The notes under the pieces were generated by a model. It was not told the origin of the DNA. It made no database searches and saw only the letters and a list, made by a program, of their open reading frames with translations. Below are positions 1 through 64,000 of a stretch of 64,000 nucleotides of DNA, one piece after another. The number at the start of each line of letters is the position of its first letter. Positions within the stretch are counted from its first letter, which is position 1. The position numbers and the translations under genes are program-made. This DNA comes from Streptomyces bikiniensis. Its GTDB lineage: Bacteria; Actinomycetota; Actinomycetes; Streptomycetales; Streptomycetaceae. The stretch spans positions 124,001-188,000 of the forward strand of contig JNWL01000005.1 of the NCBI GenBank assembly GCA_000716465.1, written 5' to 3'.

Positions 1-457
1 CCGTCGCCGGGCGCACCGGGACGGCCGGAGCGGGCGTGGCGAAGGTGAAGCGCCCGCGCACCATCTCCGCACGGCTCGTCTCCGTGAAGTCCAGCTGCTC
101 GTAGAGCGGCTGCCCGTTCGCCGTGGCGTGCAGGGTGAGCGGGGTGTCCCCGACCTCCTCCAGGACGTGTCGCATGAGCCGGCGTCCCACCCCTTGGCGC
201 GCGTACCGCTCGGCGACGAGCACCATGCCGATCGCGGCGAGTCCCGGCCCGTACGAGGTGACCACACAGCAGGCGAGCAGCCCCTCGCCCGTGGGGTCGT
301 CGATGCCGTACCCGGTACCGACGGTGAGCAGGAAGCCCCACTTGTGCTCCTCACGGGGCCATCCCCGGTTCTCGGAGAGGTCGGCGCAGGCGAGGAGGTC
401 GCCGGGGGTGAGGCGCCGGACGGGAAGTTGTGCGAGGGCGGTGGGAGAAATCGGCAT
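1..457 (-). CDS. GNAT family N-acetyltransferase (C-terminus outside the window)
   Basis: The minus-strand frame opens with ATG at 455-457 and stays open to base 1, so about 152 residues are visible and the 3' end is missing. It reads MPISPTALAQLPVRRLTPGD and later RYARQGVGRRLM, which fits the acetyl-CoA binding signature R/Q-x-x-G-x-G/A of GNAT motif A; a motif-B-like segment (LTLHATANGQPLYEQLDF) follows. The family transfers an acetyl group from acetyl-CoA to an amine. The substrate cannot be told from sequence. A parS site lies about 120 bases upstream of the start. Confidence 0.8.
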   Translation of the reverse strand, partial: MPISPTALAQLPVRRLTPGDLLACADLSENRGWPREEHKWGFLLTVGTGYGIDDPTGEGLLACCVVTSYGPGLAAIGMVLVAERYARQGVGRRLMRHVLEEVGDTPLTLHATANGQPLYEQLDFTETSRAEMVRGRFTFATPAPAVPVRPAT

Positions 458-817
458 GCCTTTCAGGCTGTCCGACGCGTTGATCTTCCGTCCACTGCTT
501 TACCGGATCCGGTCGCCTCCCGGAGGAGTGTTCGTCCCACCTCGTGGCATACGAACCGTGGCATACGAACGATGTTTCACGTGAAACCCGGAGTGAGGCG
601 GTCCCACCGTGCTTCTGCCGGAGCCGGCTTCTGCCGGACCTGCCGGTCCCGGCTTCCGCCGAGCCCGCCGGACCTGCCGGAAAAATCCTGGTCCAAAACA
701 GCGGAGCTTAGCCAGAAACCCGGCCCTATGGACCGAGAACACCGCTTTCCGTCCCCGAAGGCGGTCGGACCCCTCATGCTGCGTTCACGGAAGCCCGGCC
801 AGCACAAGGCGAGGCAC
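458..817. other. Divergent intergenic region with parS and GC-rich short repeats
   Basis: This 360-base stretch separates the acetyltransferase from the flavohemoprotein gene. It holds a perfect parS (574-587), a duplicated short segment (gtggcatacgaac-like at 544-570), and a run of related direct repeats built on CTGCCGGA/CCTGCCGG at about 611-680. Frames through it are open only because of base composition. I see no gene. Confidence 0.6.
574..587. promoter_or_regulatory. parS site (ParB binding)
   Basis: GTTTCACGTGAAAC is a perfect 14-base palindrome identical to the Streptomyces parS consensus bound by ParB during chromosome segregation. It is intergenic. A second identical copy lies at 20702-20715. 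Confidence 0.9.
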
Positions 818-2026
818 ATGATGGATGCTCCGACCCCCACGACGGACGCGAAGGACGCGGACGAGCACGAACCCCCGGTGGTGGACGGGAAGGCACCCCC
901 GATATCCCGAGGACCCTCCGTCGACGCGGTCCTCGTCCGCCGCACCCTGGCGGAGATCGCGCCGGTCGCCGACCGGGTGACCTCGTACTTCTACGCCCTG
1001 CTCTTCGTGCAGAACCCCGGGCTGCGCGACATGTTCCCCGTCGCCATGGACACCCAGCGGGACCGGCTGCTCAAGGCCCTCCTGACGGCGGCCGAGCACC
1101 TGGACGACACCCCGGTCCTCACCGCGTACCTGGAGAACCTCGGCAGGGGGCACCGGAAGTACGGCACCCACTCCGCCCACTACCCGGCCGTCGGCGAGGC
1201 CCTCATCGGAGCCCTCGCCCGGTACGCGACGAAGACCTGGAACGACGGGACCCAGGCGGCCTGGGTGCGTACGTACACGACGATCTCCCAGATCATGATC
1301 GACGCGGCGGCGGCGGACGAAAGGTCCGCTCCCGCCTGGTGGCACGCCGAGGTGGTCTCCCACGACCTGCGCACCCCGGACGTCGCCGTCGTCACCCTCC
1401 GGCCCAACCAGCCCTACCCCTTCCTCGCCGGGCAGTACACGACGCTGGAGACCCCGTGGTGGCCGCGGATCTGGCGCCACTACTCCTTCGCCTCGGCGCC
1501 GCGACCGGACGGGCTGCTCTCCCTCCACGTCAAGGCCGTCCCGGCCGGCTGGGTCTCCAACGCGCTGGTCCACCGGGCGCGCCCCGGCGACGTGCTGCGG
1601 CTCGGGCCGCCGAGCGGCTCCATGACGGTCGACCACTCCACGGACACCGGACTGCTCTGCCTGGGCGGCGGCACGGGGATAGCGCCGATCAAGGCCCTGG
1701 TCGAGGACGTCGCCGAACACGGGGACCGGCGGCCGGTCGACGTCTTCTACGGGGCGCGCAGCGGGCACGACCTCTACGACATCGACACGATGCTGCGGCT
1801 CCAGAAGACCTTCCCCTGGCTCTCCGTCCACCCGGTCACCGGGGCGCAGGGGCACCTCCCGGACGCGGTCTGCCGCTACGGGCCCTGGGGGGAGCGCGAC
1901 GCCTACCTCTCGGGCCCGCTGGGCATGGTCCGGCGCGGAGTGGACGCGCTGCGGGGAGCGGGAGTCCCCTCGGAGCGCATCCGCCACGACTTCCTCGCCG
2001 AGCTGGCTCCCGCGGGCTCCGGTTGA
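818..2026 (+). CDS. Flavohemoprotein (globin + FAD/NAD(P)H reductase), nitric oxide dioxygenase-like
   Basis: 402 residues from ATG at 818 (a second ATG follows at 821; AAGGCGAGG lies just upstream). A leader of about 40 residues precedes a globin domain (about 45-180). Its helix B/C segment is FYALLFVQNPGLRDMFP, distal Gln is in MDTQRDR, and the proximal haem His is in LGRGHRKYG. The reductase part follows with FAD motif RHYSFAS, NAD(P) motif GGGTGIAPI and C-terminal YLSGPLGMV. Family members oxidise NO to nitrate with O2 and NAD(P)H. The N-terminal leader is longer than in E. coli Hmp. The frame is open much further upstream, but that stretch is compositional and has no start signal. Confidence 0.88.
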   Translation: MMDAPTPTTDAKDADEHEPPVVDGKAPPISRGPSVDAVLVRRTLAEIAPVADRVTSYFYALLFVQNPGLRDMFPVAMDTQRDRLLKALLTAAEHLDDTPVLTAYLENLGRGHRKYGTHSAHYPAVGEALIGALARYATKTWNDGTQAAWVRTYTTISQIMIDAAAADERSAPAWWHAEVVSHDLRTPDVAVVTLRPNQPYPFLAGQYTTLETPWWPRIWRHYSFASAPRPDGLLSLHVKAVPAGWVSNALVHRARPGDVLRLGPPSGSMTVDHSTDTGLLCLGGGTGIAPIKALVEDVAEHGDRRPVDVFYGARSGHDLYDIDTMLRLQKTFPWLSVHPVTGAQGHLPDAVCRYGPWGERDAYLSGPLGMVRRGVDALRGAGVPSERIRHDFLAELAPAGSG

Positions 2027-2037
2027 TCCGGCCCCGG

Positions 2038-2517
2038 TCAGCCCAGGTCCGGGGCGTGCATCGCGCGGACGCCCTCGATGTTGCCGTCGAGGTAGTGGCG
2101 CAGGGAGAGCGGGACGAGGTGCACGGCCGCGATGCCGACCCGGGTGAAGGGCACCCGCACGATCTCGTACTCGCCGACGGGCTCCTCGATCTCGGGTCCG
2201 TGCCGCAGGGAGGTGTCCATGGAGCCGAGCCGGCACACGAAGAAGTGCTGGACCTTCACGCCGGAGATCCCGCCGTCGACGATGTGCTCGACGGTGTCGA
2301 CGAAGCACGGGACCACGTCGGTGATCTTGGCGCCCAGCTCTTCGAGCACTTCGCGGTGCAGGGCTTCGACGACGGTGGAGTCGGTGGGCTCCACGCCGCC
2401 GCCGGGCGTGAGCCAGTAGGGATCCATCCCCGGCTTGGTCCGCTTGATGAGGATGAGGTCGTCCCCGTCGAGCAGGATGGCGCGTGCGGTGCGCTTGATC
2501 ACGGGCCGTTCGGTCAT
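2038..2517 (-). CDS. NUDIX hydrolase
   Basis: 159 residues from ATG at 2515-2517. The NUDIX box is visible as GGGVEPTDSTVVEALHREVL followed by EELGA, with the G-x5-E-x7-RE-x2-EE-x-G spacing; REVLEELG supplies the metal-binding glutamates. Members hydrolyse nucleoside diphosphate derivatives linked to another moiety; substrate unknown. The stop lies 12 bases from that of the convergent flavohemoprotein gene. A LysR gene lies 50 bases upstream on the same strand, but the two need not be co-transcribed. Confidence 0.85.
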   Translation of the reverse strand: MTERPVIKRTARAILLDGDDLILIKRTKPGMDPYWLTPGGGVEPTDSTVVEALHREVLEELGAKITDVVPCFVDTVEHIVDGGISGVKVQHFFVCRLGSMDTSLRHGPEIEEPVGEYEIVRVPFTRVGIAAVHLVPLSLRHYLDGNIEGVRAMHAPDLG

Positions 2518-2570
2518 GTGAAGAAAATGGCCCGTGCGGAGGAGGCTGAAACGCGCCGGTCCCCCGCGGC

Positions 2571-3467
2571 TCACCAGTCCTCGGCGGCGTTCAGCAGCGC
2601 CTCGTGCGCCCGGGCGAGGTGGGCGAGCGCGAGCGTTCCCGTCCGTACGACCAGGAAGTAGGTCCGCAGCGGGGGCACCGGGGGATCGAGGAGCGCCACG
2701 AGCCTCCCCTGCTCCAGGGCCTCCTCGCAGAGGTAGCGCGGCAGGACGGCGAGCCCCGACCCGGAGGCGGCGGAGTCCCGTACGGCCCGCAGGTCGGGGG
2801 CGATCACGGTGGCTGCGGCGGCCGGCCCGGTCTCGAAGACGCTCGCCCAGTAGCGGGACACGAACGGCAGTGACTCGTGCACCTCGACCACCGGAAGCTG
2901 CTCCAGGACCACGGCGCCCTTGCTCAGGAGCACCTCGGGGGAGAGCCGGGCGGCCCAGCGCGGCGCCGCGACCAGGACGTGCTCCTCGTCGCAGAGCGGA
3001 GTGGAGTGGACCAGGCCGCCGCGCGGGCGGGCGGTGGTGATGGCGAGGTCGTGGTGGCCGGCGGCGAGGCCGTCGAGGACCTCCTCCGTGGTGACCGGGA
3101 AGGAGGTCCGCACGGCGAGGCCCCGGCCGACCAGCGGGGTGAGGGCGGGCAGCGCGCGGAGCGCGGTGAACTCCGGTGGCCCGGCGACGTGGAGGGTCCG
3201 GATGCCGCCCTCCTCGTCGAGCCCGGTCTCGGTGATCTCGACGAGGGCGTCCAGGTGCGGCGCGGCGCGGTGGGCCAGCTCGTCGCCGATGGTGGTCGGG
3301 GTGACGCCGCGCGCCCGTCTGTGGAAGAGAGGCCGCCCCAACTGGCGTTCGAGCGTCCGGATCTGGCTGGTGACCGCGGGCTGCGAGAGACCCAGGAGGG
3401 CCGCGGCCCGGGTGAAGGAGCCGGCCCGGTGCACCGTGACGAACGTCCGTAGTAGGGCAAGATCCAT
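2571..3467 (-). CDS. LysR family transcriptional regulator
   Basis: 298 residues from ATG at 3465-3467. The N-terminus MDLALLRTFVTVHRAGSFT with AAALLGLSQPAVTSQIRTLE is the standard LysR winged helix-turn-helix (about 1-60). The rest is a periplasmic-binding-like effector domain (about 90-295). Length is normal. There is no divergently transcribed neighbour, the usual LysR target arrangement; the gene upstream (PLP enzyme, 3705-4886) is co-directional behind a hairpin. Target and effector are unknown. Confidence 0.9.
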   Translation of the reverse strand: MDLALLRTFVTVHRAGSFTRAAALLGLSQPAVTSQIRTLERQLGRPLFHRRARGVTPTTIGDELAHRAAPHLDALVEITETGLDEEGGIRTLHVAGPPEFTALRALPALTPLVGRGLAVRTSFPVTTEEVLDGLAAGHHDLAITTARPRGGLVHSTPLCDEEHVLVAAPRWAARLSPEVLLSKGAVVLEQLPVVEVHESLPFVSRYWASVFETGPAAAATVIAPDLRAVRDSAASGSGLAVLPRYLCEEALEQGRLVALLDPPVPPLRTYFLVVRTGTLALAHLARAHEALLNAAEDW

Positions 3468-3633
3468 GTCCGCCCCCTCCCGGCCGCGGGGCCGTTCGAC
3501 TCAGGCGGTCGGCTGACAGCGCCTCGGGACCGTCCAACTATAAATAAGTCGATAGGTCTCTGTCGCTACCGTGATTGGACACTGACGCAGGGTCAACTAG
3601 CCTTGTGCAGGCGGTTTCCGCGCGTGGAACCGA

Positions 3634-3674
3634 GGGCGTTCCGAGCCACGAGGGGGGGAGGCTCGGAGCGCCCC
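3634..3674 (-). terminator. Stem-loop terminator downstream of the PLP enzyme gene
   Basis: GGCGTTCCGAGCC (3635-3647) pairs with GGCTCGGAGCGCC (3660-3672), a 13-base stem with one G-U pair, and flanking GTGGA/TCCAC can extend it. It lies between the stop of the PLP enzyme (3705) and the LysR start. No U-tract follows, which is common for Streptomyces terminators. Confidence 0.6.
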
Positions 3675-3704
3675 GCTCCACACGGGAAGACCCGTACCCG
3701 CTGA

Positions 3705-4886
3705 TCAGCCGGTGGAACCCGCCGCGTCGAGGGCGTGCAGCACATCGGCGATCAGGTCCTCGGGGTCCTCGGCGCCGACGGAGAAGCGGATGAAGCCCTC
3801 CGCCACCGCGTCCCCGCCCCAGCGCCCGCGCCGCTCCGCCGTGGAGCGCACCCCGCCGAAGCTGGTGGCGTCGTCCACGAGCCGCAGCTCCTCCAGGAAC
3901 CGCTCGGCCCGCTTCCGGTCCGCCAGTTCGAAGGAGACCACCGGACCGAAGCGCCGCATCTGCCGGACGGCCACCGCGTGCGAGGGGTCGTCGGGAAGGC
4001 CCGGGTAGCGCAGCCCGGTGACGTCCGCCCGGCCGGCGAGCGTCCGCGCCAGCTCCAGGGCGGTCGCGCACTGGCGGTCGATCCGCAGCTGGAGCGTGGC
4101 GAGCGAGCGGTGGGCGAGCCAGGCCTCCATGGGGCCGGGGATGGCGCCGACGATCTTGCGCCAGCGCCGCACCTCCGCGGCCCGCTCGGGATCGCGGCAG
4201 CTCACGTGGCCGAGCAGCACGTCGCCGTGCCCGGTCATGCCCTTGGTGTCGCTGGCGACGGAGAAGTCCGCGCCCAGCTCCAGGGGCCGCTGGCCGAGCG
4301 GGGTGGCGAGGGTGTTGTCGACGGCGACGAGCGCGCCCGCGGCGTGCGCCTCGCGCACCAGGCGGCGGATGTCGCAGACGTCGAGCCCGGGGTTGGACGG
4401 GGTCTCGATCCACAGCAGCCGGGCCCCTTCGAGGACGGCGAGCTGTCCGTCGCCCCCGGTCGGCGCGGTGCGGACCTCGATGCCGTACGCCCGCAACTGC
4501 TCGTGGAGCAGGGGCAGCGCCTGGTAGCCGTCGGTCGGGAGCACGACCGCGTCGCCGGACTTCAGCTGGGAGAGGAGGACGGCGGAGATCGCGGCCATGC
4601 CGGAGGCGAAGACCAGCGTCTCGACGCCCTCCTCCCCCGGCGCCTCCAGCTCGCCGATCGCCCGCTCCAGAAGGGTCCAGGTGGGGTTCTCGTCCCGGCC
4701 GTAGGTGTACGGGCCGGTGGGCTCGCCCGGCAGGTGGAAGTGGGCGGCGAACACCGGTCCCGGAAGGGTCGGCTCGTACTTCACCGGCTCGGGCAGCCCG
4801 GCCCGCACCGCGCGGGTCCCGTCGCCGAGCGCGGCGGCCTTCCGGTCGGGGCCGGAGGCGTGTTCCTCGTGCGTCACGGTGCCCAC
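3705..4886 (-). CDS. PLP-dependent cystathionine gamma-lyase/synthase family enzyme
   Basis: 393 residues. The Cys/Met-metabolism PLP fold is clear: TYGRDENPTW (about 61-70) and FASGMAAI (about 93-100) of the PLP-phosphate site, VAVDNTLATP with the PLP-pyridine Asp (about 188-197), and the Schiff-base lysine K215 in SDTKGMTGH. Enzymes of this family cleave or form the C-S bond of cystathionine. Lyase and synthase cannot be separated reliably here, though Streptomyces relatives are usually called cystathionine gamma-lyase. The GTG start at 4886 abuts the TGA of the upstream membrane protein (TGAGTG), implying coupling. A GTG three codons later is an alternative. Confidence 0.85.
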   Translation of the reverse strand: MGTVTHEEHASGPDRKAAALGDGTRAVRAGLPEPVKYEPTLPGPVFAAHFHLPGEPTGPYTYGRDENPTWTLLERAIGELEAPGEEGVETLVFASGMAAISAVLLSQLKSGDAVVLPTDGYQALPLLHEQLRAYGIEVRTAPTGGDGQLAVLEGARLLWIETPSNPGLDVCDIRRLVREAHAAGALVAVDNTLATPLGQRPLELGADFSVASDTKGMTGHGDVLLGHVSCRDPERAAEVRRWRKIVGAIPGPMEAWLAHRSLATLQLRIDRQCATALELARTLAGRADVTGLRYPGLPDDPSHAVAVRQMRRFGPVVSFELADRKRAERFLEELRLVDDATSFGGVRSTAERRGRWGGDAVAEGFIRFSVGAEDPEDLIADVLHALDAAGSTG

Positions 4887-5264
4887 TCAGTCCCGGTCGG
4901 GGAGCACGACGTTCAGTGCCCACGAGACGACGGAGATGATCAGACCGCCCAGGACCGCGGTCCAGAAGCCCTCCACGTGGAAGCTGAGGTCGAGCTTGTC
5001 GGCCAGCCAGGAGGTGAGGAGCAGCATCAGGGCGTTCACCACGAGGGTGAAGAGGCCGAGCGTCAGGACGAAGAGGGGAAGCGTGAACAGCTGGACGACC
5101 GGCTTCACCAAGAAGTTCACCAGGCCGAAGACGAGCGCGACGAGAATGAGGGTCAGGACCTTCTTGCCGGTGCTCTCGCCGGTCAGGGTGATGTCCTGGA
5201 GCAGCCAGATGGCGACTCCCAGGGCGCCCGCGTTCGCGAGCGTCTTGACTACGAAATTCATCAT
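4887..5264 (-). CDS. YvlD/phage holin IV superfamily membrane protein
   Basis: 125 residues from ATG at 5262-5264 (ATG also at 5259-5261). Four hydrophobic segments are visible: about 8-25, 36-60 (LTLILVALVFGLVNFLV), 64-88 (LFVLTLGLFTLVVNALML) and 103-120. This matches the small four-helix family (mycobacterial 4-TMS phage holin superfamily, YvlD-like) common in Actinobacteria. Function is not established; the holin label reflects topology, not lysis. It sits directly upstream of the cystathionine-type gene with no gap, so the two are likely one operon. Confidence 0.75.
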   Translation of the reverse strand: MMNFVVKTLANAGALGVAIWLLQDITLTGESTGKKVLTLILVALVFGLVNFLVKPVVQLFTLPLFVLTLGLFTLVVNALMLLLTSWLADKLDLSFHVEGFWTAVLGGLIISVVSWALNVVLPDRD

Positions 5265-5315
5265 GTGTCTGATCGTGGCAGACGTGATCGGGCCGAGGGC
5301 AGGAGCGGACGGGCG

Positions 5316-5633
5316 ATGAAGGCATTCCGGCTGGACGAACTGGAGGCGGAGCGTGCCGCGAACAAGGGCGCGTACCTCCAGTTCCTGCGGGAGCGGAACA
5401 TGTCGGTCGGCCTGTACGCGCTCGACGCCGGGGAGCTCGACCCCCAGCAGCCGCACCGCCAGGACGAGGTGTACTTCGTGGTGAGCGGCCGGGCGGCGAT
5501 CACGGTGGGGACGGAGACGACCCAGGTGGCGCGCGGCAGCGTGGTCTACGTGCCGGCCGGGGTGGAGCACAAGTTCCATCACATCAGCGAGGACCTGCGG
5601 GTCATGGTGGTGTTCTCGCCCCCGGAGGGCTGA
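5316..5633 (+). CDS. Small cupin-domain protein
   Basis: 105 residues from ATG at 5316 (GGAG at about 5302). One conserved beta-barrel covers most of the protein. The first cupin motif is seen in LDPQQPHRQDEVYFVVSGRA and the second in VYVPAGVEHKFHHI, giving metal-ligand candidates H (PHRQDE), E and H (VEHKFHH). The gene is divergent from the YvlD-type gene with a 51-base gap, so promoters are back to back. Substrate and activity are unknown. Confidence 0.8.
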   Translation: MKAFRLDELEAERAANKGAYLQFLRERNMSVGLYALDAGELDPQQPHRQDEVYFVVSGRAAITVGTETTQVARGSVVYVPAGVEHKFHHISEDLRVMVVFSPPEG

Positions 5634-5877
5634 GCGGCCGGAGGGCCGGCCCCGGAGGACCGCCCCCGGGCGGCCGACTTCGGAGGACTTCCTCCGGAGG
5701 GCCGAGCGATCGGAAGGCCGGCCCCGGGTCGCGGGGCCGGTACCGCCCCGGCCCCCTAGGGGGCGGATCAGGGGAGAGCGGGGGCCCTGCGGCCCCCGTG
5801 GGCCCCTTCCGCCGCCTAGCCTTGAGGATGTTCGGCGCGGAGTGCGCGGGACGGTTCTTCGGAAGCGAGGTAGGACG

Positions 5878-6096
5878 ATGGCCGCACGGGAGATGCTCGC
5901 GGGAATGCCCTGGTGGGTGAAGTGGGTCGCCATACCCGCCCTCGCCCTGCTCGTCTTCGGCGGACTGATCACCAGCGTCCTGACCTTCGTGATCGGTCTC
6001 CTCTTCAAGGTGCTGCTCTTCGTGGCCCTCGTCGCCGGACTGATCTACGTCGTACGGAAGTTCAGCTCCTCCGGCCGGTCGCGCGAGGACTGGTAG
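5878..6096 (+). CDS. DUF5326-type small membrane protein
   Basis: 72 residues from ATG at 5878; GAGGTAGGACG precedes it. The N-terminus MAAREMLAGMPWWVKWVAIP leads into two hydrophobic helices (about 15-33 and 37-57), followed by a basic tail ending SREDW. The sequence matches the short Streptomyces family usually called DUF5326; no function is known. It stands alone with a terminator-like hairpin just downstream, immediately before the ssgR-ssgA locus. Confidence 0.75.
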   Translation: MAAREMLAGMPWWVKWVAIPALALLVFGGLITSVLTFVIGLLFKVLLFVALVAGLIYVVRKFSSSGRSREDW

Positions 6097-6135
6097 CACA
6101 AGCCACTCATCGGTACGGCGGCAAGGGAGAGTGTT

Positions 6136-6162
6136 AGCCCGGGCGGGGGAACGGGCCGGGCT
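6136..6162 (+). terminator. Hairpin after the DUF5326 gene
   Basis: AGCCCGG (6136-6142) pairs with CCGGGCT (6156-6162) around a G-rich loop, 40 bases after the stop at 6096. No U-run follows. Confidence 0.45.
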
Positions 6163-6187
6163 CAACGGGGTGGGGGCCCGGAGGCTC

Positions 6188-6199
6188 CCACTACAGTGG
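6188..6199. promoter_or_regulatory. Short palindrome upstream of ssgR
   Basis: CCACTACAGTGG is a 12-base inverted repeat (CCACT/AGTGG with a 2-base spacer), about 140 bases upstream of the ssgR start in a leader with no gene. It could be a regulator half-site pair; nothing else supports that. Confidence 0.25.
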
Positions 6200-6337
6200 A
6201 ATCTCTCCGCCGCGATGGGGACTACAGGCGTAGACCTCCTTACCGACCAGCGGTTTCCCAGGCCCGGCGGGCGCGGGGGCGGCCCCCGCGGGCGGGTGCG
6301 ACGCATCCGTCGTCACGCCTGGGGGTGACCTTTGGCC

Positions 6338-7102
6338 ATGGCTACGCAGACGACCGCTCCAACCCTGATCGGCTCGGTGCAGCGAGCGCTGAGACTCCTG
6401 GAGGCGGTGGCCTCCCACCCGGACGGTGCCCCGGCGAAACAGCTCGCCCGCGAGACCGGCCTTCCGCTGCCCACCACGTACCACCTGCTCCGCACCCTGA
6501 CGCACGAGGGTTATCTGCTCCGCGAGAAGGGCGTGTTCGTCCTGGGGGACGCCGCCATCCGGCTGGCCGCCGGTGGAGCCGTGCAGAATCGTCGCATCAA
6601 GATCGAAAACTCTCTCGCCCGCTGGCGGGACGAGATCGGCGTCCCGATCTACTTCGCCGTCTACCGGGAGGGAGAGGTCGAGCTCGTCGCCGTCGCCGAC
6701 ACCCCCTCCGCCCCCGCAGTGGAGGAATGGGCCGATTTCCGCGAGACGGCGCACGCCCACGCGATCGGGCAGTGCATCTTGAGCCAACTTGATCCGAAAA
6801 CCCGTCAAGACCACCTTGACCGCCACCCGGTGGAAACCATCACCCCGTACACGGTGAGTAACCGGAGTGTGCTTTTGGATCGTTTGGGTGGTTTGGGGAG
6901 AATGGAACCCCTGGTGGAGCGTCAGGAATATGCGCTCGGCACGGTCTGCGCCGCAATCCCCATCACGGCGGGCTCCGCAGCGGCCGCAATGGCCATTTCC
7001 CTCCCCCTCCACCAGCAAGAACGGTTGCTCCCAGCGATCGAGCGACTACGCACGGAGATCGGGCGGCTCTTCGGATCGCTCGCGTTCTCTATCAGTATCT
7101 GA
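6338..7102 (+). CDS. ssgR: SsgR, IclR-family activator of ssgA
   Basis: 254 residues from ATG at 6338 with GGGGGTGAC upstream; a TTG at 6332 is less likely. The N-terminal winged HTH reads IGSVQRALRLLEAV...PAKQLARETGLPLPTTYHLL (about 11-65), typical IclR. The C-terminal IclR effector domain ends RLRTEIGRLFGS. Identity rests on family and on position directly upstream of ssgA; in S. coelicolor and S. griseus this IclR-type gene activates ssgA and is needed for normal sporulation. The 135-base gap to ssgA would hold the ssgA promoter. Confidence 0.88.
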   Translation: MATQTTAPTLIGSVQRALRLLEAVASHPDGAPAKQLARETGLPLPTTYHLLRTLTHEGYLLREKGVFVLGDAAIRLAAGGAVQNRRIKIENSLARWRDEIGVPIYFAVYREGEVELVAVADTPSAPAVEEWADFRETAHAHAIGQCILSQLDPKTRQDHLDRHPVETITPYTVSNRSVLLDRLGGLGRMEPLVERQEYALGTVCAAIPITAGSAAAAMAISLPLHQQERLLPAIERLRTEIGRLFGSLAFSISI

Positions 7103-7237
7103 AAAATCACTCCTTGTGATCTGCTAGTGCTTACAGCACGATTGCGTCAAGAGGGCCACGGGGGATCATTCCTGGCCGTTTCGGTCACAGCTTTCAGCAG
7201 CTGTGTTTACACAACTGCTTGATCTACTGCGGGGTAC

Positions 7238-7681
7238 ATGATGCGAGAGTCGGTTCAGGCCGAGGTCCTGATGAGCTTCCTCGTCTCCGAGGAGCTCTCC
7301 TTCAAGATCCCGGTCGAACTGCGGTATGAGACCCGGGATCCCTACGCGGTGCGGATGACGTTCCATCTCCCCGGGGACGCACCCGTGACCTGGGCCTTCG
7401 GCCGTGAGCTGCTGCTCGACGGGATCAACCGGCCCAGCGGGGACGGCGATGTCCACATCGCCCCGACCGAGCCCGAACGGCTCTCGGACGTCTCCATCCG
7501 GCTCCAGGTCGGCGGCGACCGCGCTCTGTTCCGGGCCAGCGCGCCACCCCTCGTCGCCTTCCTCGACCGCACGGACAAGCTGGTTCCGCTCGGTCAGGAA
7601 CGGACGCTCGGCGACTTCGAGGACAATCTGGAGGCGGCGCTGGGCCGGATCCTGGCCGAGGAGAACGCCGGACCGGCCTGA
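7238..7681 (+). CDS. ssgA: SsgA, sporulation-specific cell division activator
   Basis: 147 residues from ATG ATG at 7238/7241. The sequence (MSFLVSEELSFKIPVELRYE, then VRMTFHLPGDAPVTWAFGRE and DRTDKLVPLGQE) is SsgA itself rather than a generic SsgA-like paralogue, from memory of the S. coelicolor and S. griseus proteins. SALP proteins occur only in morphologically complex actinomycetes. SsgA helps place septa by recruiting the FtsZ-localising SsgB and is dose-critical for sporulation septation. It is monocistronic, preceded by its activator ssgR, and convergent with the YibE/F gene. Confidence 0.93.
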   Translation: MMRESVQAEVLMSFLVSEELSFKIPVELRYETRDPYAVRMTFHLPGDAPVTWAFGRELLLDGINRPSGDGDVHIAPTEPERLSDVSIRLQVGGDRALFRASAPPLVAFLDRTDKLVPLGQERTLGDFEDNLEAALGRILAEENAGPA

Positions 7682-7711
7682 AACGGACGCACCGTCACCG
7701 AGCCGACCTGA

Positions 7712-7728
7712 TCCGGGTTCCGCCCGGA
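7712..7728. terminator. Small hairpin between convergent ssgA and YibE/F gene
   Basis: TCCGGG (7712-7717) pairs with CCCGGA (7723-7728) across a 5-base loop. It lies 30 bases after ssgA and could serve either strand. Confidence 0.4.
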
Positions 7729-7807
7729 CGCCTCCCGGCCCTTCTGCGTAGCCGACCCCCCGAGCCGGCACGCCGACGGACCGTACGTACCACCTCTCGC
7801 GTTCACG

Positions 7808-9217
7808 TCACTTGGCGCGGCGGCGGCGTCCGCCCCGCGCCGACGAGGGCTTCCGGCCGCCGGTCCCCGGGCGGCCGGCCCCCTCCGCGCGGTCGGCGGA
7901 GACCACGAGCGCCGCGAGTGCCGTGGTGACCGGGACGGACGCCACCAGGCCGATCGAGCCGACCAGTGTCCGGACGATCTCCTCGGCCACCAGCTCGCTG
8001 TTGGCCACCGTCCCCATGCTGCTCTGCGCGATGGAGAAGAGCAGCAACAGCGGCAGGGCGGCGCCCGCGTAGGCGAGCACCAGCGTGTTCACGACCGAGG
8101 CGATGTGGTCGCGGCCGATCCGGATCCCCGCCCGGTACAGGCCGCGCGGCCCCATGCCCGGATCGGCCTGGTGCAGCTCCCAGACGGCCGAGGTCTGGGT
8201 GACCGTCACGTCGTCGAGCACACCGAGCGAACCGATGATCACACTGGCCAGCAGGAGACCGGACATGTCGATGTCCGGATAGAGCCCCTTGATCAGGCCG
8301 GTGTTGTCGTCGGTGTTGCCGCTGAGCGAGGCCCAGCCGATGAAGAGCGAACCGAGCAGCCCGATGAGCAGCAGCGAGATCAGCGTGCCGAGCACCGCGA
8401 CCGAGGTGCGGGCCGAGAGCCCGTGGCACATGTAGAGCGCGATCAGCATGATCGCGCTCGACCCGACCACCGCCACGACCAGCGGGTTCGACCCCTGCAG
8501 GATCGCGGGCAGGATGAAGAACGTCAGCACCAGGAAGCTCACGGCGAGCGCGATCAGGGCCATGAGCCCCCGCATCCGCCCGACCACCACGACCGCGAGG
8601 GCGAAGATGCCGGCGAGCACCGCCATCGGCACCTTGCGGTTCACGTCCGTCACCGCGTACTGGAGGTCGTACGGGGCGTCGGGTGCGTACGCCACCACCA
8701 CGCCCTGTCCCTCCTCCAGTTGGCGCGGTGCGCCCGGCTGCACGATCTCGGTGAACTCGCGCCCCTTGTTCGGGCCGGTGGTGACCTCGATCCTGGCCCT
8801 CTTGCACTCCCCCTGCTGGGACTCGACCGCCTCGCGCCCCTCCGGGGTGGAGGTGTCCCCGGTCGGCGGGACCTGACCGGCGTTCACGACCTTGCAGTCG
8901 ACGTGCTCGACGGAGACGACCCTGCCCTGCTCGGTCTGCCGGTCGAAACCGACGCCGGTGCGCTCGTGCGGCGGGGCGCCGCCGGGCCACAGGGCCACGA
9001 GCCCCACCAGTACGGCGGTGGCGAAGGGGACCAGGACGGCGGCGATGACCTTGCGCAGGTGCCGGGACACGGGGGCGGCGGGTCCGTGGCTGTGGCTGTG
9101 GCCGTGACCGGATCCGTGCCCTTGGCCGTGCCCGGAACCGGGCCCGTGGCCGTGGGACGACGGTCCCGGACCGTGGGAGTGGTCGTGCGGCTCGGGGGTC
9201 TGCTGGGGGGAAGTCAC
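7808..9217 (-). CDS. YibE/F family multipass membrane protein with His-rich N-terminus
   Basis: 469 residues from GTG at 9215-9217; an upstream in-frame start at 9250 is possible but lacks support. The first 50 residues are a His/Gly/Ser-rich stretch of HGHG-type repeats, then a helix (KVIAAVLVPFATAVLVGLVA). An extracytoplasmic segment with EGQGVVVAYAPD follows, and about seven helices include the conserved GVLDDVTVTQ and LGSLFIGWASLSGN. This is the YibE/F-like family of unknown function. The His-rich tail suggests metal binding but this is inference. It is transcribed divergently from thiC and shares the region holding the TPP riboswitch. Confidence 0.85.
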   Translation of the reverse strand: MTSPQQTPEPHDHSHGPGPSSHGHGPGSGHGQGHGSGHGHSHSHGPAAPVSRHLRKVIAAVLVPFATAVLVGLVALWPGGAPPHERTGVGFDRQTEQGRVVSVEHVDCKVVNAGQVPPTGDTSTPEGREAVESQQGECKRARIEVTTGPNKGREFTEIVQPGAPRQLEEGQGVVVAYAPDAPYDLQYAVTDVNRKVPMAVLAGIFALAVVVVGRMRGLMALIALAVSFLVLTFFILPAILQGSNPLVVAVVGSSAIMLIALYMCHGLSARTSVAVLGTLISLLLIGLLGSLFIGWASLSGNTDDNTGLIKGLYPDIDMSGLLLASVIIGSLGVLDDVTVTQTSAVWELHQADPGMGPRGLYRAGIRIGRDHIASVVNTLVLAYAGAALPLLLLFSIAQSSMGTVANSELVAEEIVRTLVGSIGLVASVPVTTALAALVVSADRAEGAGRPGTGGRKPSSARGGRRRRAK

Positions 9218-9298
9218 CGACCGATCATCGCAAGAACGGCGGGGGCCCACTGTTCAGCACGCCCGGGATGACGCTAGCGTGGTGGCACCTTTGCACAC

Positions 9299-11219
<1,921 letters not shown>

Positions 11220-12320
11220 TCCGGCCGCCTCGGCGGAGGGGGCCCGCCAGGTCACCAGGCCCGGCCGGCCCGCCTCCGCGAAGCCCACCGCGAACGGCTT
11301 GTCGCCGTCGTCCGTCACCAGGTGGACGCTGCGCTCCGTCACGCTGTCGCCCGGCGGGACCGTCCGGGCGACCCGGTCGGACGGGCAGCCGGGGATCTTC
11401 CCGCCGGACCTGCCGAGGACGTAGGGGGTCTTCCCTCGTATCCGCCGATCGCCCTCGGTGAGCAGACGGACCCGGCCCGTCTGGTCGGGGTGGAGGTTCC
11501 TCGGCCCGGGATCGGTGGAGGTGACCACCACGTAGTACGGGACGCCGCGCCGCTCGTTCTCGTTCAGGAGGAGGTCCAGGGCCGCGAGGCCGGCCGCGTC
11601 CCCCCGGCGTACGGACACCGGCGTGGCGGGCAGTTCGAGGACGCCGTCCTCGCGGGCGTCCCACCGGACGCGGAAGACGCCGCCCGGCTCCGCCAGCCCG
11701 GCGGACGCCGCCTTGAGGCCCCCCTCGACGGGCCGCGTGGCGACCGCACCGCCTTCGTCGAGGTAGCCGTCGGCGTTGTGCGTCAGCGACAGCACACCCA
11801 CGCCCTCGGGCAGCACATAGGTCGCACAGGTGTCGTACGAGTCGCCGGGCGCCGGCATCGTCGGCGCGGTGGCCGCGCAGGGCAGGTCGACCCCGCCCGG
11901 CCTGCCCCCGCCGCCGTAGGCCTTCTCCCCCTGCGTCCAGTCGGTGCTGTTCAGGAAGAGGTCGTTGTGCACCATGTCGGCTTCGGGGAACATCCTCCGG
12001 CCGGTGGTGGTGACCTGGAAGGTGAGGCAGTGGGGAACCCTGTTCCTCGGTTCCCGGTCCACGCGCGCCCCCTCCATGTCCTCCTTCGAGCCCCGGACCA
12101 GGCTCTTGGCCGTGATCCTGAGCTCGTACGACCGGTGGACGACGTCCCGTGCCCCGGTCCGCACCGGCAGGTCCGTCCAGGGGGCGGGTCTCTTCACGAC
12201 CCGCTTCGGGGCGGACCCCTCCGCGGCCGGCTCCAGGGCTTGTTGTCCCGTGCACCCGGCGAGGAGGGACGTCGATGCCGCGGCCATGGCGGCCTTCCTG
12301 GCGTATCCGGTCGGGTGCAT
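11220..12320 (-). pseudogene. Lipoprotein gene lacking a stop codon before thiC
   Basis: Start ATG at 12318-12320 with AGGGGAAG six bases upstream. The N-terminus MHPTGYARKAAMAAASTSLL ends in the lipobox LLAGC, so Cys22 would be lipidated. About 360 residues follow with no recognised domain; cysteine-containing segments (VPHCLTFQV, VDLPCAATAP, YDTCATYVLP, GKIPGCPSD) suggest a disulfide-bonded surface protein. No stop occurs at the expected end: the frame continues antisense through thiC and terminates only at 9225, giving a formal 1,032-residue product. I infer the native 3' end was lost next to thiC; the coordinates here stop at the thiC stop codon. Confidence 0.55.
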
Positions 12321-12451
12321 GGACTTCCCCTGCCGCACGGCGTTCCGGATCTTCCGGAGGACTGACGCAGCTCAGGAGGTCACAGGGGTGGCGGCGGGTG
12401 GAGGGCCCGGCCACTCGTGGCTCCGGGGGAGTCGCGGGCCGGGCCGGTGCG

Positions 12452-13114
12452 TCAGGGGTCGGTCGGGGCCGGTGGGGTGGCGGCGAGGGCGTCGTGGAGG
12501 AAGGGGAGGATGCCGCGTTCGAGGAGGGCGTGGCGCCAGGCCTCGCGGGCGCGGGAGAGTTCGTCGTCCGGTGCGGCGGGCGGGCCGCCCGTGCTCACCT
12601 CGACCGGGCTGTTGCGCAGGGCCGTCACGAGGAGTCCGGCGGCCGCGCAGAGCAGTCCGGCGGCGGCGAGGGAGCCGAAGACCAGACCGGCGGTGAGCAG
12701 GGTCGCGCCGAACGCCACGGTCGGCGCGAGGGCGTGCAGCACCGCTCCGACCAGCAGGAAGATGACGGCGGCGGCGCCCGCGAGGACCGGGACCATGACG
12801 GTGACGATGGCGACGACGCCCGCGCCGGTGCCGGTGCCGATGCCGGAGTCGGGGCGGTCGTGCGCGTCCGGGTCCCGGGCCCCGGCGGACGCGCGGTTCT
12901 GCTCGCGGACCTTCACGAAGTGGTCGTACTCGCTCGCGGCCGCGGAGGTGACGAGCGCCGTCGCGTTCAGCGTCATCGCGCGGAGCTGCGCGACCGTGAG
13001 CCGGGAGCCGACCCCGGCGAGTTCCGGACGTGCGTGGGCGGTGCTCAGTGCGTCGTCGAGGACCCGCTCGTACTCGGCGCGGTCCTCGGTCAGCAGGTGC
13101 GGAGCCACGTTCAT
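12452..13114 (-). CDS. Hypothetical membrane protein with two central helices
   Basis: 220 residues from ATG at 13112-13114, chosen because GGGGG lies six bases upstream; another ATG two codons earlier directly abuts that motif. An acidic N-terminal half (helical, LTEDRAEYERVLDDALSTAH) is followed by two long hydrophobic stretches, about 97-128 (VVAIVTVMVPVLAGAAAVIF) and 133-165, and a C-terminal REAWRHALLERGILPFL segment. No domain is recognised. It lies alone between the lipoprotein and metallophosphatase genes on the same strand. Confidence 0.6.
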   Translation of the reverse strand: MNVAPHLLTEDRAEYERVLDDALSTAHARPELAGVGSRLTVAQLRAMTLNATALVTSAAASEYDHFVKVREQNRASAGARDPDAHDRPDSGIGTGTGAGVVAIVTVMVPVLAGAAAVIFLLVGAVLHALAPTVAFGATLLTAGLVFGSLAAAGLLCAAAGLLVTALRNSPVEVSTGGPPAAPDDELSRAREAWRHALLERGILPFLHDALAATPPAPTDP

Positions 13115-13292
13115 GTGCATCCCCCGATGCTCCGTAGGCCCGTGACGGCAGCGGAAGACACGGCCGGGCGGGCGGAAACGGAGGAGAGCCTGCTACGGAT
13201 GCACCGATGTTATGGCCGCGATGCCGCGGCCTGACAGGGTGTTTCCGGAAATCGCCCTCCCCGGATGCGCAGGGTGATAGGTCGGCGTTCGC

Positions 13293-14837
13293 TCAGCCGT
13301 TCAGGGGGAGTTGGACGACCAGAAGCTTTCCGGCCATGGTCACTCCGCCGTCCATGGCGATCGCGAGCCCGTCGGCGTACACGTGCGGTCCGTCGACGAC
13401 CGGGCCGCCGCCGTCCTCGCCGTCCTCGGTGCCGACCTGGCCGAGCAGGTACGGGATCGGGCTGTGGCCGTGCACGATCCGGCTGCCGCCGTAGGTGGCG
13501 AGCAGCTCCTGGACGGCCTGCGGTCCCCCGTCGTCGCGGAACGCGAAGCGCTTGGTGAACTTCCGGAACACGTCCCAGACCTCGTCCGCGTCGTTCCGGT
13601 TGATGATCTCGTGGACCGTGTCGTTGACGTCCTCGATGGTCTCGCCGTATTCGAGGTACGCGGTGGTGTCCGAGTGCACGAGGAGGTGGTCGTCCTCCCG
13701 CACCACGGCGTCGAGCCGGGACATCCACTGGAGGTGGACGTCCTGGAGCCGGTCCATGTCCTGCTTCTGGCCGCCGTTGAGCAGCCAGGCGGCCTGGAAG
13801 GTGGCGGTGCCCGCGCCGGAGTTGACCGGGGTGTCGCCGAAGCGCTTGGCGCCGATGAGCAGCAGCTCGTGGTTGCCCATGAGGGCCTTGCAGTAGCCGC
13901 CGGCGGCGGCGGCCTCGGCGGACAACCGCATGACCAGGTCGATCACGCCGATGCCGTCGGGGCCGCGGTCGGTGAAGTCGCCGAGGAACCAGAGGCGGGC
14001 GTTGCCCGCGGCCCAGCCGCCGTTCTCGTCGATGAGGCCCTGGGCGCGGAGGGCGGCGACGAGTTCGTCGAGGTAGCCGTGGACGTCGCCGACGACGTAG
14101 AGCGGGCCGGGCCCGGCACCGGCCTGGGCCTCGCCGGCGGGGGCGGGCGCGGGGGAGGCCTTCACCTGGACGGTGTCGCCGCGGTTGATGACGGGCAGGT
14201 CGCGCTCGGTCGGCGTGTACCCCTCGGGCACCTCGCCCTCGGGGAACGCGTTCCCGGGGTGGCCGGAGGCGACGGGGGCCGTGGGGCCCGCGGGGGCGGC
14301 CGGGGCGGCGGCGGGGTACGGGGGCGCGGTGGTCCGGTGGCCGAGGTGGAGGGTCGGGTCGGCGGGCATGGGCGCGGCGGCCGCGGGCGCTTGCTGCGGG
14401 GCCGGGGGCGTCTGCGGTACGGACGTCTGTGGCACGGGCGTCTGCGGTACGGGCGTCTGCGGTACGGGCGTCTGCGGTACGGCTTCGGCCGCCGGGGGGC
14501 GCACCGGCATCGGCACGGGCACCGGCACGGCCTCGACCGGGGAGGATGCGACGGGGGGCAGGGGCTCGGCGGCCGGCCGGCCGTCCGGGACCGGGGCCGC
14601 GTACTCGGCCGGGGCGGTGTGCGGCTCCGGGTGGGCGCCCGGGGCGGAGTGGTGCGCCGGAGTCGGGTAGGACGCCGGGTCTCCGGCGTGGGCGTGCTCC
14701 GCCGGTGCGGGCGCCGGCTCCGGGCCCGACGGTTCGCCGGCATGGCTCTGCACGGGCACGCGCGCGTACGGCGGTACGCGGAAGTCACGCAATGTCGCCG
14801 TGCGCACCACGGGCTCCTGACCGGCCCCCTGAGTCAT
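13293..14837 (-). CDS. Calcineurin-like metallophosphatase with Pro/Ala-rich N-terminus
   Basis: 514 residues from ATG at 14835-14837, with GAGGGG upstream. Residues about 1-260 are low-complexity Pro/Ala/Glu, including five VPQTP/VPQTS units. From about 265 the metallophosphatase motifs appear: GDVHGY (metal-binding D-x-H), GDFTDRGPDG (GDxxDRG), GNHE, and a late GHSP. These bind a dinuclear metal centre; such proteins dephosphorylate Ser/Thr phosphoproteins or small phosphoesters. The N-terminal half is probably disordered and may sit at a protein or envelope interface; no signal peptide is seen. The gene is monocistronic with a long leader upstream. Confidence 0.85.
   Translation of the reverse strand: MTQGAGQEPVVRTATLRDFRVPPYARVPVQSHAGEPSGPEPAPAPAEHAHAGDPASYPTPAHHSAPGAHPEPHTAPAEYAAPVPDGRPAAEPLPPVASSPVEAVPVPVPMPVRPPAAEAVPQTPVPQTPVPQTPVPQTSVPQTPPAPQQAPAAAAPMPADPTLHLGHRTTAPPYPAAAPAAPAGPTAPVASGHPGNAFPEGEVPEGYTPTERDLPVINRGDTVQVKASPAPAPAGEAQAGAGPGPLYVVGDVHGYLDELVAALRAQGLIDENGGWAAGNARLWFLGDFTDRGPDGIGVIDLVMRLSAEAAAAGGYCKALMGNHELLLIGAKRFGDTPVNSGAGTATFQAAWLLNGGQKQDMDRLQDVHLQWMSRLDAVVREDDHLLVHSDTTAYLEYGETIEDVNDTVHEIINRNDADEVWDVFRKFTKRFAFRDDGGPQAVQELLATYGGSRIVHGHSPIPYLLGQVGTEDGEDGGGPVVDGPHVYADGLAIAMDGGVTMAGKLLVVQLPLNG
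14416..14482. repeat. 15-base tandem repeats encoding VPQTP units
   Basis: Near-identical 15-base units (GGGCGTCTGCGGTAC type) repeat four to five times within the metallophosphatase gene. They encode the pentapeptide series VPQTP on the minus strand, so copy changes would preserve frame. Confidence 0.7.
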
Positions 14838-15091
14838 CGACCCCTCCACCACCGTCGCGATGCCCTGCACATCGCGGACCGGCCTGGTCGGGGTGGTCCG
14901 CGGTGTCGTCCGCCCATCATAGGAATGAGCGTCCTCCTGTGTGACGCACCAGGGGTGGTGAATCCGGGTCCACTCCGGGTTCACCGGTCGTTTCGCCCGA
15001 ATTAGGAAGGTCCAGTCCAGGGTTGGGGCCGGTGCGGTGTTCGGTTTGGCCGTTCCCGCCCACGGGCAGGGACGGAAACGGCGTGTCCCAG

Positions 15092-15117
15092 GGCGCCTTC
15101 TTCGAAGGCGCCTTTTT
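15092..15117. terminator. Strong bidirectional-type hairpin terminator
   Basis: GGCGCCTTC (15092-15100) and GAAGGCGCC (15104-15112) form a perfect 9-base stem with a TTC loop, followed on the plus strand by TTTTT (15113-15117). The only upstream gene it can serve is the minus-strand LacI regulator ending at 15229. The plus-strand U-run would stop antisense transcripts entering that gene. Confidence 0.65.
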
Positions 15118-15119
15118 CG

Positions 15120-15218
15120 GGGCCGTCCTCTTCGGGGTGTTCTCTTCTGAGGCGTTCTCTTCGGAGGTGACCTCGTCGGAGGTGACCTCTTCGGAGGCGG
15201 CCTCTTCGCGGGGCCGGC
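15120..15218. repeat. 15-base degenerate tandem repeats in the LacI-metallophosphatase gap
   Basis: About six 15-base units related to GACCTCTTCGGAGGT run from 15125 to 15215. Each is partly self-complementary (CTTCGGAG), so the RNA could form a chain of small hairpins. Open frames cross the repeat on both strands, but no start signal or conserved product supports coding. Confidence 0.5.
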
Positions 15219-15228
15219 CCCCGTCACG

Positions 15229-16335
15229 TCAGTCCTTCGCGGGTGACCGCGGCGGACTGACCGTCGTCCGGGGCGGACGGCGCTGCGAGGAGGTGCGGAC
15301 GATGAGTTCGGTGGGTATCACCCGCTCGACCGGCCCGTCGTTCTCGACCCCCTCGATGGCGTCGATGAGGAGCTGGACGACGGCCGTGCCGATCCGGCGC
15401 GGCTTGAGCGAGAGCGTCGTGATGGGCGGTTCGGTGGTGGCGTAGCCGGCCGACTCGCTGCAGCAGACCAGCAGCAGGTCGTCCGGGACGCGCAGGCCGT
15501 AGCGGCGCGCGGCCGCGAGGAGGTCGGTTCCGTTGGGGTCGAAGAGGCCGTACACGGCGTCGGGCCGGTCCGGGCGGGCGAGCAGCCGGTCGGCCGCGAC
15601 GGCGCCCGCGCACGGATCGTGCGCCGGATAGGCCTCGTAGACGGGGTCCTGGCCCACCCGCGCGCACCAGTCGAGGTAGGCGGTGGTGGACAGGCGGGTG
15701 TACGTGTCCGTGCTGGTGCCGGTGAGGAGGCCGATCCGGCGGGCGCCGGCGTCGGCGAGGTGGTCGAGCAGGTCGAGGACGGCGGCTTCGTGGTCGTTGT
15801 CGACCCAGGCGGTGACCGGGAGGGTGCCGGCGGGGCGCCCGTCGGAGACGACGGGCAGGCCCTGGCGGACCAGTTCGGTGACGACGGGGTCGTGGTCGGA
15901 GGGGTCGATGACGACGGTGCCGTCGAGGGCGACGTTCGACCAGACGTCATGGCGGGAGGTGGCGGGGAGGATGACCAGGGCGTAGCCCCGGGCGAGCGCG
16001 GCCGACGTGGCCGCCCTGGCCATCTCCGCGAAGTACGCGAATTCGGTGAAGGTGAAAGGTTCATCCCCGTACGTGGTCACGGTCAGGCCGATGAGTCCCG
16101 ACTTGCCGGTACGGAGCGTGCGGGCCGCCGCGGACGGGCGGTAGCCCAACCGGTCGGCGACCTCGCGGACGTGGCGGCGGGTGGCGTCGGGGAGCCGGCC
16201 CTTCCCGTTGAGCGCGTCGGAGACAGTCGTGATGGAGACCCCGGCGGCGGCGGCGACGTCCCGGATGCCCGCCCTGCCCTGCCGGCTTCCCCGGGTCTGT
16301 GCCCGGCTCACCTGGTGCTTCCCTGCTGCTGTCAT
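15229..16335 (-). CDS. LacI family transcriptional regulator
   Basis: 368 residues from ATG at 16333-16335. The HTH and hinge are plain (about 22-75): IRDVAAAAGVSITTVSDALN, then RHVREVADRLGYRPSAAA. The sugar-binding-protein-like domain follows with GLTVTTYGDEPFTF and FDPNGTDLLAAA. Length is about 30 residues above the LacI norm, mostly from an extra N-terminal stretch and a basic C-terminal tail. There is no adjacent transporter or sugar gene; the divergent neighbour is an aminotransferase. An inverted repeat just upstream (16382-16411) is a candidate autoregulatory operator. Confidence 0.88.
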   Translation of the reverse strand: MTAAGKHQVSRAQTRGSRQGRAGIRDVAAAAGVSITTVSDALNGKGRLPDATRRHVREVADRLGYRPSAAARTLRTGKSGLIGLTVTTYGDEPFTFTEFAYFAEMARAATSAALARGYALVILPATSRHDVWSNVALDGTVVIDPSDHDPVVTELVRQGLPVVSDGRPAGTLPVTAWVDNDHEAAVLDLLDHLADAGARRIGLLTGTSTDTYTRLSTTAYLDWCARVGQDPVYEAYPAHDPCAGAVAADRLLARPDRPDAVYGLFDPNGTDLLAAARRYGLRVPDDLLLVCCSESAGYATTEPPITTLSLKPRRIGTAVVQLLIDAIEGVENDGPVERVIPTELIVRTSSQRRPPRTTVSPPRSPAKD

Positions 16336-16381
16336 GGCGAGCCGATAGTAGGGCGATGAGGGGCGGTCGGGACGGCCGCAT

Positions 16382-16411
16382 ATGCAGACGTTGACAGGTA
16401 CGTTTCTGCAT
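16382..16411. promoter_or_regulatory. Inverted repeat, candidate LacI-family operator
   Basis: ATGCAGA (16382-16388) is repeated inverted as TCTGCAT (16405-16411), 16 bases apart, 47 bases upstream of the LacI-family start codon, and it overlaps a plus-strand TTGACA. The wide spacing is unusual for LacI proteins, which prefer contiguous palindromes. Confidence 0.3.
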
Positions 16412-16641
16412 GATCTAAAACCATGAACTGCCTTTGAAGTGAAGGTACTTGTCTGATGGAACCTGTCACTTGTGGTTGTCGGGCGGCGTGAGCCTGGCGA
16501 GGGGGTGAAGTTTCGAAGAGGTCTCAACTCACCTCTACGGGGGACGCGCGCCACGGCGCCCGCCACCGGCGCGCGCCACCCGTTCGCGCGCCCCCTCTCC
16601 CCGGAGCGACCGGGAGGCCGTCGGGGACCGTGTCCCTCCTG

Positions 16642-16650
16642 TTGTCCACA
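16642..16650 (+). promoter_or_regulatory. DnaA box
   Basis: TTGTCCACA matches the preferred Streptomyces DnaA-box 9-mer exactly. It lies 75 bases upstream of the aminotransferase start, so DnaA could bind near that promoter. Confidence 0.5.
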
Positions 16651-16724
16651 GCCCATTCGCAGCGGAGGCGAATCCTCTTAAGGTGAGCAGTATTGGCGGT
16701 ACGGACGGTCGAGGAGGCCACACT

Positions 16725-17822
16725 GTGAGCGAGACCAGCGGGACGAGCACCGGCAGCCCCAGGCTGCGCGCCGAGCTGGACGGCGTCCCCACCTACAAGC
16801 CGGGCAAGCCGGCCGCCGCGGGCGGGCCCGTGGCCTTCAAACTGTCCTCCAACGAGAACCCCTACCCGCCGCTGCCGGGGGTCCTGGAGAGCGTGGTGGC
16901 CGGGGCCGACACCTTCAACCGGTACCCGGACATGGCCTGCACCGGTCTGATGGAGGAGCTGGCGGAGCGCTTCGGCGTGCCCGTCTCGCACCTGGCCACG
17001 GGCACCGGCTCGGTCGGGGTCGCGCAGTCGCTGCTCCAGGCGACCTCGGGCCCGGGCGACGAGGTGATCTACGCCTGGCGCTCCTTCGAGGCGTACCCGA
17101 TCATCACGCAGATCAGCGGGGCCACCTCGGTGCAGGTGCCGCTGACCGACGGCGAGGTGCACGACCTCGACGCGATGGCGGAGGCGATCACCGACCGGAC
17201 CCGGCTGATCTTCGTCTGCAACCCCAACAACCCCACGGGCACCGCGGTGCGCCGGGCCGAGCTGGAGCGCTTCCTCGACCGGGTGCCGTCCGACGTCCTG
17301 GTCGTGCTCGACGAGGCGTACAAGGAGTTCGTGCGCGACCCCGAGATCCCGGACGGCATCGAGCTGTACCGCGACCGGCCCAACGTCGCCGTGCTGCGCA
17401 CCTTCTCCAAGGCGTACGGCCTGGCGGGGCTGCGGGTCGGCTTCGCGGTCGCCCACGAGCCGGTGGCGGCGGCGCTGCGCAAGACGGCGGTGCCGTTCGG
17501 CGTGAGCCAGCTGGCGCAGGACGCGGCGGTGGCCTCGTTGCGGGCCGAGGACGAGCTGCTCGGCCGGGTCGGCTCGCTGGTGGCCGAGCGCGAGCGGGTC
17601 CGCGCGGCCCTGGTCGAGCAGGGCTGGACCGTTCCGGACACGCAGGCGAACTTCGTCTGGCTGCGGCTCGGCGAGCGGACGGTGGACTTCGCGACGGCGT
17701 GCGAGCGGCACGGCGTGGTGGTGCGTCCGTTCGCCGGCGAGGGCGTGCGCGTCACGATCGGCGAGGGCGAGGCGAACGACCTGTTCCTCCAGGCGGCGGA
17801 GGCCTTCCGCAAGGAGCTCTGA
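16725..17822 (+). CDS. Class I/II (HisC-type) aminotransferase
   Basis: 365 residues from GTG at 16725, chosen because GAGGAGG lies about nine bases upstream. PLP-site features include [36 protein letters not shown] and the Schiff-base lysine in [15 protein letters not shown] (about residue 229). This is the histidinol-phosphate aminotransferase family. In Streptomyces the copy next to cydAB is outside the his operon and could instead act on aromatic amino acids, so I give no gene symbol. A strong 15-base-stem terminator follows. Confidence 0.88.
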
Positions 17823-17853
17823 CCCCGACCGGAGAGCGCCGAGAGGCGTGGTG

Positions 17854-17887
17854 ACGGCCCCCGCGAGCGGTTGCTCGTGGGGGCCGT
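17854..17887 (+). terminator. Strong stem-loop terminator after the aminotransferase gene
   Basis: ACGGCCCCCGCGAGC (17854-17868) pairs with GCTCGTGGGGGCCGT (17873-17887) around a GGTT loop, a 15-base stem with one G-U pair, 31 bases past the stop. Confidence 0.85.
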
Positions 17888-17979
17888 CCGCGTACGGGGG
17901 GAGATGTGAGCAAGGAGACGCCCTGTAAAGGGCCCCCGGAGACAAGTACGGATTTCATATGAGCCATAATGCTTGTGAA

Positions 17980-17995
17980 TGTGAACGCGTTCACA
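17980..17995. promoter_or_regulatory. Rex operator (ROP) upstream of cydA
   Basis: TGTGAACGCGTTCACA is a perfect 16-base palindrome that fits the S. coelicolor Rex consensus TGTGAAC-N-TTCACA type; outer CTTGTGAA/CACAAG bases extend the similarity. It lies 85 bases upstream of cydA. Rex senses NADH/NAD+ and represses the cytochrome bd genes when NADH is low, so the operator predicts induction under oxygen limitation. Confidence 0.85.
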
Positions 17996-18079
17996 AGCGT
18001 GCCCCGGTTCGTCCGCCTATGGGCGGTAAGGCCAGGGCAGAGCGCCGATGTGACCACGGCGATGTAAGGAGAAAGCGAC

Positions 18080-19588
18080 GTGGACCTCGCTCTGGCGCCA
18101 GAGACTCTGGCGCGCTGGCAGTTCGGCATCACCACCGTCTACCACTTCCTCTTCGTCCCGCTGACGATCTCCCTCGCGGCGCTCACCGCCGGTCTCCAGA
18201 CCGCCTGGGTGCGGACGGAGAACGAGAAGTACCTCAGGGCGACGAAGTTCTGGGGCAAGCTCTTCCTGATCAACATCGCCATGGGCGTCGTCACCGGCAT
18301 CGTGCAGGAGTTCCAGTTCGGCATGAACTGGTCCGACTACTCGCGCTTCGTCGGTGACATCTTCGGTGCCCCGCTCGCGTTCGAGGCGCTCATCGCCTTC
18401 TTCTTCGAGTCGACCTTCATCGGCCTGTGGATCTTCGGCTGGGACAAGCTGCCGAAGAAGATCCACCTCGCCTGCATGTGGATGGTCTCGATCGGCACCG
18501 TCCTCTCCGCGTACTTCATCCTGGCGGCCAACTCCTGGATGCAGCACCCGGTGGGCTACCGCATCAACGAGGAGCGCGGCCGGGCGGAGCTCACCGACTT
18601 CTGGCTCGTGCTCACCCAGAACACGGCCCTCACCCAGTTCTTCCACACCATCACGGCGGCCTTCCTGGTCGGCGGCGCGTTCATGGTCGGCATATCCGCC
18701 TTCCACCTGGCCCGCAAGAAGCACATCCCCGTGATGCGGACCTCGCTGCGGCTCGGCCTGGTCACCCTGATCATCGCCGGCCTCGGCACCGCCGTCAGCG
18801 GCGACCTGCTCGGCAAGGTCATGTTCAAGCAGCAGCCGATGAAGATGGCCGCCGCCGAAGCCCTCTGGGACGGCGAGGCGCCCGCCCCCTTCTCGATCTT
18901 CGCCTACGGCGACGTCGACAAGGGCCACAACAAGGTCGCCGTCGAGATCCCCGGCCTGCTCTCCTTCCTCGCGAACGACGACTTCACCTCGTACGTCCCC
19001 GGCATCAACGACATCAACAAGGCCGAGCAGGAGAAGTACGGCCCCGGCGACTACCGGCCCAACATCCCCGTCGCCTACTGGGGCTTCCGCTGGATGATCG
19101 GCTTCGGCATGGCCTCCCTGACCCTGGGGATCATCGGCCTCTGGCTGACCCGGAAGAAGTTCATGCTGGCACCGGGGCTGCGGACGGGCGAGGACGAGGT
19201 GCCGAACCTGGTCCTCTTCAAGAGCAAGGCCCTCAGCCCCCGCATCGGCAGGTGGTACTGGATCGTCGCGCTCTGGACGATGCTCTTCCCGCTGATCGCC
19301 AACTCCTGGGGCTGGATCTTCACCGAGATGGGCCGCCAGCCGTGGGTCGTCTACGGCGTGCTGCGCACCCGGGACGCGGTCTCCCCCGGCGTCTCCCAGG
19401 CCGAGGTCCTCACCTCCATGATCGGCTTCACCCTGCTCTACGCCGTCCTCGCGGTCATCGAGGTCAAGCTGCTCGTCAAGTACGTCAAGGCGGGGCCGCC
19501 CGAGCTGACCGACGACGACCTCAACCCGCCCACCAAGATCGGCGGGGACACCCGCGACCCCGACCGGCCCATGGCCTTCTCGTACTGA
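18080..19588 (+). CDS. cydA: Cytochrome bd quinol oxidase subunit I
   Basis: 502 residues from GTG at 18080 behind AAGGAGAAAG. CydA carries haems b558, b595 and d and oxidises quinol with O2 at the membrane. Visible signatures are LARWQFGITTVYHFLFVPLT with the conserved haem-ligand His near residue 21, NSWMQHPVGYR, and the quinol-site GRQPWVVYGVLRT. About nine hydrophobic helices are present, with a short Q-loop as in Actinobacteria. It starts the cydA-cydB-cydCD cluster, with cydB 18 bases later, under the Rex operator. Confidence 0.96.
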   Translation: MDLALAPETLARWQFGITTVYHFLFVPLTISLAALTAGLQTAWVRTENEKYLRATKFWGKLFLINIAMGVVTGIVQEFQFGMNWSDYSRFVGDIFGAPLAFEALIAFFFESTFIGLWIFGWDKLPKKIHLACMWMVSIGTVLSAYFILAANSWMQHPVGYRINEERGRAELTDFWLVLTQNTALTQFFHTITAAFLVGGAFMVGISAFHLARKKHIPVMRTSLRLGLVTLIIAGLGTAVSGDLLGKVMFKQQPMKMAAAEALWDGEAPAPFSIFAYGDVDKGHNKVAVEIPGLLSFLANDDFTSYVPGINDINKAEQEKYGPGDYRPNIPVAYWGFRWMIGFGMASLTLGIIGLWLTRKKFMLAPGLRTGEDEVPNLVLFKSKALSPRIGRWYWIVALWTMLFPLIANSWGWIFTEMGRQPWVVYGVLRTRDAVSPGVSQAEVLTSMIGFTLLYAVLAVIEVKLLVKYVKAGPPELTDDDLNPPTKIGGDTRDPDRPMAFSY

Positions 19589-19606
19589 GGCTCAGGAGAC
19601 CGAGGC

Positions 19607-20650
19607 ATGGAACTTCACGACGTCTGGTTCGTACTCATCGCCGTCCTGTGGACCGGCTACTTCTTCCTGGAGGGCTTCGACTTCGGGATCGGCATCCTGA
19701 CCAGGCTGCTGGCCCGCGACCGGCCCGAGAAGCGGGTCCTCATCAACACCATCGGGCCCGTCTGGGACGGCAACGAGGTGTGGCTGCTCACCGCCGGCGG
19801 TGCCACCTTCGCCGCGTTCCCGGAGTGGTACGCGACGCTGTTCTCCGGCTTCTACCTGCCGCTGCTGCTCATCCTGGTCTGCCTGATCATCCGGGGCGTG
19901 GCCTTCGAGTACCGGGCGAAGCGGCCCGAGGAGAACTGGCAGCGCAACTGGGAGCAGGCCATCTTCTGGACCTCGCTGCTCCCCGCGTTCCTCTGGGGCG
20001 TGGCCTTCGGCAACATCGTCCGGGGCGTGAAGATCGACGCGGACATGGAGTACGCGGGCACCTTCTTCGACCTCCTCAACCCGTACGCGCTCCTCGGCGG
20101 TCTGGTCACGCTCACCCTCTTCACCTTCCACGGGGCGGTCTTCGCCGCGCTGAAGACGGTCGGGGACATCCGGGTACGGGCCCGGGTGCTCGCGCTCAAG
20201 CTGGGCCTGGTCACGGCGGCGGTCGCGCTCGTCTTCCTGATCTGGACCCAGGCCCACACGGGCGACGCCTCCAGCTTCGTGGCGATGGTGGTCGCGGCGG
20301 TGGCGCTCGTCGGTGCGATCACCGCCATCAGGGCGGGGCGCGAGGGCTGGTCGTTCGCGCTCTCGGGCATCACGATCGCCGCCTCGGTGGCGATGCTCTT
20401 CCTGGCGCTCTTCCCGGACGTCATGCCCTCTTCGCTCGACCCCGAGTGGAGTCTCACCGTGACGAACGCGTCGTCGAGCCCGTACACGCTCAAGATCATG
20501 ACGTGGTGCGCCGCGATCGCGACCCCGCTGGTGCTGCTCTACCAGAGCTGGACCTACTGGGTGTTCCGCAAGCGGATCGGTACGCAGCACATCGCCGACG
20601 CGCAGCACCACACGGCCGACGCGCAGCACCACACCGCCGACACCCACTAG
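19607..20650 (+). CDS. cydB: Cytochrome bd quinol oxidase subunit II with His-rich tail
   Basis: 347 residues from ATG at 19607 (CAGGAGACCGAGGC upstream). The CydB N-terminus WFVLIAVLWTGYFFLEGFDF and PVWDGNEVWLLTAGG are diagnostic. Eight to nine helices follow. CydB stabilises the haem-bearing CydA. The C-terminus ends in an unusual His-rich repeat (ADAQHHT twice, then ADTH), encoded by tandem 21-base units at about 20590-20648, which CydB does not need for catalysis. A small hairpin (20662-20680) separates it from cydCD. Confidence 0.95.
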   Translation: MELHDVWFVLIAVLWTGYFFLEGFDFGIGILTRLLARDRPEKRVLINTIGPVWDGNEVWLLTAGGATFAAFPEWYATLFSGFYLPLLLILVCLIIRGVAFEYRAKRPEENWQRNWEQAIFWTSLLPAFLWGVAFGNIVRGVKIDADMEYAGTFFDLLNPYALLGGLVTLTLFTFHGAVFAALKTVGDIRVRARVLALKLGLVTAAVALVFLIWTQAHTGDASSFVAMVVAAVALVGAITAIRAGREGWSFALSGITIAASVAMLFLALFPDVMPSSLDPEWSLTVTNASSSPYTLKIMTWCAAIATPLVLLYQSWTYWVFRKRIGTQHIADAQHHTADAQHHTADTH

Positions 20651-20661
20651 GCCACGATCCG

Positions 20662-20680
20662 CCGGCCGTGCCAGGGCCGG
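20662..20680 (+). terminator. Weak hairpin between cydB and cydCD
   Basis: CCGGCC (20662-20667) pairs with GGCCGG (20675-20680) over a 7-base loop in the 49-base gap. It is probably an attenuating or processing hairpin rather than a full stop, because cydCD follows at once. Confidence 0.35.
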
Positions 20681-20699
20681 CCCGCGCTCAGAGAGGGGC

Positions 20700-23600
20700 A
20701 TGTTTCACGTGAAACCGATCGACCCGCGTCTGCTCCGGTACGCCCGGGCCACCCGTCTCTTCCTGATCGCGGTGGTCGTGCTCGGCCTCGTCGGAGCGGC
20801 GCTGGTCGTCGCCCAGGCGATGCTCGTCGCCGAGATCGTGGTGGGGTCCTTCCAGGGGGGCCGGTCGGTTTCCGCCCTGGCCACGCCCCTGCTGCTGCTC
20901 GCCGGAGTGGCGGTGGCGCGGGGGCTGGTCTCCTGGCTGACCGAGCTCGCCGCCCACCGGGCGAGCGCGGCGGTCAAGTCCGAACTCCGAGGGCGGCTCC
21001 TCGGCCGCGCCGCCGCGCTCGGACCGGGATGGCTCAGCGGGCAGCGGACCGGTTCGCTGATCGCCCTCGCGACCCGGGGCGTGGACGCGCTCGACGACTA
21101 CTTCGCCCGCTACCTGCCCCAGTTGGGCCTCGCGGTGGTCGTACCGGTGGCGGTCCTGGCCCGGATCGTCACCGAGGACTGGGTCTCGGCGGCCATCATC
21201 GTCGTCACGCTGCCGCTCATCCCGCTCTTCATGATCCTCATCGGCTGGTACACCCAGGCCCGGATGGACCGGCAGTGGAAGCTGCTCTCGCGGCTCTCCG
21301 GCCACTTCCTGGACGTGGTGGCCGGCCTTCCCACCCTCAAGGTCTTCGGCCGGGCCAAGGCCCAGGCCGAGTCGATCCGCGCGATCACCTCCGAGTACCG
21401 GCAGGCGACCATGCGCACGCTGCGGATCGCCTTCCTCTCCTCCTTCGCCCTCGAACTCCTCGCCACGCTCTCGGTCGCCCTCGTCGCCGTGACCATCGGC
21501 ATGCGGCTCGTCCACGGCGACCTCGACCTCTACACCGGGCTCGTCATCCTGATCCTGGCGCCCGAGGCGTATCTGCCGCTGCGGCAGGTGGGGGCGCAGT
21601 ACCACGCGGCGGCGGAGGGGCTCGCGGCGGCGGAGGAGATCTTCGACGTCCTGGAGCAGCCGGTACGGAACGGGGGGACGGGCGCGGTCCCGGACTCCGT
21701 ACGGCTCGAACTGGACGCCGTGACGGTACGCCACGCGGGGCGCGCCGAACCGTCGCTCGACGCGGTGACGCTGACGGTCGAGCCGGGCGAGACGGTGGCC
21801 CTGGTCGGACCGAGCGGTGCGGGCAAGTCGACGCTGCTCGACGTGGTCCTCGGGTTCACGGCCCCGGAGCCCGGCGGCACCGTCCGGGTCGGGGGCGAGG
21901 ACCTCGCGGGGCTCGACCCGGAGGCATGGCGCTCGCGGATCGCCTGGGTGCCCCAGCGCCCGTACCTCTTCGCGGGGACGATCGCGGAGAACGTACGGCT
22001 CGCCCGCCCGGACGCCTCCGACGAAGCGGTGCGGGAGGCCCTGCGGGACGCGGGCGCGGACGGGTTCGTCGCGGAGCTGCCGGACGGGCTCGACACCCCG
22101 CTGGGCGAGGACGGCACCGGACTCTCGGCGGGACAACGGCAACGGCTCGCGCTCGCCCGCGCGTTCCTGGCCGACCGGCCCCTGCTGCTGCTCGACGAGC
22201 CCACGGCCGCGCTCGACGGCGAGACGGAGGCGGGCGTGGTCGACGCGGTCCGGCGCCTCGCGGCCGGCCGGACGGTCCTGCTCGTGGTCCACCGCCCGGC
22301 CCTGCTCGCGGTGGCGGACCGGGTGGTGGGCCTGGGAACGAACGCCGGGACGCCGGTGGCGTCGCCGTCGGCCGGTGGTGCGGCCGGAGCCGGGGCGCCC
22401 GGCAGGATCGAAGCGGCGGTCTGGTCCGGTACCGCGACCGCGCCCGCCGTCGGTACGGCTGGCGTGACCGGTGCGGCCGGTGTGACCGATGCGGCCGGGA
22501 CGGTCGCCGCCGGCGCCTCCGGCACGGGGGGAAGCGCCTCCGAAGGCGCGGCTCCGGGCGGCGCGCTCCGGCGGGTCCGGGACATGGCCGGGGAGCTGAA
22601 GGGCCGCATGGCGCTCGCGCTGCTGCTCGGGAGCCTCGCCCTCGGGTCCGCCGTCGGGCTCATGGCCGTGTCCGGCTGGCTCATCTCCCGGGCCTCCGAA
22701 CAGCCCCCCGTCCTCCATCTGATGATGGCGGTCACCGCCACGCGCGCCTTCGGCATCGGCCGGGCCGTCTTCCGGTACGCCGAACGGCTCGTCTCGCACG
22801 ACGCCGTCCTGCGGATGCTCGCCGACCTGCGGGTCTCCGTCTACCGGCGCCTGGAGCGGATCGCCCCGGCCGGGCTGCGGCGCACCCGGCGCGGCGACCT
22901 GCTCGCCCGGCTCGTCCAGGACGTCGACGCGCTCCAGGACTACTGGCTGCGCTGGCTGCTCCCGGCGGGCGCCGCGCTCGTCGTGGGCGTCGGGGCCACC
23001 GGGTTCACCGTCTGGCTGCTGCCCGAGGCCGGAGCCGTCCTCGCCGTGGGCCTGCTGGTCGCGGGGGTCGCCGTACCGGCGGCGGCCGGGGCCCTCGCCC
23101 GCCGGGCCGAACGGCGGCTCGCCCCCGCGCGCGGCTCCCTGGCGACCGTCGTGGCCGACCTGCTGCGCGGCTGCGCCGAGCTGACGGTCGCCGGCGCCCT
23201 GCGGAGCCGTATCGAAAGGACCCGGGAGGCCGACCGCGTCCTCACCGGCATCGCCTCCCGGCAGGCCGCCGCCACCGCGCTCGGAGCCGGGCTCTCCGCC
23301 CTGGTCTGCGGCCTGACGGTCGCGGCCGCCGCGCTCGTCGGCGTCCAGGCCGTACGGGACGGGCGGCTCGACGGGGTCTCCCTCGCCGTGGTCGTCCTGA
23401 CCCCGCTCGCCGCGTTCGAGGCCGTGACCGGCCTTCCGCTCGCCGTCCAGTACCGGCAGCGGGTCAAGCACAGTGCCGAGCGGGTCTTCGAAGTGCTCGA
23501 CGCCCCCGTGCCCGTACACGAGCCGCACACGCCCGCCGCTCCCCCGGCGGGTCCGTTCCCCCTGGAGCTGTCCGGGCTCTCCGCCCGGTACGCCGGACAG

Positions 23601-24332
23601 GAGCGTCCGGCGCTCACCGGCTTCGGGCTCACCCTGGAGGCCGGGCGCCGGGTCGCCGTCGTCGGCGCCTCCGGATCCGGCAAGACCACGCTCGCCCAGG
23701 TGCTGCTGCGGTTCCTGGACGTGGAGCACGGCACGTACCGGCTCGGCGGCGTCCCCGCCCGGGAGCTGGAGGGGGACGCGGTCCGGCGCCTGGTCGGCCT
23801 GTGCGCCCAGGACGCGCACCTCTTCGACAGCTCCGTGCGCGAGAACCTGCGGCTCGCCAAGGTCGGCGCGGACGACGGCGAGCTGCGCGAGGCGCTGCGC
23901 CGGGCCCGGCTGCTCGACTGGGTCGACGGGCTGCCCGAAGGACTCGACACCCTCGTGGGCGAGCACGGCGCGCGGCTCTCCGGCGGCCAGCGCCAGCGGC
24001 TCGCGCTCGCGCGGGCCCTCCTCGCCGACTTCCCGGTCCTCGTCCTCGACGAGCCGGCCGAGCACCTGGACCTCGCCACCGCCGACGCGCTCACCGACGA
24101 CCTGCTCCGGGCCACCGAGGGCCGCACCACCGTCCTCATCACCCACCGGCTGCACGGCCTCGACGCCGTCGACGAGGTGCTCGTCCTGGACGGGGGCCGG
24201 ACCGTGCAGCGCGGCCCGTACGCCGAGCTCGCGGCAGCGGACGGGCCACTGCGCCGGATGCTGGAACAGGAGAGGGCGACCGATCTGCTCGCCGTCCCCA
24301 CGGCGACCGGAGCAGCTGACTTTTCTCGCTAA
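20700..24332 (+). CDS. cydCD: Fused CydD-CydC heterodimeric ABC exporter for cytochrome bd assembly
   Basis: 1,210 residues from ATG at 20700. Two complete ABC half-exporters are joined in one chain. The first has a membrane domain (about 15-310), Walker A GPSGAGKST (about 370), signature LSAGQRQRLALA (about 475) and LLLLDEPTAALDGE. A Gly/Ala/Thr-rich linker (about 555-625) leads to the second, with Walker A GASGSGKTT (about 990), signature LSGGQRQRLALA (about 1092) and VLVLDEPAEHLDLA. CydDC exports reductant thiols (glutathione or cysteine in E. coli) and is needed to assemble cytochrome bd. The fusion is typical of Streptomyces. The start codon overlaps a parS site. Confidence 0.94.
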   Translation: MFHVKPIDPRLLRYARATRLFLIAVVVLGLVGAALVVAQAMLVAEIVVGSFQGGRSVSALATPLLLLAGVAVARGLVSWLTELAAHRASAAVKSELRGRLLGRAAALGPGWLSGQRTGSLIALATRGVDALDDYFARYLPQLGLAVVVPVAVLARIVTEDWVSAAIIVVTLPLIPLFMILIGWYTQARMDRQWKLLSRLSGHFLDVVAGLPTLKVFGRAKAQAESIRAITSEYRQATMRTLRIAFLSSFALELLATLSVALVAVTIGMRLVHGDLDLYTGLVILILAPEAYLPLRQVGAQYHAAAEGLAAAEEIFDVLEQPVRNGGTGAVPDSVRLELDAVTVRHAGRAEPSLDAVTLTVEPGETVALVGPSGAGKSTLLDVVLGFTAPEPGGTVRVGGEDLAGLDPEAWRSRIAWVPQRPYLFAGTIAENVRLARPDASDEAVREALRDAGADGFVAELPDGLDTPLGEDGTGLSAGQRQRLALARAFLADRPLLLLDEPTAALDGETEAGVVDAVRRLAAGRTVLLVVHRPALLAVADRVVGLGTNAGTPVASPSAGGAAGAGAPGRIEAAVWSGTATAPAVGTAGVTGAAGVTDAAGTVAAGASGTGGSASEGAAPGGALRRVRDMAGELKGRMALALLLGSLALGSAVGLMAVSGWLISRASEQPPVLHLMMAVTATRAFGIGRAVFRYAERLVSHDAVLRMLADLRVSVYRRLERIAPAGLRRTRRGDLLARLVQDVDALQDYWLRWLLPAGAALVVGVGATGFTVWLLPEAGAVLAVGLLVAGVAVPAAAGALARRAERRLAPARGSLATVVADLLRGCAELTVAGALRSRIERTREADRVLTGIASRQAAATALGAGLSALVCGLTVAAAALVGVQAVRDGRLDGVSLAVVVLTPLAAFEAVTGLPLAVQYRQRVKHSAERVFEVLDAPVPVHEPHTPAAPPAGPFPLELSGLSARYAGQERPALTGFGLTLEAGRRVAVVGASGSGKTTLAQVLLRFLDVEHGTYRLGGVPARELEGDAVRRLVGLCAQDAHLFDSSVRENLRLAKVGADDGELREALRRARLLDWVDGLPEGLDTLVGEHGARLSGGQRQRLALARALLADFPVLVLDEPAEHLDLATADALTDDLLRATEGRTTVLITHRLHGLDAVDEVLVLDGGRTVQRGPYAELAAADGPLRRMLEQERATDLLAVPTATGAADFSR
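20702..20715. promoter_or_regulatory. parS site overlapping the cydCD start codon
   Basis: GTTTCACGTGAAAC, identical to the site at 574-587, begins two bases into the cydCD ATG and encodes part of MFHVKP. The site is both coding sequence and a ParB-binding palindrome. Confidence 0.9.
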
Positions 24333-24355
24333 ATAGGACTTACTAGGCTCGTTCC

Positions 24356-26068
24356 ATGACCGCCACCGAGTCCGACGCCCCGGACCCCCTGGAAGCCGCC
24401 ACGCGGGCCACCCGCAGCCTCCAGGGGCTGTCCACGGAGCTCACCGCCCGCGTGCCGCAGCTCCTGGAGGCCATGCGCTCGGTCGGCACCGGGCTCGAAC
24501 TCCACTCCACCCTCGACCGCATCTGCGAGACCGCCGCCGAACTCGCCGACGCCCGGTACGCGGCGATCGGCGTCGTCGACGACGAGGGCGACAGCCTCTC
24601 CGACTTCGTCACCTTCGGCGTCGACGAGGACACCGCCCACCGGATCGGACGCCGCCCCGACGGTCACGCGGGGCTGCTCGGCGCCCTGATCCGCGACCCG
24701 CAGACCATTCGCCTCCCCGATCTCTCGAAGGATCCGCGCGCGGCGGGCTTCCCGCCCGGGCACCCGCCGATGCGCACCTTCCTCGGCGTCCCCATCCGGG
24801 TCCAGGGCGAGATCTTCGGCAACCTCTATCTCGCGGAGAAGCGCGGCGGGGACGAGTTCAACGACTACGACGTGCACATGGTCCGGGTGCTCGCCACCGA
24901 GGCGGGCATCGCCATCGGCAACGCGCGCCTGTACGAGGCCGCCCGGCAGCGCGAACGGTGGATCGACGGCTCGGTCGCCGTCACCACCGCCCTGCTCTCC
25001 GGCGGCGACGCCGACGACGCCCTCACGGTCGTCGCCGAACAGGCCCGCCGGCTCGCCGACGCGGACGCGGGCATCGTGCTGCTCCCCGCCGAGGAGGGCG
25101 GCCTGGAGGTCGTCGCCGTCTCCTCGCCCCGGTCCACGAAGTGGCTGGGCGTGGTGGTCCCGCCCGAGAGCGACGTGGTGGAGCAGCTCTTCGAGGGCGA
25201 GGCGGTCTTCGTCGCGGACGCCTCCTCGGATCCCCGCATGACCAGCCCGATGACCTCGACGTACGGGCCGAGCATGATCCTTCCGCTGCAGAGCGGCGGG
25301 CGGGTGCTGGGAGCGCTCGCCATGCCGCGGGTACGGGACGGCCGCCCGTTCACGGAGACGGAGCGGACGCTCGCCACCCAGTTCGCCTCGCAGGCGGCGC
25401 TCGCCCTGATGATGGCCGACGCGCAGCGGGACCGGGAGCGCCTCGCCGTGTACGAGGACCGCGACCGGATCGCCCGCGACCTGCACGACCTGGTCATCCA
25501 GCGGCTCTTCGCCACCGGCATGATGCTGGAGAGCGCCCAGCGCAGGTCGATCGTGCCGGCCGTGCGCGAGGGCGTGGGCAAGGCCGTGGACGAGCTGGAC
25601 GTGACCATCCAGGAGATCCGTACGGCGATCTTCGCGCTCCAGCAGGGACCCGCCGAGGCTCCGTCGGGGCTGCGCACCCGCGTGCTGCGGGAGATCAACA
25701 TGGCGGCCGTGCCGCTCGGCTTCAAGCCCGCGCACCGCTTCCTCGGGGCGATCGACGCGACGGTCGGCGAGCTCACCGGCAAGAACCTCGTCGCCGCCCT
25801 GCGCGAGGCGCTCTCCAACGCGTTCCGGCACGCCGACGCGAGCCGGATCGAGGTGGTCGTCGACGCCGGCGTCACCCTGCCCGACGGCTCCGCCGGGGTG
25901 CGCCTGACGGTCGCGGACGACGGGGTCGGCATCCCGGCGGGCGGACGGCGCAGCGGCCTGCGCAACCTGGCGCGCCGGGCGGAGTCCCTGGGGGGCGCGA
26001 GCTGGTGCGGGCCGGGGATCGGGGAGGACGGCGGCGGGACGACGGTGGTGTGGGAGGCGCCGCTCTAG
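24356..26068 (+). CDS. Orphan GAF-GAF histidine kinase (DevS/NarL-partner type)
   Basis: 570 residues from ATG at 24356. Two GAF domains (about 45-190 and 210-355) precede a HisKA_3 dimerisation helix with the phospho-acceptor His in RIARDLHDLVIQRLFATGMM (about 370-390), then an ATPase domain with N-box REALSNAFRHA (about 482) and DDGVGIP (about 521). The layout resembles mycobacterial DosS/DosT redox or O2 sensors. No response regulator is adjacent, so the partner is elsewhere. It lies 23 bases after cydCD and may be co-transcribed, which fits a respiratory role. Confidence 0.87.
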   Translation: MTATESDAPDPLEAATRATRSLQGLSTELTARVPQLLEAMRSVGTGLELHSTLDRICETAAELADARYAAIGVVDDEGDSLSDFVTFGVDEDTAHRIGRRPDGHAGLLGALIRDPQTIRLPDLSKDPRAAGFPPGHPPMRTFLGVPIRVQGEIFGNLYLAEKRGGDEFNDYDVHMVRVLATEAGIAIGNARLYEAARQRERWIDGSVAVTTALLSGGDADDALTVVAEQARRLADADAGIVLLPAEEGGLEVVAVSSPRSTKWLGVVVPPESDVVEQLFEGEAVFVADASSDPRMTSPMTSTYGPSMILPLQSGGRVLGALAMPRVRDGRPFTETERTLATQFASQAALALMMADAQRDRERLAVYEDRDRIARDLHDLVIQRLFATGMMLESAQRRSIVPAVREGVGKAVDELDVTIQEIRTAIFALQQGPAEAPSGLRTRVLREINMAAVPLGFKPAHRFLGAIDATVGELTGKNLVAALREALSNAFRHADASRIEVVVDAGVTLPDGSAGVRLTVADDGVGIPAGGRRSGLRNLARRAESLGGASWCGPGIGEDGGGTTVVWEAPL

Positions 26069-26086
26069 GGAGTGCCGGTCACGGCG

Positions 26087-26974
26087 TCACGACCGGCGCG
26101 GGCCCGCGGTTCCGGCGAGGGCCTCCGCGACGAGCTGCTCGATGACGACGGCCACGCCGTCCTCGTTGTTGCCGGTCGTACGGCCCGAGGCGGCGGTGAT
26201 CACGTCCGGGTGGGCGTTGCCCATCGCGTACGAGCGGCCCGCCCAGGTGAGCATCTCGATGTCGTTCGGCATGTCGCCGAAGGCGACGACCTCCTCGGCC
26301 GTGATGCCGCGCTCGGCGCAGCACAGGGCGAGCGTGGAGGCCTTGGAGACGCCGAGTCCGCTGATCTCGATGAGGGCGGTGGGGCTGGACCGGGTGAAGG
26401 CGGCCCGGTCGCCCGCGGTCGCCCTGGCCACCGCGAGGAACGCGTCGGGGTCGAGCTCCGGGTGCTGGGCGAGCAGCTTGAGCACGGGGGCCGCCGCGCC
26501 GGTCTCCTCCTCGAAGAGGAGCTTCTCGGCGGTGGCGACGGTGGCGCCGGGGTCGAGGAAGAAGGGCGGGTAGTGCGGCTCGTAGTGGATGCCGGTGGTG
26601 AGCTCGACCGCGAAGGAGGTCCCGGGCGCGGCGGCGCGCAGGGCCTCGACGACGTCGAGGGCGACGGGCCGTTCCAGCGGGCGGACCTCCAGGAAGGCGC
26701 CTCCGGCGTGCAGGTCGACGACGGCGGCGCCGTTGGCGCAGATCGCCATGCCGTGGCCGTGGACGTGCTCGCTGACGACGTCCATCCAGCGGGCGGGCCG
26801 GCCGGTGACGAAGAAGACCTCGATCCCGGCCCGCTCGGCCGCGGCGAGAGCGGCGACCGTGCGCTCGGAGACGGTCTTGTCGTCACGGAGCAGCGTGCCG
26901 TCGAGGTCGGTGGCGATCAGCCGGGGCACCTGGGCGGAAGGGCGCGGAGAACGCGAAGGGTGGGAAAAGGTCAC
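26087..26974 (-). CDS. HAD-IIB (Cof-type) phosphatase
   Basis: 295 residues from GTG at 26974 (a GTG at 27001 also fits). Motif I is LIATDLDGTLLRDD with the nucleophile Asp, motif II FFVTGRP, and motif III/IV VVAFGDMPNDIEML. A C2-type cap lies between. Cof-like enzymes dephosphorylate sugar phosphates or flavin/pyridoxal intermediates; the substrate here is unknown. The gene converges on the sensor kinase with an 18-base gap. Confidence 0.85.
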   Translation of the reverse strand: MTFSHPSRSPRPSAQVPRLIATDLDGTLLRDDKTVSERTVAALAAAERAGIEVFFVTGRPARWMDVVSEHVHGHGMAICANGAAVVDLHAGGAFLEVRPLERPVALDVVEALRAAAPGTSFAVELTTGIHYEPHYPPFFLDPGATVATAEKLLFEEETGAAAPVLKLLAQHPELDPDAFLAVARATAGDRAAFTRSSPTALIEISGLGVSKASTLALCCAERGITAEEVVAFGDMPNDIEMLTWAGRSYAMGNAHPDVITAASGRTTGNNEDGVAVVIEQLVAEALAGTAGPRRS

Positions 26975-27096
26975 CGCACCATTCTTCCGCACCGCGCGCA
27001 CGGGCGTGCGATGAGCCGCACATATGAGTGGGAAAAGAGGGGCGGAGGGCCTGATTCAAGCCTGGGACGGAGTATTACCGGCCGCGTCCGCCCGTC

Positions 27097-27188
27097 CGTC
27101 TGTCCACCCGTCCATCCGTCCGTCTGTCCACCCGTCCATCCGTCCGTCTGTCCACCCGTCCGTCCGTCTGTCCACCCGTCCATCCGTC
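27097..27188. repeat. 24-base tandem repeats in a divergent promoter region
   Basis: The unit starting CGTCTGTCCACCCGTCCATC (24 bases, ending CGTC) occurs four times: 27097-27120, 27121-27144, a 20-base shortened copy 27145-27164, and 27165-27188. CGTC tetramers continue on both sides. It lies between the HAD phosphatase start and the small zinc-ribbon gene. Frames are open through it on both strands but show no start or conserved product. Confidence 0.85.
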
Positions 27189-27331
27189 CGCCCGTCCGCT
27201 CACCGGGAGCACCGGCCCGTCCCCTCCCGTGCCGTATCCGGCTCGTTCGGACATGGCCGTAAACATCCGTTCGTTTTCCCGGGCGGCGGGGAAGGCTCCG
27301 GGGACTGACGGCGTCTCCGAGGGAGCGGGGC

Positions 27332-27583
27332 ATGGTCGTGGTGCGGCGGAGCGGGGAGTGCGACTTCTGCGGCGCTCCGTACGGGACGTGGGTCGCGAGC
27401 CTCGGCATGGCCCTCTGCTCCGCGTGCGCGCGGACCGGAGAGGACCGGCCCGCGCGGGATCCGGTCCTGGTGGGCGACATCCTGGCGGCCCTGGCGGACG
27501 CCTCGGTCCTGCCCGCACCGGAGCTGCCCGCCTTCGAGCTGTCGGCCCCGGCCCTGCCCGCCCTTGAGCGGCGGGAGCCCTGA
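27332..27583 (+). CDS. Small two-CxxC putative zinc-binding protein
   Basis: 83 residues from ATG at 27332, with GAGGGAGCGGGG upstream. Two pairs of cysteines, CDFC (about 10-13) and CSAC (about 29-32), could bind one zinc. The C-terminal half is Ala/Pro/Leu-rich (PELPAFELSAPALPALE). No family is recognised. It is the last ordinary gene before the integration site. Confidence 0.6.
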   Translation: MVVVRRSGECDFCGAPYGTWVASLGMALCSACARTGEDRPARDPVLVGDILAALADASVLPAPELPAFELSAPALPALERREP

Positions 27584-27698
27584 CGGGGCGACCGTCTGCC
27601 GGGGCGGCTGTCGGCCGGGGCTCTCGTCGTACGAGGACGGGGGCGAGGACGAGGGTAGGCGTGGATGCGGGCGCGGGCGCGAGCCCGGGCGTCGCGTG

Positions 27699-28379
27699 TC
27701 AACCCAGCCGGGACAGGGCCTCCGTGGCGATGGACTCGAAGACGGCCTGGTCGGCGGCGAAGTCGGAGTCCGGAATCGGCCAGTGGATCACGATCTCGGT
27801 GAACCCGAGCTCGCGGTGGCGGCCGGCGAAGTCCACGAAGGCCTCCACGGACTCCAGCGGCCGGCTCCGGTCCGGGGTGAAGCCGGTGAGCAGGATCTTG
27901 TCCAGTTCGGCCACCTCCCGGCCGGTCTCGGCGCACGCCTTGCCGAGCCGCTCGATCTGGCCGCGCAGCGCCGCCACCGACTGCTCCGGGGTCCCCTCCT
28001 CGTACAGTTTCGGGTCGCCGGTCGTCACCCACGCCTGCCCGTGCCGCGCGGCCAGCCGCATCCCGCGCGGGCCGGTCGCGGCCACCGCGAACGGCAGCCG
28101 GGGGCGCTGGACGCAGCCCGGGATGTTCCGCGCCTCGTCCGCCGTGTAGAACGTGCCCCGCTCCGTCACCGCGTCCTCGGTCAGCAGCCGGTCGAGCAGC
28201 GCGACGAACTCCCCGAACCGGTCCGCCCGCTCCTTCGGCGTCCAGGCCTCCTGCCCGAGCGCGGTGGCGTCGAAGCCGTTGCCGCCCGCGCCGATGCCGA
28301 GGGTGATCCGCCCGTCGGAGACGTCGTCCAGGGTGATCAGGTCCTTGGCGAGCGTCACCGGGTGCCGGAAGTTCGGCGA
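27699..28379 (-). pseudogene. 3' fragment of the LLM-class F420-dependent oxidoreductase (integration target)
   Basis: The minus strand reads SPNFRHPVTLAKDLITLDDV to the normal C-terminus (about 226 residues), but the first 75 residues are missing: the sequence switches to element DNA at 28380. A TTG in the element's arm gives a formal start. Compared with the intact copy at 45494-46396 it differs at about 30 of 226 residues. The catalytic TIM barrel is therefore cut, and this piece marks the left junction of the mobile element. Confidence 0.9.
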
Positions 28380-28402
28380 GCCCAAGCCTTGCTCATACCA
28401 TC
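28360..28402. other. attL: left junction of the integrated element
   Basis: Target-gene sequence (GTGCCGGAAGTTCGGC on the plus strand) meets the element arm GCCCAAGCCTTGCTCATACC at a GA dinucleotide (28378-28379). The arm is an imperfect inverted copy of the sequence next to the right junction at 51220-51241. The integrase start codon lies seven bases beyond the arm. Confidence 0.75.
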
Positions 28403-28408
28403 GGTGCC

Positions 28409-29842
28409 ATGCCCCGCCCCAAGCACCGAGAGCCGACCATCACCCCAGGTGAACCGGCCGCCCTGTACTGCCGAATATCCCAGGCCGACGATGACGACCA
28501 GACCGGCGTCGACCGGCAGGAGCGCATCTGCCGGGAGATCGCCGAACGGCGCGGCCTGGCCATCGACCCCGCCCACGTCTTCGTCGACAACAGCCGCTCC
28601 GCCTGGCGGCGCAACCGCAAGCGCCCCGGCTGGGACCAGCTCCTCGAACGCGCCCGGCGTCGCGAGTTCCGGCACATCATCGCGTACCACCCCGACCGGC
28701 TCATGCGGCAGCCGCGCGACCTGGAGGAGCTGCTCCAGGTCTCCGACGAGCAGGAGATCGTGCTGCACGGCGAGGCGAACCGCCGGAACCTCTCCGACCC
28801 GGACGACCGCTTCATCCTCCGCATCGAGGTCGCCCACGCCTGCCGCTCCTCCGACGACACCTCCCGCCGCCTGAAGTCCGCGCTGGCGGAGCGGGCCGAG
28901 ACCGGGATGCCGCACTCGGGCAAGCGGCGGTTCGGGTACGAGCCCGATGGCATGACCATCAGGGAGGACGAGGCCGAGGTCGTCCGCGAGGTCTTCGACC
29001 GCTACCTCAAGGGCCAGAGTCCGGTTTCCATCGCCCTCGTCCTCCACAAGCGCGGCATCAAGACCGTGTACGGCAAGGAGTGGGCCCAGGGCACCGTCCG
29101 GGCCCTGCTCGACTCCCGCCACGTGGCCGGTATCCGCATGCATCAGGGCGAGGAGGTCGGTGCCGGGAAGTGGCCCGCCATCATCGACGCCGGCACCTGG
29201 GCCGAGGTCCGCGCCCGCCGCGAGTACCGGTCCGCGATCCACCAGACCAACCTGGAGCTGCGCCGCTTCTACCTGCTGCGTGGCCTGGTGATGTGCAAGC
29301 GCTGCGGCACCCTGATGTCCGGTACCAAGGTCGGGGCCGTGCCCTCGTACCTGTGCACGCGCAAGAGCCGCAATGACGAGAAGAAGTGCGTCCGCCGCAT
29401 CGCCGCCGTGAAGCTGGAGGAGTTCGTCACCGAGGCCGCGATCGACCTGCTCGGCCGCCTCACCGTCTCCGGCCAACTCGCCTCCGCCACACCGACGAAC
29501 GCCCTGACGGAGGCGGTGGAGGCTGACCAGCGGCAGCTCGCCGAGCTCAACCAGATGTGGACCGCCAAGGAGATCTCCACGGCGGAGTACCGGGCGATGC
29601 GCAAGGACATCACCGACCGGATCGCCAAGGCCCAGAAGCGGATGGTCGTGCGGCCGGTGAAGCTGCTCGACGGACTCACGGGGCCGGGGGCCAGAGCCGC
29701 CTGGGAGGCCGACGAGATGACGGACGAGCGGCGCAACGCCGTGCTCCGCTTCCTCTTCTCCGGCGTGGTCATCGACGCGTCGAGCAAGCCGAGCGGAGTC
29801 TTCGACTGGGACCGCATCGACATCGAACAGAACCAGCTCTGA
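28409..29842 (+). CDS. Large serine recombinase (integrase)
   Basis: 477 residues from ATG at 28409. The resolvase domain holds the catalytic Ser in ALYCRISQADD (S24) and the R-rich DRQERICREIAERRG and YHPDRLMRQPRDLEELL helices. A recombinase domain follows (RRFGYEPDGMTIREDEAEVV), then a zinc ribbon (CKRCG...YLCTRK...KKC, about 295-332) and a coiled-coil segment (about 360-410). Such integrases join attP to attB without host factors and need a directionality factor to excise. It lies at the left end of the element next to attL. Confidence 0.95.
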   Translation: MPRPKHREPTITPGEPAALYCRISQADDDDQTGVDRQERICREIAERRGLAIDPAHVFVDNSRSAWRRNRKRPGWDQLLERARRREFRHIIAYHPDRLMRQPRDLEELLQVSDEQEIVLHGEANRRNLSDPDDRFILRIEVAHACRSSDDTSRRLKSALAERAETGMPHSGKRRFGYEPDGMTIREDEAEVVREVFDRYLKGQSPVSIALVLHKRGIKTVYGKEWAQGTVRALLDSRHVAGIRMHQGEEVGAGKWPAIIDAGTWAEVRARREYRSAIHQTNLELRRFYLLRGLVMCKRCGTLMSGTKVGAVPSYLCTRKSRNDEKKCVRRIAAVKLEEFVTEAAIDLLGRLTVSGQLASATPTNALTEAVEADQRQLAELNQMWTAKEISTAEYRAMRKDITDRIAKAQKRMVVRPVKLLDGLTGPGARAAWEADEMTDERRNAVLRFLFSGVVIDASSKPSGVFDWDRIDIEQNQL

Positions 29843-29884
29843 CGTCGGGCACGGGCTCGGGCGAGGGCGCATTATCCACGGAAA

Positions 29885-29910
29885 CGCCGGTTCGCCCAAC
29901 CGGCGAATTT
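29885..29910 (+). terminator. Integrase terminator
   Basis: CGCCGGTT (29885-29892) and AACCGGCG (29898-29905) form a perfect 8-base stem with a CGCCC loop followed by AATTT, 43 bases after the integrase stop. Confidence 0.75.
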
Positions 29911-29975
29911 CCGGAAGCTAGAGGCGTCGCGTGCGGATGACCTGCCAGTCGTCCGTGAGCGCGGCACGCGCGGCC

Positions 29976-29995
29976 CCAGGTGTTGGAGCACCTGG
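29976..29995 (+). promoter_or_regulatory. Hairpin with TTGGAG loop (copy 1)
   Basis: CCAGGTG and CACCTGG form a perfect 7-base stem around TTGGAG, covering the GTG start of the small gene at 29980. Confidence 0.5.
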
Positions 29996-30267
29996 AAGCA
30001 GCGCGATGCAAGCGACCGCCCGACGACCTCATGCGGTGCGGGGACTGCCATCCCCGCACCGCCCGCAAGGAGCTGCCCGTGCGCCGGCTGCCCGAGGCGA
30101 GCACAGCACCGACCACCCCCACGACGACCCGAGCCGCACGACAGGAGGAAGCCCGGGCTCAGGCCCTACGACGCGTCTGCGCCGGATTCACCACGACGAT
30201 CAGCCCGCACAGCGCGGCACGGCTGGCCGACCTGATGACCGGATCGCGGTACGAGAAGGCTGCCTGA
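29980..30267 (+). CDS. Small hypothetical protein of the element
   Basis: 95 residues from GTG at 29980. Codon third positions are GC-rich as in real Streptomyces genes. One CGDC motif (about residue 21) and a C-terminal SAARLADLMTGSRYEKAA are visible; no domain is recognised. By position between the integrase and the replication ATPase it could be an excisionase or regulator, but the sequence shows no HTH. The GTG lies within a hairpin (29976-29995) that recurs upstream of the next gene. Confidence 0.45.
   Translation: MLEHLEAARCKRPPDDLMRCGDCHPRTARKELPVRRLPEASTAPTTPTTTRAARQEEARAQALRRVCAGFTTTISPHSAARLADLMTGSRYEKAA
30031..30060 (+). other. Perfect 11-base-stem hairpin inside the small gene
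   Basis: GCGGTGCGGGG (30031-30041) and CCCCGCACCGC (30050-30060) pair perfectly around an 8-base loop. It lies within the coding frame at the CGDC motif. Confidence 0.5.
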
Positions 30268-30283
30268 AGCCCCATACAGAGAA

Positions 30284-30313
30284 GCGGCCCCGGTGTTGGA
30301 GCACCAAGGCCGC
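30284..30313 (+). promoter_or_regulatory. Hairpin with TTGGAG loop (copy 2), upstream of the replication ATPase
   Basis: GCGGCC (30284-30289) pairs with GGCCGC (30308-30313); inside, GGTG pairs with CACC around TTGGAG, leaving a CC/AA internal loop. The inner 14 bases GGTGTTGGAGCACC are identical to copy 1. A second 12-base sequence, GACCTGCCAGTC, is also shared (29939-29950 and 30359-30370). Confidence 0.55.
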
Positions 30314-30397
30314 AGCGACTCCCAAGACGACCGCCCAAAACGATCTACACGGTGCCGGGACCTGCCAGTCCGTATCGGCCCGAGACAAGGAAGCTCA

Positions 30398-31939
30398 GTG
30401 CCCCAGGGTACGACCCCGCAGTGGCAAGCACCATCCGCTCACTCCCACGCTGGCCCGCAGGACGCGATCGGCGTCACGGCAGCCCCGCCTCACGACGCAG
30501 ACGCCGAGGCGGCCGTGCTCGGGGCCTGCATGTTCCAGAGCGCGGTCATCGACGAGGTCCGGCAGGTGTTGGAACCGGGCGACTTCTTCCGGCCCGCGCA
30601 CACCACGATCTGGCACGCCCTGCTGGAGCTGCGCAGGCAGGAAGCGCCGACCGACGCGATCGCCCTGTCCCACCAGCTGAAGTCCACGGGCGACCTCACG
30701 CGCGTCGGCGGCCCCCAGTACCTGCATTCCCTGGCGACCTCGGCGGCCGTGGGGTCGGGTGCCTCGTACTACGCGGACATCATCCGCAGCCATGCCGACC
30801 TGCGCGTCCTGCAGGCCACGGCGGTCCGCGTGCTCCAGGGCGCCACCACGCCGGGAGCCGACCCAGCCGAGGTGCGAAGCCTGCTGGCGGCGTCGCTGAG
30901 CGAGGCCGCCGACCGCGCCCGCCGCAGCTCGGGCGGGCGACTCCAGCGGTACGCCGTGGACGGCTGGTCCTTCGTCACCGACACCCCCGCCACCACCGAG
31001 CCCGTGTGGGGGACGCCGGGAAAAGCGGCATGGGCCTCGGGTGAAAGTCTGATGCTCGTCGGGCCCCCCGGCGTCGGGAAGTCGACGATCGCCCAGCAGG
31101 TCGTCCTCGCCCGCCTCGGCCTGCTCGCCCAGGTCCTGGACATGCCGGTGCGGGAGGGTGAGAAGGTCCTCTACATCGCCGCGGACCGGCCGAGCCAGCT
31201 CGCCCGCGCCTTCACCCGGGTTGTGCACCAGGCCGACCGGGACATCCTGCGCCAGCGCCTGGTCTTCTGGTCGGGACCGCTGCCTGCCTCGCTCAACACC
31301 GAGCCGCAGCTTCTCGCCGAGCTGGCCGCCGAGCACGGGGCGGACACGGTGGTGATCGACAGCCTCAAGGACGTGGTCGGCAAGCTCACCGACGACGAGG
31401 CCGGCCTCGCGTACAACAACGCCCGCCAGCAGCTCCTGCGCGACGGCGTCGAGCTTCTCGAACTGCACCACCAGCGCAAGCAGGGCCCCGACGCCTCGCG
31501 CACCCAGCGCCCTGTCCTCGACCAGGTCTACGGCTCGGCCTGGTTCACCGCAGGCGCGGGCAGCGTCCTGTTCCTCAGCGGCGCGGCCGGGGACCCGGTG
31601 GTCCACCTCCACCACCTCAAGACGATCGACGACGAGATCGGCCCGCTGCCGGTCATCCACGACCATCCCCGTGGCACCTCGCGCGTCGACACGAGCCTCG
31701 CCCCACTGACCCTCCTGCGGCAGGCGGGCGCGAACGGGCTCACCGCCCGCCAGCTCGCCACCCAGATCACCGGCGAGGACAAGCCCATCGCGGCGGACAT
31801 CGCCAGGGCAAGGCGTCGCCTGGAGAACCTCACCAAGAGCGGACATGCCACCCAGGAGACCGGTGCCGGCGGCGGCACCGGGGGCGGCCAGGCGACCCGC
31901 TGGAAGGCCGTCGCCCGCCACATCACCGCCGTGTCCTGA
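30398..31939 (+). CDS. DnaB-N/RecA-like replicative ATPase of the element
   Basis: 513 residues from GTG at 30398, chosen because AAGGAAG lies just upstream. The N-terminal DnaB-like helical domain is seen in DADAEAAVLGACMFQSAVID and HTTIWHALLELRR (about 30-125). The RecA/AAA_25 ATPase domain has Walker A GPPGVGKST (about 222-230) and a Walker B-like segment ADTVVIDSLKDV (about 320). A C-terminal winged-helix-like TARQLATQITGE follows. Proteins of this type act as helicase or initiator in actinobacterial plasmids and integrative elements. It suggests that the excised circle can replicate. Confidence 0.8.
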   Translation: MPQGTTPQWQAPSAHSHAGPQDAIGVTAAPPHDADAEAAVLGACMFQSAVIDEVRQVLEPGDFFRPAHTTIWHALLELRRQEAPTDAIALSHQLKSTGDLTRVGGPQYLHSLATSAAVGSGASYYADIIRSHADLRVLQATAVRVLQGATTPGADPAEVRSLLAASLSEAADRARRSSGGRLQRYAVDGWSFVTDTPATTEPVWGTPGKAAWASGESLMLVGPPGVGKSTIAQQVVLARLGLLAQVLDMPVREGEKVLYIAADRPSQLARAFTRVVHQADRDILRQRLVFWSGPLPASLNTEPQLLAELAAEHGADTVVIDSLKDVVGKLTDDEAGLAYNNARQQLLRDGVELLELHHQRKQGPDASRTQRPVLDQVYGSAWFTAGAGSVLFLSGAAGDPVVHLHHLKTIDDEIGPLPVIHDHPRGTSRVDTSLAPLTLLRQAGANGLTARQLATQITGEDKPIAADIARARRRLENLTKSGHATQETGAGGGTGGGQATRWKAVARHITAVS

Positions 31940-31948
31940 CCGGCGGCT

Positions 31949-32113
31949 CGTACGCGGTGCCGTACGCGCCCCGACCCGCCGAGGGCGCGTACGCACCGCC
32001 TCCGCCGCGTACGAATCTCAGGAAACCGCAGGTCAGCCGCCTACGCGCCATCGAACGGCGCATTCACACCCTTGGCGCGTACGCGCTGCCCCCTCCTTGG
32101 AGAGGGGACAGCG
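31949..32113. repeat. Clustered CGTACGC palindromic motifs and stem-loop
   Basis: CGTACGC occurs at 31949, 31961, 31988 and 32078, with CGTACGA at 32008. GGTGC-CGTACGCGCC and GGCGCGTACGCACC form an inverted pair (about 31957-31997). CGCTGCCCC (32084-32092) can pair with GGGGACAGCG (32104-32113), leaving a bulged A. The block lies between the replication ATPase and DUF2637 genes. It could be iterons of an origin, or operators. Confidence 0.5.
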
Positions 32114-32223
32114 TAAGCGCCCCCGCTCTCACAGCTCGTGGAGAACCGTCCTTGCTCATCACCGCACACCCGGCTGGCACCGCCCCAGAGCTTGTCGTCA
32201 CGGCGACAGGAGCACGGGCATGA
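31957..32223 (+). CDS. Possible small leader ORF overlapping the DUF2637 gene
   Basis: An 88-residue frame from GTG at 31957 ends in TGA that overlaps the next start (ATGA at 32220-32223), the usual sign of translational coupling. Against it, the first half is a Pro-rich product of palindromic CGTACGC repeats, and the start lacks a ribosome site. The true start may be an internal TTG. The DNA may equally be a control region. Confidence 0.3.
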   Translation: MPYAPRPAEGAYAPPPPRTNLRKPQVSRLRAIERRIHTLGAYALPPPWRGDSVSAPALTARGEPSLLITAHPAGTAPELVVTATGARA

Positions 32224-33464
32224 GGGCCCTACGCAGCCAAGGCCACACCCGCGATCGGAAGCGGCGCCTCTCGGCCGCCGTCGTCACAGCGGCCGTGGCG
32301 GCGCTCGTGTGCACCGCCTACAGCGCGGACACGAGCTGGCGGTTCGCCGCCCACCACCTCGACATGCGCAACACCGCCGAGCACACCGCGATGTTCGCCG
32401 CCGCCGAGCTCGCCCTGTTCTCCATGGCCCTGATGGCCCGCCAGAACCTGCACGGGCCGAGGCAGGCGGCTGGCCTGCCCGGAGTCCTGGTCTGGGTGAT
32501 CACCACCATGCAGACCATCCCCGCCTACGCCGAGTCCGGCCCGGTCGGCGGCACCGTGCGTGCCTTCACCGGCCCGGTGATGGCAGCAGTGCTGTGGCAC
32601 CTGGCGATGGGTATCGAGCTGCGCCAGCGGACCCCCGACGCCGCCTCCCGCGGGCTCGCCGCCGTCCTCACGCGGCAGGCGCGCGAGCGGCTGCTCGCCC
32701 GCCTGGGGATCGTCGAGCAGGACCAGGGCGCCGCCGAGATCATCCGCGACCGGGCTATGCACCGGGCTGTCGCTCTGGCCGCCCGCCTCGCCGAGATGAC
32801 GCCCGAGCAGCGCACCGGGCGGGCGGGCCGGCGCACCGTGCGCCGCCTGTCCAGGGCCCTCGCCCGCTCCGGCATCGACGCCGACCCGCGCCGCAACGAG
32901 CAACTGCTACGACAGCTCGCCACCCGCCGCCAAGCAGCCGCCCTGGCCACCATCGACCTGCCCGAGTGCTGGACCACTCCCGCCGGGCAGCCCGCCAGCC
33001 CGCGCGCAGCACAGCCCGACCACTCCCAGGCGGACGCCGACGATCGGGCGGACGGAGACGGACGGGCAGAAGAGTGCACCCGCCCGCACCCATCAGATCC
33101 GGGCGACGAGGAACCCCACCAGGGCAGCCGCCCGGAATCCGCCCGCCCGAAACCCACCGCCCGCTCCGGCCCGGAACGGGCAGCCCGCCAGCACGAGGCG
33201 ATTCCGCCACCCTCGGGCAGCGGCTCGCGTACCCCACTGGCCAAGCGCCCCACGTCGAAACCGAAGCGGCCGGGCGGCAAACCGCGCGCCACCGCCGACG
33301 TCCTTCGCGACTACGCCCGCAGGCTCCTTGACGAGCACGGCCGCCTGTCCCGCGACCTCCTGGAGCAGGCCGTACGCGGTGACGGATACACGGTCGCCAG
33401 CGACGACGCCGGTGCCATCGTCCGCGTGGTCAAGGCCGAGCTGAGTGCCTCCCACGACGGCTGA
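32220..33464 (+). CDS. DUF2637 membrane protein of the element
   Basis: 414 residues from ATG at 32220 behind ACAGGAGC. Four helices in the first 130 residues (AAVVTAAVAALVCTAYSADT, MFAAAELALFSMALMA, GVLVWVITTMQTIPAYAES, GPVMAAVLWHLAMGIELR) match DUF2637, a family found almost only in actinobacterial plasmids and integrative elements. The rest is a hydrophilic, Pro/Arg-rich cytoplasmic part with a C-terminal helical RATADVLRDYARRLLDEHG domain that may bind DNA. A role in transfer or spread between hyphae is plausible but unproven. Confidence 0.75.
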   Translation: MRALRSQGHTRDRKRRLSAAVVTAAVAALVCTAYSADTSWRFAAHHLDMRNTAEHTAMFAAAELALFSMALMARQNLHGPRQAAGLPGVLVWVITTMQTIPAYAESGPVGGTVRAFTGPVMAAVLWHLAMGIELRQRTPDAASRGLAAVLTRQARERLLARLGIVEQDQGAAEIIRDRAMHRAVALAARLAEMTPEQRTGRAGRRTVRRLSRALARSGIDADPRRNEQLLRQLATRRQAAALATIDLPECWTTPAGQPASPRAAQPDHSQADADDRADGDGRAEECTRPHPSDPGDEEPHQGSRPESARPKPTARSGPERAARQHEAIPPPSGSGSRTPLAKRPTSKPKRPGGKPRATADVLRDYARRLLDEHGRLSRDLLEQAVRGDGYTVASDDAGAIVRVVKAELSASHDG

Positions 33465-33508
33465 CGACCGCCTCGCCCATCTTCTCGCCCCTCCCGGAGA
33501 TCCCGATC

Positions 33509-34243
33509 GTGACGCATGACCCCCACCACGCCGATCACCGTTCCGGCGAACTGCCGTCGCTGGCGAAGTCCCCTACGCTCATGGACCGTTTGCGGCGCGC
33601 GTTCGGACGGGCTGCTCCTGGCGGAGCCAGTAGTACCCCGAGTCCGACTCAAGGCTGGTCTTCGGGGATCTCCGCCCCGGGGGTGGCGGAGACGGCCCGA
33701 CGCCAGGGGGCGCCGGACCGGGAGGTCGGGACCGAGGGCGGCCCCGACCCGGACGAGCTCCACGCCGTCCAGCAGCAGATCCTCCGCCCAGCACCCGCCA
33801 CCGAACCGACGGTCGGTGAGCGAGCGGTGCAGAGCGTGCAGCCGGCGATCCGCCGTTTCACCGGCACCAAACGGACCGTCCGTGTCGGACCGCTGCGGTT
33901 CACCGGCGACGAGCACAACGCGCTCCAGGAGGCCGCTGCCGAGCACGGCTACAAGGGAGAATCCGGCTTCGCTGCGGACATCGTCCTCGCCTTCATCACC
34001 GGCCGGTTCACCGCGAACCTGCCGCTGTCCGAGGACCGCCGTCGCACCCACATGTTCCGCGCCCAGGTGCTGCGCGAGCTCAACCGCATCGGCGTCAACG
34101 TCAACCAGATCGCCCGCGCCCTCAACAGCGACCTCACCCCGCCCGACATCCGCCACAGGCTCGACGAGCTCCACCGCCTGCTGGAGCTGATCGCCGAGGC
34201 CCTGCGCGAACCGACCGACTCCAGGAAGGACCTGGCCGCGTGA
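33509..34243 (+). CDS. MobC-like relaxosome protein
   Basis: 244 residues from GTG at 33509 with GGAG upstream. After a disordered N-terminal 115 residues, a ribbon-helix-helix-like region (RTVRVGPLRFTGDEHNALQE) is followed by the MobC family block FRAQVLRELNRIGVNVNQIA with RALN. MobC helps the relaxase open oriT. Its TGA overlaps the GTG of the relaxase gene (GTGA at 34240-34243). Confidence 0.75.
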   Translation: MTHDPHHADHRSGELPSLAKSPTLMDRLRRAFGRAAPGGASSTPSPTQGWSSGISAPGVAETARRQGAPDREVGTEGGPDPDELHAVQQQILRPAPATEPTVGERAVQSVQPAIRRFTGTKRTVRVGPLRFTGDEHNALQEAAAEHGYKGESGFAADIVLAFITGRFTANLPLSEDRRRTHMFRAQVLRELNRIGVNVNQIARALNSDLTPPDIRHRLDELHRLLELIAEALREPTDSRKDLAA

Positions 34244-35647
34244 TCGCCGCCATCAAACCGGCCGGGTCCAACACCCGTGGCCTGGATCGCCGTACGCCAC
34301 GCGGACGACCACATCCACATCCTCGCCACCACCGTCCGCGAAGACGGCCGCCGCCCCAGGCTCCACGACAGCGGCATCCGCGTCGGCGACGCCTGCCGCC
34401 AGATCGAAACCGACTACGGCCTGCGCCAACTGAAGAAGGGCGACCGCACCGCCGGACGCCGACCCACCCAGGCCGAGATACACAAGGCCCAGCGCCTCGG
34501 CTGGGAGCAGACCAGCCGCGACTGGCTCCAGGACCGCATCCGCGCCGCCATCCCCCACGCCAGCAACACCGAGGAACTCCTCGCCTACCTAGAAGCCATG
34601 GGCATCGCGGTCAAACCCCGCCGCGGACCGTCCGGCGACCTCCTCGGCTACGCCGCCGGCCGCCCCGGCGACCTCAACACGGACGGCGAACAGATCTTCC
34701 ACCCCGGCGGAAAGATCGCCCCCGACCTCACCCTCCCCAAGCTCAAGGCCCGCCTGGAGACCACCGCGCCGGAGGAACACCCCACCGCCCGCCGTGACCA
34801 GCCTGCCACCCCCTGGCATCAGGCCATCGACGCCCTCGACACCCTCCACCAGGGGATGGCCGACGACACCCATGCCCAGGCCCATATCACCGCGCTCGGT
34901 GACCTCATCGAAGCCACCGCCCAGAAAGCCCCCAACCACCTCCACCCCGAACTACGAGCAGCCTCACGGGCATTCGCCCGCGCTCAGCGCTCCCAGATCC
35001 GAGCCGAGAACCAGGCCGCCACCACCCTGCGCAAGGCCGTCCGGGACATCGCCCACACCGCCACCGGCCCCGACGGCAGCGCCCTGGCGACCCTGCTCGC
35101 TGCCCTCGTCTGGGCAACGATCGTCGCCGCCCGCTGGCACGAGGCGAAGAACCACGCCCACCAGGCCGAAGCCGCCCGCCAGATCCTCCACCACCTCCAG
35201 ACCGCCGCCGACCGAGCCCTCACGCCCGTCGTCGACAGCCTCGCCACCCACCGGCCGAACGATCAGGTCCGCCGGACCCTGGCCCACGACGTCCGGGCCG
35301 CCGTCCCCGACCACGCCGACCGCATCCTCACCGACCCCGCCTGGCCGGCCCTCGCTACCGTCCTCGCCGACGCCGAAGCCAGCGGCCACAAACTCCACCA
35401 GCTCCTCAAGGAAGCAGCCGCTAAGCGCGAACTCACCACCGCCCGCCAACCCGCCCGCGTCCTGATCACCCGCATCCAACACACCAGCCGCAACCCCGCA
35501 CCCAACCCCCGCGCCGAAGCCGCCCGCCGCCGCTCCACCATGGCGCCCGCGCCCAGCGGACACCAGGCCCGCAACCCTCAGCCCACCACGGCACCCGCGG
35601 CCCCCGCCGATCAATGGCACCGCCCCACCAGGATTCGGCGGTCTTGA
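34240..35647 (+). pseudogene. Relaxase gene broken by an internal deletion and frameshift
   Basis: The coupled GTG at 34240 starts MIAAIKPAGSNTRGL, the expected N-terminus of actinobacterial MobA/VirD2-type relaxases. At about 34280 the sequence jumps to WIAVRHADDHIHILATTVRE, the metal-binding His motif (H-x-D-x-HIH type) that normally lies roughly 100 or more residues later, and the frame changes. The part between, where the catalytic region begins, is gone. The downstream frame is open from GTG 34277 to 35647 (456 residues) with a long helical tail. I infer loss of self-mobilisation; a re-initiated short product cannot be excluded. Confidence 0.7.
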
Positions 35648-36143
35648 AGGTCACGGGGTGGGCGATGAGTGCCCAAGGATGACGATCGGCGCCTCGGCCT
35701 CCTCGCGGGCGCGTGCCGAGCTGGCACGCATGGCGGAGCCGGAGATCACGCGACCAATTCACCGCACTCGAACTGGCGATCAGGGGCTTGCTGCGCAAGC
35801 TGCGTACTGAGTGCGTAAGGGGTATCACCCCCGTCTGTCGTCGCCAGGGCGGCCTGAAGGGGTGACCTACCGGGACGCCAGAGGGCGTTCGGGGTACCCG
35901 CGTGATCAGCAGCGCGGGCATCAAGAGGTCGGCCTGGTGGAGGGCCGTGGAGCAGTTGTCGATAAACGGTCGCGTGCCTGCACCAAGTGGAGGAGTATGT
36001 ACCAGTCGGGCGAAAGCGGGCAATCGAGGATTGGCTAACCTGAACCCGACGCTCCCACACGCCAAGCATGACGAGGCTCTCAGGCGCAGCCGATGCGGTC
36101 CCGTTAGCACCGGCGTGCTTCTTCCACGCCCTCCGGAGTCCGA
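35648..36143. other. Gap between relaxase remnant and HEPN-like gene
   Basis: This stretch has no open frame with a credible start. Its composition is less GC-rich than the flanks. It is probably the remains of deleted transfer genes plus the promoter of 36144-37202. Confidence 0.4.
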
Positions 36144-37202
36144 ATGGCCACGCCGACGAACCCGCTGACCCCCCAGACTGTCCAGCGGCTCGCATTCATC
36201 CGATTCCTCTATGCGCAGGGCGTGACCCAGACCCAGCAGCCCCAACCTCTCGCGGCGACCTCGGTGCTGTCCTTCCATGATGCGGTCGAACTCTTCCTTG
36301 TCCTCGCGGGCGAGCATCTGCAGGTCAACCTCCCCACTCAGATCAACTTCTCTCAGTACTGGGACAAGCTCACACCCGGACTGCCTCCGAGCACTCAACT
36401 GCCAAGCAAGAAGGCTATGGAGCGGATGAACAAGCTCCGGGTCAACCTCAAGCACACCGGTGCGATGCCGTCGACGATGGACATCGCACAGGTCCGCGCG
36501 GACGTGCTGACGTTTTTCACCGATGCGACGCCCATGGTCTTCGGCGGAGACTTCGATCGCATCGACATGATCGATCTGGTCGCCCGCCAACAAACAGTGA
36601 ACTTCCTCCAATACGCGCAGACCAGCCTGGACCGGGGAGATCTGCCACAGGCGATGGCAGGACTTGCCATTGCGTTCGACGAGCTCATCGACCACTACAC
36701 CGAGGCCCGCCAATGGGCCTACCAACCACCGTTCCGATTCGGCGACACGGTACGCGACTACAGCGACCAAAGCATGCACATGTTCAACGACCGAGGCGCC
36801 AGCAAGCTCCCTGACCTGCCCAGATTCAGGCAGAGCCTCAAAGACATGTCCAAGCAACTTGCGAGTCTGACCGCCGCGACCAAGGGCATTCGGCGGGCGA
36901 TGCAGGTGACGGCACTGGGCATCGACTACAGCCGCTATGCCCAGTTCGAAGTGGTGACACCCGCCATCCAGCACTACTTGGATGGGCACACCACGTTCGT
37001 CGTCGAGGAGGGGCACAAAGCCCTCACCACCGACGACTACCACTTTGGACGCCTATTCGTGATCGAGTCCGCCCTGCAGGCAGCCAAAGCGGATGAAGTT
37101 CTGCAGCGGAGGCGTGCGCACCACGCTGCCGGCAGCCCGTCGCCGGGCAGCTGGAAGACCGGTGAGCACCGCCAGTGGGAAGGGCCTAATCCCTCCGGGT
37201 GA
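36144..37202 (+). CDS. Unknown all-helical protein with a HEPN-like R-x4-H motif
   Basis: 352 residues from ATG at 36144. I do not recognise the family. The first 100 residues are helical and contain FHDAVELFLVLAGEHLQV and KLRVNLKHTG, where RVNLKH fits the R-x4-H signature of HEPN ribonuclease domains. A second helical segment (LAIAFDELIDHYTEARQWA) follows. Base and codon use (many A/T third positions) differ from neighbours, suggesting separate acquisition. HEPN proteins in mobile elements are often antiphage or toxin RNases. The nuclease assignment is inference from one motif. Confidence 0.55.
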   Translation: MATPTNPLTPQTVQRLAFIRFLYAQGVTQTQQPQPLAATSVLSFHDAVELFLVLAGEHLQVNLPTQINFSQYWDKLTPGLPPSTQLPSKKAMERMNKLRVNLKHTGAMPSTMDIAQVRADVLTFFTDATPMVFGGDFDRIDMIDLVARQQTVNFLQYAQTSLDRGDLPQAMAGLAIAFDELIDHYTEARQWAYQPPFRFGDTVRDYSDQSMHMFNDRGASKLPDLPRFRQSLKDMSKQLASLTAATKGIRRAMQVTALGIDYSRYAQFEVVTPAIQHYLDGHTTFVVEEGHKALTTDDYHFGRLFVIESALQAAKADEVLQRRRAHHAAGSPSPGSWKTGEHRQWEGPNPSG

Positions 37203-37513
37203 TGAGCAAGAGCTCAATATTCGCCGGACGCCCACTCTGCCGCGTCGAACCGCAGGGGGTCCATGCTGGTCATGCACGACCTGAGGAAGGATCACTCGGC
37301 CGTGCAGCCGCATTCGAGCCGATGCTCACCCTGATCGGCACGACAATGGCTTCTGAAGCCTCTGCGCGCCGTGACCCGTGCTGGTTCCGCGTCGACGCAG
37401 TCGGCGAAGCCTGCCGAACCAGCGTTCAAGTGCTGCCCGCCCGCGTACCCAACGTGCGGGGCCTCGCAATCGAGGCCCGCTACCCCGCCCAGCGCTTGAC
37501 CGCCTTGGTCTGA
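37202..37513 (+). CDS. Possible small gene coupled to the HEPN-like gene
   Basis: The ATG at 37202 overlaps the upstream TGA (TGATG), leaving a 103-residue frame (MSKSSIFAGRPLCRVEP... ending QRLTALV). Codon use is not convincing in its first half and nothing is recognised. A coupled antitoxin or partner is possible. The region from here to 37627 otherwise shows nothing. Confidence 0.3.
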   Translation: MSKSSIFAGRPLCRVEPQGVHAGHARPEEGSLGRAAAFEPMLTLIGTTMASEASARRDPCWFRVDAVGEACRTSVQVLPARVPNVRGLAIEARYPAQRLTALV

Positions 37514-37627
37514 GTCAGCGGACGCGTCTCGAGGCCGTGCTCAGAAGGCTGACCCCGAGGACGATCAGCCACCACGGCGGTGGCGGCAGCCTCGCCCAGG
37601 CTGCGGGCCCGGAAGCCACGTCGGCCG

Positions 37628-38197
37628 TTATTGCTCGTAGGCCCACGCCCGGCCGGTCTGGCGGTACTCCTCGACGGGGATGGGAGCGACGCCCGTCCGC
37701 ATCCGCGCGGTGTAGAGCAGGCCATCGAGGTGGTCGATCTCGTGGTGGACCAGCCGGGCGAGCCCGCGTTCGTAGGTGGTGGTCACCAGCTGGCCCTCCA
37801 GCGTGGTGGTCTCCACGGTGATCCGTAGTGGCCGGGGGACCAGGCCGCGGACGTCGAAGAACGACAGGCAGCCCTCGTACTGCTCGTCCTCGTCGCTGGA
37901 GCGGTCGGCGATTCGGGGGTTCAGCAGGACGATCGCCGGGGCGCCGGGGCCGGGGGGCTGGACCACGGCGGCGGCCCGGCCGATCGCGATCTGCGGGGCC
38001 GCGATGCCCATGCCCTTGGCGAACGGGTGAACCTGCCCGATCCGCTCCATCGCGGAGAACAGCTGCTCGACGACCTGCTCGGCTGCCTCGCGCTCGGCCG
38101 GCAGGGCGAAGGCGCGGGCAGGCTCGGCGAGGACGGGGGCTCCGTTCTGCACAACGCCGAGGCCACGCATCTGCTCGCTGGGCCGCACCTGGATCAC
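37628..38197 (-). CDS. def: Peptide deformylase (element-borne copy)
   Basis: 189 residues from GTG at 38195-38197. All three deformylase motifs are intact: GMGIAAPQ (about 62-69), EGCLSF and HEIDHLDG, giving the Cys and two His metal ligands and the catalytic Glu. The enzyme removes the formyl group from nascent proteins. Housekeeping copies lie elsewhere, so this one is extra. Its start overlaps the stop of the XRE regulator (GTGA at 38194-38197), so the two are translated together. It could protect against deformylase inhibitors or act on a specific peptide. Confidence 0.88.
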   Translation of the reverse strand: MIQVRPSEQMRGLGVVQNGAPVLAEPARAFALPAEREAAEQVVEQLFSAMERIGQVHPFAKGMGIAAPQIAIGRAAAVVQPPGPGAPAIVLLNPRIADRSSDEDEQYEGCLSFFDVRGLVPRPLRITVETTTLEGQLVTTTYERGLARLVHHEIDHLDGLLYTARMRTGVAPIPVEEYRQTGRAWAYEQ

Positions 38198-39165
38198 CTG
38201 AACTCTCCTTGTTTTGCTTCACGTTCGGGTCGCGCCCGGAACCGCCATTCCAGACGGTACCGGGCATGGAGTGCGGGTGTGGACGTGCTCCAGGAGAAGA
38301 CCCGCATCCCGTTCTCCTCGCGCTGGACCGGGGCCGTTCGCAGCGGTGCTGCCTCAGCGGTCATGGAGGTCTCGGTGCCCCACACCGCGGGGTCGAGTTC
38401 GGCGGGGAAGGCGAGTTCGACCGCCAGGTGCTCGGTGGGCAGGCGGACGGCGCGTTGGAACCAGCGGCCCCACTTCTCCTCGCCCACGGAGTAGGCGTAC
38501 TCGATCCACACCGACTCGCCCGGGTACAGAGGGAAGCGGCCCTGCTCGTTCTCGAACAGCAGCCACACCTCCTTGAAGGCGTCGCGGTCGTGCTTCGCCT
38601 GCCAGCGCATCGCCTCACCACGACAGGTCGCCGTCAGAGCGAGCTCGTCCCAGGTCAGCGGGTGTTCGCGGTAGTGGGCGTTGGACCGTTCCGGCTCGCC
38701 CGGGTAGCGGTCGACGCTGATGCGGATCAGGTAGCGGGTGATCGGCTCACTGCCGGTGTTCCGCAGCAGCCGGCGCATCGTGAGCCGGTAGAGGTGCCCG
38801 TCGTAGTCGAGGCGGGCCGCGTCATGCTCGACGACGATCGCCGAGCCGGTCGCGTACGGCTGCTCGGCCCTGCGGGGTGCGGGTACGACCGCCGTCGGTG
38901 CCACAGGAGCCTTGGCCGTCTCGTAGTCCAGCCAGCGCTTCCAGATGGCCTTACCCGCGTTCAGGGCCTCCTCCGCACGGCGGGCGAAGTCCTCGGTCGG
39001 CTTGTGCCGGCCCGACTCGACGTGGCTCACGTAGGACGGATCGAAGCCCATCCGTCTGGCTAACTCCCGCTTGGCAAGGCCCCGCACCTCGCGCCAGTAG
39101 GCGACCTCCGCCGCGAACGCCTCGGCGGCCTGCTCGACCGTCAAGGCGTCGTCCCGCGCGTCCAT
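38194..39165 (-). CDS. XRE-family regulator with a large C-terminal domain
   Basis: 323 residues from ATG at 39163-39165. An N-terminal XRE helix-turn-helix (KRELARRMGFDPSYVSHVES, about 32-51) is followed by about 240 residues rich in aromatic and charged beta-type segments (VWIEYAYSVGEEKWGRWFQR); no domain is recognised there. Co-translation with the deformylase and divergence from the glycosyltransferase genes (144-base gap) make it the likely regulator of both. Confidence 0.8.
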   Translation of the reverse strand: MDARDDALTVEQAAEAFAAEVAYWREVRGLAKRELARRMGFDPSYVSHVESGRHKPTEDFARRAEEALNAGKAIWKRWLDYETAKAPVAPTAVVPAPRRAEQPYATGSAIVVEHDAARLDYDGHLYRLTMRRLLRNTGSEPITRYLIRISVDRYPGEPERSNAHYREHPLTWDELALTATCRGEAMRWQAKHDRDAFKEVWLLFENEQGRFPLYPGESVWIEYAYSVGEEKWGRWFQRAVRLPTEHLAVELAFPAELDPAVWGTETSMTAEAAPLRTAPVQREENGMRVFSWSTSTPALHARYRLEWRFRARPEREAKQGEFR

Positions 39166-39309
39166 CAAAGCCCCCGCCCTGGCCGTCGGATGAGATGAAT
39201 GAACCGTCAGTGATCTCGATTCACCATTCTGTCACGGTCCCGTCCGCCAGTTTCCTTCCTTCACCGGCCCAGGTCGACCCCCGGGCCCAAACGAGGAGGG
39301 TCCCCAGCG

Positions 39310-40464
39310 ATGCGCGTGCTGTATCTGCTCAACGTCTCCAACTCCAGTCAGCTGTCCGCCGACTCCGGCTACACCTTCGCCGACATGCTCGCCCCGGCCC
39401 TGACCGACGCCGGGGCCGAGGTGACCGTGGCCTCGCCGGTCCCGGTCGGCGACACCCGCGTGCACTTCGCGCCCATCACCTCGCCGTCCACCAAGTACCG
39501 GGCCCGCTTCGACCCCGGCATGGACGCCCTGGTCACCCTGATCCGCGACCGGCGGCCCGAGGTGGTGGTGGCCAACCAGATCGAGGCCGCCCCCGCGATC
39601 CGGGCCGCGCTCCTGGAAGCCGGGGTGGACGCGCTGATCACCGGCTACTGCCACTACCTGCCGTTCTCCTTCACCGACACCGGCGTCCTGGAGCTGGACC
39701 CGGCGATGAACGACCGGGGCCTGGGCCGCAGCGTGCTGCTGGCCTTCGCCGCCGGCCTCGCGGCCTGCGACCGCATCCTGGTCCACTCCTCCACCGCCGC
39801 CTCCTGGACCACCGCGGCTGCCGCCCGCACCGGCGTCGACCTCGGCGACAAGCTGCACATCGTGCCCGCCCCCAGGGACGTACGGCTGGTGCGCGACCCG
39901 GCTGGCATCACCCCGCCCGGAGGCAGGGCCACCGGCATCTACAACCACCGCCTGTACAGGCACTACGGCACCGCCCGCTTCACCCAGCTCGCCCGCCGCC
40001 TCGTCGCCGACGCCCCGGTGCGGCTCACGGTGATGGACCTGTTCGGCATCCGAAGTTCCGAGCGCATTCGCCTCGACCCCAGCCCCGAACGGCACCTGGA
40101 GGAGCTGGCGACCACGGATGGCGTCACGATCGCCTCCGACCGCGGCGACCGCGTCCGCTACCGCAACCTTCTGTCTGGCGCCCACTTCGGCATCGCCCCC
40201 TTCCGCCCCGGCTGCCCCTGGTCCATGTCGGTGATCGACTGCCAGGCGATGGGCCTGCCCGTAATCGGCCCGCGCACCGGCTGGCTCGCCGAGCACATCG
40301 ACAACGAGCTGCTGTTCGACACCGACGAGCAGGCCGTCCAGATCACCGAGCGCCTCGCCACCGACGCCAAGTTCTACCTGGTGCACGCCAAACGCGCGCA
40401 CGCCTCCACCGCCGACCTCACGCACGCCGTGGTGGCCGCCCGTTACCTGGAGGCGATCAAGTGA
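39310..40464 (+). CDS. GT-B type glycosyltransferase
   Basis: 384 residues from ATG at 39310; the AACGAGGAGGGT site is strong. It has the two-Rossmann GT-B layout of GT4-like enzymes: MRVLYLLNVSNSSQLSADSG at the N-terminus, VDALITGYCHYLPFSFTD, and a C-terminal donor-site stretch HFGIAPFRPGCPWSMSVIDC followed by QAMGLPVIGPRTG. Donor and acceptor are unknown. It is the first of four genes joined by 4-base overlaps (to 43290), so it forms one transcription and translation unit with them. Confidence 0.75.
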   Translation: MRVLYLLNVSNSSQLSADSGYTFADMLAPALTDAGAEVTVASPVPVGDTRVHFAPITSPSTKYRARFDPGMDALVTLIRDRRPEVVVANQIEAAPAIRAALLEAGVDALITGYCHYLPFSFTDTGVLELDPAMNDRGLGRSVLLAFAAGLAACDRILVHSSTAASWTTAAAARTGVDLGDKLHIVPAPRDVRLVRDPAGITPPGGRATGIYNHRLYRHYGTARFTQLARRLVADAPVRLTVMDLFGIRSSERIRLDPSPERHLEELATTDGVTIASDRGDRVRYRNLLSGAHFGIAPFRPGCPWSMSVIDCQAMGLPVIGPRTGWLAEHIDNELLFDTDEQAVQITERLATDAKFYLVHAKRAHASTADLTHAVVAARYLEAIK

Positions 40465-41165
40465 CCGGCTTCGACGCGGTCCAGCTCTCCTACGACGAGC
40501 CGCTGGCCGACCGTCTGCACACCCGCCTCACCCGGGTGCTGGGCGGCACCGTCAAGCGCCTGCACGGAGTCCGCGGGATGCGGCGCGCGTACCGGCTCAC
40601 CGCCGAGCTGGTCGACACCGAGCAGTTCTTCCTCGCCGACGGTGACTTCGCCATCGACCCCGAGTTCCCCACCGCCGCAGTCCAGCCGCTGGCCGACGGG
40701 GTGGCGATGCGGGTCTGGCAGGCGGTCAACCCGGTCAACGGCCTGACCTACGGCTACGGCGGGCTCAAGCTGATCCGACGCTCGGCGCTGCGGGAGATGG
40801 GCCAGGCCGTCGACGTGCTGGCCGCACTGCCCGGCCGGGTCGAGTTCTGCCGCCAGACCGCCGGGGTCACGCGGTTCAACCAGAGCCCGTTCCACGCGTG
40901 GAAGGCGGGCTTCCGAGAGTGCGCGATGCTCGCGCGCGGCAGCGAGTACGGCATGACCGACGCCTCCGCCCAGGAGCGTATCGCCGCTTGGACGGCTGGC
41001 CGCGACGGCGAGTTCGCCGCCTACGCGGCGGCCGGAGCCCGCGACGGACTCGGCTTCGCCAAGGCCGCTGCCCGCGACCCGCAGCGCTTCGAGGCGCTCA
41101 ATGACCCGCCCTGGCTGTACCAGCACTTCACCACTCTGTACGGCGAGCAGGCGGTGACCGGATGA
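40461..41165 (+). CDS. Putative glycosyltransferase-like protein (phage-type, D-x-D)
   Basis: 234 residues from GTG at 40461, overlapping the previous stop (GTGA). The N-terminus FDAVQLSYDEPLADRLHTRL, then KRLHGVRGMRRAYRLTAELV and FFLADGDFAID, resembles proteins I know mainly from phage genomes that carry the motif LSYDEP...HGV.G...A...DGD. DGDFAID would be a D-x-D metal/nucleotide-sugar site of a GT-A fold. Function is not established. Confidence 0.55.
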   Translation: MTGFDAVQLSYDEPLADRLHTRLTRVLGGTVKRLHGVRGMRRAYRLTAELVDTEQFFLADGDFAIDPEFPTAAVQPLADGVAMRVWQAVNPVNGLTYGYGGLKLIRRSALREMGQAVDVLAALPGRVEFCRQTAGVTRFNQSPFHAWKAGFRECAMLARGSEYGMTDASAQERIAAWTAGRDGEFAAYAAAGARDGLGFAKAAARDPQRFEALNDPPWLYQHFTTLYGEQAVTG

Positions 41166-42397
41166 GCACCGCCCCCGGGCCACTGGTGCTGATCGAGCCG
41201 TACGCGCACCGGGCCGGCGGACATCACCAGCGCACGCTGGCGGCGCTCGCCGCCGCGCGGCCGGACAGCCTCGTCATCGCCCCGGGCGGCCTGAGCGAGG
41301 ACGTGGGCCCGCTGGTTCAGTCCGGTTCCCGGGTCGCCGTCGGTCCGGCCGGGCCCGCGGCGAAGATCCTTCTGGCCGTCGCGCGGGCGGCAGCACGGGT
41401 CTCCGTCGCCGGCCAGCAGGTCTTCGCCTCCCGGCGCTGGCCGCTGGCGGTCCGCAGGTCCCCGCACCAGGTCACCCTTCTCGCCCGGTGCCTGACCGAG
41501 GCCGCCTGCCTTCGCACCGCACGCCGCCTCGCCCCGCGGGCCTCGGCAGTGGTGATCCTCAGCGCGAACGAGGCCCTGCACGGCGTGGCCGCCCTGCTCG
41601 GCGGCACCCCGCACCTGCGGTTCATCCACGAGGCGGTCACCACCGAAGACCGCCTGGTCCGGTGGCTGGGCCGACTTGCCCGCAGGGGCGAGAAACGGGT
41701 GATCGCTCTGTATCCGACCACCGCTGTCCGCGATCAGGTCGCGCCGGCCTTCCCTCGCCTTCTGGGTGAGGTGCGAGCGTTCGCGGTCGACGACGGGCGC
41801 CCGCTGACCGACGCCGAACGAGACGGTGCCCGCACCGCCTTCACCATCCCCGCCGATGCGAAGGCGGTGTGCGTGGTCGGCGGCTGGTGGCCGTACAAGG
41901 ACATCCCCACCATCGACGCCGCCCTCGCCCGCCTCACTACCCAGCTGCACGTCCTGGTGTGCGGCACCCCACTGGACGACGCCGTCCTCACCCGCTGGCA
42001 CCAGCTCCCCAACGTCCACCTTCACACCGTGCCCGGCCCGGTCGGCGACCAGATCCTGCGGCTCGTCTACGCCGCCGCCGACACGGCCCTCGTCGCCCGG
42101 AAGCCCGGCGTGGGCAAGGAATCCGGACTGGTCATGGACGCCGCCCGCCTCGCCGTCCCGCTGATCGTCTCCACGCACGACCCCGAGCTGACCGCCCGCC
42201 TCGACGGGCAGCCGTGGGTCCGGCTCTTCCCGGCCGGCGATCCGGACATCCTCGCCAAGACGCTGGACCACCTCACGGCCGACGCGCCCGCCCGCCCGGG
42301 GCCTTCGGCGCGCGGGGTCCTGGACATGCACTCGGCGGCCGAGCAGGCTGCCTTCCTCGCCGACACCTACACCCGCCTGACCAAGGAATGCCGATGA
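41162..42397 (+). CDS. GT-B type glycosyltransferase-like protein
   Basis: 411 residues from ATG at 41162, overlapping the previous stop (ATGA). LVLIEPYAHRAGGHHQRTLA begins the first Rossmann domain; AVCVVGGWWPYKDIPTIDAA and GNEE-like KPGVGKESGLVMDAARLAVP in the second domain match a GT4-type donor-binding lobe with its Glu pair reduced to one (KESG). Substrate unknown. Confidence 0.65.
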   Translation: MSTAPGPLVLIEPYAHRAGGHHQRTLAALAAARPDSLVIAPGGLSEDVGPLVQSGSRVAVGPAGPAAKILLAVARAAARVSVAGQQVFASRRWPLAVRRSPHQVTLLARCLTEAACLRTARRLAPRASAVVILSANEALHGVAALLGGTPHLRFIHEAVTTEDRLVRWLGRLARRGEKRVIALYPTTAVRDQVAPAFPRLLGEVRAFAVDDGRPLTDAERDGARTAFTIPADAKAVCVVGGWWPYKDIPTIDAALARLTTQLHVLVCGTPLDDAVLTRWHQLPNVHLHTVPGPVGDQILRLVYAAADTALVARKPGVGKESGLVMDAARLAVPLIVSTHDPELTARLDGQPWVRLFPAGDPDILAKTLDHLTADAPARPGPSARGVLDMHSAAEQAAFLADTYTRLTKECR

Positions 42398-43290
42398 AGA
42401 CGACCGTCTCTCCCGCCCTGGTCGCGGTGGTCGGCCCGGTCGAACCGGCTCTGCTGGCCGCCTGGACTGCCCACTACCGCCGACTCGGCATCGAACGCTT
42501 CCACCTCGCCTTCCACTTCCCCGACCACGTCCACGACGCCTGGCGGCACCAGCTCCTCGCGGCCAGCCACGACCTCGGCATCATCCCTGCCCGGATCAGC
42601 ACCGGACCGTGGCACGAGCACACCAACACCCAGCTCCGCGACGCCTTGCGCGAGCAGGCGGGAACCGGCTGGCACCTGATCGCCGACTCCGACGAGTTCC
42701 AGACCTACCCCGCCCCGCTCGCCGAGATGATCGCCCAGGCCGAGGCCGCCAGGCGCAAGGTGATCGGCGGGCTGATGCTCGACCGCGCCACGAACGACGG
42801 CCGCTTGGCCTTGTGGCGCCCGGAAACCGGACTGGACCGGGCCTTCCCGCTCGGCGGGCACCTCACCCACCGGCTCCTCAAGGGCGACCCCCGTAAGATC
42901 GTCCTCGCCCACTCCTCAGTGACCGTGGCATCCGGCAACCACCGGGCACCGGGCCACAAGCCCGACCCGGACACGCTCGCGTGCGTGAACCACTTCAAGT
43001 GGCGCTCGGGCGTCCTAGACGACCTGCGCCGGCGGATCGACCGGTTCACCTCCGGTGAGTGGGCCGAGCACACCCCGGCCGTCCGCAGCGAGGCGTCCCG
43101 CCTGTTGCAGCACATCGACCGCCACAACGGCCGCATCGACGTCGCCGATCCCCGCCTGGCCTTCCGCCGCGTCACCCTCGACCGCCTGCCGGACGGCTGG
43201 GCCGCCGAAGCCGCCAAGATCTCCAACACCTGGCGCCCGCAGATGGCTCAGAGCCAGTCCGGCTCCACGATCTCCTCGCCCTCGCCCTGA
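42394..43290 (+). CDS. GT-A type glycosyltransferase (GT2/GT92-like)
   Basis: 298 residues from ATG at 42394, overlapping the previous stop (ATGA). PALVAVVGPVEPALLAAWTA, HYRRLGIERFHLAFHFPD and HLIADSDEFQTYP (D-x-D as DSD) fit the GT92/DUF23-like group of nucleotide-sugar glycosyltransferases; VNHFKWRSGVLDDLRRR is a typical later segment. Its last 43 bases overlap the 3' end of the convergent kinase gene. Confidence 0.7.
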   Translation: MKTTVSPALVAVVGPVEPALLAAWTAHYRRLGIERFHLAFHFPDHVHDAWRHQLLAASHDLGIIPARISTGPWHEHTNTQLRDALREQAGTGWHLIADSDEFQTYPAPLAEMIAQAEAARRKVIGGLMLDRATNDGRLALWRPETGLDRAFPLGGHLTHRLLKGDPRKIVLAHSSVTVASGNHRAPGHKPDPDTLACVNHFKWRSGVLDDLRRRIDRFTSGEWAEHTPAVRSEASRLLQHIDRHNGRIDVADPRLAFRRVTLDRLPDGWAAEAAKISNTWRPQMAQSQSGSTISSPSP

Positions 43291-43748
43291 GGCGCCTCGA
43301 AGCGGGCGAAGAAGTCATCCAGGGCCGCCGGCGTCACGACGAGCGCGTTGGCGTCCTCCCGCTCATTGCGCTCCGCCAGCCTGCGCAGCAGTTCGTCGCG
43401 CTCCACCGGGAAGTACAGCAGCCGCCACCGCCCGCCGGCCGACTCCACCAGCTCCTTCATCGCGTCGCGGTCCTTACGCGGCCACAGCCCGTGGTCCCAC
43501 ACCACATCCCGGCCCTCGGCGACCAGCTCGGCAAGCCGCTCGTGCAGCTCGGCGACGACCGGGGCCTCCTTCTCGAAGTAGGTGTTCTCCGGGTAGTCGA
43601 CGCCGTAACGACCGTGCCGCTCGAAGACGACCTCGTCCACCGACAGCCGCACAGCACCCTCGGGCTCCAGCTTCCGCAGGGCATAGGTGGTCTTCCCCGA
43701 ACCGGTGAGCCCCACCAGCAGGAACACCACCGGAGTGCGCTCGGCCAC
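43248..43748 (-). CDS. P-loop kinase (AAA_33/zeta-like)
   Basis: 166 residues from GTG at 43746-43748, chosen because GGGGAG lies six bases upstream. The Walker A motif is LLVGLTGSGKTTYA (about 9-22), followed by SVDEVVFERHG with a likely catalytic Asp, and VVWDHGLWPRKDRDAM. This small-molecule kinase family includes sugar, nucleoside and peptidoglycan-precursor kinases as well as zeta toxins. No antitoxin is adjacent. Lying convergent inside the glycosyltransferase cassette, it may activate a sugar for it. Confidence 0.7.
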   Translation of the reverse strand: MAERTPVVFLLVGLTGSGKTTYALRKLEPEGAVRLSVDEVVFERHGRYGVDYPENTYFEKEAPVVAELHERLAELVAEGRDVVWDHGLWPRKDRDAMKELVESAGGRWRLLYFPVERDELLRRLAERNEREDANALVVTPAALDDFFARFEAPQGEGEEIVEPDWL

Positions 43749-43849
43749 CGCCAACTCCCCTCAACAACACCAGCGTTCCTTGGCCAGTCTGCCACCGCCG
43801 GCCAGCCCAGGACCCCGTTCCCCATCACCGTCACCCGAAGGAGCCGCCC

Positions 43850-44767
43850 GTGTCTGCCTCCGCACTCGCCCGCACACTACGGGCCTACGTCCGCCACGCC
43901 CCCGGCAGCGTGGGCAAGGCCCGGCTCGTCGGCAGCTTCCTCGACGAGCACCTGCGCACCCACCCCGTCCGCACCACCGTCCGGCTGCGGTCCGGCGACA
44001 AGGTCGGCGTCACCACCAGCGACGTCATCCAGCGCTACCAGTACCTGTTCGGCGAGTGGGAGCCGAACCTGAGCGCCTTCCTGCGCGACCGGCTCCGCCC
44101 TGGGGACACCTTCATCGACGTCGGAGCCCACCGCGGCGCCTTCAGCCTATTGGCCTCCCACGCCGTCGGCCCCCACGGCCGCGTCGTCACCATTGAGCCC
44201 TCCCCGCAGTTCCACAACGACCTGACCGCCGCGGCCACCGCCAACCACCGCACCAACATCCGGGCCGTCCGCTCCGCCGCCTCCGACACCCACGGCACCC
44301 TGACCCTCTACCTGGAGGACCCCGCCAACCTCGGCCACACCACCGCCGTCCGGCCCCGCCACGTACACACGGCCTTCGACGTGCCGACCGCACCCCTGGC
44401 CGACCTGATCAGCCGGCCTGAGCTCGCCACCACCCGCGTCATCAAGATCGACGTCGAAGGTGCCGAGGCAGCAGCCATCCGAGGGCTGCTGCCCGCGCTC
44501 GCGCACCTGCGCGACGATGCGGAACTCGTCGTGGAAGTCACCCCCAGACTCCTGGCCAAGCAGGGCGAGAGCGCCGCCGACATCATCGACACCCTGCGCG
44601 AACACGGCTTCTACGCGTACACGCTCACCAACGACTACGACCCGGCCACCTACCCCCGAGCCATGCGCCGACCGCAGCCGCCCGCCCGGTGCAACGAAAC
44701 CCCGAAGGACATGACCGACCTGGTTTTCTCCCGCACCAACGCCGACGGCCTCACGCTCGGGCGCTGA
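43850..44767 (+). CDS. FkbM family SAM-dependent methyltransferase
   Basis: 305 residues from GTG at 43850; AAGGAGCCGCCC precedes it. The SAM-binding motif I is DTFIDVGAHRGAFSLLAS (about 86-103), followed by VVTIEPSPQFHNDL and the FkbM-typical RVIKIDVEGAEAAAIRGLLP. Such enzymes O-methylate sugars or polyketides. Its place after the glycosyltransferase genes suggests methylation of the glycan made by them. Confidence 0.82.
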   Translation: MSASALARTLRAYVRHAPGSVGKARLVGSFLDEHLRTHPVRTTVRLRSGDKVGVTTSDVIQRYQYLFGEWEPNLSAFLRDRLRPGDTFIDVGAHRGAFSLLASHAVGPHGRVVTIEPSPQFHNDLTAAATANHRTNIRAVRSAASDTHGTLTLYLEDPANLGHTTAVRPRHVHTAFDVPTAPLADLISRPELATTRVIKIDVEGAEAAAIRGLLPALAHLRDDAELVVEVTPRLLAKQGESAADIIDTLREHGFYAYTLTNDYDPATYPRAMRRPQPPARCNETPKDMTDLVFSRTNADGLTLGR

Positions 44768-44858
44768 GCAGCACCTCCACATTCCAAGCGGCTCGGCCAG
44801 TCCGAGCCGCGCGCCAGGACCACCGACACCTTCCGGCACGTCGACGAGGAGTGGGCAC

Positions 44859-45338
44859 GTGATCAACACCAGCGTGATGAACAGCCGCAACGCAGTCTGC
44901 GTGATCGTCCACGACAAGGACGCCGACACGATCGCCGCCGTGCTCTACGGAGCCCGCAACTGGTCCCCGCAGCCGGCCTGGACCCTCCCCGGTGGCAAGG
45001 CCGAACCCGGCGAAGCCCTCGACGAGGCCGCCGCCCGCGAACTCAAGGAGGAGACCGGCCTGCTCGTCGACCCGGCGGATCTCGCCCTCGTCCACGTCAT
45101 CCACGTCGAACAGGGCTGGGACCAGGCCGGGCAGTTCGTCCTGTTCGTCTTCGCCACCGACACGTGGGCCGGTGAGCTGACCAACACCGAGCCGGACAAG
45201 CACCTGACGGCCGAGTGGGTCGCCGCGAGCCGCCTGCCCACCCCCGCGTTCCCGACCTCCACACAGGCCCTGGCGGCGTACCAGGACGAAGGCCCGTCCT
45301 TCTCCCGCTATGGATGGTCGGTCACCGCTGCGCAATGA
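44859..45338 (+). CDS. NUDIX hydrolase of the element
   Basis: 159 residues from GTG at 44859 (GAGGAG upstream; an ATG at 44877 is possible). NUDIX box GGKAEPGEALDEAAARELKE followed by ETGL is complete. The start AVCVIVHDKDADTIAAVLYG and the PQPAWTLPGG segment fit 8-oxo-dGTP- or nucleotide-sugar-type pyrophosphatases. It could turn over the nucleotide sugars used by the cassette. Confidence 0.8.
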   Translation: MINTSVMNSRNAVCVIVHDKDADTIAAVLYGARNWSPQPAWTLPGGKAEPGEALDEAAARELKEETGLLVDPADLALVHVIHVEQGWDQAGQFVLFVFATDTWAGELTNTEPDKHLTAEWVAASRLPTPAFPTSTQALAAYQDEGPSFSRYGWSVTAAQ

Positions 45339-45493
45339 GCCAGCACCAGGGTGATCGGCGGGCTCGGCCGCCACACTGAGACGGCTCCGGTGGGTGCCGC
45401 CCACCTCGCACCAGACCGGATCGCCGCAGTGTGAGGGCGTCACGCTCCGGAGTCGCATGGGAACACCCCTGGGTCCGACGTAGGCTCGGTGGC

Positions 45494-46396
45494 ATGAGCC
45501 TGCGCCTGAGCACCGTGATCCTTCCCGTCGACCGCTGGCACGAGGGAGGCCGCGCGAAGTGGCAGCGCGCCGAGGAACTCGGCTTCCACGCCGCGTACAC
45601 GTACGACCACCTCTCCTGGCGGACCTTCCGCGACGGCCCCTGGTTCGGCGCCCTGCCCACCCTTACCGCCGCCGCCACGGCCACGGACCGCCTGCGCCTG
45701 GGGACCCTCGTCACGTCGCCTAATTTCAGGCATCCAGTGACGCTCGCCAAGGAGCTGATCTCGCTCGACGACATCTCCGGCGGGCGGGTCACCCTCGGCA
45801 TCGGGGCCGGCGGCAACGGCTTCGACGCCACCGCGCTGGGCCAGGAGGCGTGGACGCCGAAGGAGCGGGCGGACCGGTTCGGCGAGTTCGTTCCGCTGCT
45901 CGACCGGCTCCTCACCGAGGGCGCGGTCTCGCAAAAGGGCGACTTCTACACGGCGGAGGAGGCGCGGAACATCCCAGGCTGTGTCCAGCGCCCGCGGCTG
46001 CCGTTCGCCGTGGCGGCGACCGGGCCGCGCGGGCTGCGGCTGGCCGCCCGGTACGGGCAGGCGTGGGTGACGACGGGCGACCCGAAGCTGTACGAGGAGG
46101 GGACCCCGGAGCAGTCGGTGGAGGCGCTGCGCGGGCAGGTCGAGAAGCTCGGCAAGGCGTGCGCCGAGTCCGGGCGGGACGTCGCCGAGCTGGACAAGAT
46201 CCTGCTGACCGGCTTCACCCCGGACCGGGGCCGACCGCTGGAGTCCGTGGACGCCTTCGTCGACTTCGCCGGCCGCCACCAGGAGCTCGGCTTCACCGAG
46301 ATCGTGATCCACTGGCCGATCGCGGACTCCGACTTCGACGCTGACCAGCAGGTCTTCGAGCGACTCGCCACCGAGGCACTTACCCAGCTGAATTGA
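45494..46396 (+). CDS. Intact LLM-class F420-dependent oxidoreductase (element-borne replacement)
   Basis: 300 residues from ATG at 45494. MSLRLSTVILPVDRWHEGGR and LGIGAGGNGFDATALGQEAW are typical of the Rv1855c-like group of F420/FMN-dependent luciferase-like enzymes. It is the complete version of the gene that the element disrupts: its residues 75-300 match the fragment at 27699-28379, and its first 75 match the fragments at 51242-51456, 53897-54111 and 55458-55574. It lies in the opposite orientation to the host gene. Codons 76-81 (45719-45736) are silently recoded exactly at the attachment site. Confidence 0.9.
   Translation: MSLRLSTVILPVDRWHEGGRAKWQRAEELGFHAAYTYDHLSWRTFRDGPWFGALPTLTAAATATDRLRLGTLVTSPNFRHPVTLAKELISLDDISGGRVTLGIGAGGNGFDATALGQEAWTPKERADRFGEFVPLLDRLLTEGAVSQKGDFYTAEEARNIPGCVQRPRLPFAVAATGPRGLRLAARYGQAWVTTGDPKLYEEGTPEQSVEALRGQVEKLGKACAESGRDVAELDKILLTGFTPDRGRPLESVDAFVDFAGRHQELGFTEIVIHWPIADSDFDADQQVFERLATEALTQLN
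45719..45736 (+). other. Recoded attB right half inside the intact oxidoreductase gene
   Basis: Codons CCT AAT TTC AGG CAT CCA encode PNFRHP. The disrupted host copy encodes the same residues as CCG AAC TTC CGG CAC CCG. Five of six codons differ, every change is synonymous and goes to a rare A/T-rich codon, while codons on both sides are ordinary GC-ending ones. Confidence 0.85.
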
Positions 46397-46625
46397 TCAA
46401 GGGCCGTGCTGCTGGCCACGCCACTGCGTTCCACGTAACTCGTGCGGCCGATGAACGTGGAGCAATCAACAGCGGACGGAGCTACGGGGCTACTCCAATC
46501 ACCCGAGCGGGAGCGTGGTGGTGAGCGCCACGTAGCGGCTCAACTGTCCCGCCAGACAGTAGAATCAATCAGATCATCCCGCAGTTGGGCAGCAGGGTAG
46601 GCGAGCATAGATCTGGGGGTGGGCC

Positions 46626-47564
46626 ATGGTGGGGGCACAGTCGGGCGCTGCAAAGAAGATCCACTCCGACGCTTACGGGGCGCTCATCGAGGCGCTGACC
46701 ACGATCAACTGGAACAAGGCCCCGTTCGAGCAGGACATCCGGCGCAGGCTCCGAGCGCATCCCGAGTTGCTCATGCGCCTCGACTTCGCCACGACGAAGC
46801 GCCAGACAGCAGCCCAGCTGGTGCACATGCTGATGGACCAGGAGTCGGAGTACCGGGACTTCACCATTGAGCTGATGATCGACGTGTCCAGGCTGGACAC
46901 CTTCCCGAACCTGATGAAGCAGGTGGACGCCAAGGAGCTCCTGGCCGACGCTCAGGCTGCCGTGGCGAACCTGGCCAGGTGGGTTGACCGGCATGCCGGT
47001 CTAGTCGAAGAGCGGGAGAGACTAGCTGCGGACCTCGCGGCTCACCAGGACGAAGTTAATCGGAGTCGCAGTTTCGCCCAGGTGCTGCAGGAGCTGACGC
47101 AGGACTTCCTGCGGCTCCGTTCAATAGAGAACCGCCAGCAGGCGGGGCGTGAGTTCGAAACCTTCCTGCATCGGTTGTTCACCCTGTTCGATCTGGAACC
47201 CACGCTCGCGTACAACCTGAAGGGCGAGCAGATAGACGGGGCGATCTACTACAACACGGACCACTTCATCGTCGAGGCCAAGTGGCTGGCCGGCACCGTC
47301 GAGGCCGAGGACCTGATGAAGTTCGACAGCAAGGTGCGTCTAAAGAGCAAGAACGCCCTGGGCTTGTTCGTGAGCGTGAACGGATTCTCCGCAGGTGGCC
47401 GCGACATCTTCAAGCGGGGGACGTCGTTCATCACCATCGAAGGCGGAGACCTCTACTGCGTGTTGGAGGGGCGCATCCGCCTAGACGAGCTGCTCAGCCG
47501 CAAGCTCCTCCACGCAAGCACTACCGGCAATTGCTACTACCCGGCAGCAGAGATACTGGGCTGA
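46626..47564 (+). CDS. PD-(D/E)xK (Mrr-like) nuclease, putative restriction/defence protein
   Basis: 312 residues from ATG at 46626. The N-terminal half is helical with a coiled-coil segment (LVEERERLAADLAAHQDEVN, about 120-145). The C-terminal nuclease fold shows GREFETFLHRLFTLFDLEP (conserved Glu helix), GEQIDGAIYYNTDHFIVEAK (D...E-x-K active site, about 211-231) and a following SKVRLKSKNALGLFVSVNGF. Restriction_endonuc-like proteins with this layout cut DNA. Codon use is less GC-rich than in the core genome. It lies 270 bases upstream of the DUF262 operon on the same strand. Confidence 0.75.
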   Translation: MVGAQSGAAKKIHSDAYGALIEALTTINWNKAPFEQDIRRRLRAHPELLMRLDFATTKRQTAAQLVHMLMDQESEYRDFTIELMIDVSRLDTFPNLMKQVDAKELLADAQAAVANLARWVDRHAGLVEERERLAADLAAHQDEVNRSRSFAQVLQELTQDFLRLRSIENRQQAGREFETFLHRLFTLFDLEPTLAYNLKGEQIDGAIYYNTDHFIVEAKWLAGTVEAEDLMKFDSKVRLKSKNALGLFVSVNGFSAGGRDIFKRGTSFITIEGGDLYCVLEGRIRLDELLSRKLLHASTTGNCYYPAAEILG

Positions 47565-47835
47565 TTCTGAGCTCGACGCTTCGTTGAGGCACTACCCGAC
47601 CTGGCCGCCCGCTCCGAAAGCAGCCACGGGAGACCTCGATGGTCACCCTGTGTCATACCCCAGCGATGTCAGGCGATGGTGTGCGCCTCACGGGCGGCGA
47701 ATCCATCACACCGTTCGCCGCCCGGTCCTGCTCGTGAAGAGGTTCTTAGCCCTCGCCAGCGGCTAGGGTCACCTCCTGTCGCGTGAAGAGGAGGAGGTCA
47801 GCAAACTCCTTCGGCCTGGGCCACTGGCCCATAGA
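47565..47835. other. Gap between nuclease and DUF262 genes
   Basis: This 271-base stretch has no credible gene. It probably contains the promoter of the DUF262-AAA operon, but no clear -35/-10 pair is visible. Confidence 0.3.
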
Positions 47836-49014
47836 ATGGCCCGCATGGCTATGGACGGCACGCAGACGACTCCGGACGTGGTGGAGGACGTGTTCGATGG
47901 ACACGCCACGGGTATCGAGGTCGAGGACTCGGGCGAGGACACCACCAAGATTCAGCGGCCGTGGAACCCTGACCAGATCCGGGTGAACACCAGCCAGTTC
48001 TCCTTGCGTAACATCCTCGACCAGATCGACGAGGGTTCCATCGAGCTCGCTCCGGACTTCCAGCGGTTGCAGGTCTGGCGGACGGACCAAAAGTCCCTGC
48101 TGGTCGAGTCGCTGCTGCTCCAGATCCCGCTGCCCGCGTTCTACTTCGCGGAGGACGCGGACGGTTCTTTCCGCGTTGTCGACGGCCTTCAGCGGCTGTC
48201 GACGCTACACGCGTTCGTCCGGGGTGGAGACAACGGCTTCGCCCTTGGGAAGCTGGAACACCTGAACGATCTGAAGGACATGCGCTTCAGTGATCTCCCT
48301 GTACCGTCCCAACGGCGAATCAACAACACCCAGCTGATCGTCAACGTGATCGACCCGACGACACCGCGCGGGGTCACGTACGAGATCTTCAAGCGCATCA
48401 ATACTGGTGGAACCCCGCTCAATGCCCAAGAGATCCGGCACTGCATGAGCAGCCCGCGTAGCAGGGGCATCTTGCACCGGATGACTCATACGGATGCTTT
48501 TGCCAAGGCCACTGGGGGCCGCCTCACTGATCACATCCGGATGAATGATCGGGAGATGGCCCTGCGGTTCGCCGCGTTCTGGTTGAAGGGGGTCTTGGCC
48601 TACCAGGAGCGCCCCTTCATGGAGCAGTTCCTGATGGACGCAACCGAGATGCTGGATGATCCGAAGCAGGTCCCAGACGAGCAGGTGACTGAGCTGGAGA
48701 CCGCCTTCGAGCGGGCGATGACTCACGCGTACCTCGTCTTCGGCGAGCACGCTTTCCGCAAGTGGCCGGAGGGCGACGATTACCGTCGCCCGATCAACCG
48801 CGCCATGTTCGAGAGCTGGTCCATGGCCTTGGCCGACCCCGACTGCACGACTGCCGACCTGCGTACGCGTCGAACAGCCATTGTGAAGGCGGCCCGTGAG
48901 CGGATGACCACCGACGTCACGTACCTCAACGCCATCACCTCCTCCACCGCCGACCGGTTTAGGGTGGACTACCGCTTCAAGGCCGCCGTGGCGGATGCGG
49001 GAGCCGGTCTGTGA
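47836..49014 (+). CDS. DUF262 (GmrS/ParB-like NTPase) protein
   Basis: 392 residues from ATG at 47836; further ATGs at 47845 and 47851 are possible. DUF262 features are IELAPDFQRLQVWRTDQKSL, PAFYFAEDADGSFRVVDGLQ followed by RLSTL (the DGQQR motif as DGLQR), and YEIFKRINTGGTPLNAQEIR. DUF262 domains are ParB/sulfiredoxin-like nucleotide-binding modules of GmrSD-type restriction enzymes. The DUF1524 HNH nuclease usually fused after it is absent. Its stop overlaps the ATPase start (GTGA at 49011-49014). Confidence 0.82.
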   Translation: MARMAMDGTQTTPDVVEDVFDGHATGIEVEDSGEDTTKIQRPWNPDQIRVNTSQFSLRNILDQIDEGSIELAPDFQRLQVWRTDQKSLLVESLLLQIPLPAFYFAEDADGSFRVVDGLQRLSTLHAFVRGGDNGFALGKLEHLNDLKDMRFSDLPVPSQRRINNTQLIVNVIDPTTPRGVTYEIFKRINTGGTPLNAQEIRHCMSSPRSRGILHRMTHTDAFAKATGGRLTDHIRMNDREMALRFAAFWLKGVLAYQERPFMEQFLMDATEMLDDPKQVPDEQVTELETAFERAMTHAYLVFGEHAFRKWPEGDDYRRPINRAMFESWSMALADPDCTTADLRTRRTAIVKAARERMTTDVTYLNAITSSTADRFRVDYRFKAAVADAGAGL

Positions 49015-50132
49015 TCACTTCCCTGGAGATTCGGGGCTTCAAGCGGTTTGAATCAGCGTCGTTTGGCCTGCGTCCTTTCACGGTCCTGACCGGAGTTAAC
49101 GGCGGCGGCAAGAGCACCTTGATCCAGTCCCTGCTGCTGGCGAGGTTGGCAAGTACGTCAGGTGCAGCGGCAGGTGCCACGATCCGGCTAAATGGCCCGC
49201 TCGGGCTGGCTCTCGGCGAGGCCCGGGACGTGCTGAACTGGACGACCGACGCGCGTGAGATCAGCATTCGACTGGGCGGCCCGGACGGTGAGTCATGGGT
49301 GTACGGCTTCGGGCTGCCTGACGCCGAGCAGGCACTGCACCTCGACGTGCGGCGGCTCCCAGTGGCGCACGTGCCAGGTATCGGGTCCGCTGTCACGGAT
49401 CCCGCTTTCACCTACCTGTGCGCCGAGCGTCTGGGCCCCCGTGACACGCTGTCGGTGTCCGCCGAGGAGCCCGACCGGATCGGAGTCGGAGTGCGGGGTG
49501 AGTTCACCGCACAGGTGCTGGCACTGCGCGAGTCCCGCGCGGTAAGCACTCGGAGGGCGGTCCGAGGAGCATTGCACCACCCAGATTCCGCAGGACCGCA
49601 GTTGAGAGTCCAGGCCGAATCGTGGGCCTCCGAGATCATCCGTCCTCTCCAGATCAATGCACGGGTCGCCGTGGGAATCATGGCCACGACGATCCGGTTC
49701 GGAGAGACGGGGCTGAGCGGTGAGGAGATCCGTCCAGTCAATACCGGGTTCGGCATCTCCTACGCCTTGCCGGTCATCGTCGCGGGGCTACTCACAGAGC
49801 CAGGCGATCTGTTGATCGTGGAGAATCCCGAGGCGCATCTGCATCCGGCGGGACAGTCCCGGTTGGGCCGGTTCCTCGCTCGGGTGGCGGGCAGCGGGGT
49901 ACAGGTCGTGGTGGAGACGCACAGCGATCACGTCCTCAACGGAGCCCGACTCGCCGTCGCGCACGATCACTCGCTACCGGCGGCGGACATGATCACCCAC
50001 TACTTCGATCACGACCAGACCCTGTCCATCGACATCAATGACAAGGGTGAACTCAGCTATTGGCCCAACGGTTTCTTCGACCAGATCGAGACCGACCTCG
50101 GGAGGTTGGCTCGTGCCCAACGCGGCAGGTAG
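49011..50132 (+). CDS. AAA15/DUF3696-like ABC-type ATPase
   Basis: 373 residues from GTG at 49011. Walker A is LTGVNGGGKSTL (about 26-37). The ABC-ATPase Walker B is DLLIVENPEAHLHPAGQSRL (about 263-282), with the switch His in VVVETHSDHVLNGARLAV. The C-terminal SIDINDKGELSYWPNGFFDQ is typical of DUF3696-type proteins. Related SMC/OLD-like ATPases act as sensors or motors in many two- and three-gene defence systems. It is coupled to the DUF262 gene by a 4-base overlap and overlaps the next gene by 20 bases. Confidence 0.82.
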   Translation: MITSLEIRGFKRFESASFGLRPFTVLTGVNGGGKSTLIQSLLLARLASTSGAAAGATIRLNGPLGLALGEARDVLNWTTDAREISIRLGGPDGESWVYGFGLPDAEQALHLDVRRLPVAHVPGIGSAVTDPAFTYLCAERLGPRDTLSVSAEEPDRIGVGVRGEFTAQVLALRESRAVSTRRAVRGALHHPDSAGPQLRVQAESWASEIIRPLQINARVAVGIMATTIRFGETGLSGEEIRPVNTGFGISYALPVIVAGLLTEPGDLLIVENPEAHLHPAGQSRLGRFLARVAGSGVQVVVETHSDHVLNGARLAVAHDHSLPAADMITHYFDHDQTLSIDINDKGELSYWPNGFFDQIETDLGRLARAQRGR

Positions 50133-51153
50133 GAACGGAAGGGGAAACGAGCAGGACTTATTGGGTGCCTCCGCTGCCCTCGATGCCGACGACGACTACC
50201 GCGTCGTAGTCGCCGAGGAGTGCTTCAACTGGCGGGAGCTGACGGACTCCGGCCTGCAAGACGCCCTCGACGTCCTTGTGGAAGTCCTCCAACCGTTTAC
50301 TGACGGCCGCAAAGCCGCGTTCATGGAGCCCGCGTATGACGTCGAGTGCCGCCCCTCGGTAACGCTGATCGACGCCCTGTATTCCCCGGACGGAGGGCTA
50401 CCACGTGACAAGCGGGCTCTGCTGCAGCAACTGGTGAGTAAATGTCGGTGCGTAATACCGGACGAGGAGGATCTGCCCCAGCCGGCCCGGGTAGCCGAGG
50501 GCTCCTGGCAGGAACCTTCCTGGGGTACAGCCCACGCCCTGGCTCGGGCAGCTATGGGCCGCGCCATGTCCTGTCTCCTGGTGCCTTACGCCACAGAACC
50601 CGACTGGCCGTCCGGATGGGTCACTGTCACGCGGACGACGGAGGTTGGCCAGGACGAGGTGAAGTTGCACGTTCTACGACACCCTGACGACGTACCGATC
50701 TTCTGGCGCGGTGTCCTCACCCACGAGAGCGTGCCGGCCGAGCGCTTCTTCACCTTCACAGAGGATGCTTTCCCCCGGCTGCTGTTCGCCGACTCTCTGC
50801 GTCTGCACCACTTCAAGGGCGCGTACGCCGAAGTCCTGCCGTGGCTCGTGAAGTTGCTGGGAGCGATTGACGACCACTTCGCCCGGACGCTGGCTGAATG
50901 CGGCGGCGACCAGACACAGGTTGTCCGGAGGTTCAGTGCTCTGGGCCTGGACATCTCACCCGAGAGCCCGAACACGAAGAAGAACGCGAAGGCGTGGGAG
51001 CAGCGCAACGTGGGATACGGCGACGGCACCTACCGATGCGAGTGGCATGGCAAGCGGCTCTGGGACCGCGACAGAGTCCACTTCTCATTGCCGATCGCCG
51101 AGCACGGCGACCGGATCCTCATCGGGATCTTTGTGGAGCATCTGGCGACCTGA
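50113..51153 (+). CDS. Unknown third protein of the DUF262-ATPase operon
   Basis: 346 residues from GTG at 50113, inside the 3' end of the ATPase gene; AGGTTGG is upstream. I do not recognise a domain. Visible segments include DYRVVVAEECFNWRELTDSG, DVECRPSVTLIDALYSPDGG, GTAHALARAAMGRAMSCLLV and a C-terminal NVGYGDGTYRCEWHGKRLWD then RDRVHFSLP. Tight overlap with the ATPase argues for a complex. By analogy with other ATPase-based systems it may be the effector or target-recognition part; this is inference. Confidence 0.65.
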   Translation: MPNAAGRNGRGNEQDLLGASAALDADDDYRVVVAEECFNWRELTDSGLQDALDVLVEVLQPFTDGRKAAFMEPAYDVECRPSVTLIDALYSPDGGLPRDKRALLQQLVSKCRCVIPDEEDLPQPARVAEGSWQEPSWGTAHALARAAMGRAMSCLLVPYATEPDWPSGWVTVTRTTEVGQDEVKLHVLRHPDDVPIFWRGVLTHESVPAERFFTFTEDAFPRLLFADSLRLHHFKGAYAEVLPWLVKLLGAIDDHFARTLAECGGDQTQVVRRFSALGLDISPESPNTKKNAKAWEQRNVGYGDGTYRCEWHGKRLWDRDRVHFSLPIAEHGDRILIGIFVEHLAT

Positions 51154-51219
51154 GCGAAGGAGACCGAAAGGCGTGGCCATGGACGTTCCGCTCACACATC
51201 AACGGCCAGGTCAGCCCGT

Positions 51220-51262
51220 GATGGGTGAACAAGGCTTGACTGACGTGACGAGCGTGCCCAAA
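51220..51262. other. attR: right junction of the main element
   Basis: Element arm GATGGGTGAACAAGGCTTGA (51220-51239) meets target-gene sequence CGTGACGAGCGTGCCC at a GA dinucleotide (51242-51243). Reversed, the arm reads TCAAGCCTTGTTCACCCATC, an imperfect mirror of the attL arm. Joining the arms gives an attP of about 47 bases with inverted halves around the crossover pair. Confidence 0.75.
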
Positions 51263-51456
51263 CGTATACTCTGTGTGACCGTCGCTGCCGCTGTCAGCGT
51301 CGGGATCGCACCGAACCACGGCCCGTCCCGGAAGGTACGCCAGGACAGGTGATCGTAGGTGTACGCGGCGTGGAAGCCGAGTTCCTCGGCCCGCCGCCAG
51401 GTCTTCTGTCCTTCGGCCCACCGGTGGATGGGGAGGATCACGGTACTCAGACGCAT
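51242..51456 (-). pseudogene. 5' fragment 1 of the LLM oxidoreductase target gene
   Basis: From ATG at 51454-51456 it reads MRLSTVILPIHRWAEGQKTW and then AAYTYDHLSWRTFRDGPWFG to RLGTLVTS, where the attP arm takes over and adds VKPCSPITG before a stop at 51211. It is the first 71 residues of the disrupted gene family, though it diverges from the intact copy around residues 12-18 and so is not a simple duplicate of it. Confidence 0.88.
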
Positions 51457-51556
51457 GACTCGACGATACGCGGGCTTGCCGCTGCCGCGGATATGCCGAC
51501 CGAGCAGATCCGGGAAGGCGCGTCGGCGTAGCCGTGGGGGCCGCTAACGTGGCGTC

Positions 51557-51868
51557 ATGAGCACGCTGGACAGGGCTGAGCTTGAGGCCATGATCGAAGA
51601 GGCGACGGTGGACGCCTACGGCGAGGACGAGCAGCGGACCGGTCTGTTCACCATGCTTGAGGAGCATCTCGACGTGCCCTTCACCACCGTGGTTCTGGGC
51701 GTCGAGGCGATGGCGCACGGCGTCGACCTCACGCCCGACGGCAGGATCGTCGCCCTGTGCTCGCGTGGCCGTGTTCGGCAGTCGATAGGCATCCTTGACC
51801 TGCCGTTGCCCTCCCCCGCGCCCGAAGGTGTGGAGTGGATCGAGGCGTACCGCCATGGGGCCGGTTGA
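51557..51868 (+). CDS. CcbP-like (calcium-binding protein) small protein
   Basis: 103 residues from ATG at 51557. EEATVDAYGEDEQRTGLFTM followed by LEEHLDVPFTT closely follows the cyanobacterial CcbP pattern (VDAYG-x-EEQ-x-G...LE...-PF), a small acidic Ca2+-binding family. Role in Streptomyces unknown. A frameshifted paralogue lies at 54744-55054 in the next cargo block. Confidence 0.7.
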   Translation: MSTLDRAELEAMIEEATVDAYGEDEQRTGLFTMLEEHLDVPFTTVVLGVEAMAHGVDLTPDGRIVALCSRGRVRQSIGILDLPLPSPAPEGVEWIEAYRHGAG

Positions 51869-51920
51869 GACCGGGCACCCCTCACTTCATACGGAGCTGG
51901 ATTGCACGAAAGGGCTGAAC

Positions 51921-53117
51921 GTGGCTGACGCCGTACAGGGCGCGGGTGGACCATCACTGGCCGGCCTCATGGAGCGCAGCGCCGAGTTGAAAGGGGAACT
52001 GGTCACTTTCGCTCAGAGCGCTCGTTTCGACCGGTGGTTGACGCCTCTCCTGCTGGAGGCCGCGGGGCCTGCACGGCAGCTGGACGAGGGTGAGGCGATC
52101 CGGATCACCGATCACTTCATCCTGCGGTACCGCCTGCCGGACGGTTCGACCGTCGTGGACCGGTTCCTCGCCGGCCGGAAGGACTTGACCACGGCCGACC
52201 GGGAGATGCTGCTCGGCTGGCGTGACCCGGTCGAGGGCGTCTTCGAGGTCCGGCGCAAGGACGGCGATGCCGTCATCCTGCTGAACCTGGTCGACGACCT
52301 GGAGTACCGCGCGTACTCGAACGTCGGGCGGGCGGCGTTCCGTGGAGTGTCCAAGGGAGGATTCCTTCACACCTGCCTGGTACCCGTCCACTCAGCCGAC
52401 GGTGCGTGGCTGGTGTCCGGGGCGATGACGAGCTACCCCAGGTCCAGCGCCCCCGAGATCGCCCAAGCAGCTCTGCAACTGGCCACGCACCACCCCGAAC
52501 TGGTCTTCCGCAACCCCGAGAAGATCGAGCAGGGGTGGCAGCGGATGAGGGAGGACCGGGCCGCGTTCGTCGAGTTCTGCGGCGGCGACGAACTGGTCCT
52601 TCCGCCTGCCGAAGCCGAGGACCTCCTCAACGCCTACTACCGCCACCGCCAAAAGACAGCCGTCGCCGCACAGCCTGGTCGTGCCCGACGCAAGCGGCCC
52701 TCCGGCCTCGACCTGCCCTTCTTCGAGCTGCCGTCAGAACTGGCGGACTCGGACACCGTCGGCGTCATCTACGACCAGGTCGACGGGCTCAACTTCTACG
52801 CCGACTACGGGATGCTGCGGGACCTCTTCGCAGACCCCGCCCTCACGGGTCGCAGACGGCACCAGGACCTGCTGCGCACGTACCTGCGCGAGGAGTCGAT
52901 CACGCCACTGCCGATCCGCCGGCTGGCCGCCGCTCACCCGGAGACGGCGGATACCGTGTTCCGGAAACTGCTGAGGAAGCCCGGATTCACCTGGAGCGAG
53001 CACGGCGATGCGCTGATGCGCCGGCGCAAGCCCTGGTACTACGAGAGCGACCCGCGCCCCGGGGTGTCCGTCATCGGTGACCGTCTGAGTGAGCTGCTGG
53101 GCGCGGGACAGCGCTGA
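51921..53117 (+). CDS. Unknown 398-residue cargo protein
   Basis: Start GTG at 51921, chosen because AAGGGC lies upstream; an ATG at 51969 is possible. No domain is recognised. Segments worth noting are RITDHFILRYRLPDGSTVVD, YSNVGRAAFRGVSKGGFLHT, WLVSGAMTSYPRS, and a C-terminal helical part (RRHQDLLRTYLREESITPLP). A conserved cytoplasmic protein is likely. It lies between the CcbP-like gene and VapBC on the same strand, and its counterpart is missing from the second, decayed cargo block. Confidence 0.6.
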   Translation: MADAVQGAGGPSLAGLMERSAELKGELVTFAQSARFDRWLTPLLLEAAGPARQLDEGEAIRITDHFILRYRLPDGSTVVDRFLAGRKDLTTADREMLLGWRDPVEGVFEVRRKDGDAVILLNLVDDLEYRAYSNVGRAAFRGVSKGGFLHTCLVPVHSADGAWLVSGAMTSYPRSSAPEIAQAALQLATHHPELVFRNPEKIEQGWQRMREDRAAFVEFCGGDELVLPPAEAEDLLNAYYRHRQKTAVAAQPGRARRKRPSGLDLPFFELPSELADSDTVGVIYDQVDGLNFYADYGMLRDLFADPALTGRRRHQDLLRTYLREESITPLPIRRLAAAHPETADTVFRKLLRKPGFTWSEHGDALMRRRKPWYYESDPRPGVSVIGDRLSELLGAGQR

Positions 53118-53173
53118 GCTCGTACGTGGAGAAAGCCCGACGAATGGCGCGCATACCGCAGTATGCCGGCTCC

Positions 53174-53422
53174 ATGGCTCACACGACCCGCATCACGGTC
53201 ACTCTGCCCACCGAGCAAATGGCGGAGCTGAAGAGGCTCACGGACAACGTCTCCGGCTACGTCGCGGAGGCGGTCGCCCGCCAGATCAGACACCAGCTGC
53301 TCGGTGAGGAGCTGCGCCGCTACGAGGAGGAGCACGGCGCGTTCACCGACGAGGAACTGGCCGCGGCCCAGGCCAGAATCTTCGGCACGGCCGAGCACGA
53401 GGAGTCGGCGAGCGCCGCGTGA
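53174..53422 (+). CDS. VapB-like ribbon-helix-helix antitoxin
   Basis: 82 residues from ATG at 53174 (in-frame starts at 53126 and 53144 are possible). TRITVTLPTEQMAELKRLTD then NVSGYVAEAVARQ is a ribbon-helix-helix DNA-binding domain; the acidic C-terminus (EEHGAFTDEELAAAQARIFG) would wrap the toxin. The stop overlaps the toxin start (GTGA at 53419-53422), the normal antitoxin-toxin coupling. It should repress its own promoter. Confidence 0.82.
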   Translation: MAHTTRITVTLPTEQMAELKRLTDNVSGYVAEAVARQIRHQLLGEELRRYEEEHGAFTDEELAAAQARIFGTAEHEESASAA

Positions 53423-53820
53423 ACCACCGCATCGAGACCGTCGTACTGGACTCCGAAGGGCTGTCCGCCTGGATCGCGCGGGACCGGACCGTGCTCGCGA
53501 TGATCCGGTCTTTCCATTCGATGGCAGCCGATCTCGTGATCTGCGCCAACACCATCGTGGAAGTCATGCACGCCCGCGTGAACACCGCCCGACTGAACTG
53601 GGTGCTCTCGCAGGTCAAGGTGGAAGCGGTGACCGAGCAGGCGGCCAGAGCCGCCGCCGGCCTGCTCGAAGAGGCCGGTCTGCACGGCCACAAGTACGCG
53701 ATCGATGCCACCGTCGCCGAACTCGCGCTCCGCCGGCCAGGCCCGGTGGCCGTGCTCACCTCGGACATCGACGACATGGCCAAGCTGTGCGGGAGTCACG
53801 TCCGACTCATCGCGCTCTGA
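53419..53820 (+). CDS. VapC-like PIN-domain toxin
   Basis: 133 residues from GTG at 53419. The PIN acidic residues are in place: Asp in VVLDSEGLSAW (D11), Glu in NTIVEVMHA, Asp in YAIDATVAELAL and Asp in VLTSDIDDMAKL. VapC toxins are Mg-dependent RNases that cleave tRNA or rRNA. The pair lies directly before the second att-like junction, where it could stabilise the element. Confidence 0.85.
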   Translation: MNHRIETVVLDSEGLSAWIARDRTVLAMIRSFHSMAADLVICANTIVEVMHARVNTARLNWVLSQVKVEAVTEQAARAAAGLLEEAGLHGHKYAIDATVAELALRRPGPVAVLTSDIDDMAKLCGSHVRLIAL

Positions 53821-53872
53821 TCCGCTTCGGTCGGGACCAAGCGGTCCGGCATACGTCTTCCCAGGTCAGGCT

Positions 53873-53915
53873 GCGATAGGTGAACAAGGCTTGACCGACG
53901 TCACGAGCGTACCCA
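53873..53915. other. Second attR-like junction
   Basis: GGTGAACAAGGCTTGACC followed by GACGTCACGAGCGTACCC repeats the attR layout at 51220-51262, including about 15 further related bases upstream (CCAGGTCAG...). The crossover GA would be 53897-53898. It has no second attL partner in the window. Confidence 0.7.
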
Positions 53916-54111
53916 AGCGCATGCTCTGCGTTGCTGACGCTGCCGCCGTCAGCGTCGGGATCGCCCCGAACCACGGACCGTCCCGGAACGACCGCCACGA
54001 CAGGTGGTCGTAGGTGTACGCGGCATGGAACCCGAGGTCTTCGGCCCGCCGCCAGATGTGCCGACCCCGGCTCCATCGGTGGACGGGAAGGATTACCGTA
54101 CTCAGTCGCAT
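53897..54111 (-). pseudogene. 5' fragment 2 of the LLM oxidoreductase target gene
   Basis: From ATG at 54109-54111 it reads MRLSTVILPVHRWSRGRHIW and AAYTYDHLSWRSFRDGPWFG to RLGTLVTS, then the attP-derived VKPCSPIAA and a stop at 53866. It is related to but distinct from fragments 1 and 3. Confidence 0.88.
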
Positions 54112-54223
54112 GCCTGCGACCCTATGCGTCGGTGACTGCGGGCAACAGAGCGCCACACTCCCGGTCGGGGCTGCGGCGGTCCCGTGGTGCGCGTGTGCGC
54201 TCCGGAGCGGTGGGCGGCACCCT

Positions 54224-54586
54224 TCAGCTCTCGCAGTAGCGTGCGAAGACGCGGGCGCGCTCCTGCTCCCAGGTCCATTCCGCGTGCGTCCGGTGGAACG
54301 GAGCCCCGTTCGCCAGCTCGAAGAACTGGCCGGCGGGCCTGCCGGTCGCCTTGAGGATCACGATGGCGGAGAGCATGGGATCAGTCCCCTTGCTGTCCCG
54401 CCGGCAGGCGTCACCGAGGAGCTGGCTGATGATCGGGCCGCGATAGTGGACGTTGTGCCCCTGGGCCTTCAGCTCTTCACTGAGGGACTTGTACCAGCCG
54501 TCGGTACGGCCCTCCCGCGCCCAACGCCGGAGGATCTCCATCGTCTCGTCCAGCGCTGCCAGGTACTCGGTGTCGCCCTGTCGCAT
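54224..54586 (-). CDS. Hypothetical protein of the second cargo block
   Basis: 120 residues from ATG at 54584-54586 (a longer frame to 54793 overlaps the CcbP remnant and is unlikely). MRQGDTEYLAALDETMEILR and DGWYKSLSEELKAQGHNVHY followed by RGPIISQLLGDA look like a compact helical protein, possibly a winged helix. No family recognised. The gene has no counterpart in the first cargo block. Confidence 0.55.
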   Translation of the reverse strand: MRQGDTEYLAALDETMEILRRWAREGRTDGWYKSLSEELKAQGHNVHYRGPIISQLLGDACRRDSKGTDPMLSAIVILKATGRPAGQFFELANGAPFHRTHAEWTWEQERARVFARYCES

Positions 54587-54743
54587 CCGAACCTCCCACG
54601 TCCTCAATGGACTTACACCGTATCCGGCAACGGCCCGCGTCGGCGCGGGCCGCAGGCCACTGTGCGTCCTCGTCGCTCCGGGGCGAGGCACCAGTGGCGT
54701 CGTTGCCGCCCGGTGTCGCCCTGGGGGCCGCTGGCGTTGCCTC

Positions 54744-55054
54744 ATGGACGGGTGGGACACAGCCGCGCCTGAGGCCATGATCGAAGAGGCCACCGTCGAC
54801 GCCTACACCGAAGACGAGCAGTCGACCGGTCTGTTCACACTGCTTGAAGAGCACCTGGCCTCGCCCTTCACCACCGCCGTTCTCGGCGTCGAGGTGATCG
54901 TGCGCGGCATCGACCTCACGCCAGACGGCAGGATCGTCGCCATGTGCACTGGCGGCCGGGTTCGGCAGTCGATCGGAATCCTGGAGCTGTCTTTGCCCAG
55001 CCCGCTCCCGAGGGCGCGGAGTGGACCGAGGCGTACCGTCACTGGGCCGGTTGA
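54744..55054 (+). pseudogene. Frameshifted CcbP-like paralogue
   Basis: EEATVDAYTEDEQSTGLFTL matches the gene at 51557-51868 to SIGILELSLPSP. One base is then missing at about 55003-55010, and the expected end (PEGAEWTEAYRHWAG, stop at 55052) lies in another frame. The gene is broken at its 3' end only. Confidence 0.75.
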
Positions 55055-55077
55055 GGCCGGACACCTCTCACTCCACA

Positions 55078-55410
55078 CGGAACCGGCTCGTCGGTGAGGA
55101 ACTGCGCCGCTACGAGGAGGAACACGGCGCGTTCACTGACGAGGAGCTGGCTGCGGCCCAGACCAGGGTCTCGGGCACGGCCGATGAACCGGATCCTTCC
55201 CGGGGCAAGGTGGAAGCGGTGACCGAGCAGACGGTCAGAGCCGCCACCGGCCTGCTGGAAGAGGCCGGCCTGCACGGCCACAAGCACGCGATCGATGCCA
55301 CCGTCGCCGAGCTCGCGCTCCGCCGGCCAGGCCCGGTGGCCGTGCTTACGTCGGACGTCGACGACATGGCCAAGCTGCGCGGTAACCGCGTCCGGCTCAT
55401 CGCGATCTGA
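55078..55410 (+). pseudogene. Fused remnant of a second VapBC pair
   Basis: The frame reads VGEELRRYEEEHGAFTDEEL (antitoxin C-terminus), then, after DEPDPSRG, KVEAVTEQTVRAATGLLEEA to VLTSDVDDMAKLRGNRVRLI (toxin C-terminus). The antitoxin DNA-binding domain and the first half of the PIN domain are deleted. The join is in frame, but no start codon with a ribosome site is visible. Confidence 0.8.
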
Positions 55411-55457
55411 TCTGCTCCGGGCGGGACCAAGATGCCCCTGACGCACGACTTCCCGGA

Positions 55458-55574
55458 TCAGACGTGGTCGTAGGGGTGAGCGGTGTGGAAGCCCGGCTCC
55501 TTGGCGCGCCGCCACTTCGCGCGGCCTCCCTCGTGCCAGCGGTCGATCGGCAGGAGCACAGTGCTCAGTCGCAT
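55458..55574 (-). pseudogene. 5' fragment 3 of the LLM oxidoreductase target gene
   Basis: From ATG at 55572-55574 it reads MRLSTVLLPIDRWHEGGRAK then WRRAKEPGFHTAHPYDHV and a stop. It is the fragment closest to the intact element copy in residues 12-20 and is probably the original chromosomal 5' end, now truncated at residue 38 by a deletion that also removed a third att junction. Confidence 0.8.
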
Positions 55575-55584
55575 GGGGACGACC

Positions 55585-56457
55585 CTACGAGAGGCCGAGC
55601 AGCCGCCGCATCGACTCCGCCGCGCGGACGGCCGCGTCGCCGCAGCAGTTGTTGAAGAGGACGTGGACCTCCCGCGTCCGCTCGGCCGTCTCCCGGACGC
55701 GCGGGATCCACTCCGAGAGCTCCTCGGAGGTGTAGTCGTGGCGGAACCTCTCCTCCTTGGTCCCCGTGCCCCAGGCGGTGTTGCGGCCGTGGAAGCGCAC
55801 CAGGGCGAGGTCCGGGGAGGTGACCCGTACGACCGGCGGCACGGACGTGGGCAGCGTCTGCGTCATGTCCACGGCCACGGCGGCCGCGTCCAGCTCCGTC
55901 AGCAGGGCGGTCGTCGCGTCGGCGTTCTCCTCGTGCCACCAGCCCGGGTTCCGGAACTCCACGGCCACCGGCCATCCGGCGGCCCGCTCCCGGCACCGGC
56001 GCAGGAACTCCACCGCCGGCGCTCCCGGTACGAGCCGGTGCGGGAACTGGAACAGCAGCGTCCCCAGGCGGTCGGCCTCGCGCAGCGGTTCGAGGGCCGC
56101 GCTGTACCGCGTCCACACCTCGTCGAGCAGCCCGGGATCGACGCCCTCCCGCCCCCGCTGCCGCGCGAAGGCCGGGCGGAGGTCGGCGGGCAGCGCCTCC
56201 GGTCGGGTCGGATGACCGGTGAGCAGCGAGAACGCCTTCACGTCGAAGCGGAAGTCCTCGGGGGTGCGCTCGGCCCACAGCAGGCTGTTGCGGGTGCTGG
56301 GCAGGCCGTAGTACGTGGAGTCGACCTCCACCACCGGGAACCGCGTGGCGTAGTACCGCAGTCTGCCCTCCGCGTCGCGCTGCCCCTTCGGATACCAGCC
56401 GCCGGCCACCAGCGCCTTGTCCGTCCACGAGCAGGTTCCGACCCGGATCTCTCCCAT
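55585..56457 (-). CDS. DUF72 family protein
   Basis: 290 residues from ATG at 56455-56457. IRVGTCSWTDKALVAGGWYP, VVEVDSTYYGLPSTRNSLLW, FRFDVKAFSLLTGH and VRFHGRNTAWG are the standard DUF72 (YecE-like) TIM-barrel blocks. The biochemical role is unknown. The stop lies 11 bases from fragment 3 of the oxidoreductase, so this is the first intact core gene right of the mobile region. Confidence 0.88.
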   Translation of the reverse strand: MGEIRVGTCSWTDKALVAGGWYPKGQRDAEGRLRYYATRFPVVEVDSTYYGLPSTRNSLLWAERTPEDFRFDVKAFSLLTGHPTRPEALPADLRPAFARQRGREGVDPGLLDEVWTRYSAALEPLREADRLGTLLFQFPHRLVPGAPAVEFLRRCRERAAGWPVAVEFRNPGWWHEENADATTALLTELDAAAVAVDMTQTLPTSVPPVVRVTSPDLALVRFHGRNTAWGTGTKEERFRHDYTSEELSEWIPRVRETAERTREVHVLFNNCCGDAAVRAAESMRRLLGLS

Positions 56458-56507
56458 CCGCCCAGTGTTCCCCGGGACCGGCGGGGGATGCGTCCGGCAC
56501 GCGGGCC

Positions 56508-56580
56508 GCCCGGTCCGCGTGGGGCGCCCGGTCTGCGTGGGGCGCTCGGTCTACGTGGGGCGCTCGGTCCGCGCCGGGGC
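56508..56580. repeat. 18-base tandem repeats between DUF72 and kptA
   Basis: About four units of the form CGGTCTGCGTGGGGCGCT (with C/T and A/G variation) follow each other. They would encode RPVRVG/RPVCVG/RSVYVG on the plus strand, but there is no supporting start. The DNA lies upstream of DUF72 and downstream of kptA, both on the minus strand. Confidence 0.65.
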
Positions 56581-56647
56581 GTCCGAGGGGGCGTCGGCGG
56601 AGACGTCGGCGGGGGTGTCGGCGGGGCCGGGATGGGGAGGGGCGGGT

Positions 56648-57190
56648 TCAGGACGGGAGGCGGAGGAACTCCGGCGGAACGGTGTCGGTCAGCCAGACCC
56701 CGTTGGCGCTGACGTGGAAGACGTGCCCGGCCCGGTGCATGGCGCCGGCGTCGACGCTCAGGACGACCGGTCGGCCCCGGCGGGCGCCGACCCGGGTCGC
56801 GGTCTCCCGGTCGGGGGAGAGGTGCACGTGGTGGCGGGCCATGGGCCGCAGCCCCTCCGCCCGGATGGAGGGGAGCCGGCCCGCGACCGTGCCGTGGTAG
56901 AGGTACGCGGGCGGTTCGGCGGCCGGCAGGTCCAGGTCCACCTGGACGGTGTGGCCCTGGCTGGCGCGGATGCGGGTGCCCTCGATCGCGAAGCGCTTCT
57001 TGTCGTTGGTCGCGACGACGTGGTCGAGTTCCTCGCGGGAGATCGGGAAACCGTGCTCCGCGGCGGCGCGGAGCAGCGCGTCGATCTCGGTCCAGCCCTG
57101 CGCGTCGAGGGCCAGCCCGATGCGCTCGGGCTGGTGGCGCAGATGCTTGGAGAGGTACTTGGAGACCTTCACCGTGCGACGTTCGTCCAT
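56648..57190 (-). CDS. kptA: RNA 2'-phosphotransferase KptA/Tpt1
   Basis: 180 residues from ATG at 57188-57190 (an ATG at 57208 is also possible). KVSKYLSKHLRHQPERIGLA, RIRASQGHTVQVD, YLYHGT and MARHHVHLSPD are the Tpt1 signature blocks, including the R-x-x-x-R NAD-binding and catalytic residues. The yeast enzyme removes the 2'-phosphate at tRNA splice junctions using NAD+; the bacterial substrate is not known. It is monocistronic. Confidence 0.92.
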   Translation of the reverse strand: MDERRTVKVSKYLSKHLRHQPERIGLALDAQGWTEIDALLRAAAEHGFPISREELDHVVATNDKKRFAIEGTRIRASQGHTVQVDLDLPAAEPPAYLYHGTVAGRLPSIRAEGLRPMARHHVHLSPDRETATRVGARRGRPVVLSVDAGAMHRAGHVFHVSANGVWLTDTVPPEFLRLPS

Positions 57191-57263
57191 GGGTGATCGT
57201 GAGGTCATCCGGTCAGGATGCCGGAGCCCGCTCCACCCCCGCCAATGCTTTTCGACGATTTCC

Positions 57264-57329
57264 GGTGGACAGGTTTGATCCACAGTCAAGCCTACTTATC
57301 CACAGGGTGATTGGCCTTTCTGTGGACAA
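57264..57329. promoter_or_regulatory. Cluster of DnaA-box-like sequences
   Basis: TTATCCACA (57296-57304, plus strand) and TGTGGACAA (57321-57329, i.e. TTGTCCACA on the minus strand) are perfect boxes. TGATCCACA (57276-57284) and GGTGGACAG (57264-57272) are near matches. Four sites in 66 bases in the kptA-MerR gap are more than chance would give in such GC-rich DNA. Confidence 0.6.
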
Positions 57330-57342
57330 CAAGGCCTTCAAT

Positions 57343-58311
57343 TCAAGGCAATTGACCCCTTTGATCATCTACGCAACTTTCGTGATGGCGCGAGGAGAGG
57401 GCGTCCAACGTCCTCTTGTGGACCTCCCGTTCCGTGGCGGCCGTGACGAAGGCCGCCACTCCTTCCGCCCCGACCAGGCCCTGCACGGCTCGGACCGTCC
57501 CGGCGGGCAGCGCCACCGGGCGCGGCTCGTCGTCCTGCGCGGGCGGCGCGTCCGGCGACAGGTGGATCTGGAGGTGCCGGGTGGCGAACAGGCGCATGGC
57601 GCGCGCCAGTTCGGCATCCACCGTCTGCTGGGCGAGCGGCCTGAGCCGCCGTACCATCGCCGCCGCCTCGGCCGCGTCCGCGTCCGTCGGCGGGCGGTGC
57701 TCCAGATAGCGGGCGAAGACGTACTCGGTCGTGAACTCCAGGAACCGGGAGGCGATGTGCTCCACCTGCCCCCGCAGTTCCTTCAGGTGCCCGGTGATCG
57801 CCGTCAGCGGCACCCCGGCCGCGTACAGCTCGGCCGCCACCGCCAGCTCCTGGGGGCTCGGTACGAGGTACTCCTCCGCCTCCCGGTCCGGGATCCGCTC
57901 CAGCACGCCCAGCTCCACCGCCTCCCGGATGGCCTCCTCGTCCGGCGTGCCGCCGAAGCGGGCGTCCAGCTCCGCGCGCGATATCCGGGCCGCCTCTTCG
58001 TCCGTCCACGGCCCGTGGACCTCCGCGACCAGACCGAGCACGCCACCGAGCCCCCGACCGGTGTCCCACGCCTCCAGGAGCTCCTTGATCGAGGCCAGGG
58101 TGTAGCCCCGGTCGAGGAGGTCGGCGATCCGCCGGAGCCGCGCGAGGTGCGCGTCCCCGTAGACGTTCGCCCTGCCCCGCCGTTCCGGACGGGGCAGCAG
58201 ACCGCGGTCCTGGTAGGCGCGGATCGTCCGGACCGTGGCCCCGCTGAGACGGGCGAGGTCCTCGATCCGGTACTCCGGCTGTGCTGACTGCTCGGTCAAA
58301 CCCGCTCCCAC
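57343..58311 (-). CDS. MerR family transcriptional regulator
   Basis: 322 residues from GTG at 58309-58311; a TTG at 58299 has a better placed GGAG and may be the true start. YRIEDLARLSGATVRTIRAY then QDRGLLPRPERRGRANVYGD is the MerR winged HTH (about 14-60). It has a long C-terminal helical part (about 80-300) instead of metal-binding cysteines, so it probably senses an organic ligand or partner. It is transcribed toward the DnaA-box cluster. No target gene is obvious. Confidence 0.87.
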   Translation of the reverse strand: MGAGLTEQSAQPEYRIEDLARLSGATVRTIRAYQDRGLLPRPERRGRANVYGDAHLARLRRIADLLDRGYTLASIKELLEAWDTGRGLGGVLGLVAEVHGPWTDEEAARISRAELDARFGGTPDEEAIREAVELGVLERIPDREAEEYLVPSPQELAVAAELYAAGVPLTAITGHLKELRGQVEHIASRFLEFTTEYVFARYLEHRPPTDADAAEAAAMVRRLRPLAQQTVDAELARAMRLFATRHLQIHLSPDAPPAQDDEPRPVALPAGTVRAVQGLVGAEGVAAFVTAATEREVHKRTLDALSSRHHESCVDDQRGQLP

Positions 58312-58544
58312 CGACCGCTTCCACCACCCCGCCGCCGCGGGATCCGTCCTGCGAGGGATCGTACGACCGCCGCTCCCCGACCCGCGCCGCCCCGGCCCTC
58401 GCCGACCTCCTACGCCGCCGACCCTCTACGCCGCCGTCTTTCTACGGCACCTTCTCCCTGTCCCTGCGTCGCCGCCCCCTGTCTCTACGTCGCCGTCTCC
58501 CTGTGCCTACGTCGCCGTCGCCCTATGCCTACGCCGTCGTCTCC

Positions 58545-60335
58545 CTATGCCGGCGGCTGCCACCGCGCGAGGGCCCGCAGGGCGCCCGGGCTCAGCCGGG
58601 ACAGGAGGCGGGCGCCCCGGGCCTCGGGGGTCACCGGCACGACGGCCCGGTCGTGCAGGACGGCCCCCAGGATCGCGTCCGCGACCTTCTCCGGCGGGTA
58701 GTTCCGCAGCCCGTACAGCCGGGACGCCTTCTTCTGCCGCCGCTTCTCCTCCGCCGCGTCCGACACCCCGGCGAACCGCGTGGTCGCCGTGATGTTGGTG
58801 TTGACGATGCCGGGGCATATCGCGGACACCCCGATGCCCTGCCCGGCCAGTTCGGCGCGCAGGCACTCGCTGAGCATCAGCACCGCCGCCTTCGACGTGC
58901 TGTACGCGGGCAGGGCCCGGGAGGGCTGGAACGCCGCCGCGGACGCGGTGTTCACGATGTGGCCCCCCTGGCCCCGTGCGACCATCCGCGCCCCGAAGTG
59001 CCGGCACCCGTGGATCACGCCCCACAGGTTGACGTCCAGGACCCGCGCCCACTCCTCGCTCGACGTCTCGAAGAAGGATCCCGCGAGCCCGATGCCCGCG
59101 TTGTTGACCAGGACGTCGACGACCCCGTACTCGTCCTCCACCTTGGCGGCCAGCTTCTCCACCGCCTGCTCGTCGGAGACGTCGACGGCTTCGCCCCAGG
59201 CCTCCGGAGCACCGATCAGCCGCGCCATCTCCGCCGTACGGACCGCCCCCTCGGCATCCCGGTCCACGGCCACGACCCGGGCGCCGGCCTCCGCGAACGC
59301 GAAGGCGGTGGCCCGCCCGATGCCGCTGGCCGCCCCGGTCACCAGGACGAGCTGCCCGCCGAACCGCTCCGCGTACTCCGGCCGCACCCCGCTCTTCACC
59401 GACGCCGCGACCTGCTTCGGCGCCCCGGCCACCGGCTCCTCGTGGGCCCGGACGAACTCGGTGATCCAGGAGGACAGCTGGTCCGGCCGGGTGCGGGGCA
59501 CCCAGTGCTTGGCGGGCAGGGTGCGCCGGGTCAGTCGCGGCACCCAGGCGCCCAGGTCGTCGTAGAGCCGGTCGGAGAGGAAGGCGTCACCGGTCGGCAC
59601 GATCAGCTGCACGGGCGCGTGCGCGTACGCGTCGGGGCGCGGCCGGGAGAGCCTGGCCCGGACGTTGTCCCGGTAGAGCCAGGCCCCGTGCGCCGCGTCG
59701 TCCGGCAGCGAGGACGTCGGGTAGTCGCCGGCCGGGACCTTCTCCACCCGCTCCAGGATCCGCGGCCAGCGCTTGCCGAGCGGCCCGCGCCAGGCCAGCT
59801 CCGGCAGCACGGGGGTGTGGAGCATGTACACGTACCAGGACTTGGCGCCCTGGCCGAGGAGCTGGCCGACCCGGCGCGGGGTGGGCCGGTTCATCCGCCG
59901 CTTGATCCAGTGCCCGAAGTGGTCGAGGGAGGGCCCGGACATCGAGGTGAAGGAGGCGATCCGGCCCTCGGTGCGCGGCACGGTCGCGAACTCCCAGCCC
60001 TGCACCGAGCCCCAGTCGTGGCCGACGAGGTGGACCGGCCGGTCCGGGCTGACGGCGTCGGCGACCGCCAGGAAGTCGTCCGTCAGCTTCTCCAGGGTGA
60101 AGCCGCCGCGCAGCGGTACGGGCGCCGTCGACCGGCCGTGGCCCCGGACGTCGTACAGCACCACGTGGAACTCCTCGGCCAGCCGGACCGCGACCTCCGA
60201 CCACACCTCCTTGGAGTCCGGGTAGCCGTGCACGAGCAGGACGGTCGGCCGGCCCGTCTCGCCGAGCTCGGCGACGCACAGCTCGATCCCGCCCGTACGG
60301 ACCCGGCGCTCCCGGGCCCCCTTGAGCTCCGTCAT
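58545..60335 (-). CDS. Fused alpha/beta-hydrolase and short-chain dehydrogenase
   Basis: 596 residues from ATG at 60333-60335. The N-terminal domain (about 1-290) is an epoxide-hydrolase-type alpha/beta hydrolase: VLLVHGYPDSKEVW, then HLVGHDWGSVQGWE with the nucleophile Asp. The C-terminal domain (about 315-596) is a classical SDR: LVTGAASGIGRATAFAFAEA for NAD(P), VDVLVNNAGIGLAG and the catalytic YSTSK. Such fusions are known in actinobacteria; the substrate is unknown, though lipid or xenobiotic epoxides are plausible. Its start overlaps the M24-type gene stop by 4 bases (ATGA), so both form one operon. Confidence 0.87.
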   Translation of the reverse strand: MTELKGARERRVRTGGIELCVAELGETGRPTVLLVHGYPDSKEVWSEVAVRLAEEFHVVLYDVRGHGRSTAPVPLRGGFTLEKLTDDFLAVADAVSPDRPVHLVGHDWGSVQGWEFATVPRTEGRIASFTSMSGPSLDHFGHWIKRRMNRPTPRRVGQLLGQGAKSWYVYMLHTPVLPELAWRGPLGKRWPRILERVEKVPAGDYPTSSLPDDAAHGAWLYRDNVRARLSRPRPDAYAHAPVQLIVPTGDAFLSDRLYDDLGAWVPRLTRRTLPAKHWVPRTRPDQLSSWITEFVRAHEEPVAGAPKQVAASVKSGVRPEYAERFGGQLVLVTGAASGIGRATAFAFAEAGARVVAVDRDAEGAVRTAEMARLIGAPEAWGEAVDVSDEQAVEKLAAKVEDEYGVVDVLVNNAGIGLAGSFFETSSEEWARVLDVNLWGVIHGCRHFGARMVARGQGGHIVNTASAAAFQPSRALPAYSTSKAAVLMLSECLRAELAGQGIGVSAICPGIVNTNITATTRFAGVSDAAEEKRRQKKASRLYGLRNYPPEKVADAILGAVLHDRAVVPVTPEARGARLLSRLSPGALRALARWQPPA

Positions 60336-61180
60336 CAGACCGCTCCCTCGTTCCAGCGCCGCACGTGCGGCAGATCGTCGTCCAGCCAGAACGCGCTCTG
60401 CTCGGGGTCCCGGGAGTCGGTGACGACCAGGATCTCCTCGAACTTCGCGCCCGTACCCCGGAACCCGAGGTGCGGCTCGACCGCCCACAGCCCGGGCGTG
60501 GGCGGGTGGTCGGAGAACTTGTACGGCGACCAGAGCGGCGACCAGCCGTCCCGGTGCCCGTGCAGGGCGTCGCTCGCCAGGCCCTTGAGCGCCCGGGTGC
60601 CGAAGCCGAAGAGCGTCGGCGACCAGCGGCGCTCCCGCACCCGGTCGATCTTGTGGGCGATGACGCCGAAGGGGTAGGCCCGGTGCCGGTTCGCGTACCC
60701 CTGGCGGACCATGAGCCGGTCCACGTCCTCGTATATCTCGCGCAGCGTGCGGCGCTCGCGCACCTCGCGCAGGATCAGCTCGCGGTGGGCCGCGAGGTCG
60801 GCGAGCAACCTGTCGTGCAGGGGATCGAGGCCGAGGCAGCCGCTGTAACCGATGTCGGCCGTGTACCCCTTGTACACCGGGGCCATGTCGAGGATGAACG
60901 GCATCCCCGCCTCCAGGCGCCGGTCCGTGGGGAAGAACTGGAGCGGGACCCTGAAGTCCACGAAGGCCGTGCGGTCCCCGAACCAGGCGAACGGCCGGTG
61001 GAACCAGTCCCGTACTCCCCGTTCGTGCAGCCACTCCCGCTGCATCCGGGCGGCCTCGCGCTCGGTCACGCCCGGCTTCAGCTGCGCCGCGACGGCTTCC
61101 GCACACGCGTAGGAGAGCCGCTGCACTTCCCTGAATCCCCGTAGCTCCGAGGAGAGTTCACCTGCCACCGCCGTCGCCAT
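60335..61180 (-). CDS. M24 family metallopeptidase-like protein (Xaa-Pro/creatinase fold)
   Basis: 281 residues from ATG at 61178-61180 (GGGGGACGGGGG upstream). The pita-bread fold is visible: ILDMAPVYKGYTADIGYSGC (two metal Asp), HRAYPFGVIAHKIDR (His region) and WAVEPHLGFRGTGAKFEEIL (two metal Glu). It may be a peptidase or a non-peptidase member such as creatinase. It is first in an operon with the fused hydrolase-SDR. Confidence 0.8.
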   Translation of the reverse strand: MATAVAGELSSELRGFREVQRLSYACAEAVAAQLKPGVTEREAARMQREWLHERGVRDWFHRPFAWFGDRTAFVDFRVPLQFFPTDRRLEAGMPFILDMAPVYKGYTADIGYSGCLGLDPLHDRLLADLAAHRELILREVRERRTLREIYEDVDRLMVRQGYANRHRAYPFGVIAHKIDRVRERRWSPTLFGFGTRALKGLASDALHGHRDGWSPLWSPYKFSDHPPTPGLWAVEPHLGFRGTGAKFEEILVVTDSRDPEQSAFWLDDDLPHVRRWNEGAV

Positions 61181-61228
61181 GCCGCCCCCGTCCCCCGTGA
61201 GCGCCCGGCTGCGCTCCGCGTTCGTAAC

Positions 61229-61250
61229 TTGACATCGATGAATGTGACAA
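61229..61250. promoter_or_regulatory. Imperfect palindrome upstream of the M24/hydrolase-SDR operon
   Basis: TTGACAT and ATGTGACAA flank a CGATGA spacer (61229-61250), 49 bases upstream of the M24 start. This AT-rich palindrome stands out in GC-rich DNA and resembles a TetR-type operator. No TetR gene is adjacent. Confidence 0.4.
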
Positions 61251-61457
61251 TGCTCGGCGGCTGAGTCAAGGGGGCGGACGGCGGCCTGTGGAAAAGTCCG
61301 ACGGAAGCCCGCCCGCGGCCACCCGGACGTGCGATGGGCGGTCACGGGGGCGACGACTTTCGTCGTTCCGCCCCTACTGGCTTGTACTCCTGTAGTCGGA
61401 CAGAGATCGAGCCGTTGGTCTGACGACGCCTGTGGCGCACACCACTACCTTCGGAGC

Positions 61458-62438
61458 GTGACTGTGATCGCGACCGAAAGCCTCAGCAAGCGGTTCCCCC
61501 GGGTGACCGCTCTCGACCGGCTCTCCCTGGACATCGGGCCCGGTGTGACCGGACTGGTGGGTGCCAACGGAGCCGGCAAGTCCACGATGATCAAGATTCT
61601 GCTCGGACTCTCCCCCGCCACGGAGGGCCACGCGGAGGTCCTGGGCCTCGACGTCCGCACCTCCGGCCCCCAGATCCGCGAGCGCGTGGGATACATGCCC
61701 GAGCACGACTGCCTCCCCCCGGACGTCTCGGCCACCGAGTTCGTCGTCCACATGGCGCGCATGTCCGGGCTGCCCCCGACCGCCGCCCGCGAGCGGACGG
61801 CCGACACCCTGCGTCACGTCGGCCTGTACGAGGAGCGCTACCGCCCCATCGGCGGTTACTCGACCGGCATGAAACAGCGGGTGAAGCTCGCTCAGGCACT
61901 GGTCCACGACCCGAAGCTGGTCCTCCTCGACGAGCCGACCAACGGCCTCGACCCGGTCGGCCGGGACGAGATGCTCGGACTGATCCGCCGGATCTGGACC
62001 GACTTCGGCATCTCCGTCCTCGTCACCTCCCACCTCCTCGGCGAACTGGAACGCACCTGCGACCACGTCGTCGTCATCGACGGCGGGCGCCTCCTGCGCT
62101 CCAGCTCCACCAGCGACTTCACCCGGACCACCACGACCCTCGCGGTCGAGGTCACCGACTCCGACGAGCACCCCGACGGCACGGCGGCCCTCCGCACGGC
62201 CCTCACCGCCGCCGGCGTCACCCTCCACCCGGGCGTGGAGGAGGGCCTGCCCGGCGCCGGCCACATCCTGCTCCTGGAGGCGGAGGGCGAGGAGACGTAC
62301 GACCTCGTGCGCGACACCGTCGCCGGGCTCGGCCTCGGGCTCGTCCGCATGGAGCAGCGCCGCCACCACATCGCCGAGGTCTTCCGTCCGGAGGCCGCCG
62401 AGGCGTCCACGCCGCACGAGGAGGTGCCGGCCCGATGA
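61458..62438 (+). CDS. ABC transporter ATP-binding protein
   Basis: 326 residues from GTG at 61458 with GGAG upstream; the frame is open further 5' without a start signal. Walker A is GLVGANGAGKSTM (about 33-45), signature YSTGMKQRVKLAQAL, Walker B LVLLDEPTNGLDP and switch His in VLVTSHLL. It is a type-2 ABC ATPase of the CcmA/drug-export group. Its stop overlaps the permease start (ATGA at 62435-62438). Confidence 0.92.
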   Translation: MTVIATESLSKRFPRVTALDRLSLDIGPGVTGLVGANGAGKSTMIKILLGLSPATEGHAEVLGLDVRTSGPQIRERVGYMPEHDCLPPDVSATEFVVHMARMSGLPPTAARERTADTLRHVGLYEERYRPIGGYSTGMKQRVKLAQALVHDPKLVLLDEPTNGLDPVGRDEMLGLIRRIWTDFGISVLVTSHLLGELERTCDHVVVIDGGRLLRSSSTSDFTRTTTTLAVEVTDSDEHPDGTAALRTALTAAGVTLHPGVEEGLPGAGHILLLEAEGEETYDLVRDTVAGLGLGLVRMEQRRHHIAEVFRPEAAEASTPHEEVPAR

Positions 62439-63346
62439 GCACCCAGATCCCCCAGCCCTCCCAGGCCGCTCCCGACACGACCCGGATCCACAACATCGGC
62501 TACCGGTCCTACGACGGCCCGCGCCTCGGCCGGGCGTACGCGCGCCGGTCGCTCTTCTCGCAGTCCCTGCGCGGCGCGTACGGACTGGGCCGCAGCGCCA
62601 AGTCCAAGGTGCTGCCGATGCTGCTCGCCGGCGTGATGTGCGCCCCCGCGCTGATCATCGTCGCCGTCGCGGTCGCCACCCAGCAGACCAAGCTCTCGAT
62701 CGAGTACACGCAGTACGCGATCTACCTCCAGGTCGTCATCGGCATCTTCCTGGCCTCCCAGGCTCCCCAGTCCGTCTCCCGCGACCTCCGGTTCAGGACC
62801 GTGCCCCTGTACTTCTCCCGCCCGATCGAGCGCGCGGACTACGTCCTCGCCAAGTACGGGGCGATGGCGTCGGCACTCTTCATCCTCACGGCCGTCCCGC
62901 TGCTGATCATGTGGATCGGCTCGATGCTCGCCAAGATGGACTTCGCCGAGCAGACCAAGATGTTCGGCCAGGGGCTCGTCTCCGTGGCGCTGCTCTCGCT
63001 GCTCTTCGGCGGCATCGGCCTCGTCATGGCGGCCCTCACCCCGCGCCGGGGCTTCGGCGTCGCCGCCGTCATCGGCGTGCTGACCATCTCGTACGGCGCG
63101 GTCTCGACGCTCATGGGCATCGCCTACGTCACGGAGAACGCGGGCGCCATCAAGTGGCTCGGCCTGTTCTCCCCGATCACCCTCATCGACGGCGTGCAGA
63201 ACGCCTTCCTGGGCGCACCGTCCATGTTCCCCGAGCTCGGGGGCCCGGGCGCCGGGTTCGGCGTGGTCTACCTGCTGGTCGTCCTCGCGCTGATCGCCGG
63301 CTCGTACGGCATCCTGATGCGCCGCTACCGAAAGGTCGGACTGTGA
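62435..63346 (+). CDS. ABC transporter permease
   Basis: 303 residues from ATG at 62435. Six hydrophobic helices are visible, for example VLPMLLAGVMCAPALIIVAV (about 59-78), YAIYLQVVIGIFLASQ, ALFILTAVPLLIMWIGSMLA, LVSVALLSLLFGGIGLVMAA and VVYLLVVLALIAGSYGILM. It is the membrane partner of the ATPases on either side, with ATGA and GTGA overlaps. Substrate unknown. Confidence 0.87.
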   Translation: MSTQIPQPSQAAPDTTRIHNIGYRSYDGPRLGRAYARRSLFSQSLRGAYGLGRSAKSKVLPMLLAGVMCAPALIIVAVAVATQQTKLSIEYTQYAIYLQVVIGIFLASQAPQSVSRDLRFRTVPLYFSRPIERADYVLAKYGAMASALFILTAVPLLIMWIGSMLAKMDFAEQTKMFGQGLVSVALLSLLFGGIGLVMAALTPRRGFGVAAVIGVLTISYGAVSTLMGIAYVTENAGAIKWLGLFSPITLIDGVQNAFLGAPSMFPELGGPGAGFGVVYLLVVLALIAGSYGILMRRYRKVGL

Positions 63347-64000
63347 CCACGCTCCACATCGACCACGTCTCCCGCTGGTTCGGAAACGTCGTGGCCGTGA
63401 ACGACGTCTCGATGACGGTGGGCCCGGGCGTCACCGGCCTCCTCGGGCCCAACGGCGCCGGGAAGTCCACCCTGATCAACATGATGGGCGGCTTCCTCGA
63501 CCCCTCCACCGGCGCCGTCACCCTCGACGGGCGGACGATCTGGAGGAACGAGTCGGTCTACCGCGACATCGGCGTCGTGCCCGAGCGGGAGGCGATGTAC
63601 GACTTCCTCACCGGCCGCGAGTTCGTCGTGGCCAACGCCGAACTCCAGGGCCTCGGTGCCAAGGAGGCCCAGAGGGCCCTGGCCACGGTCGAGATGGAGT
63701 ACGCGCAGGACCGCAAGGTCTCCACCTACAGCAAGGGCATGCGGCAGCGCGTGAAGATGGCCTCGGCCCTCGTCCACGACCCGTCGGTGCTGCTGCTCGA
63801 CGAGCCGTTCAACGGCATGGACCCGCGCCAGCGCATGCAGCTGATGGACCTGCTGCGGCGGATGGGCGCGGACGGCCGCACGGTCCTCTTCTCCTCGCAC
63901 ATCCTGGAGGAGGTCGAGCAGCTCGCCTCCCACATCGAGGTGATCGTGGCCGGACGGCACGCGGCCTCCGGCGACTTCCGCAAGATCCGCCGCCTGATGA
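63343..64000 (+). CDS. Second ABC transporter ATP-binding protein (C-terminus outside the window)
   Basis: About 219 residues are visible from GTG at 63343, which overlaps the permease stop (GTGA). Walker A is GLLGPNGAGKSTL, signature YSKGMRQRVKMASAL, Walker B VLLLDEPFNGMDP, switch His in VLFSSHILEE. Two distinct ATPases sharing one operon suggest two permeases, the second beyond base 64000. Confidence 0.92.
   Translation, partial: MTTLHIDHVSRWFGNVVAVNDVSMTVGPGVTGLLGPNGAGKSTLINMMGGFLDPSTGAVTLDGRTIWRNESVYRDIGVVPEREAMYDFLTGREFVVANAELQGLGAKEAQRALATVEMEYAQDRKVSTYSKGMRQRVKMASALVHDPSVLLLDEPFNGMDPRQRMQLMDLLRRMGADGRTVLFSSHILEEVEQLASHIEVIVAGRHAASGDFRKIRRLM

Follow-up and report, generated by a model that had tools for sequence, protein, structure and literature searches.

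Silent recoding of the landing site in a target-gene copy carried by a probable integrative and mobilizable element of Streptomyces bikiniensis

Introduction

Why should a mobile element that splits a conserved gene carry a complete second version of that gene, and why should this version differ silently from the interrupted one at the very place where the element lands? These questions are raised by an element within a 64-kb stretch of Streptomyces bikiniensis DNA (contig JNWL01000005.1, positions 124,001 to 188,000), hereafter called the window, which is the whole sequence analysed here. The first-pass annotation, made from the letters of the window alone, held that the element splits an LLM-class oxidoreductase gene and that its cargo includes a full-length version in which the right half of the attachment site is rewritten with rare, A/T-ending synonyms. 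It was proposed that selection had favored a replacement enzyme that restores the host function and is invisible to the element's own integrase, a device for which its author knew of no precedent. Here these claims are followed through related element copies, uninterrupted host genes and used target sites.

Materials and Methods

Relatives of the LLM gene were sought by protein search in 199 genus genomes and, in 392 genomes, with a degenerate DNA pattern in which codon 79 had to be AGR; the pattern matched 23 genomes, which after sorting comprised 13 element copies and 10 host genes. A codon-blind integrase search matched 26 of the 392 genomes, of which the 12 at 88% identity or more were counted, matches below 88% being set aside because their upstream junctions differ. 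A second integrase search gave 15 of 28 loci with the same attR or a close integrase; six were known already, leaving nine further records. A full-length LLM gene copy is present in each of the 21 integrase-bearing genomes. Two more, from G075 and G313, bring the set to 23; in these two genomes the gene is split and a copy is present, but the integrase search gave no match, and G313 was found solely by the AGG pattern. Copy and integrase lie on separate contigs in some drafts (e.g. G373, G393, G395, G396 and G397). All copies except that of G146 share a contig with half of the split gene (22 of 23), and the G146 copy shares one with a partial integrase.

The 60 codon-blind hosts are a fetched subset of the 196 genomes that matched in the protein search, taken roughly by similarity to the copy and excluding the 10 selected for AGG; the 70 hosts of the window-copy background count include those 10. 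The 20 used targets omit G146 (junction outside the LLM gene), G075 (junction decayed, with CCC AAC TTC CGG in the 3' half) and G313 (no such junction found). An in-frame stop at codon 42 excluded the G146 copy from the rare-codon fractions; it is included in the later counts. Domain scans of the element covered selected ORFs, and contig scans covered one of three contig collections (genome_contigs). The plasmid collection contained no relative of the LLM gene at 60% identity or more, and the phage collection contained no relative of the LLM gene or of the integrase.

Results

Comparison of the attL and attR junctions over elements bears out that the LLM gene is split, and places the split inside the Ser75 codon (Table 1). 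The TC dinucleotide common to both target halves is probably the crossover. Aligned as inverted repeats, the two element arms agree at 13 of 20 positions, as expected of attP. In the attL frame, the adjoining 5' half continues for ten residues beyond the junction (SVKPCSPITG) and then stops, and attR restarts at codon 75, so that neither junction rebuilds the gene. The element has an integrase of its own and attL/attR borders, as an IME should; with regard to mobilization, the MobC match lies above its cut-off and the Relaxase domain match below its cut-off. From these sequence features the element is probably integrative and mobilizable. Several shadow ORFs of the window gave no match in a Pfam search, and the 64 kb of the window contain no tRNA gene. 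An array of short CGTCCGTC-type repeats lies just outside the element at 27077-27208.

Table 1. Position, strand and basis of the features of the element and its target in the window.
Feature	Position	Strand	Basis or remark
3' half of interrupted gene, codon 75 to stop, unrecoded	27699..28379	-	open frame only 246 aa
attR	28359..28400	-	element arm GGTATGAGCAAGGCTTGGGC, then TC, then target right arm
Integrated element, ~22.9 kb	28380..51241	.	between two putative crossover dinucleotides; from comparison of attL/attR junctions across elements
Large serine integrase, 477 aa	28409..29842	+	Resolvase, Recombinase and Zn_ribbon_recom domains; phrog_95 integrase E 1.2e-87; adjoins attR
DnaB-like helicase	30293..31939	+	PF00772 E 1.8e-26; phrog_6012 E 4.3e-92
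MobC-like mobilization protein	33509..34243	+	PF05713 E 1.3e-08, above cut-off
Relaxase-like protein	34277..35647	+	PF03432 E 2.3e-04, below curated cut-off
LLM-class oxidoreductase full-length copy, 300 aa	45494..46396	+ (opposite to interrupted gene)	Bac_luciferase E 1.3e-41
Codons 74-75 (ACG TCG), around crossover	45713..45718	+
Recoded codons 76-81 (CCT AAT TTC AGG CAT CCA)	45719..45736	+	right arm of former attB
Defense-system genes, three adjacent, matching NsnA, NsnB and NsnC	47836..51153	+	PADLOC E 1.3e-117, 5.4e-104 and 8.3e-118
attL	51222..51262	-	target left arm, TC, element arm AGTCAAGCCTTGTTCACCC
5' half #3 of interrupted gene, adjoining present element	51242..51456	-
Older 5' half #2, own attL-like junction	53897..54111	-
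Remnant 5' half #1, ~39 codons, adjoining DUF72 gene	55457..55574	-

The gene carried by the element is full length, and its best NCBIfam match is TIGR03619 (E 7.5e-41, under the curated cut-off of that family). At codons 76-81 the 3' half of the interrupted gene reads CCG AAC TTC CGG CAC CCG; codons 76, 77, 79, 80 and 81 of the copy differ from it, all silently, and the unchanged protein at the site is as first annotated. The wording that these codons are rare and A/T-ending needs amendment, since it fits four of the five and the remaining one, AGG, is rare yet G-ending. Among the 295 six-codon windows of the copy, codons 76-81 are the richest in rare codons. When the copy is set against 70 host genes, 317 of 420 same-residue codons differ inside codons 76-81 (75%) versus 5311 of 16659 outside them (32%).

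Silent recoding of the landing site in the element-borne copy is real and recurrent. With changes scored as CCT or CCA at codon 76, AAT at codon 77 and anything other than CGG or CGC at codon 79, every one of the 23 element copies has at least one change, as do 4 of the 60 hosts and 1 of the 20 used target sites. At least two changes are found in 21 of 23 copies and in none of the 60 hosts or the 20 used targets, with Fisher P values, kinship ignored, of 1.0e-17 and 2.6e-10, respectively. The same holds for the copies that can be recovered through the integrase only, of which 21 of 21 have at least one change and 19 of 21 at least two. The G395 copy has one of the three scored changes (CCA), plus TCA at codon 75, and the G398 copy one of the three, plus TTT at codon 78. 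Among the 60 codon-blind and 10 AGG-bearing hosts, none was found to carry CCT AAT TTC AGG CAT CCA naturally, an occurrence named in advance as fatal to the immunity reading.

Synonymous divergence per codon, the check suggested with the first-pass annotation, gave a peak on the site: when 14 copies are set against 60 hosts, codons 77, 76, 74, 79 and 81 rank first to fifth of 300 by excess synonymous difference, and seven representatives from separate tree positions have the same two top windows, starting at codons 74 and 76. The changes had been described as confined to the right half of the site. Codon 74, which lies just left of the crossover, is shifted over all elements as well (all 23 copies have ACG or ACA, and 49 of the 60 hosts have ACC), so that the recoding is not strictly limited to the right half; ACG at this codon also occurs in the old 5' halves #2 and #3 of the window. 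Inside the right half, CAT at codon 80 is weakly distinctive, being present in 10 of 23 copies and 13 of 60 hosts, and also in the used targets of G025, G275, G373 and A. bryophytorum. All but one of the 23 copies retain TTC at codon 78, and 21 of them have GTG at codon 82. Codons 76-81 form 13 haplotypes among the 23 copies, all of which retain the protein sequence PNFRHP; by this comparison, what the copies have in common is difference from the host, rather than one sequence. Rare codons make up a fraction of 0.11 of the element copies overall versus 0.06-0.07 of the hosts.

Among the 392 genomes there are 10 AGG-bearing hosts with no present element in the fetched region. AAT occurs together with AGG in three of these (G204, G353 and G367, of which G204 is in native orientation), and CCT or CCA at codon 76 is absent from all ten. 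The used target of G025 reads CCG AAC TTC AGG CAT CCG, indicating that AGG and CAT alone may not block insertion, or that they arose afterwards. Split host-type genes number up to three per locus; no recoded copy split by an attL/attR-type junction was found in the loci examined.

The hypothesis that the copies form one clade was rejected (p-AU 2.6e-59; 23 copies and 70 hosts, site codons masked), and the tree of copies and hosts has 10 label changes, with at least 3 forced by well-supported branches. Since the copies are not one clade, LLM genes of different host lineages were captured, each with a rewritten site; the recoded patch may have spread between copies by short recombination, in which case the independent origins of the patch would be fewer than those of the gene copies. 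The dN/dS of the copies is 0.12-0.20 in 11 pairs and the host median is 0.17. Such purifying selection, like that of hosts in the pairs tested, fits a working replacement. Of the 199 genus genomes, 196 have the target gene at E <= 1e-40. A split gene with no intact copy occurs in G022 and G090, and G010 has a degraded copy only; together with the stop codon in the G146 copy, these loci suggest that the function of the gene is valuable, not strictly essential. The loci of G022 and G090 (L071 and L072) have a different attR arm (CACAAGTTCACG before TCGCCG) and no match to the integrase of the window. The G075 element has two short degraded fragments on the same strand as its copy, which may be what is left of an earlier one.

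In each of the 22 elements whose orientation could be determined, copy and split gene are on opposite strands, an arrangement that would bar deletion of the element via homologous recombination with direct-repeat halves. The LLM gene of the window is represented by three 5' pieces in one orientation and one 3' half; the further truncated 5' halves at the locus are absent from the first-pass annotation. On a short alignment, pieces #2 and #3 cluster with host genes of a lineage that is also found intact, and remnant #1, which is short, groups with weak support with the native host genes of G142 and G130. Of the modules upstream of pieces #2 and #3, one lies directly upstream of the intact gene in G100 and another does so in G204 and G080. 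The stretch 51206-55574 consists of remnants of earlier insertions, and we suggest tentatively, from these groupings, successive insertions into a gene that remained, or became once more, a normal target. Repeated modules, 81-90% identical within the window, lie between the 5' pieces of this stretch and recur at the same locus elsewhere; ORFs of the repeated 51.2-55.6 kb gave no Pfam match.

The LLM gene of 23 of the 60 codon-blind hosts (e.g. L092, L094, L096 and L103) is inverted with respect to the conserved flanks. Inversion as a general scar of the element was considered and set aside, the rare-codon fraction at codons 76-81 being 0.029 in inverted versus 0.059 in native genes. The gene is inverted in 7 of the 10 AGG-bearing hosts versus 23 of 60 (P 0.087). 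Only three inverted hosts are tied to element copies: the G379 gene has 3'-half remnants alongside and groups with element copies, and the genes of G353 and G367, which carry AAT and AGG, group with the copies of G146, G373 and G397. Judged by grouping and orientation, these three look like rescue genes remaining after element loss.

Discussion

We consider it probable that the element carries a rescue gene whose landing site has been rewritten against its own integrase, thereby avoiding self-recombination of the circle and keeping the host function. It is proposed that attP recombines with an attB in the coding sequence of a conserved LLM-class oxidoreductase gene, thereby splitting the gene, and that the full-length cargo copy would supply the lost function. 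With an unrecoded copy, a good attB would sit on one molecule with attP, opening the way to recombination within the excised circle at the cost of attP and, in a resident element, to renewed attack on the copy. Because of this risk of self-attack, selection would have exchanged codons at the crossover for synonyms, chiefly codons 76, 77 and 79 and also 74 and 81, such that the protein is kept and the integrase would hardly or no longer use the site. The repeated and varied silent rewriting of intact copies supports in part the earlier proposal of a selected replacement invisible to the integrase, and the immunity that was part of that proposal is plausible. Avoiding attP x attB recombination on one excised circle is a more direct reason for the recoding than immunity. 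We infer that recombination is lowered at the recoded site, that the copy rescues function, and that the benefits are ordered with self-recombination first and second insertion next, the blocking of a second insertion being plausibly a by-product of recoding.

The same recoding might be kept mainly because it closes the site to family members that arrive later, as superinfection exclusion or competition. The two or three 5' halves at several loci, which imply that the unrecoded gene was struck repeatedly, are in line with such a role, as is the persistence of recoded genes past apparent element loss in G379, G353 and G367. However, self-recombination affects every excised circle, whereas a second insertion matters only where elements meet, and we regard exclusion as the main cause as unlikely; integrases at least 88% identical occur in 12 of 392 genomes, too few for testing avoidance of double occupation. 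A neutral origin, in which the copies came from donors with a different natural codon choice unrelated to the integrase site, could draw on the slight overall excess of rare codons in element copies and on the occurrence of AGG and AAT in some hosts, but it appears very improbable in view of the peak at the crossover, which takes the top five of 300 positions, the recoding of several gene lineages and the count of zero among 60 hosts for two or more changes.

A short, sharply bounded changed stretch could also have some other DNA or RNA role in the copies, as a promoter, a regulator site or a translation pause. Thirteen versions in 23 copies, with no common motif and in exact overlap with attB, make this highly improbable too. 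Finally, the patch adjoins the crossover and so invites the idea of a scar left by integrase or gene-conversion events that copied an element arm into the gene; by reading, it is unlike either element arm (AGTCAAGCCTTG... or GAGCAAGGCTTGGGC), and with PNFRHP kept in 23 of 23 copies a scar is scarcely credible. Returning to the rescue gene rewritten against its own integrase, a wider picture may be put forward with some reserve as a possibility rather than an expectation: a natural disrupt-and-rescue family that knocks out a conserved gene, substitutes a recoded version to which its enzyme is blind, has rewritten and flipped the gene in part of the genus, and leaves resistant inverted copies that outlast decay of the element, as in G379, G353 and G367.

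In engineered Cleave-and-Rescue drives, the rescue copy is recoded so that the drive's own enzyme does not act upon it. If our proposal is true, the element would be a natural counterpart of this gene-drive principle and would show how an integrase can insert at an attB internal to a conserved protein-coding gene and leave the host function intact. Silent recoding of the landing site would serve as a simple sequence test for other whole-gene-rescue elements, and natural variation, with 13 haplotypes among the 23 copies and 20 used targets, suggests which attB bases are important to the serine integrase of the element.

The named integrase relatives are from Streptomyces and Actinacidiphila. 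Sister integrases from these two genera, 73-80% identical, belong to elements that, like that of the window, split a protein gene, in their case a gene for an aminotransferase (Pfam Aminotran_1_2); displaced halves lie in tandem in some of them. This gene appears to be rebuilt at one end of the sister elements, since most full-length frames have a common stretch at the site and displaced 3' halves adjoin the integrase. The stretch in question, carried by most of the full-length aminotransferase genes, is AAGGTTGG, and the sister loci (L189-L194, L196-L199, L203 and L204) have several displaced 3' pieces, four of them close together in G403. Integrases 53-55% identical to that of the window (L170-L176 and L178) have other upstream junctions, several in one reading frame (TSIIVGAAIGAVFFKERFGAPR-like, translated by eye).

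As in the target-restoring genomic islands of the Islander database (PMC4383910), in the parts of that source covered, target function would be kept after insertion; in those islands the inner sequence regenerates the split gene (PMC4383910), whereas neither junction does so here and there is a separate full copy. The likeness to Cleave-and-Rescue and other toxin-antidote drives, where a gene is disrupted and a rescue carried, is one of logic and not of kinship (PMC7951863, PMC7046741): as described in the passages covered, those drives are engineered, nuclease-based and used in animals, without site-specific integration into the target. A close parallel in layout is tRNA-dependent lysogeny of phages (Guerrero-Bustamante and Hatfull 2024, PMC10865867), in which insertion destroys an essential tRNA and the phage brings its own. 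There as here, the target is destroyed, the junctions do not rebuild it and a whole replacement lies elsewhere in the element; that system differs in its tRNA target, phage tyrosine integrase and short common core, as against a protein gene and a serine integrase, and the passages covered of that paper do not mention recoding of the landing site in the replacement (PMC10865867). Carriage of a whole replacement of the target has in this lysogeny a precedent that is absent from the first-pass annotation. The open-access literature searched, with few subscription papers, yielded no element that rescues a whole protein gene by means of a recoded copy. Rescue by an entire gene has been described for phage tRNAs, and the addition made here is its recoded protein-gene version.
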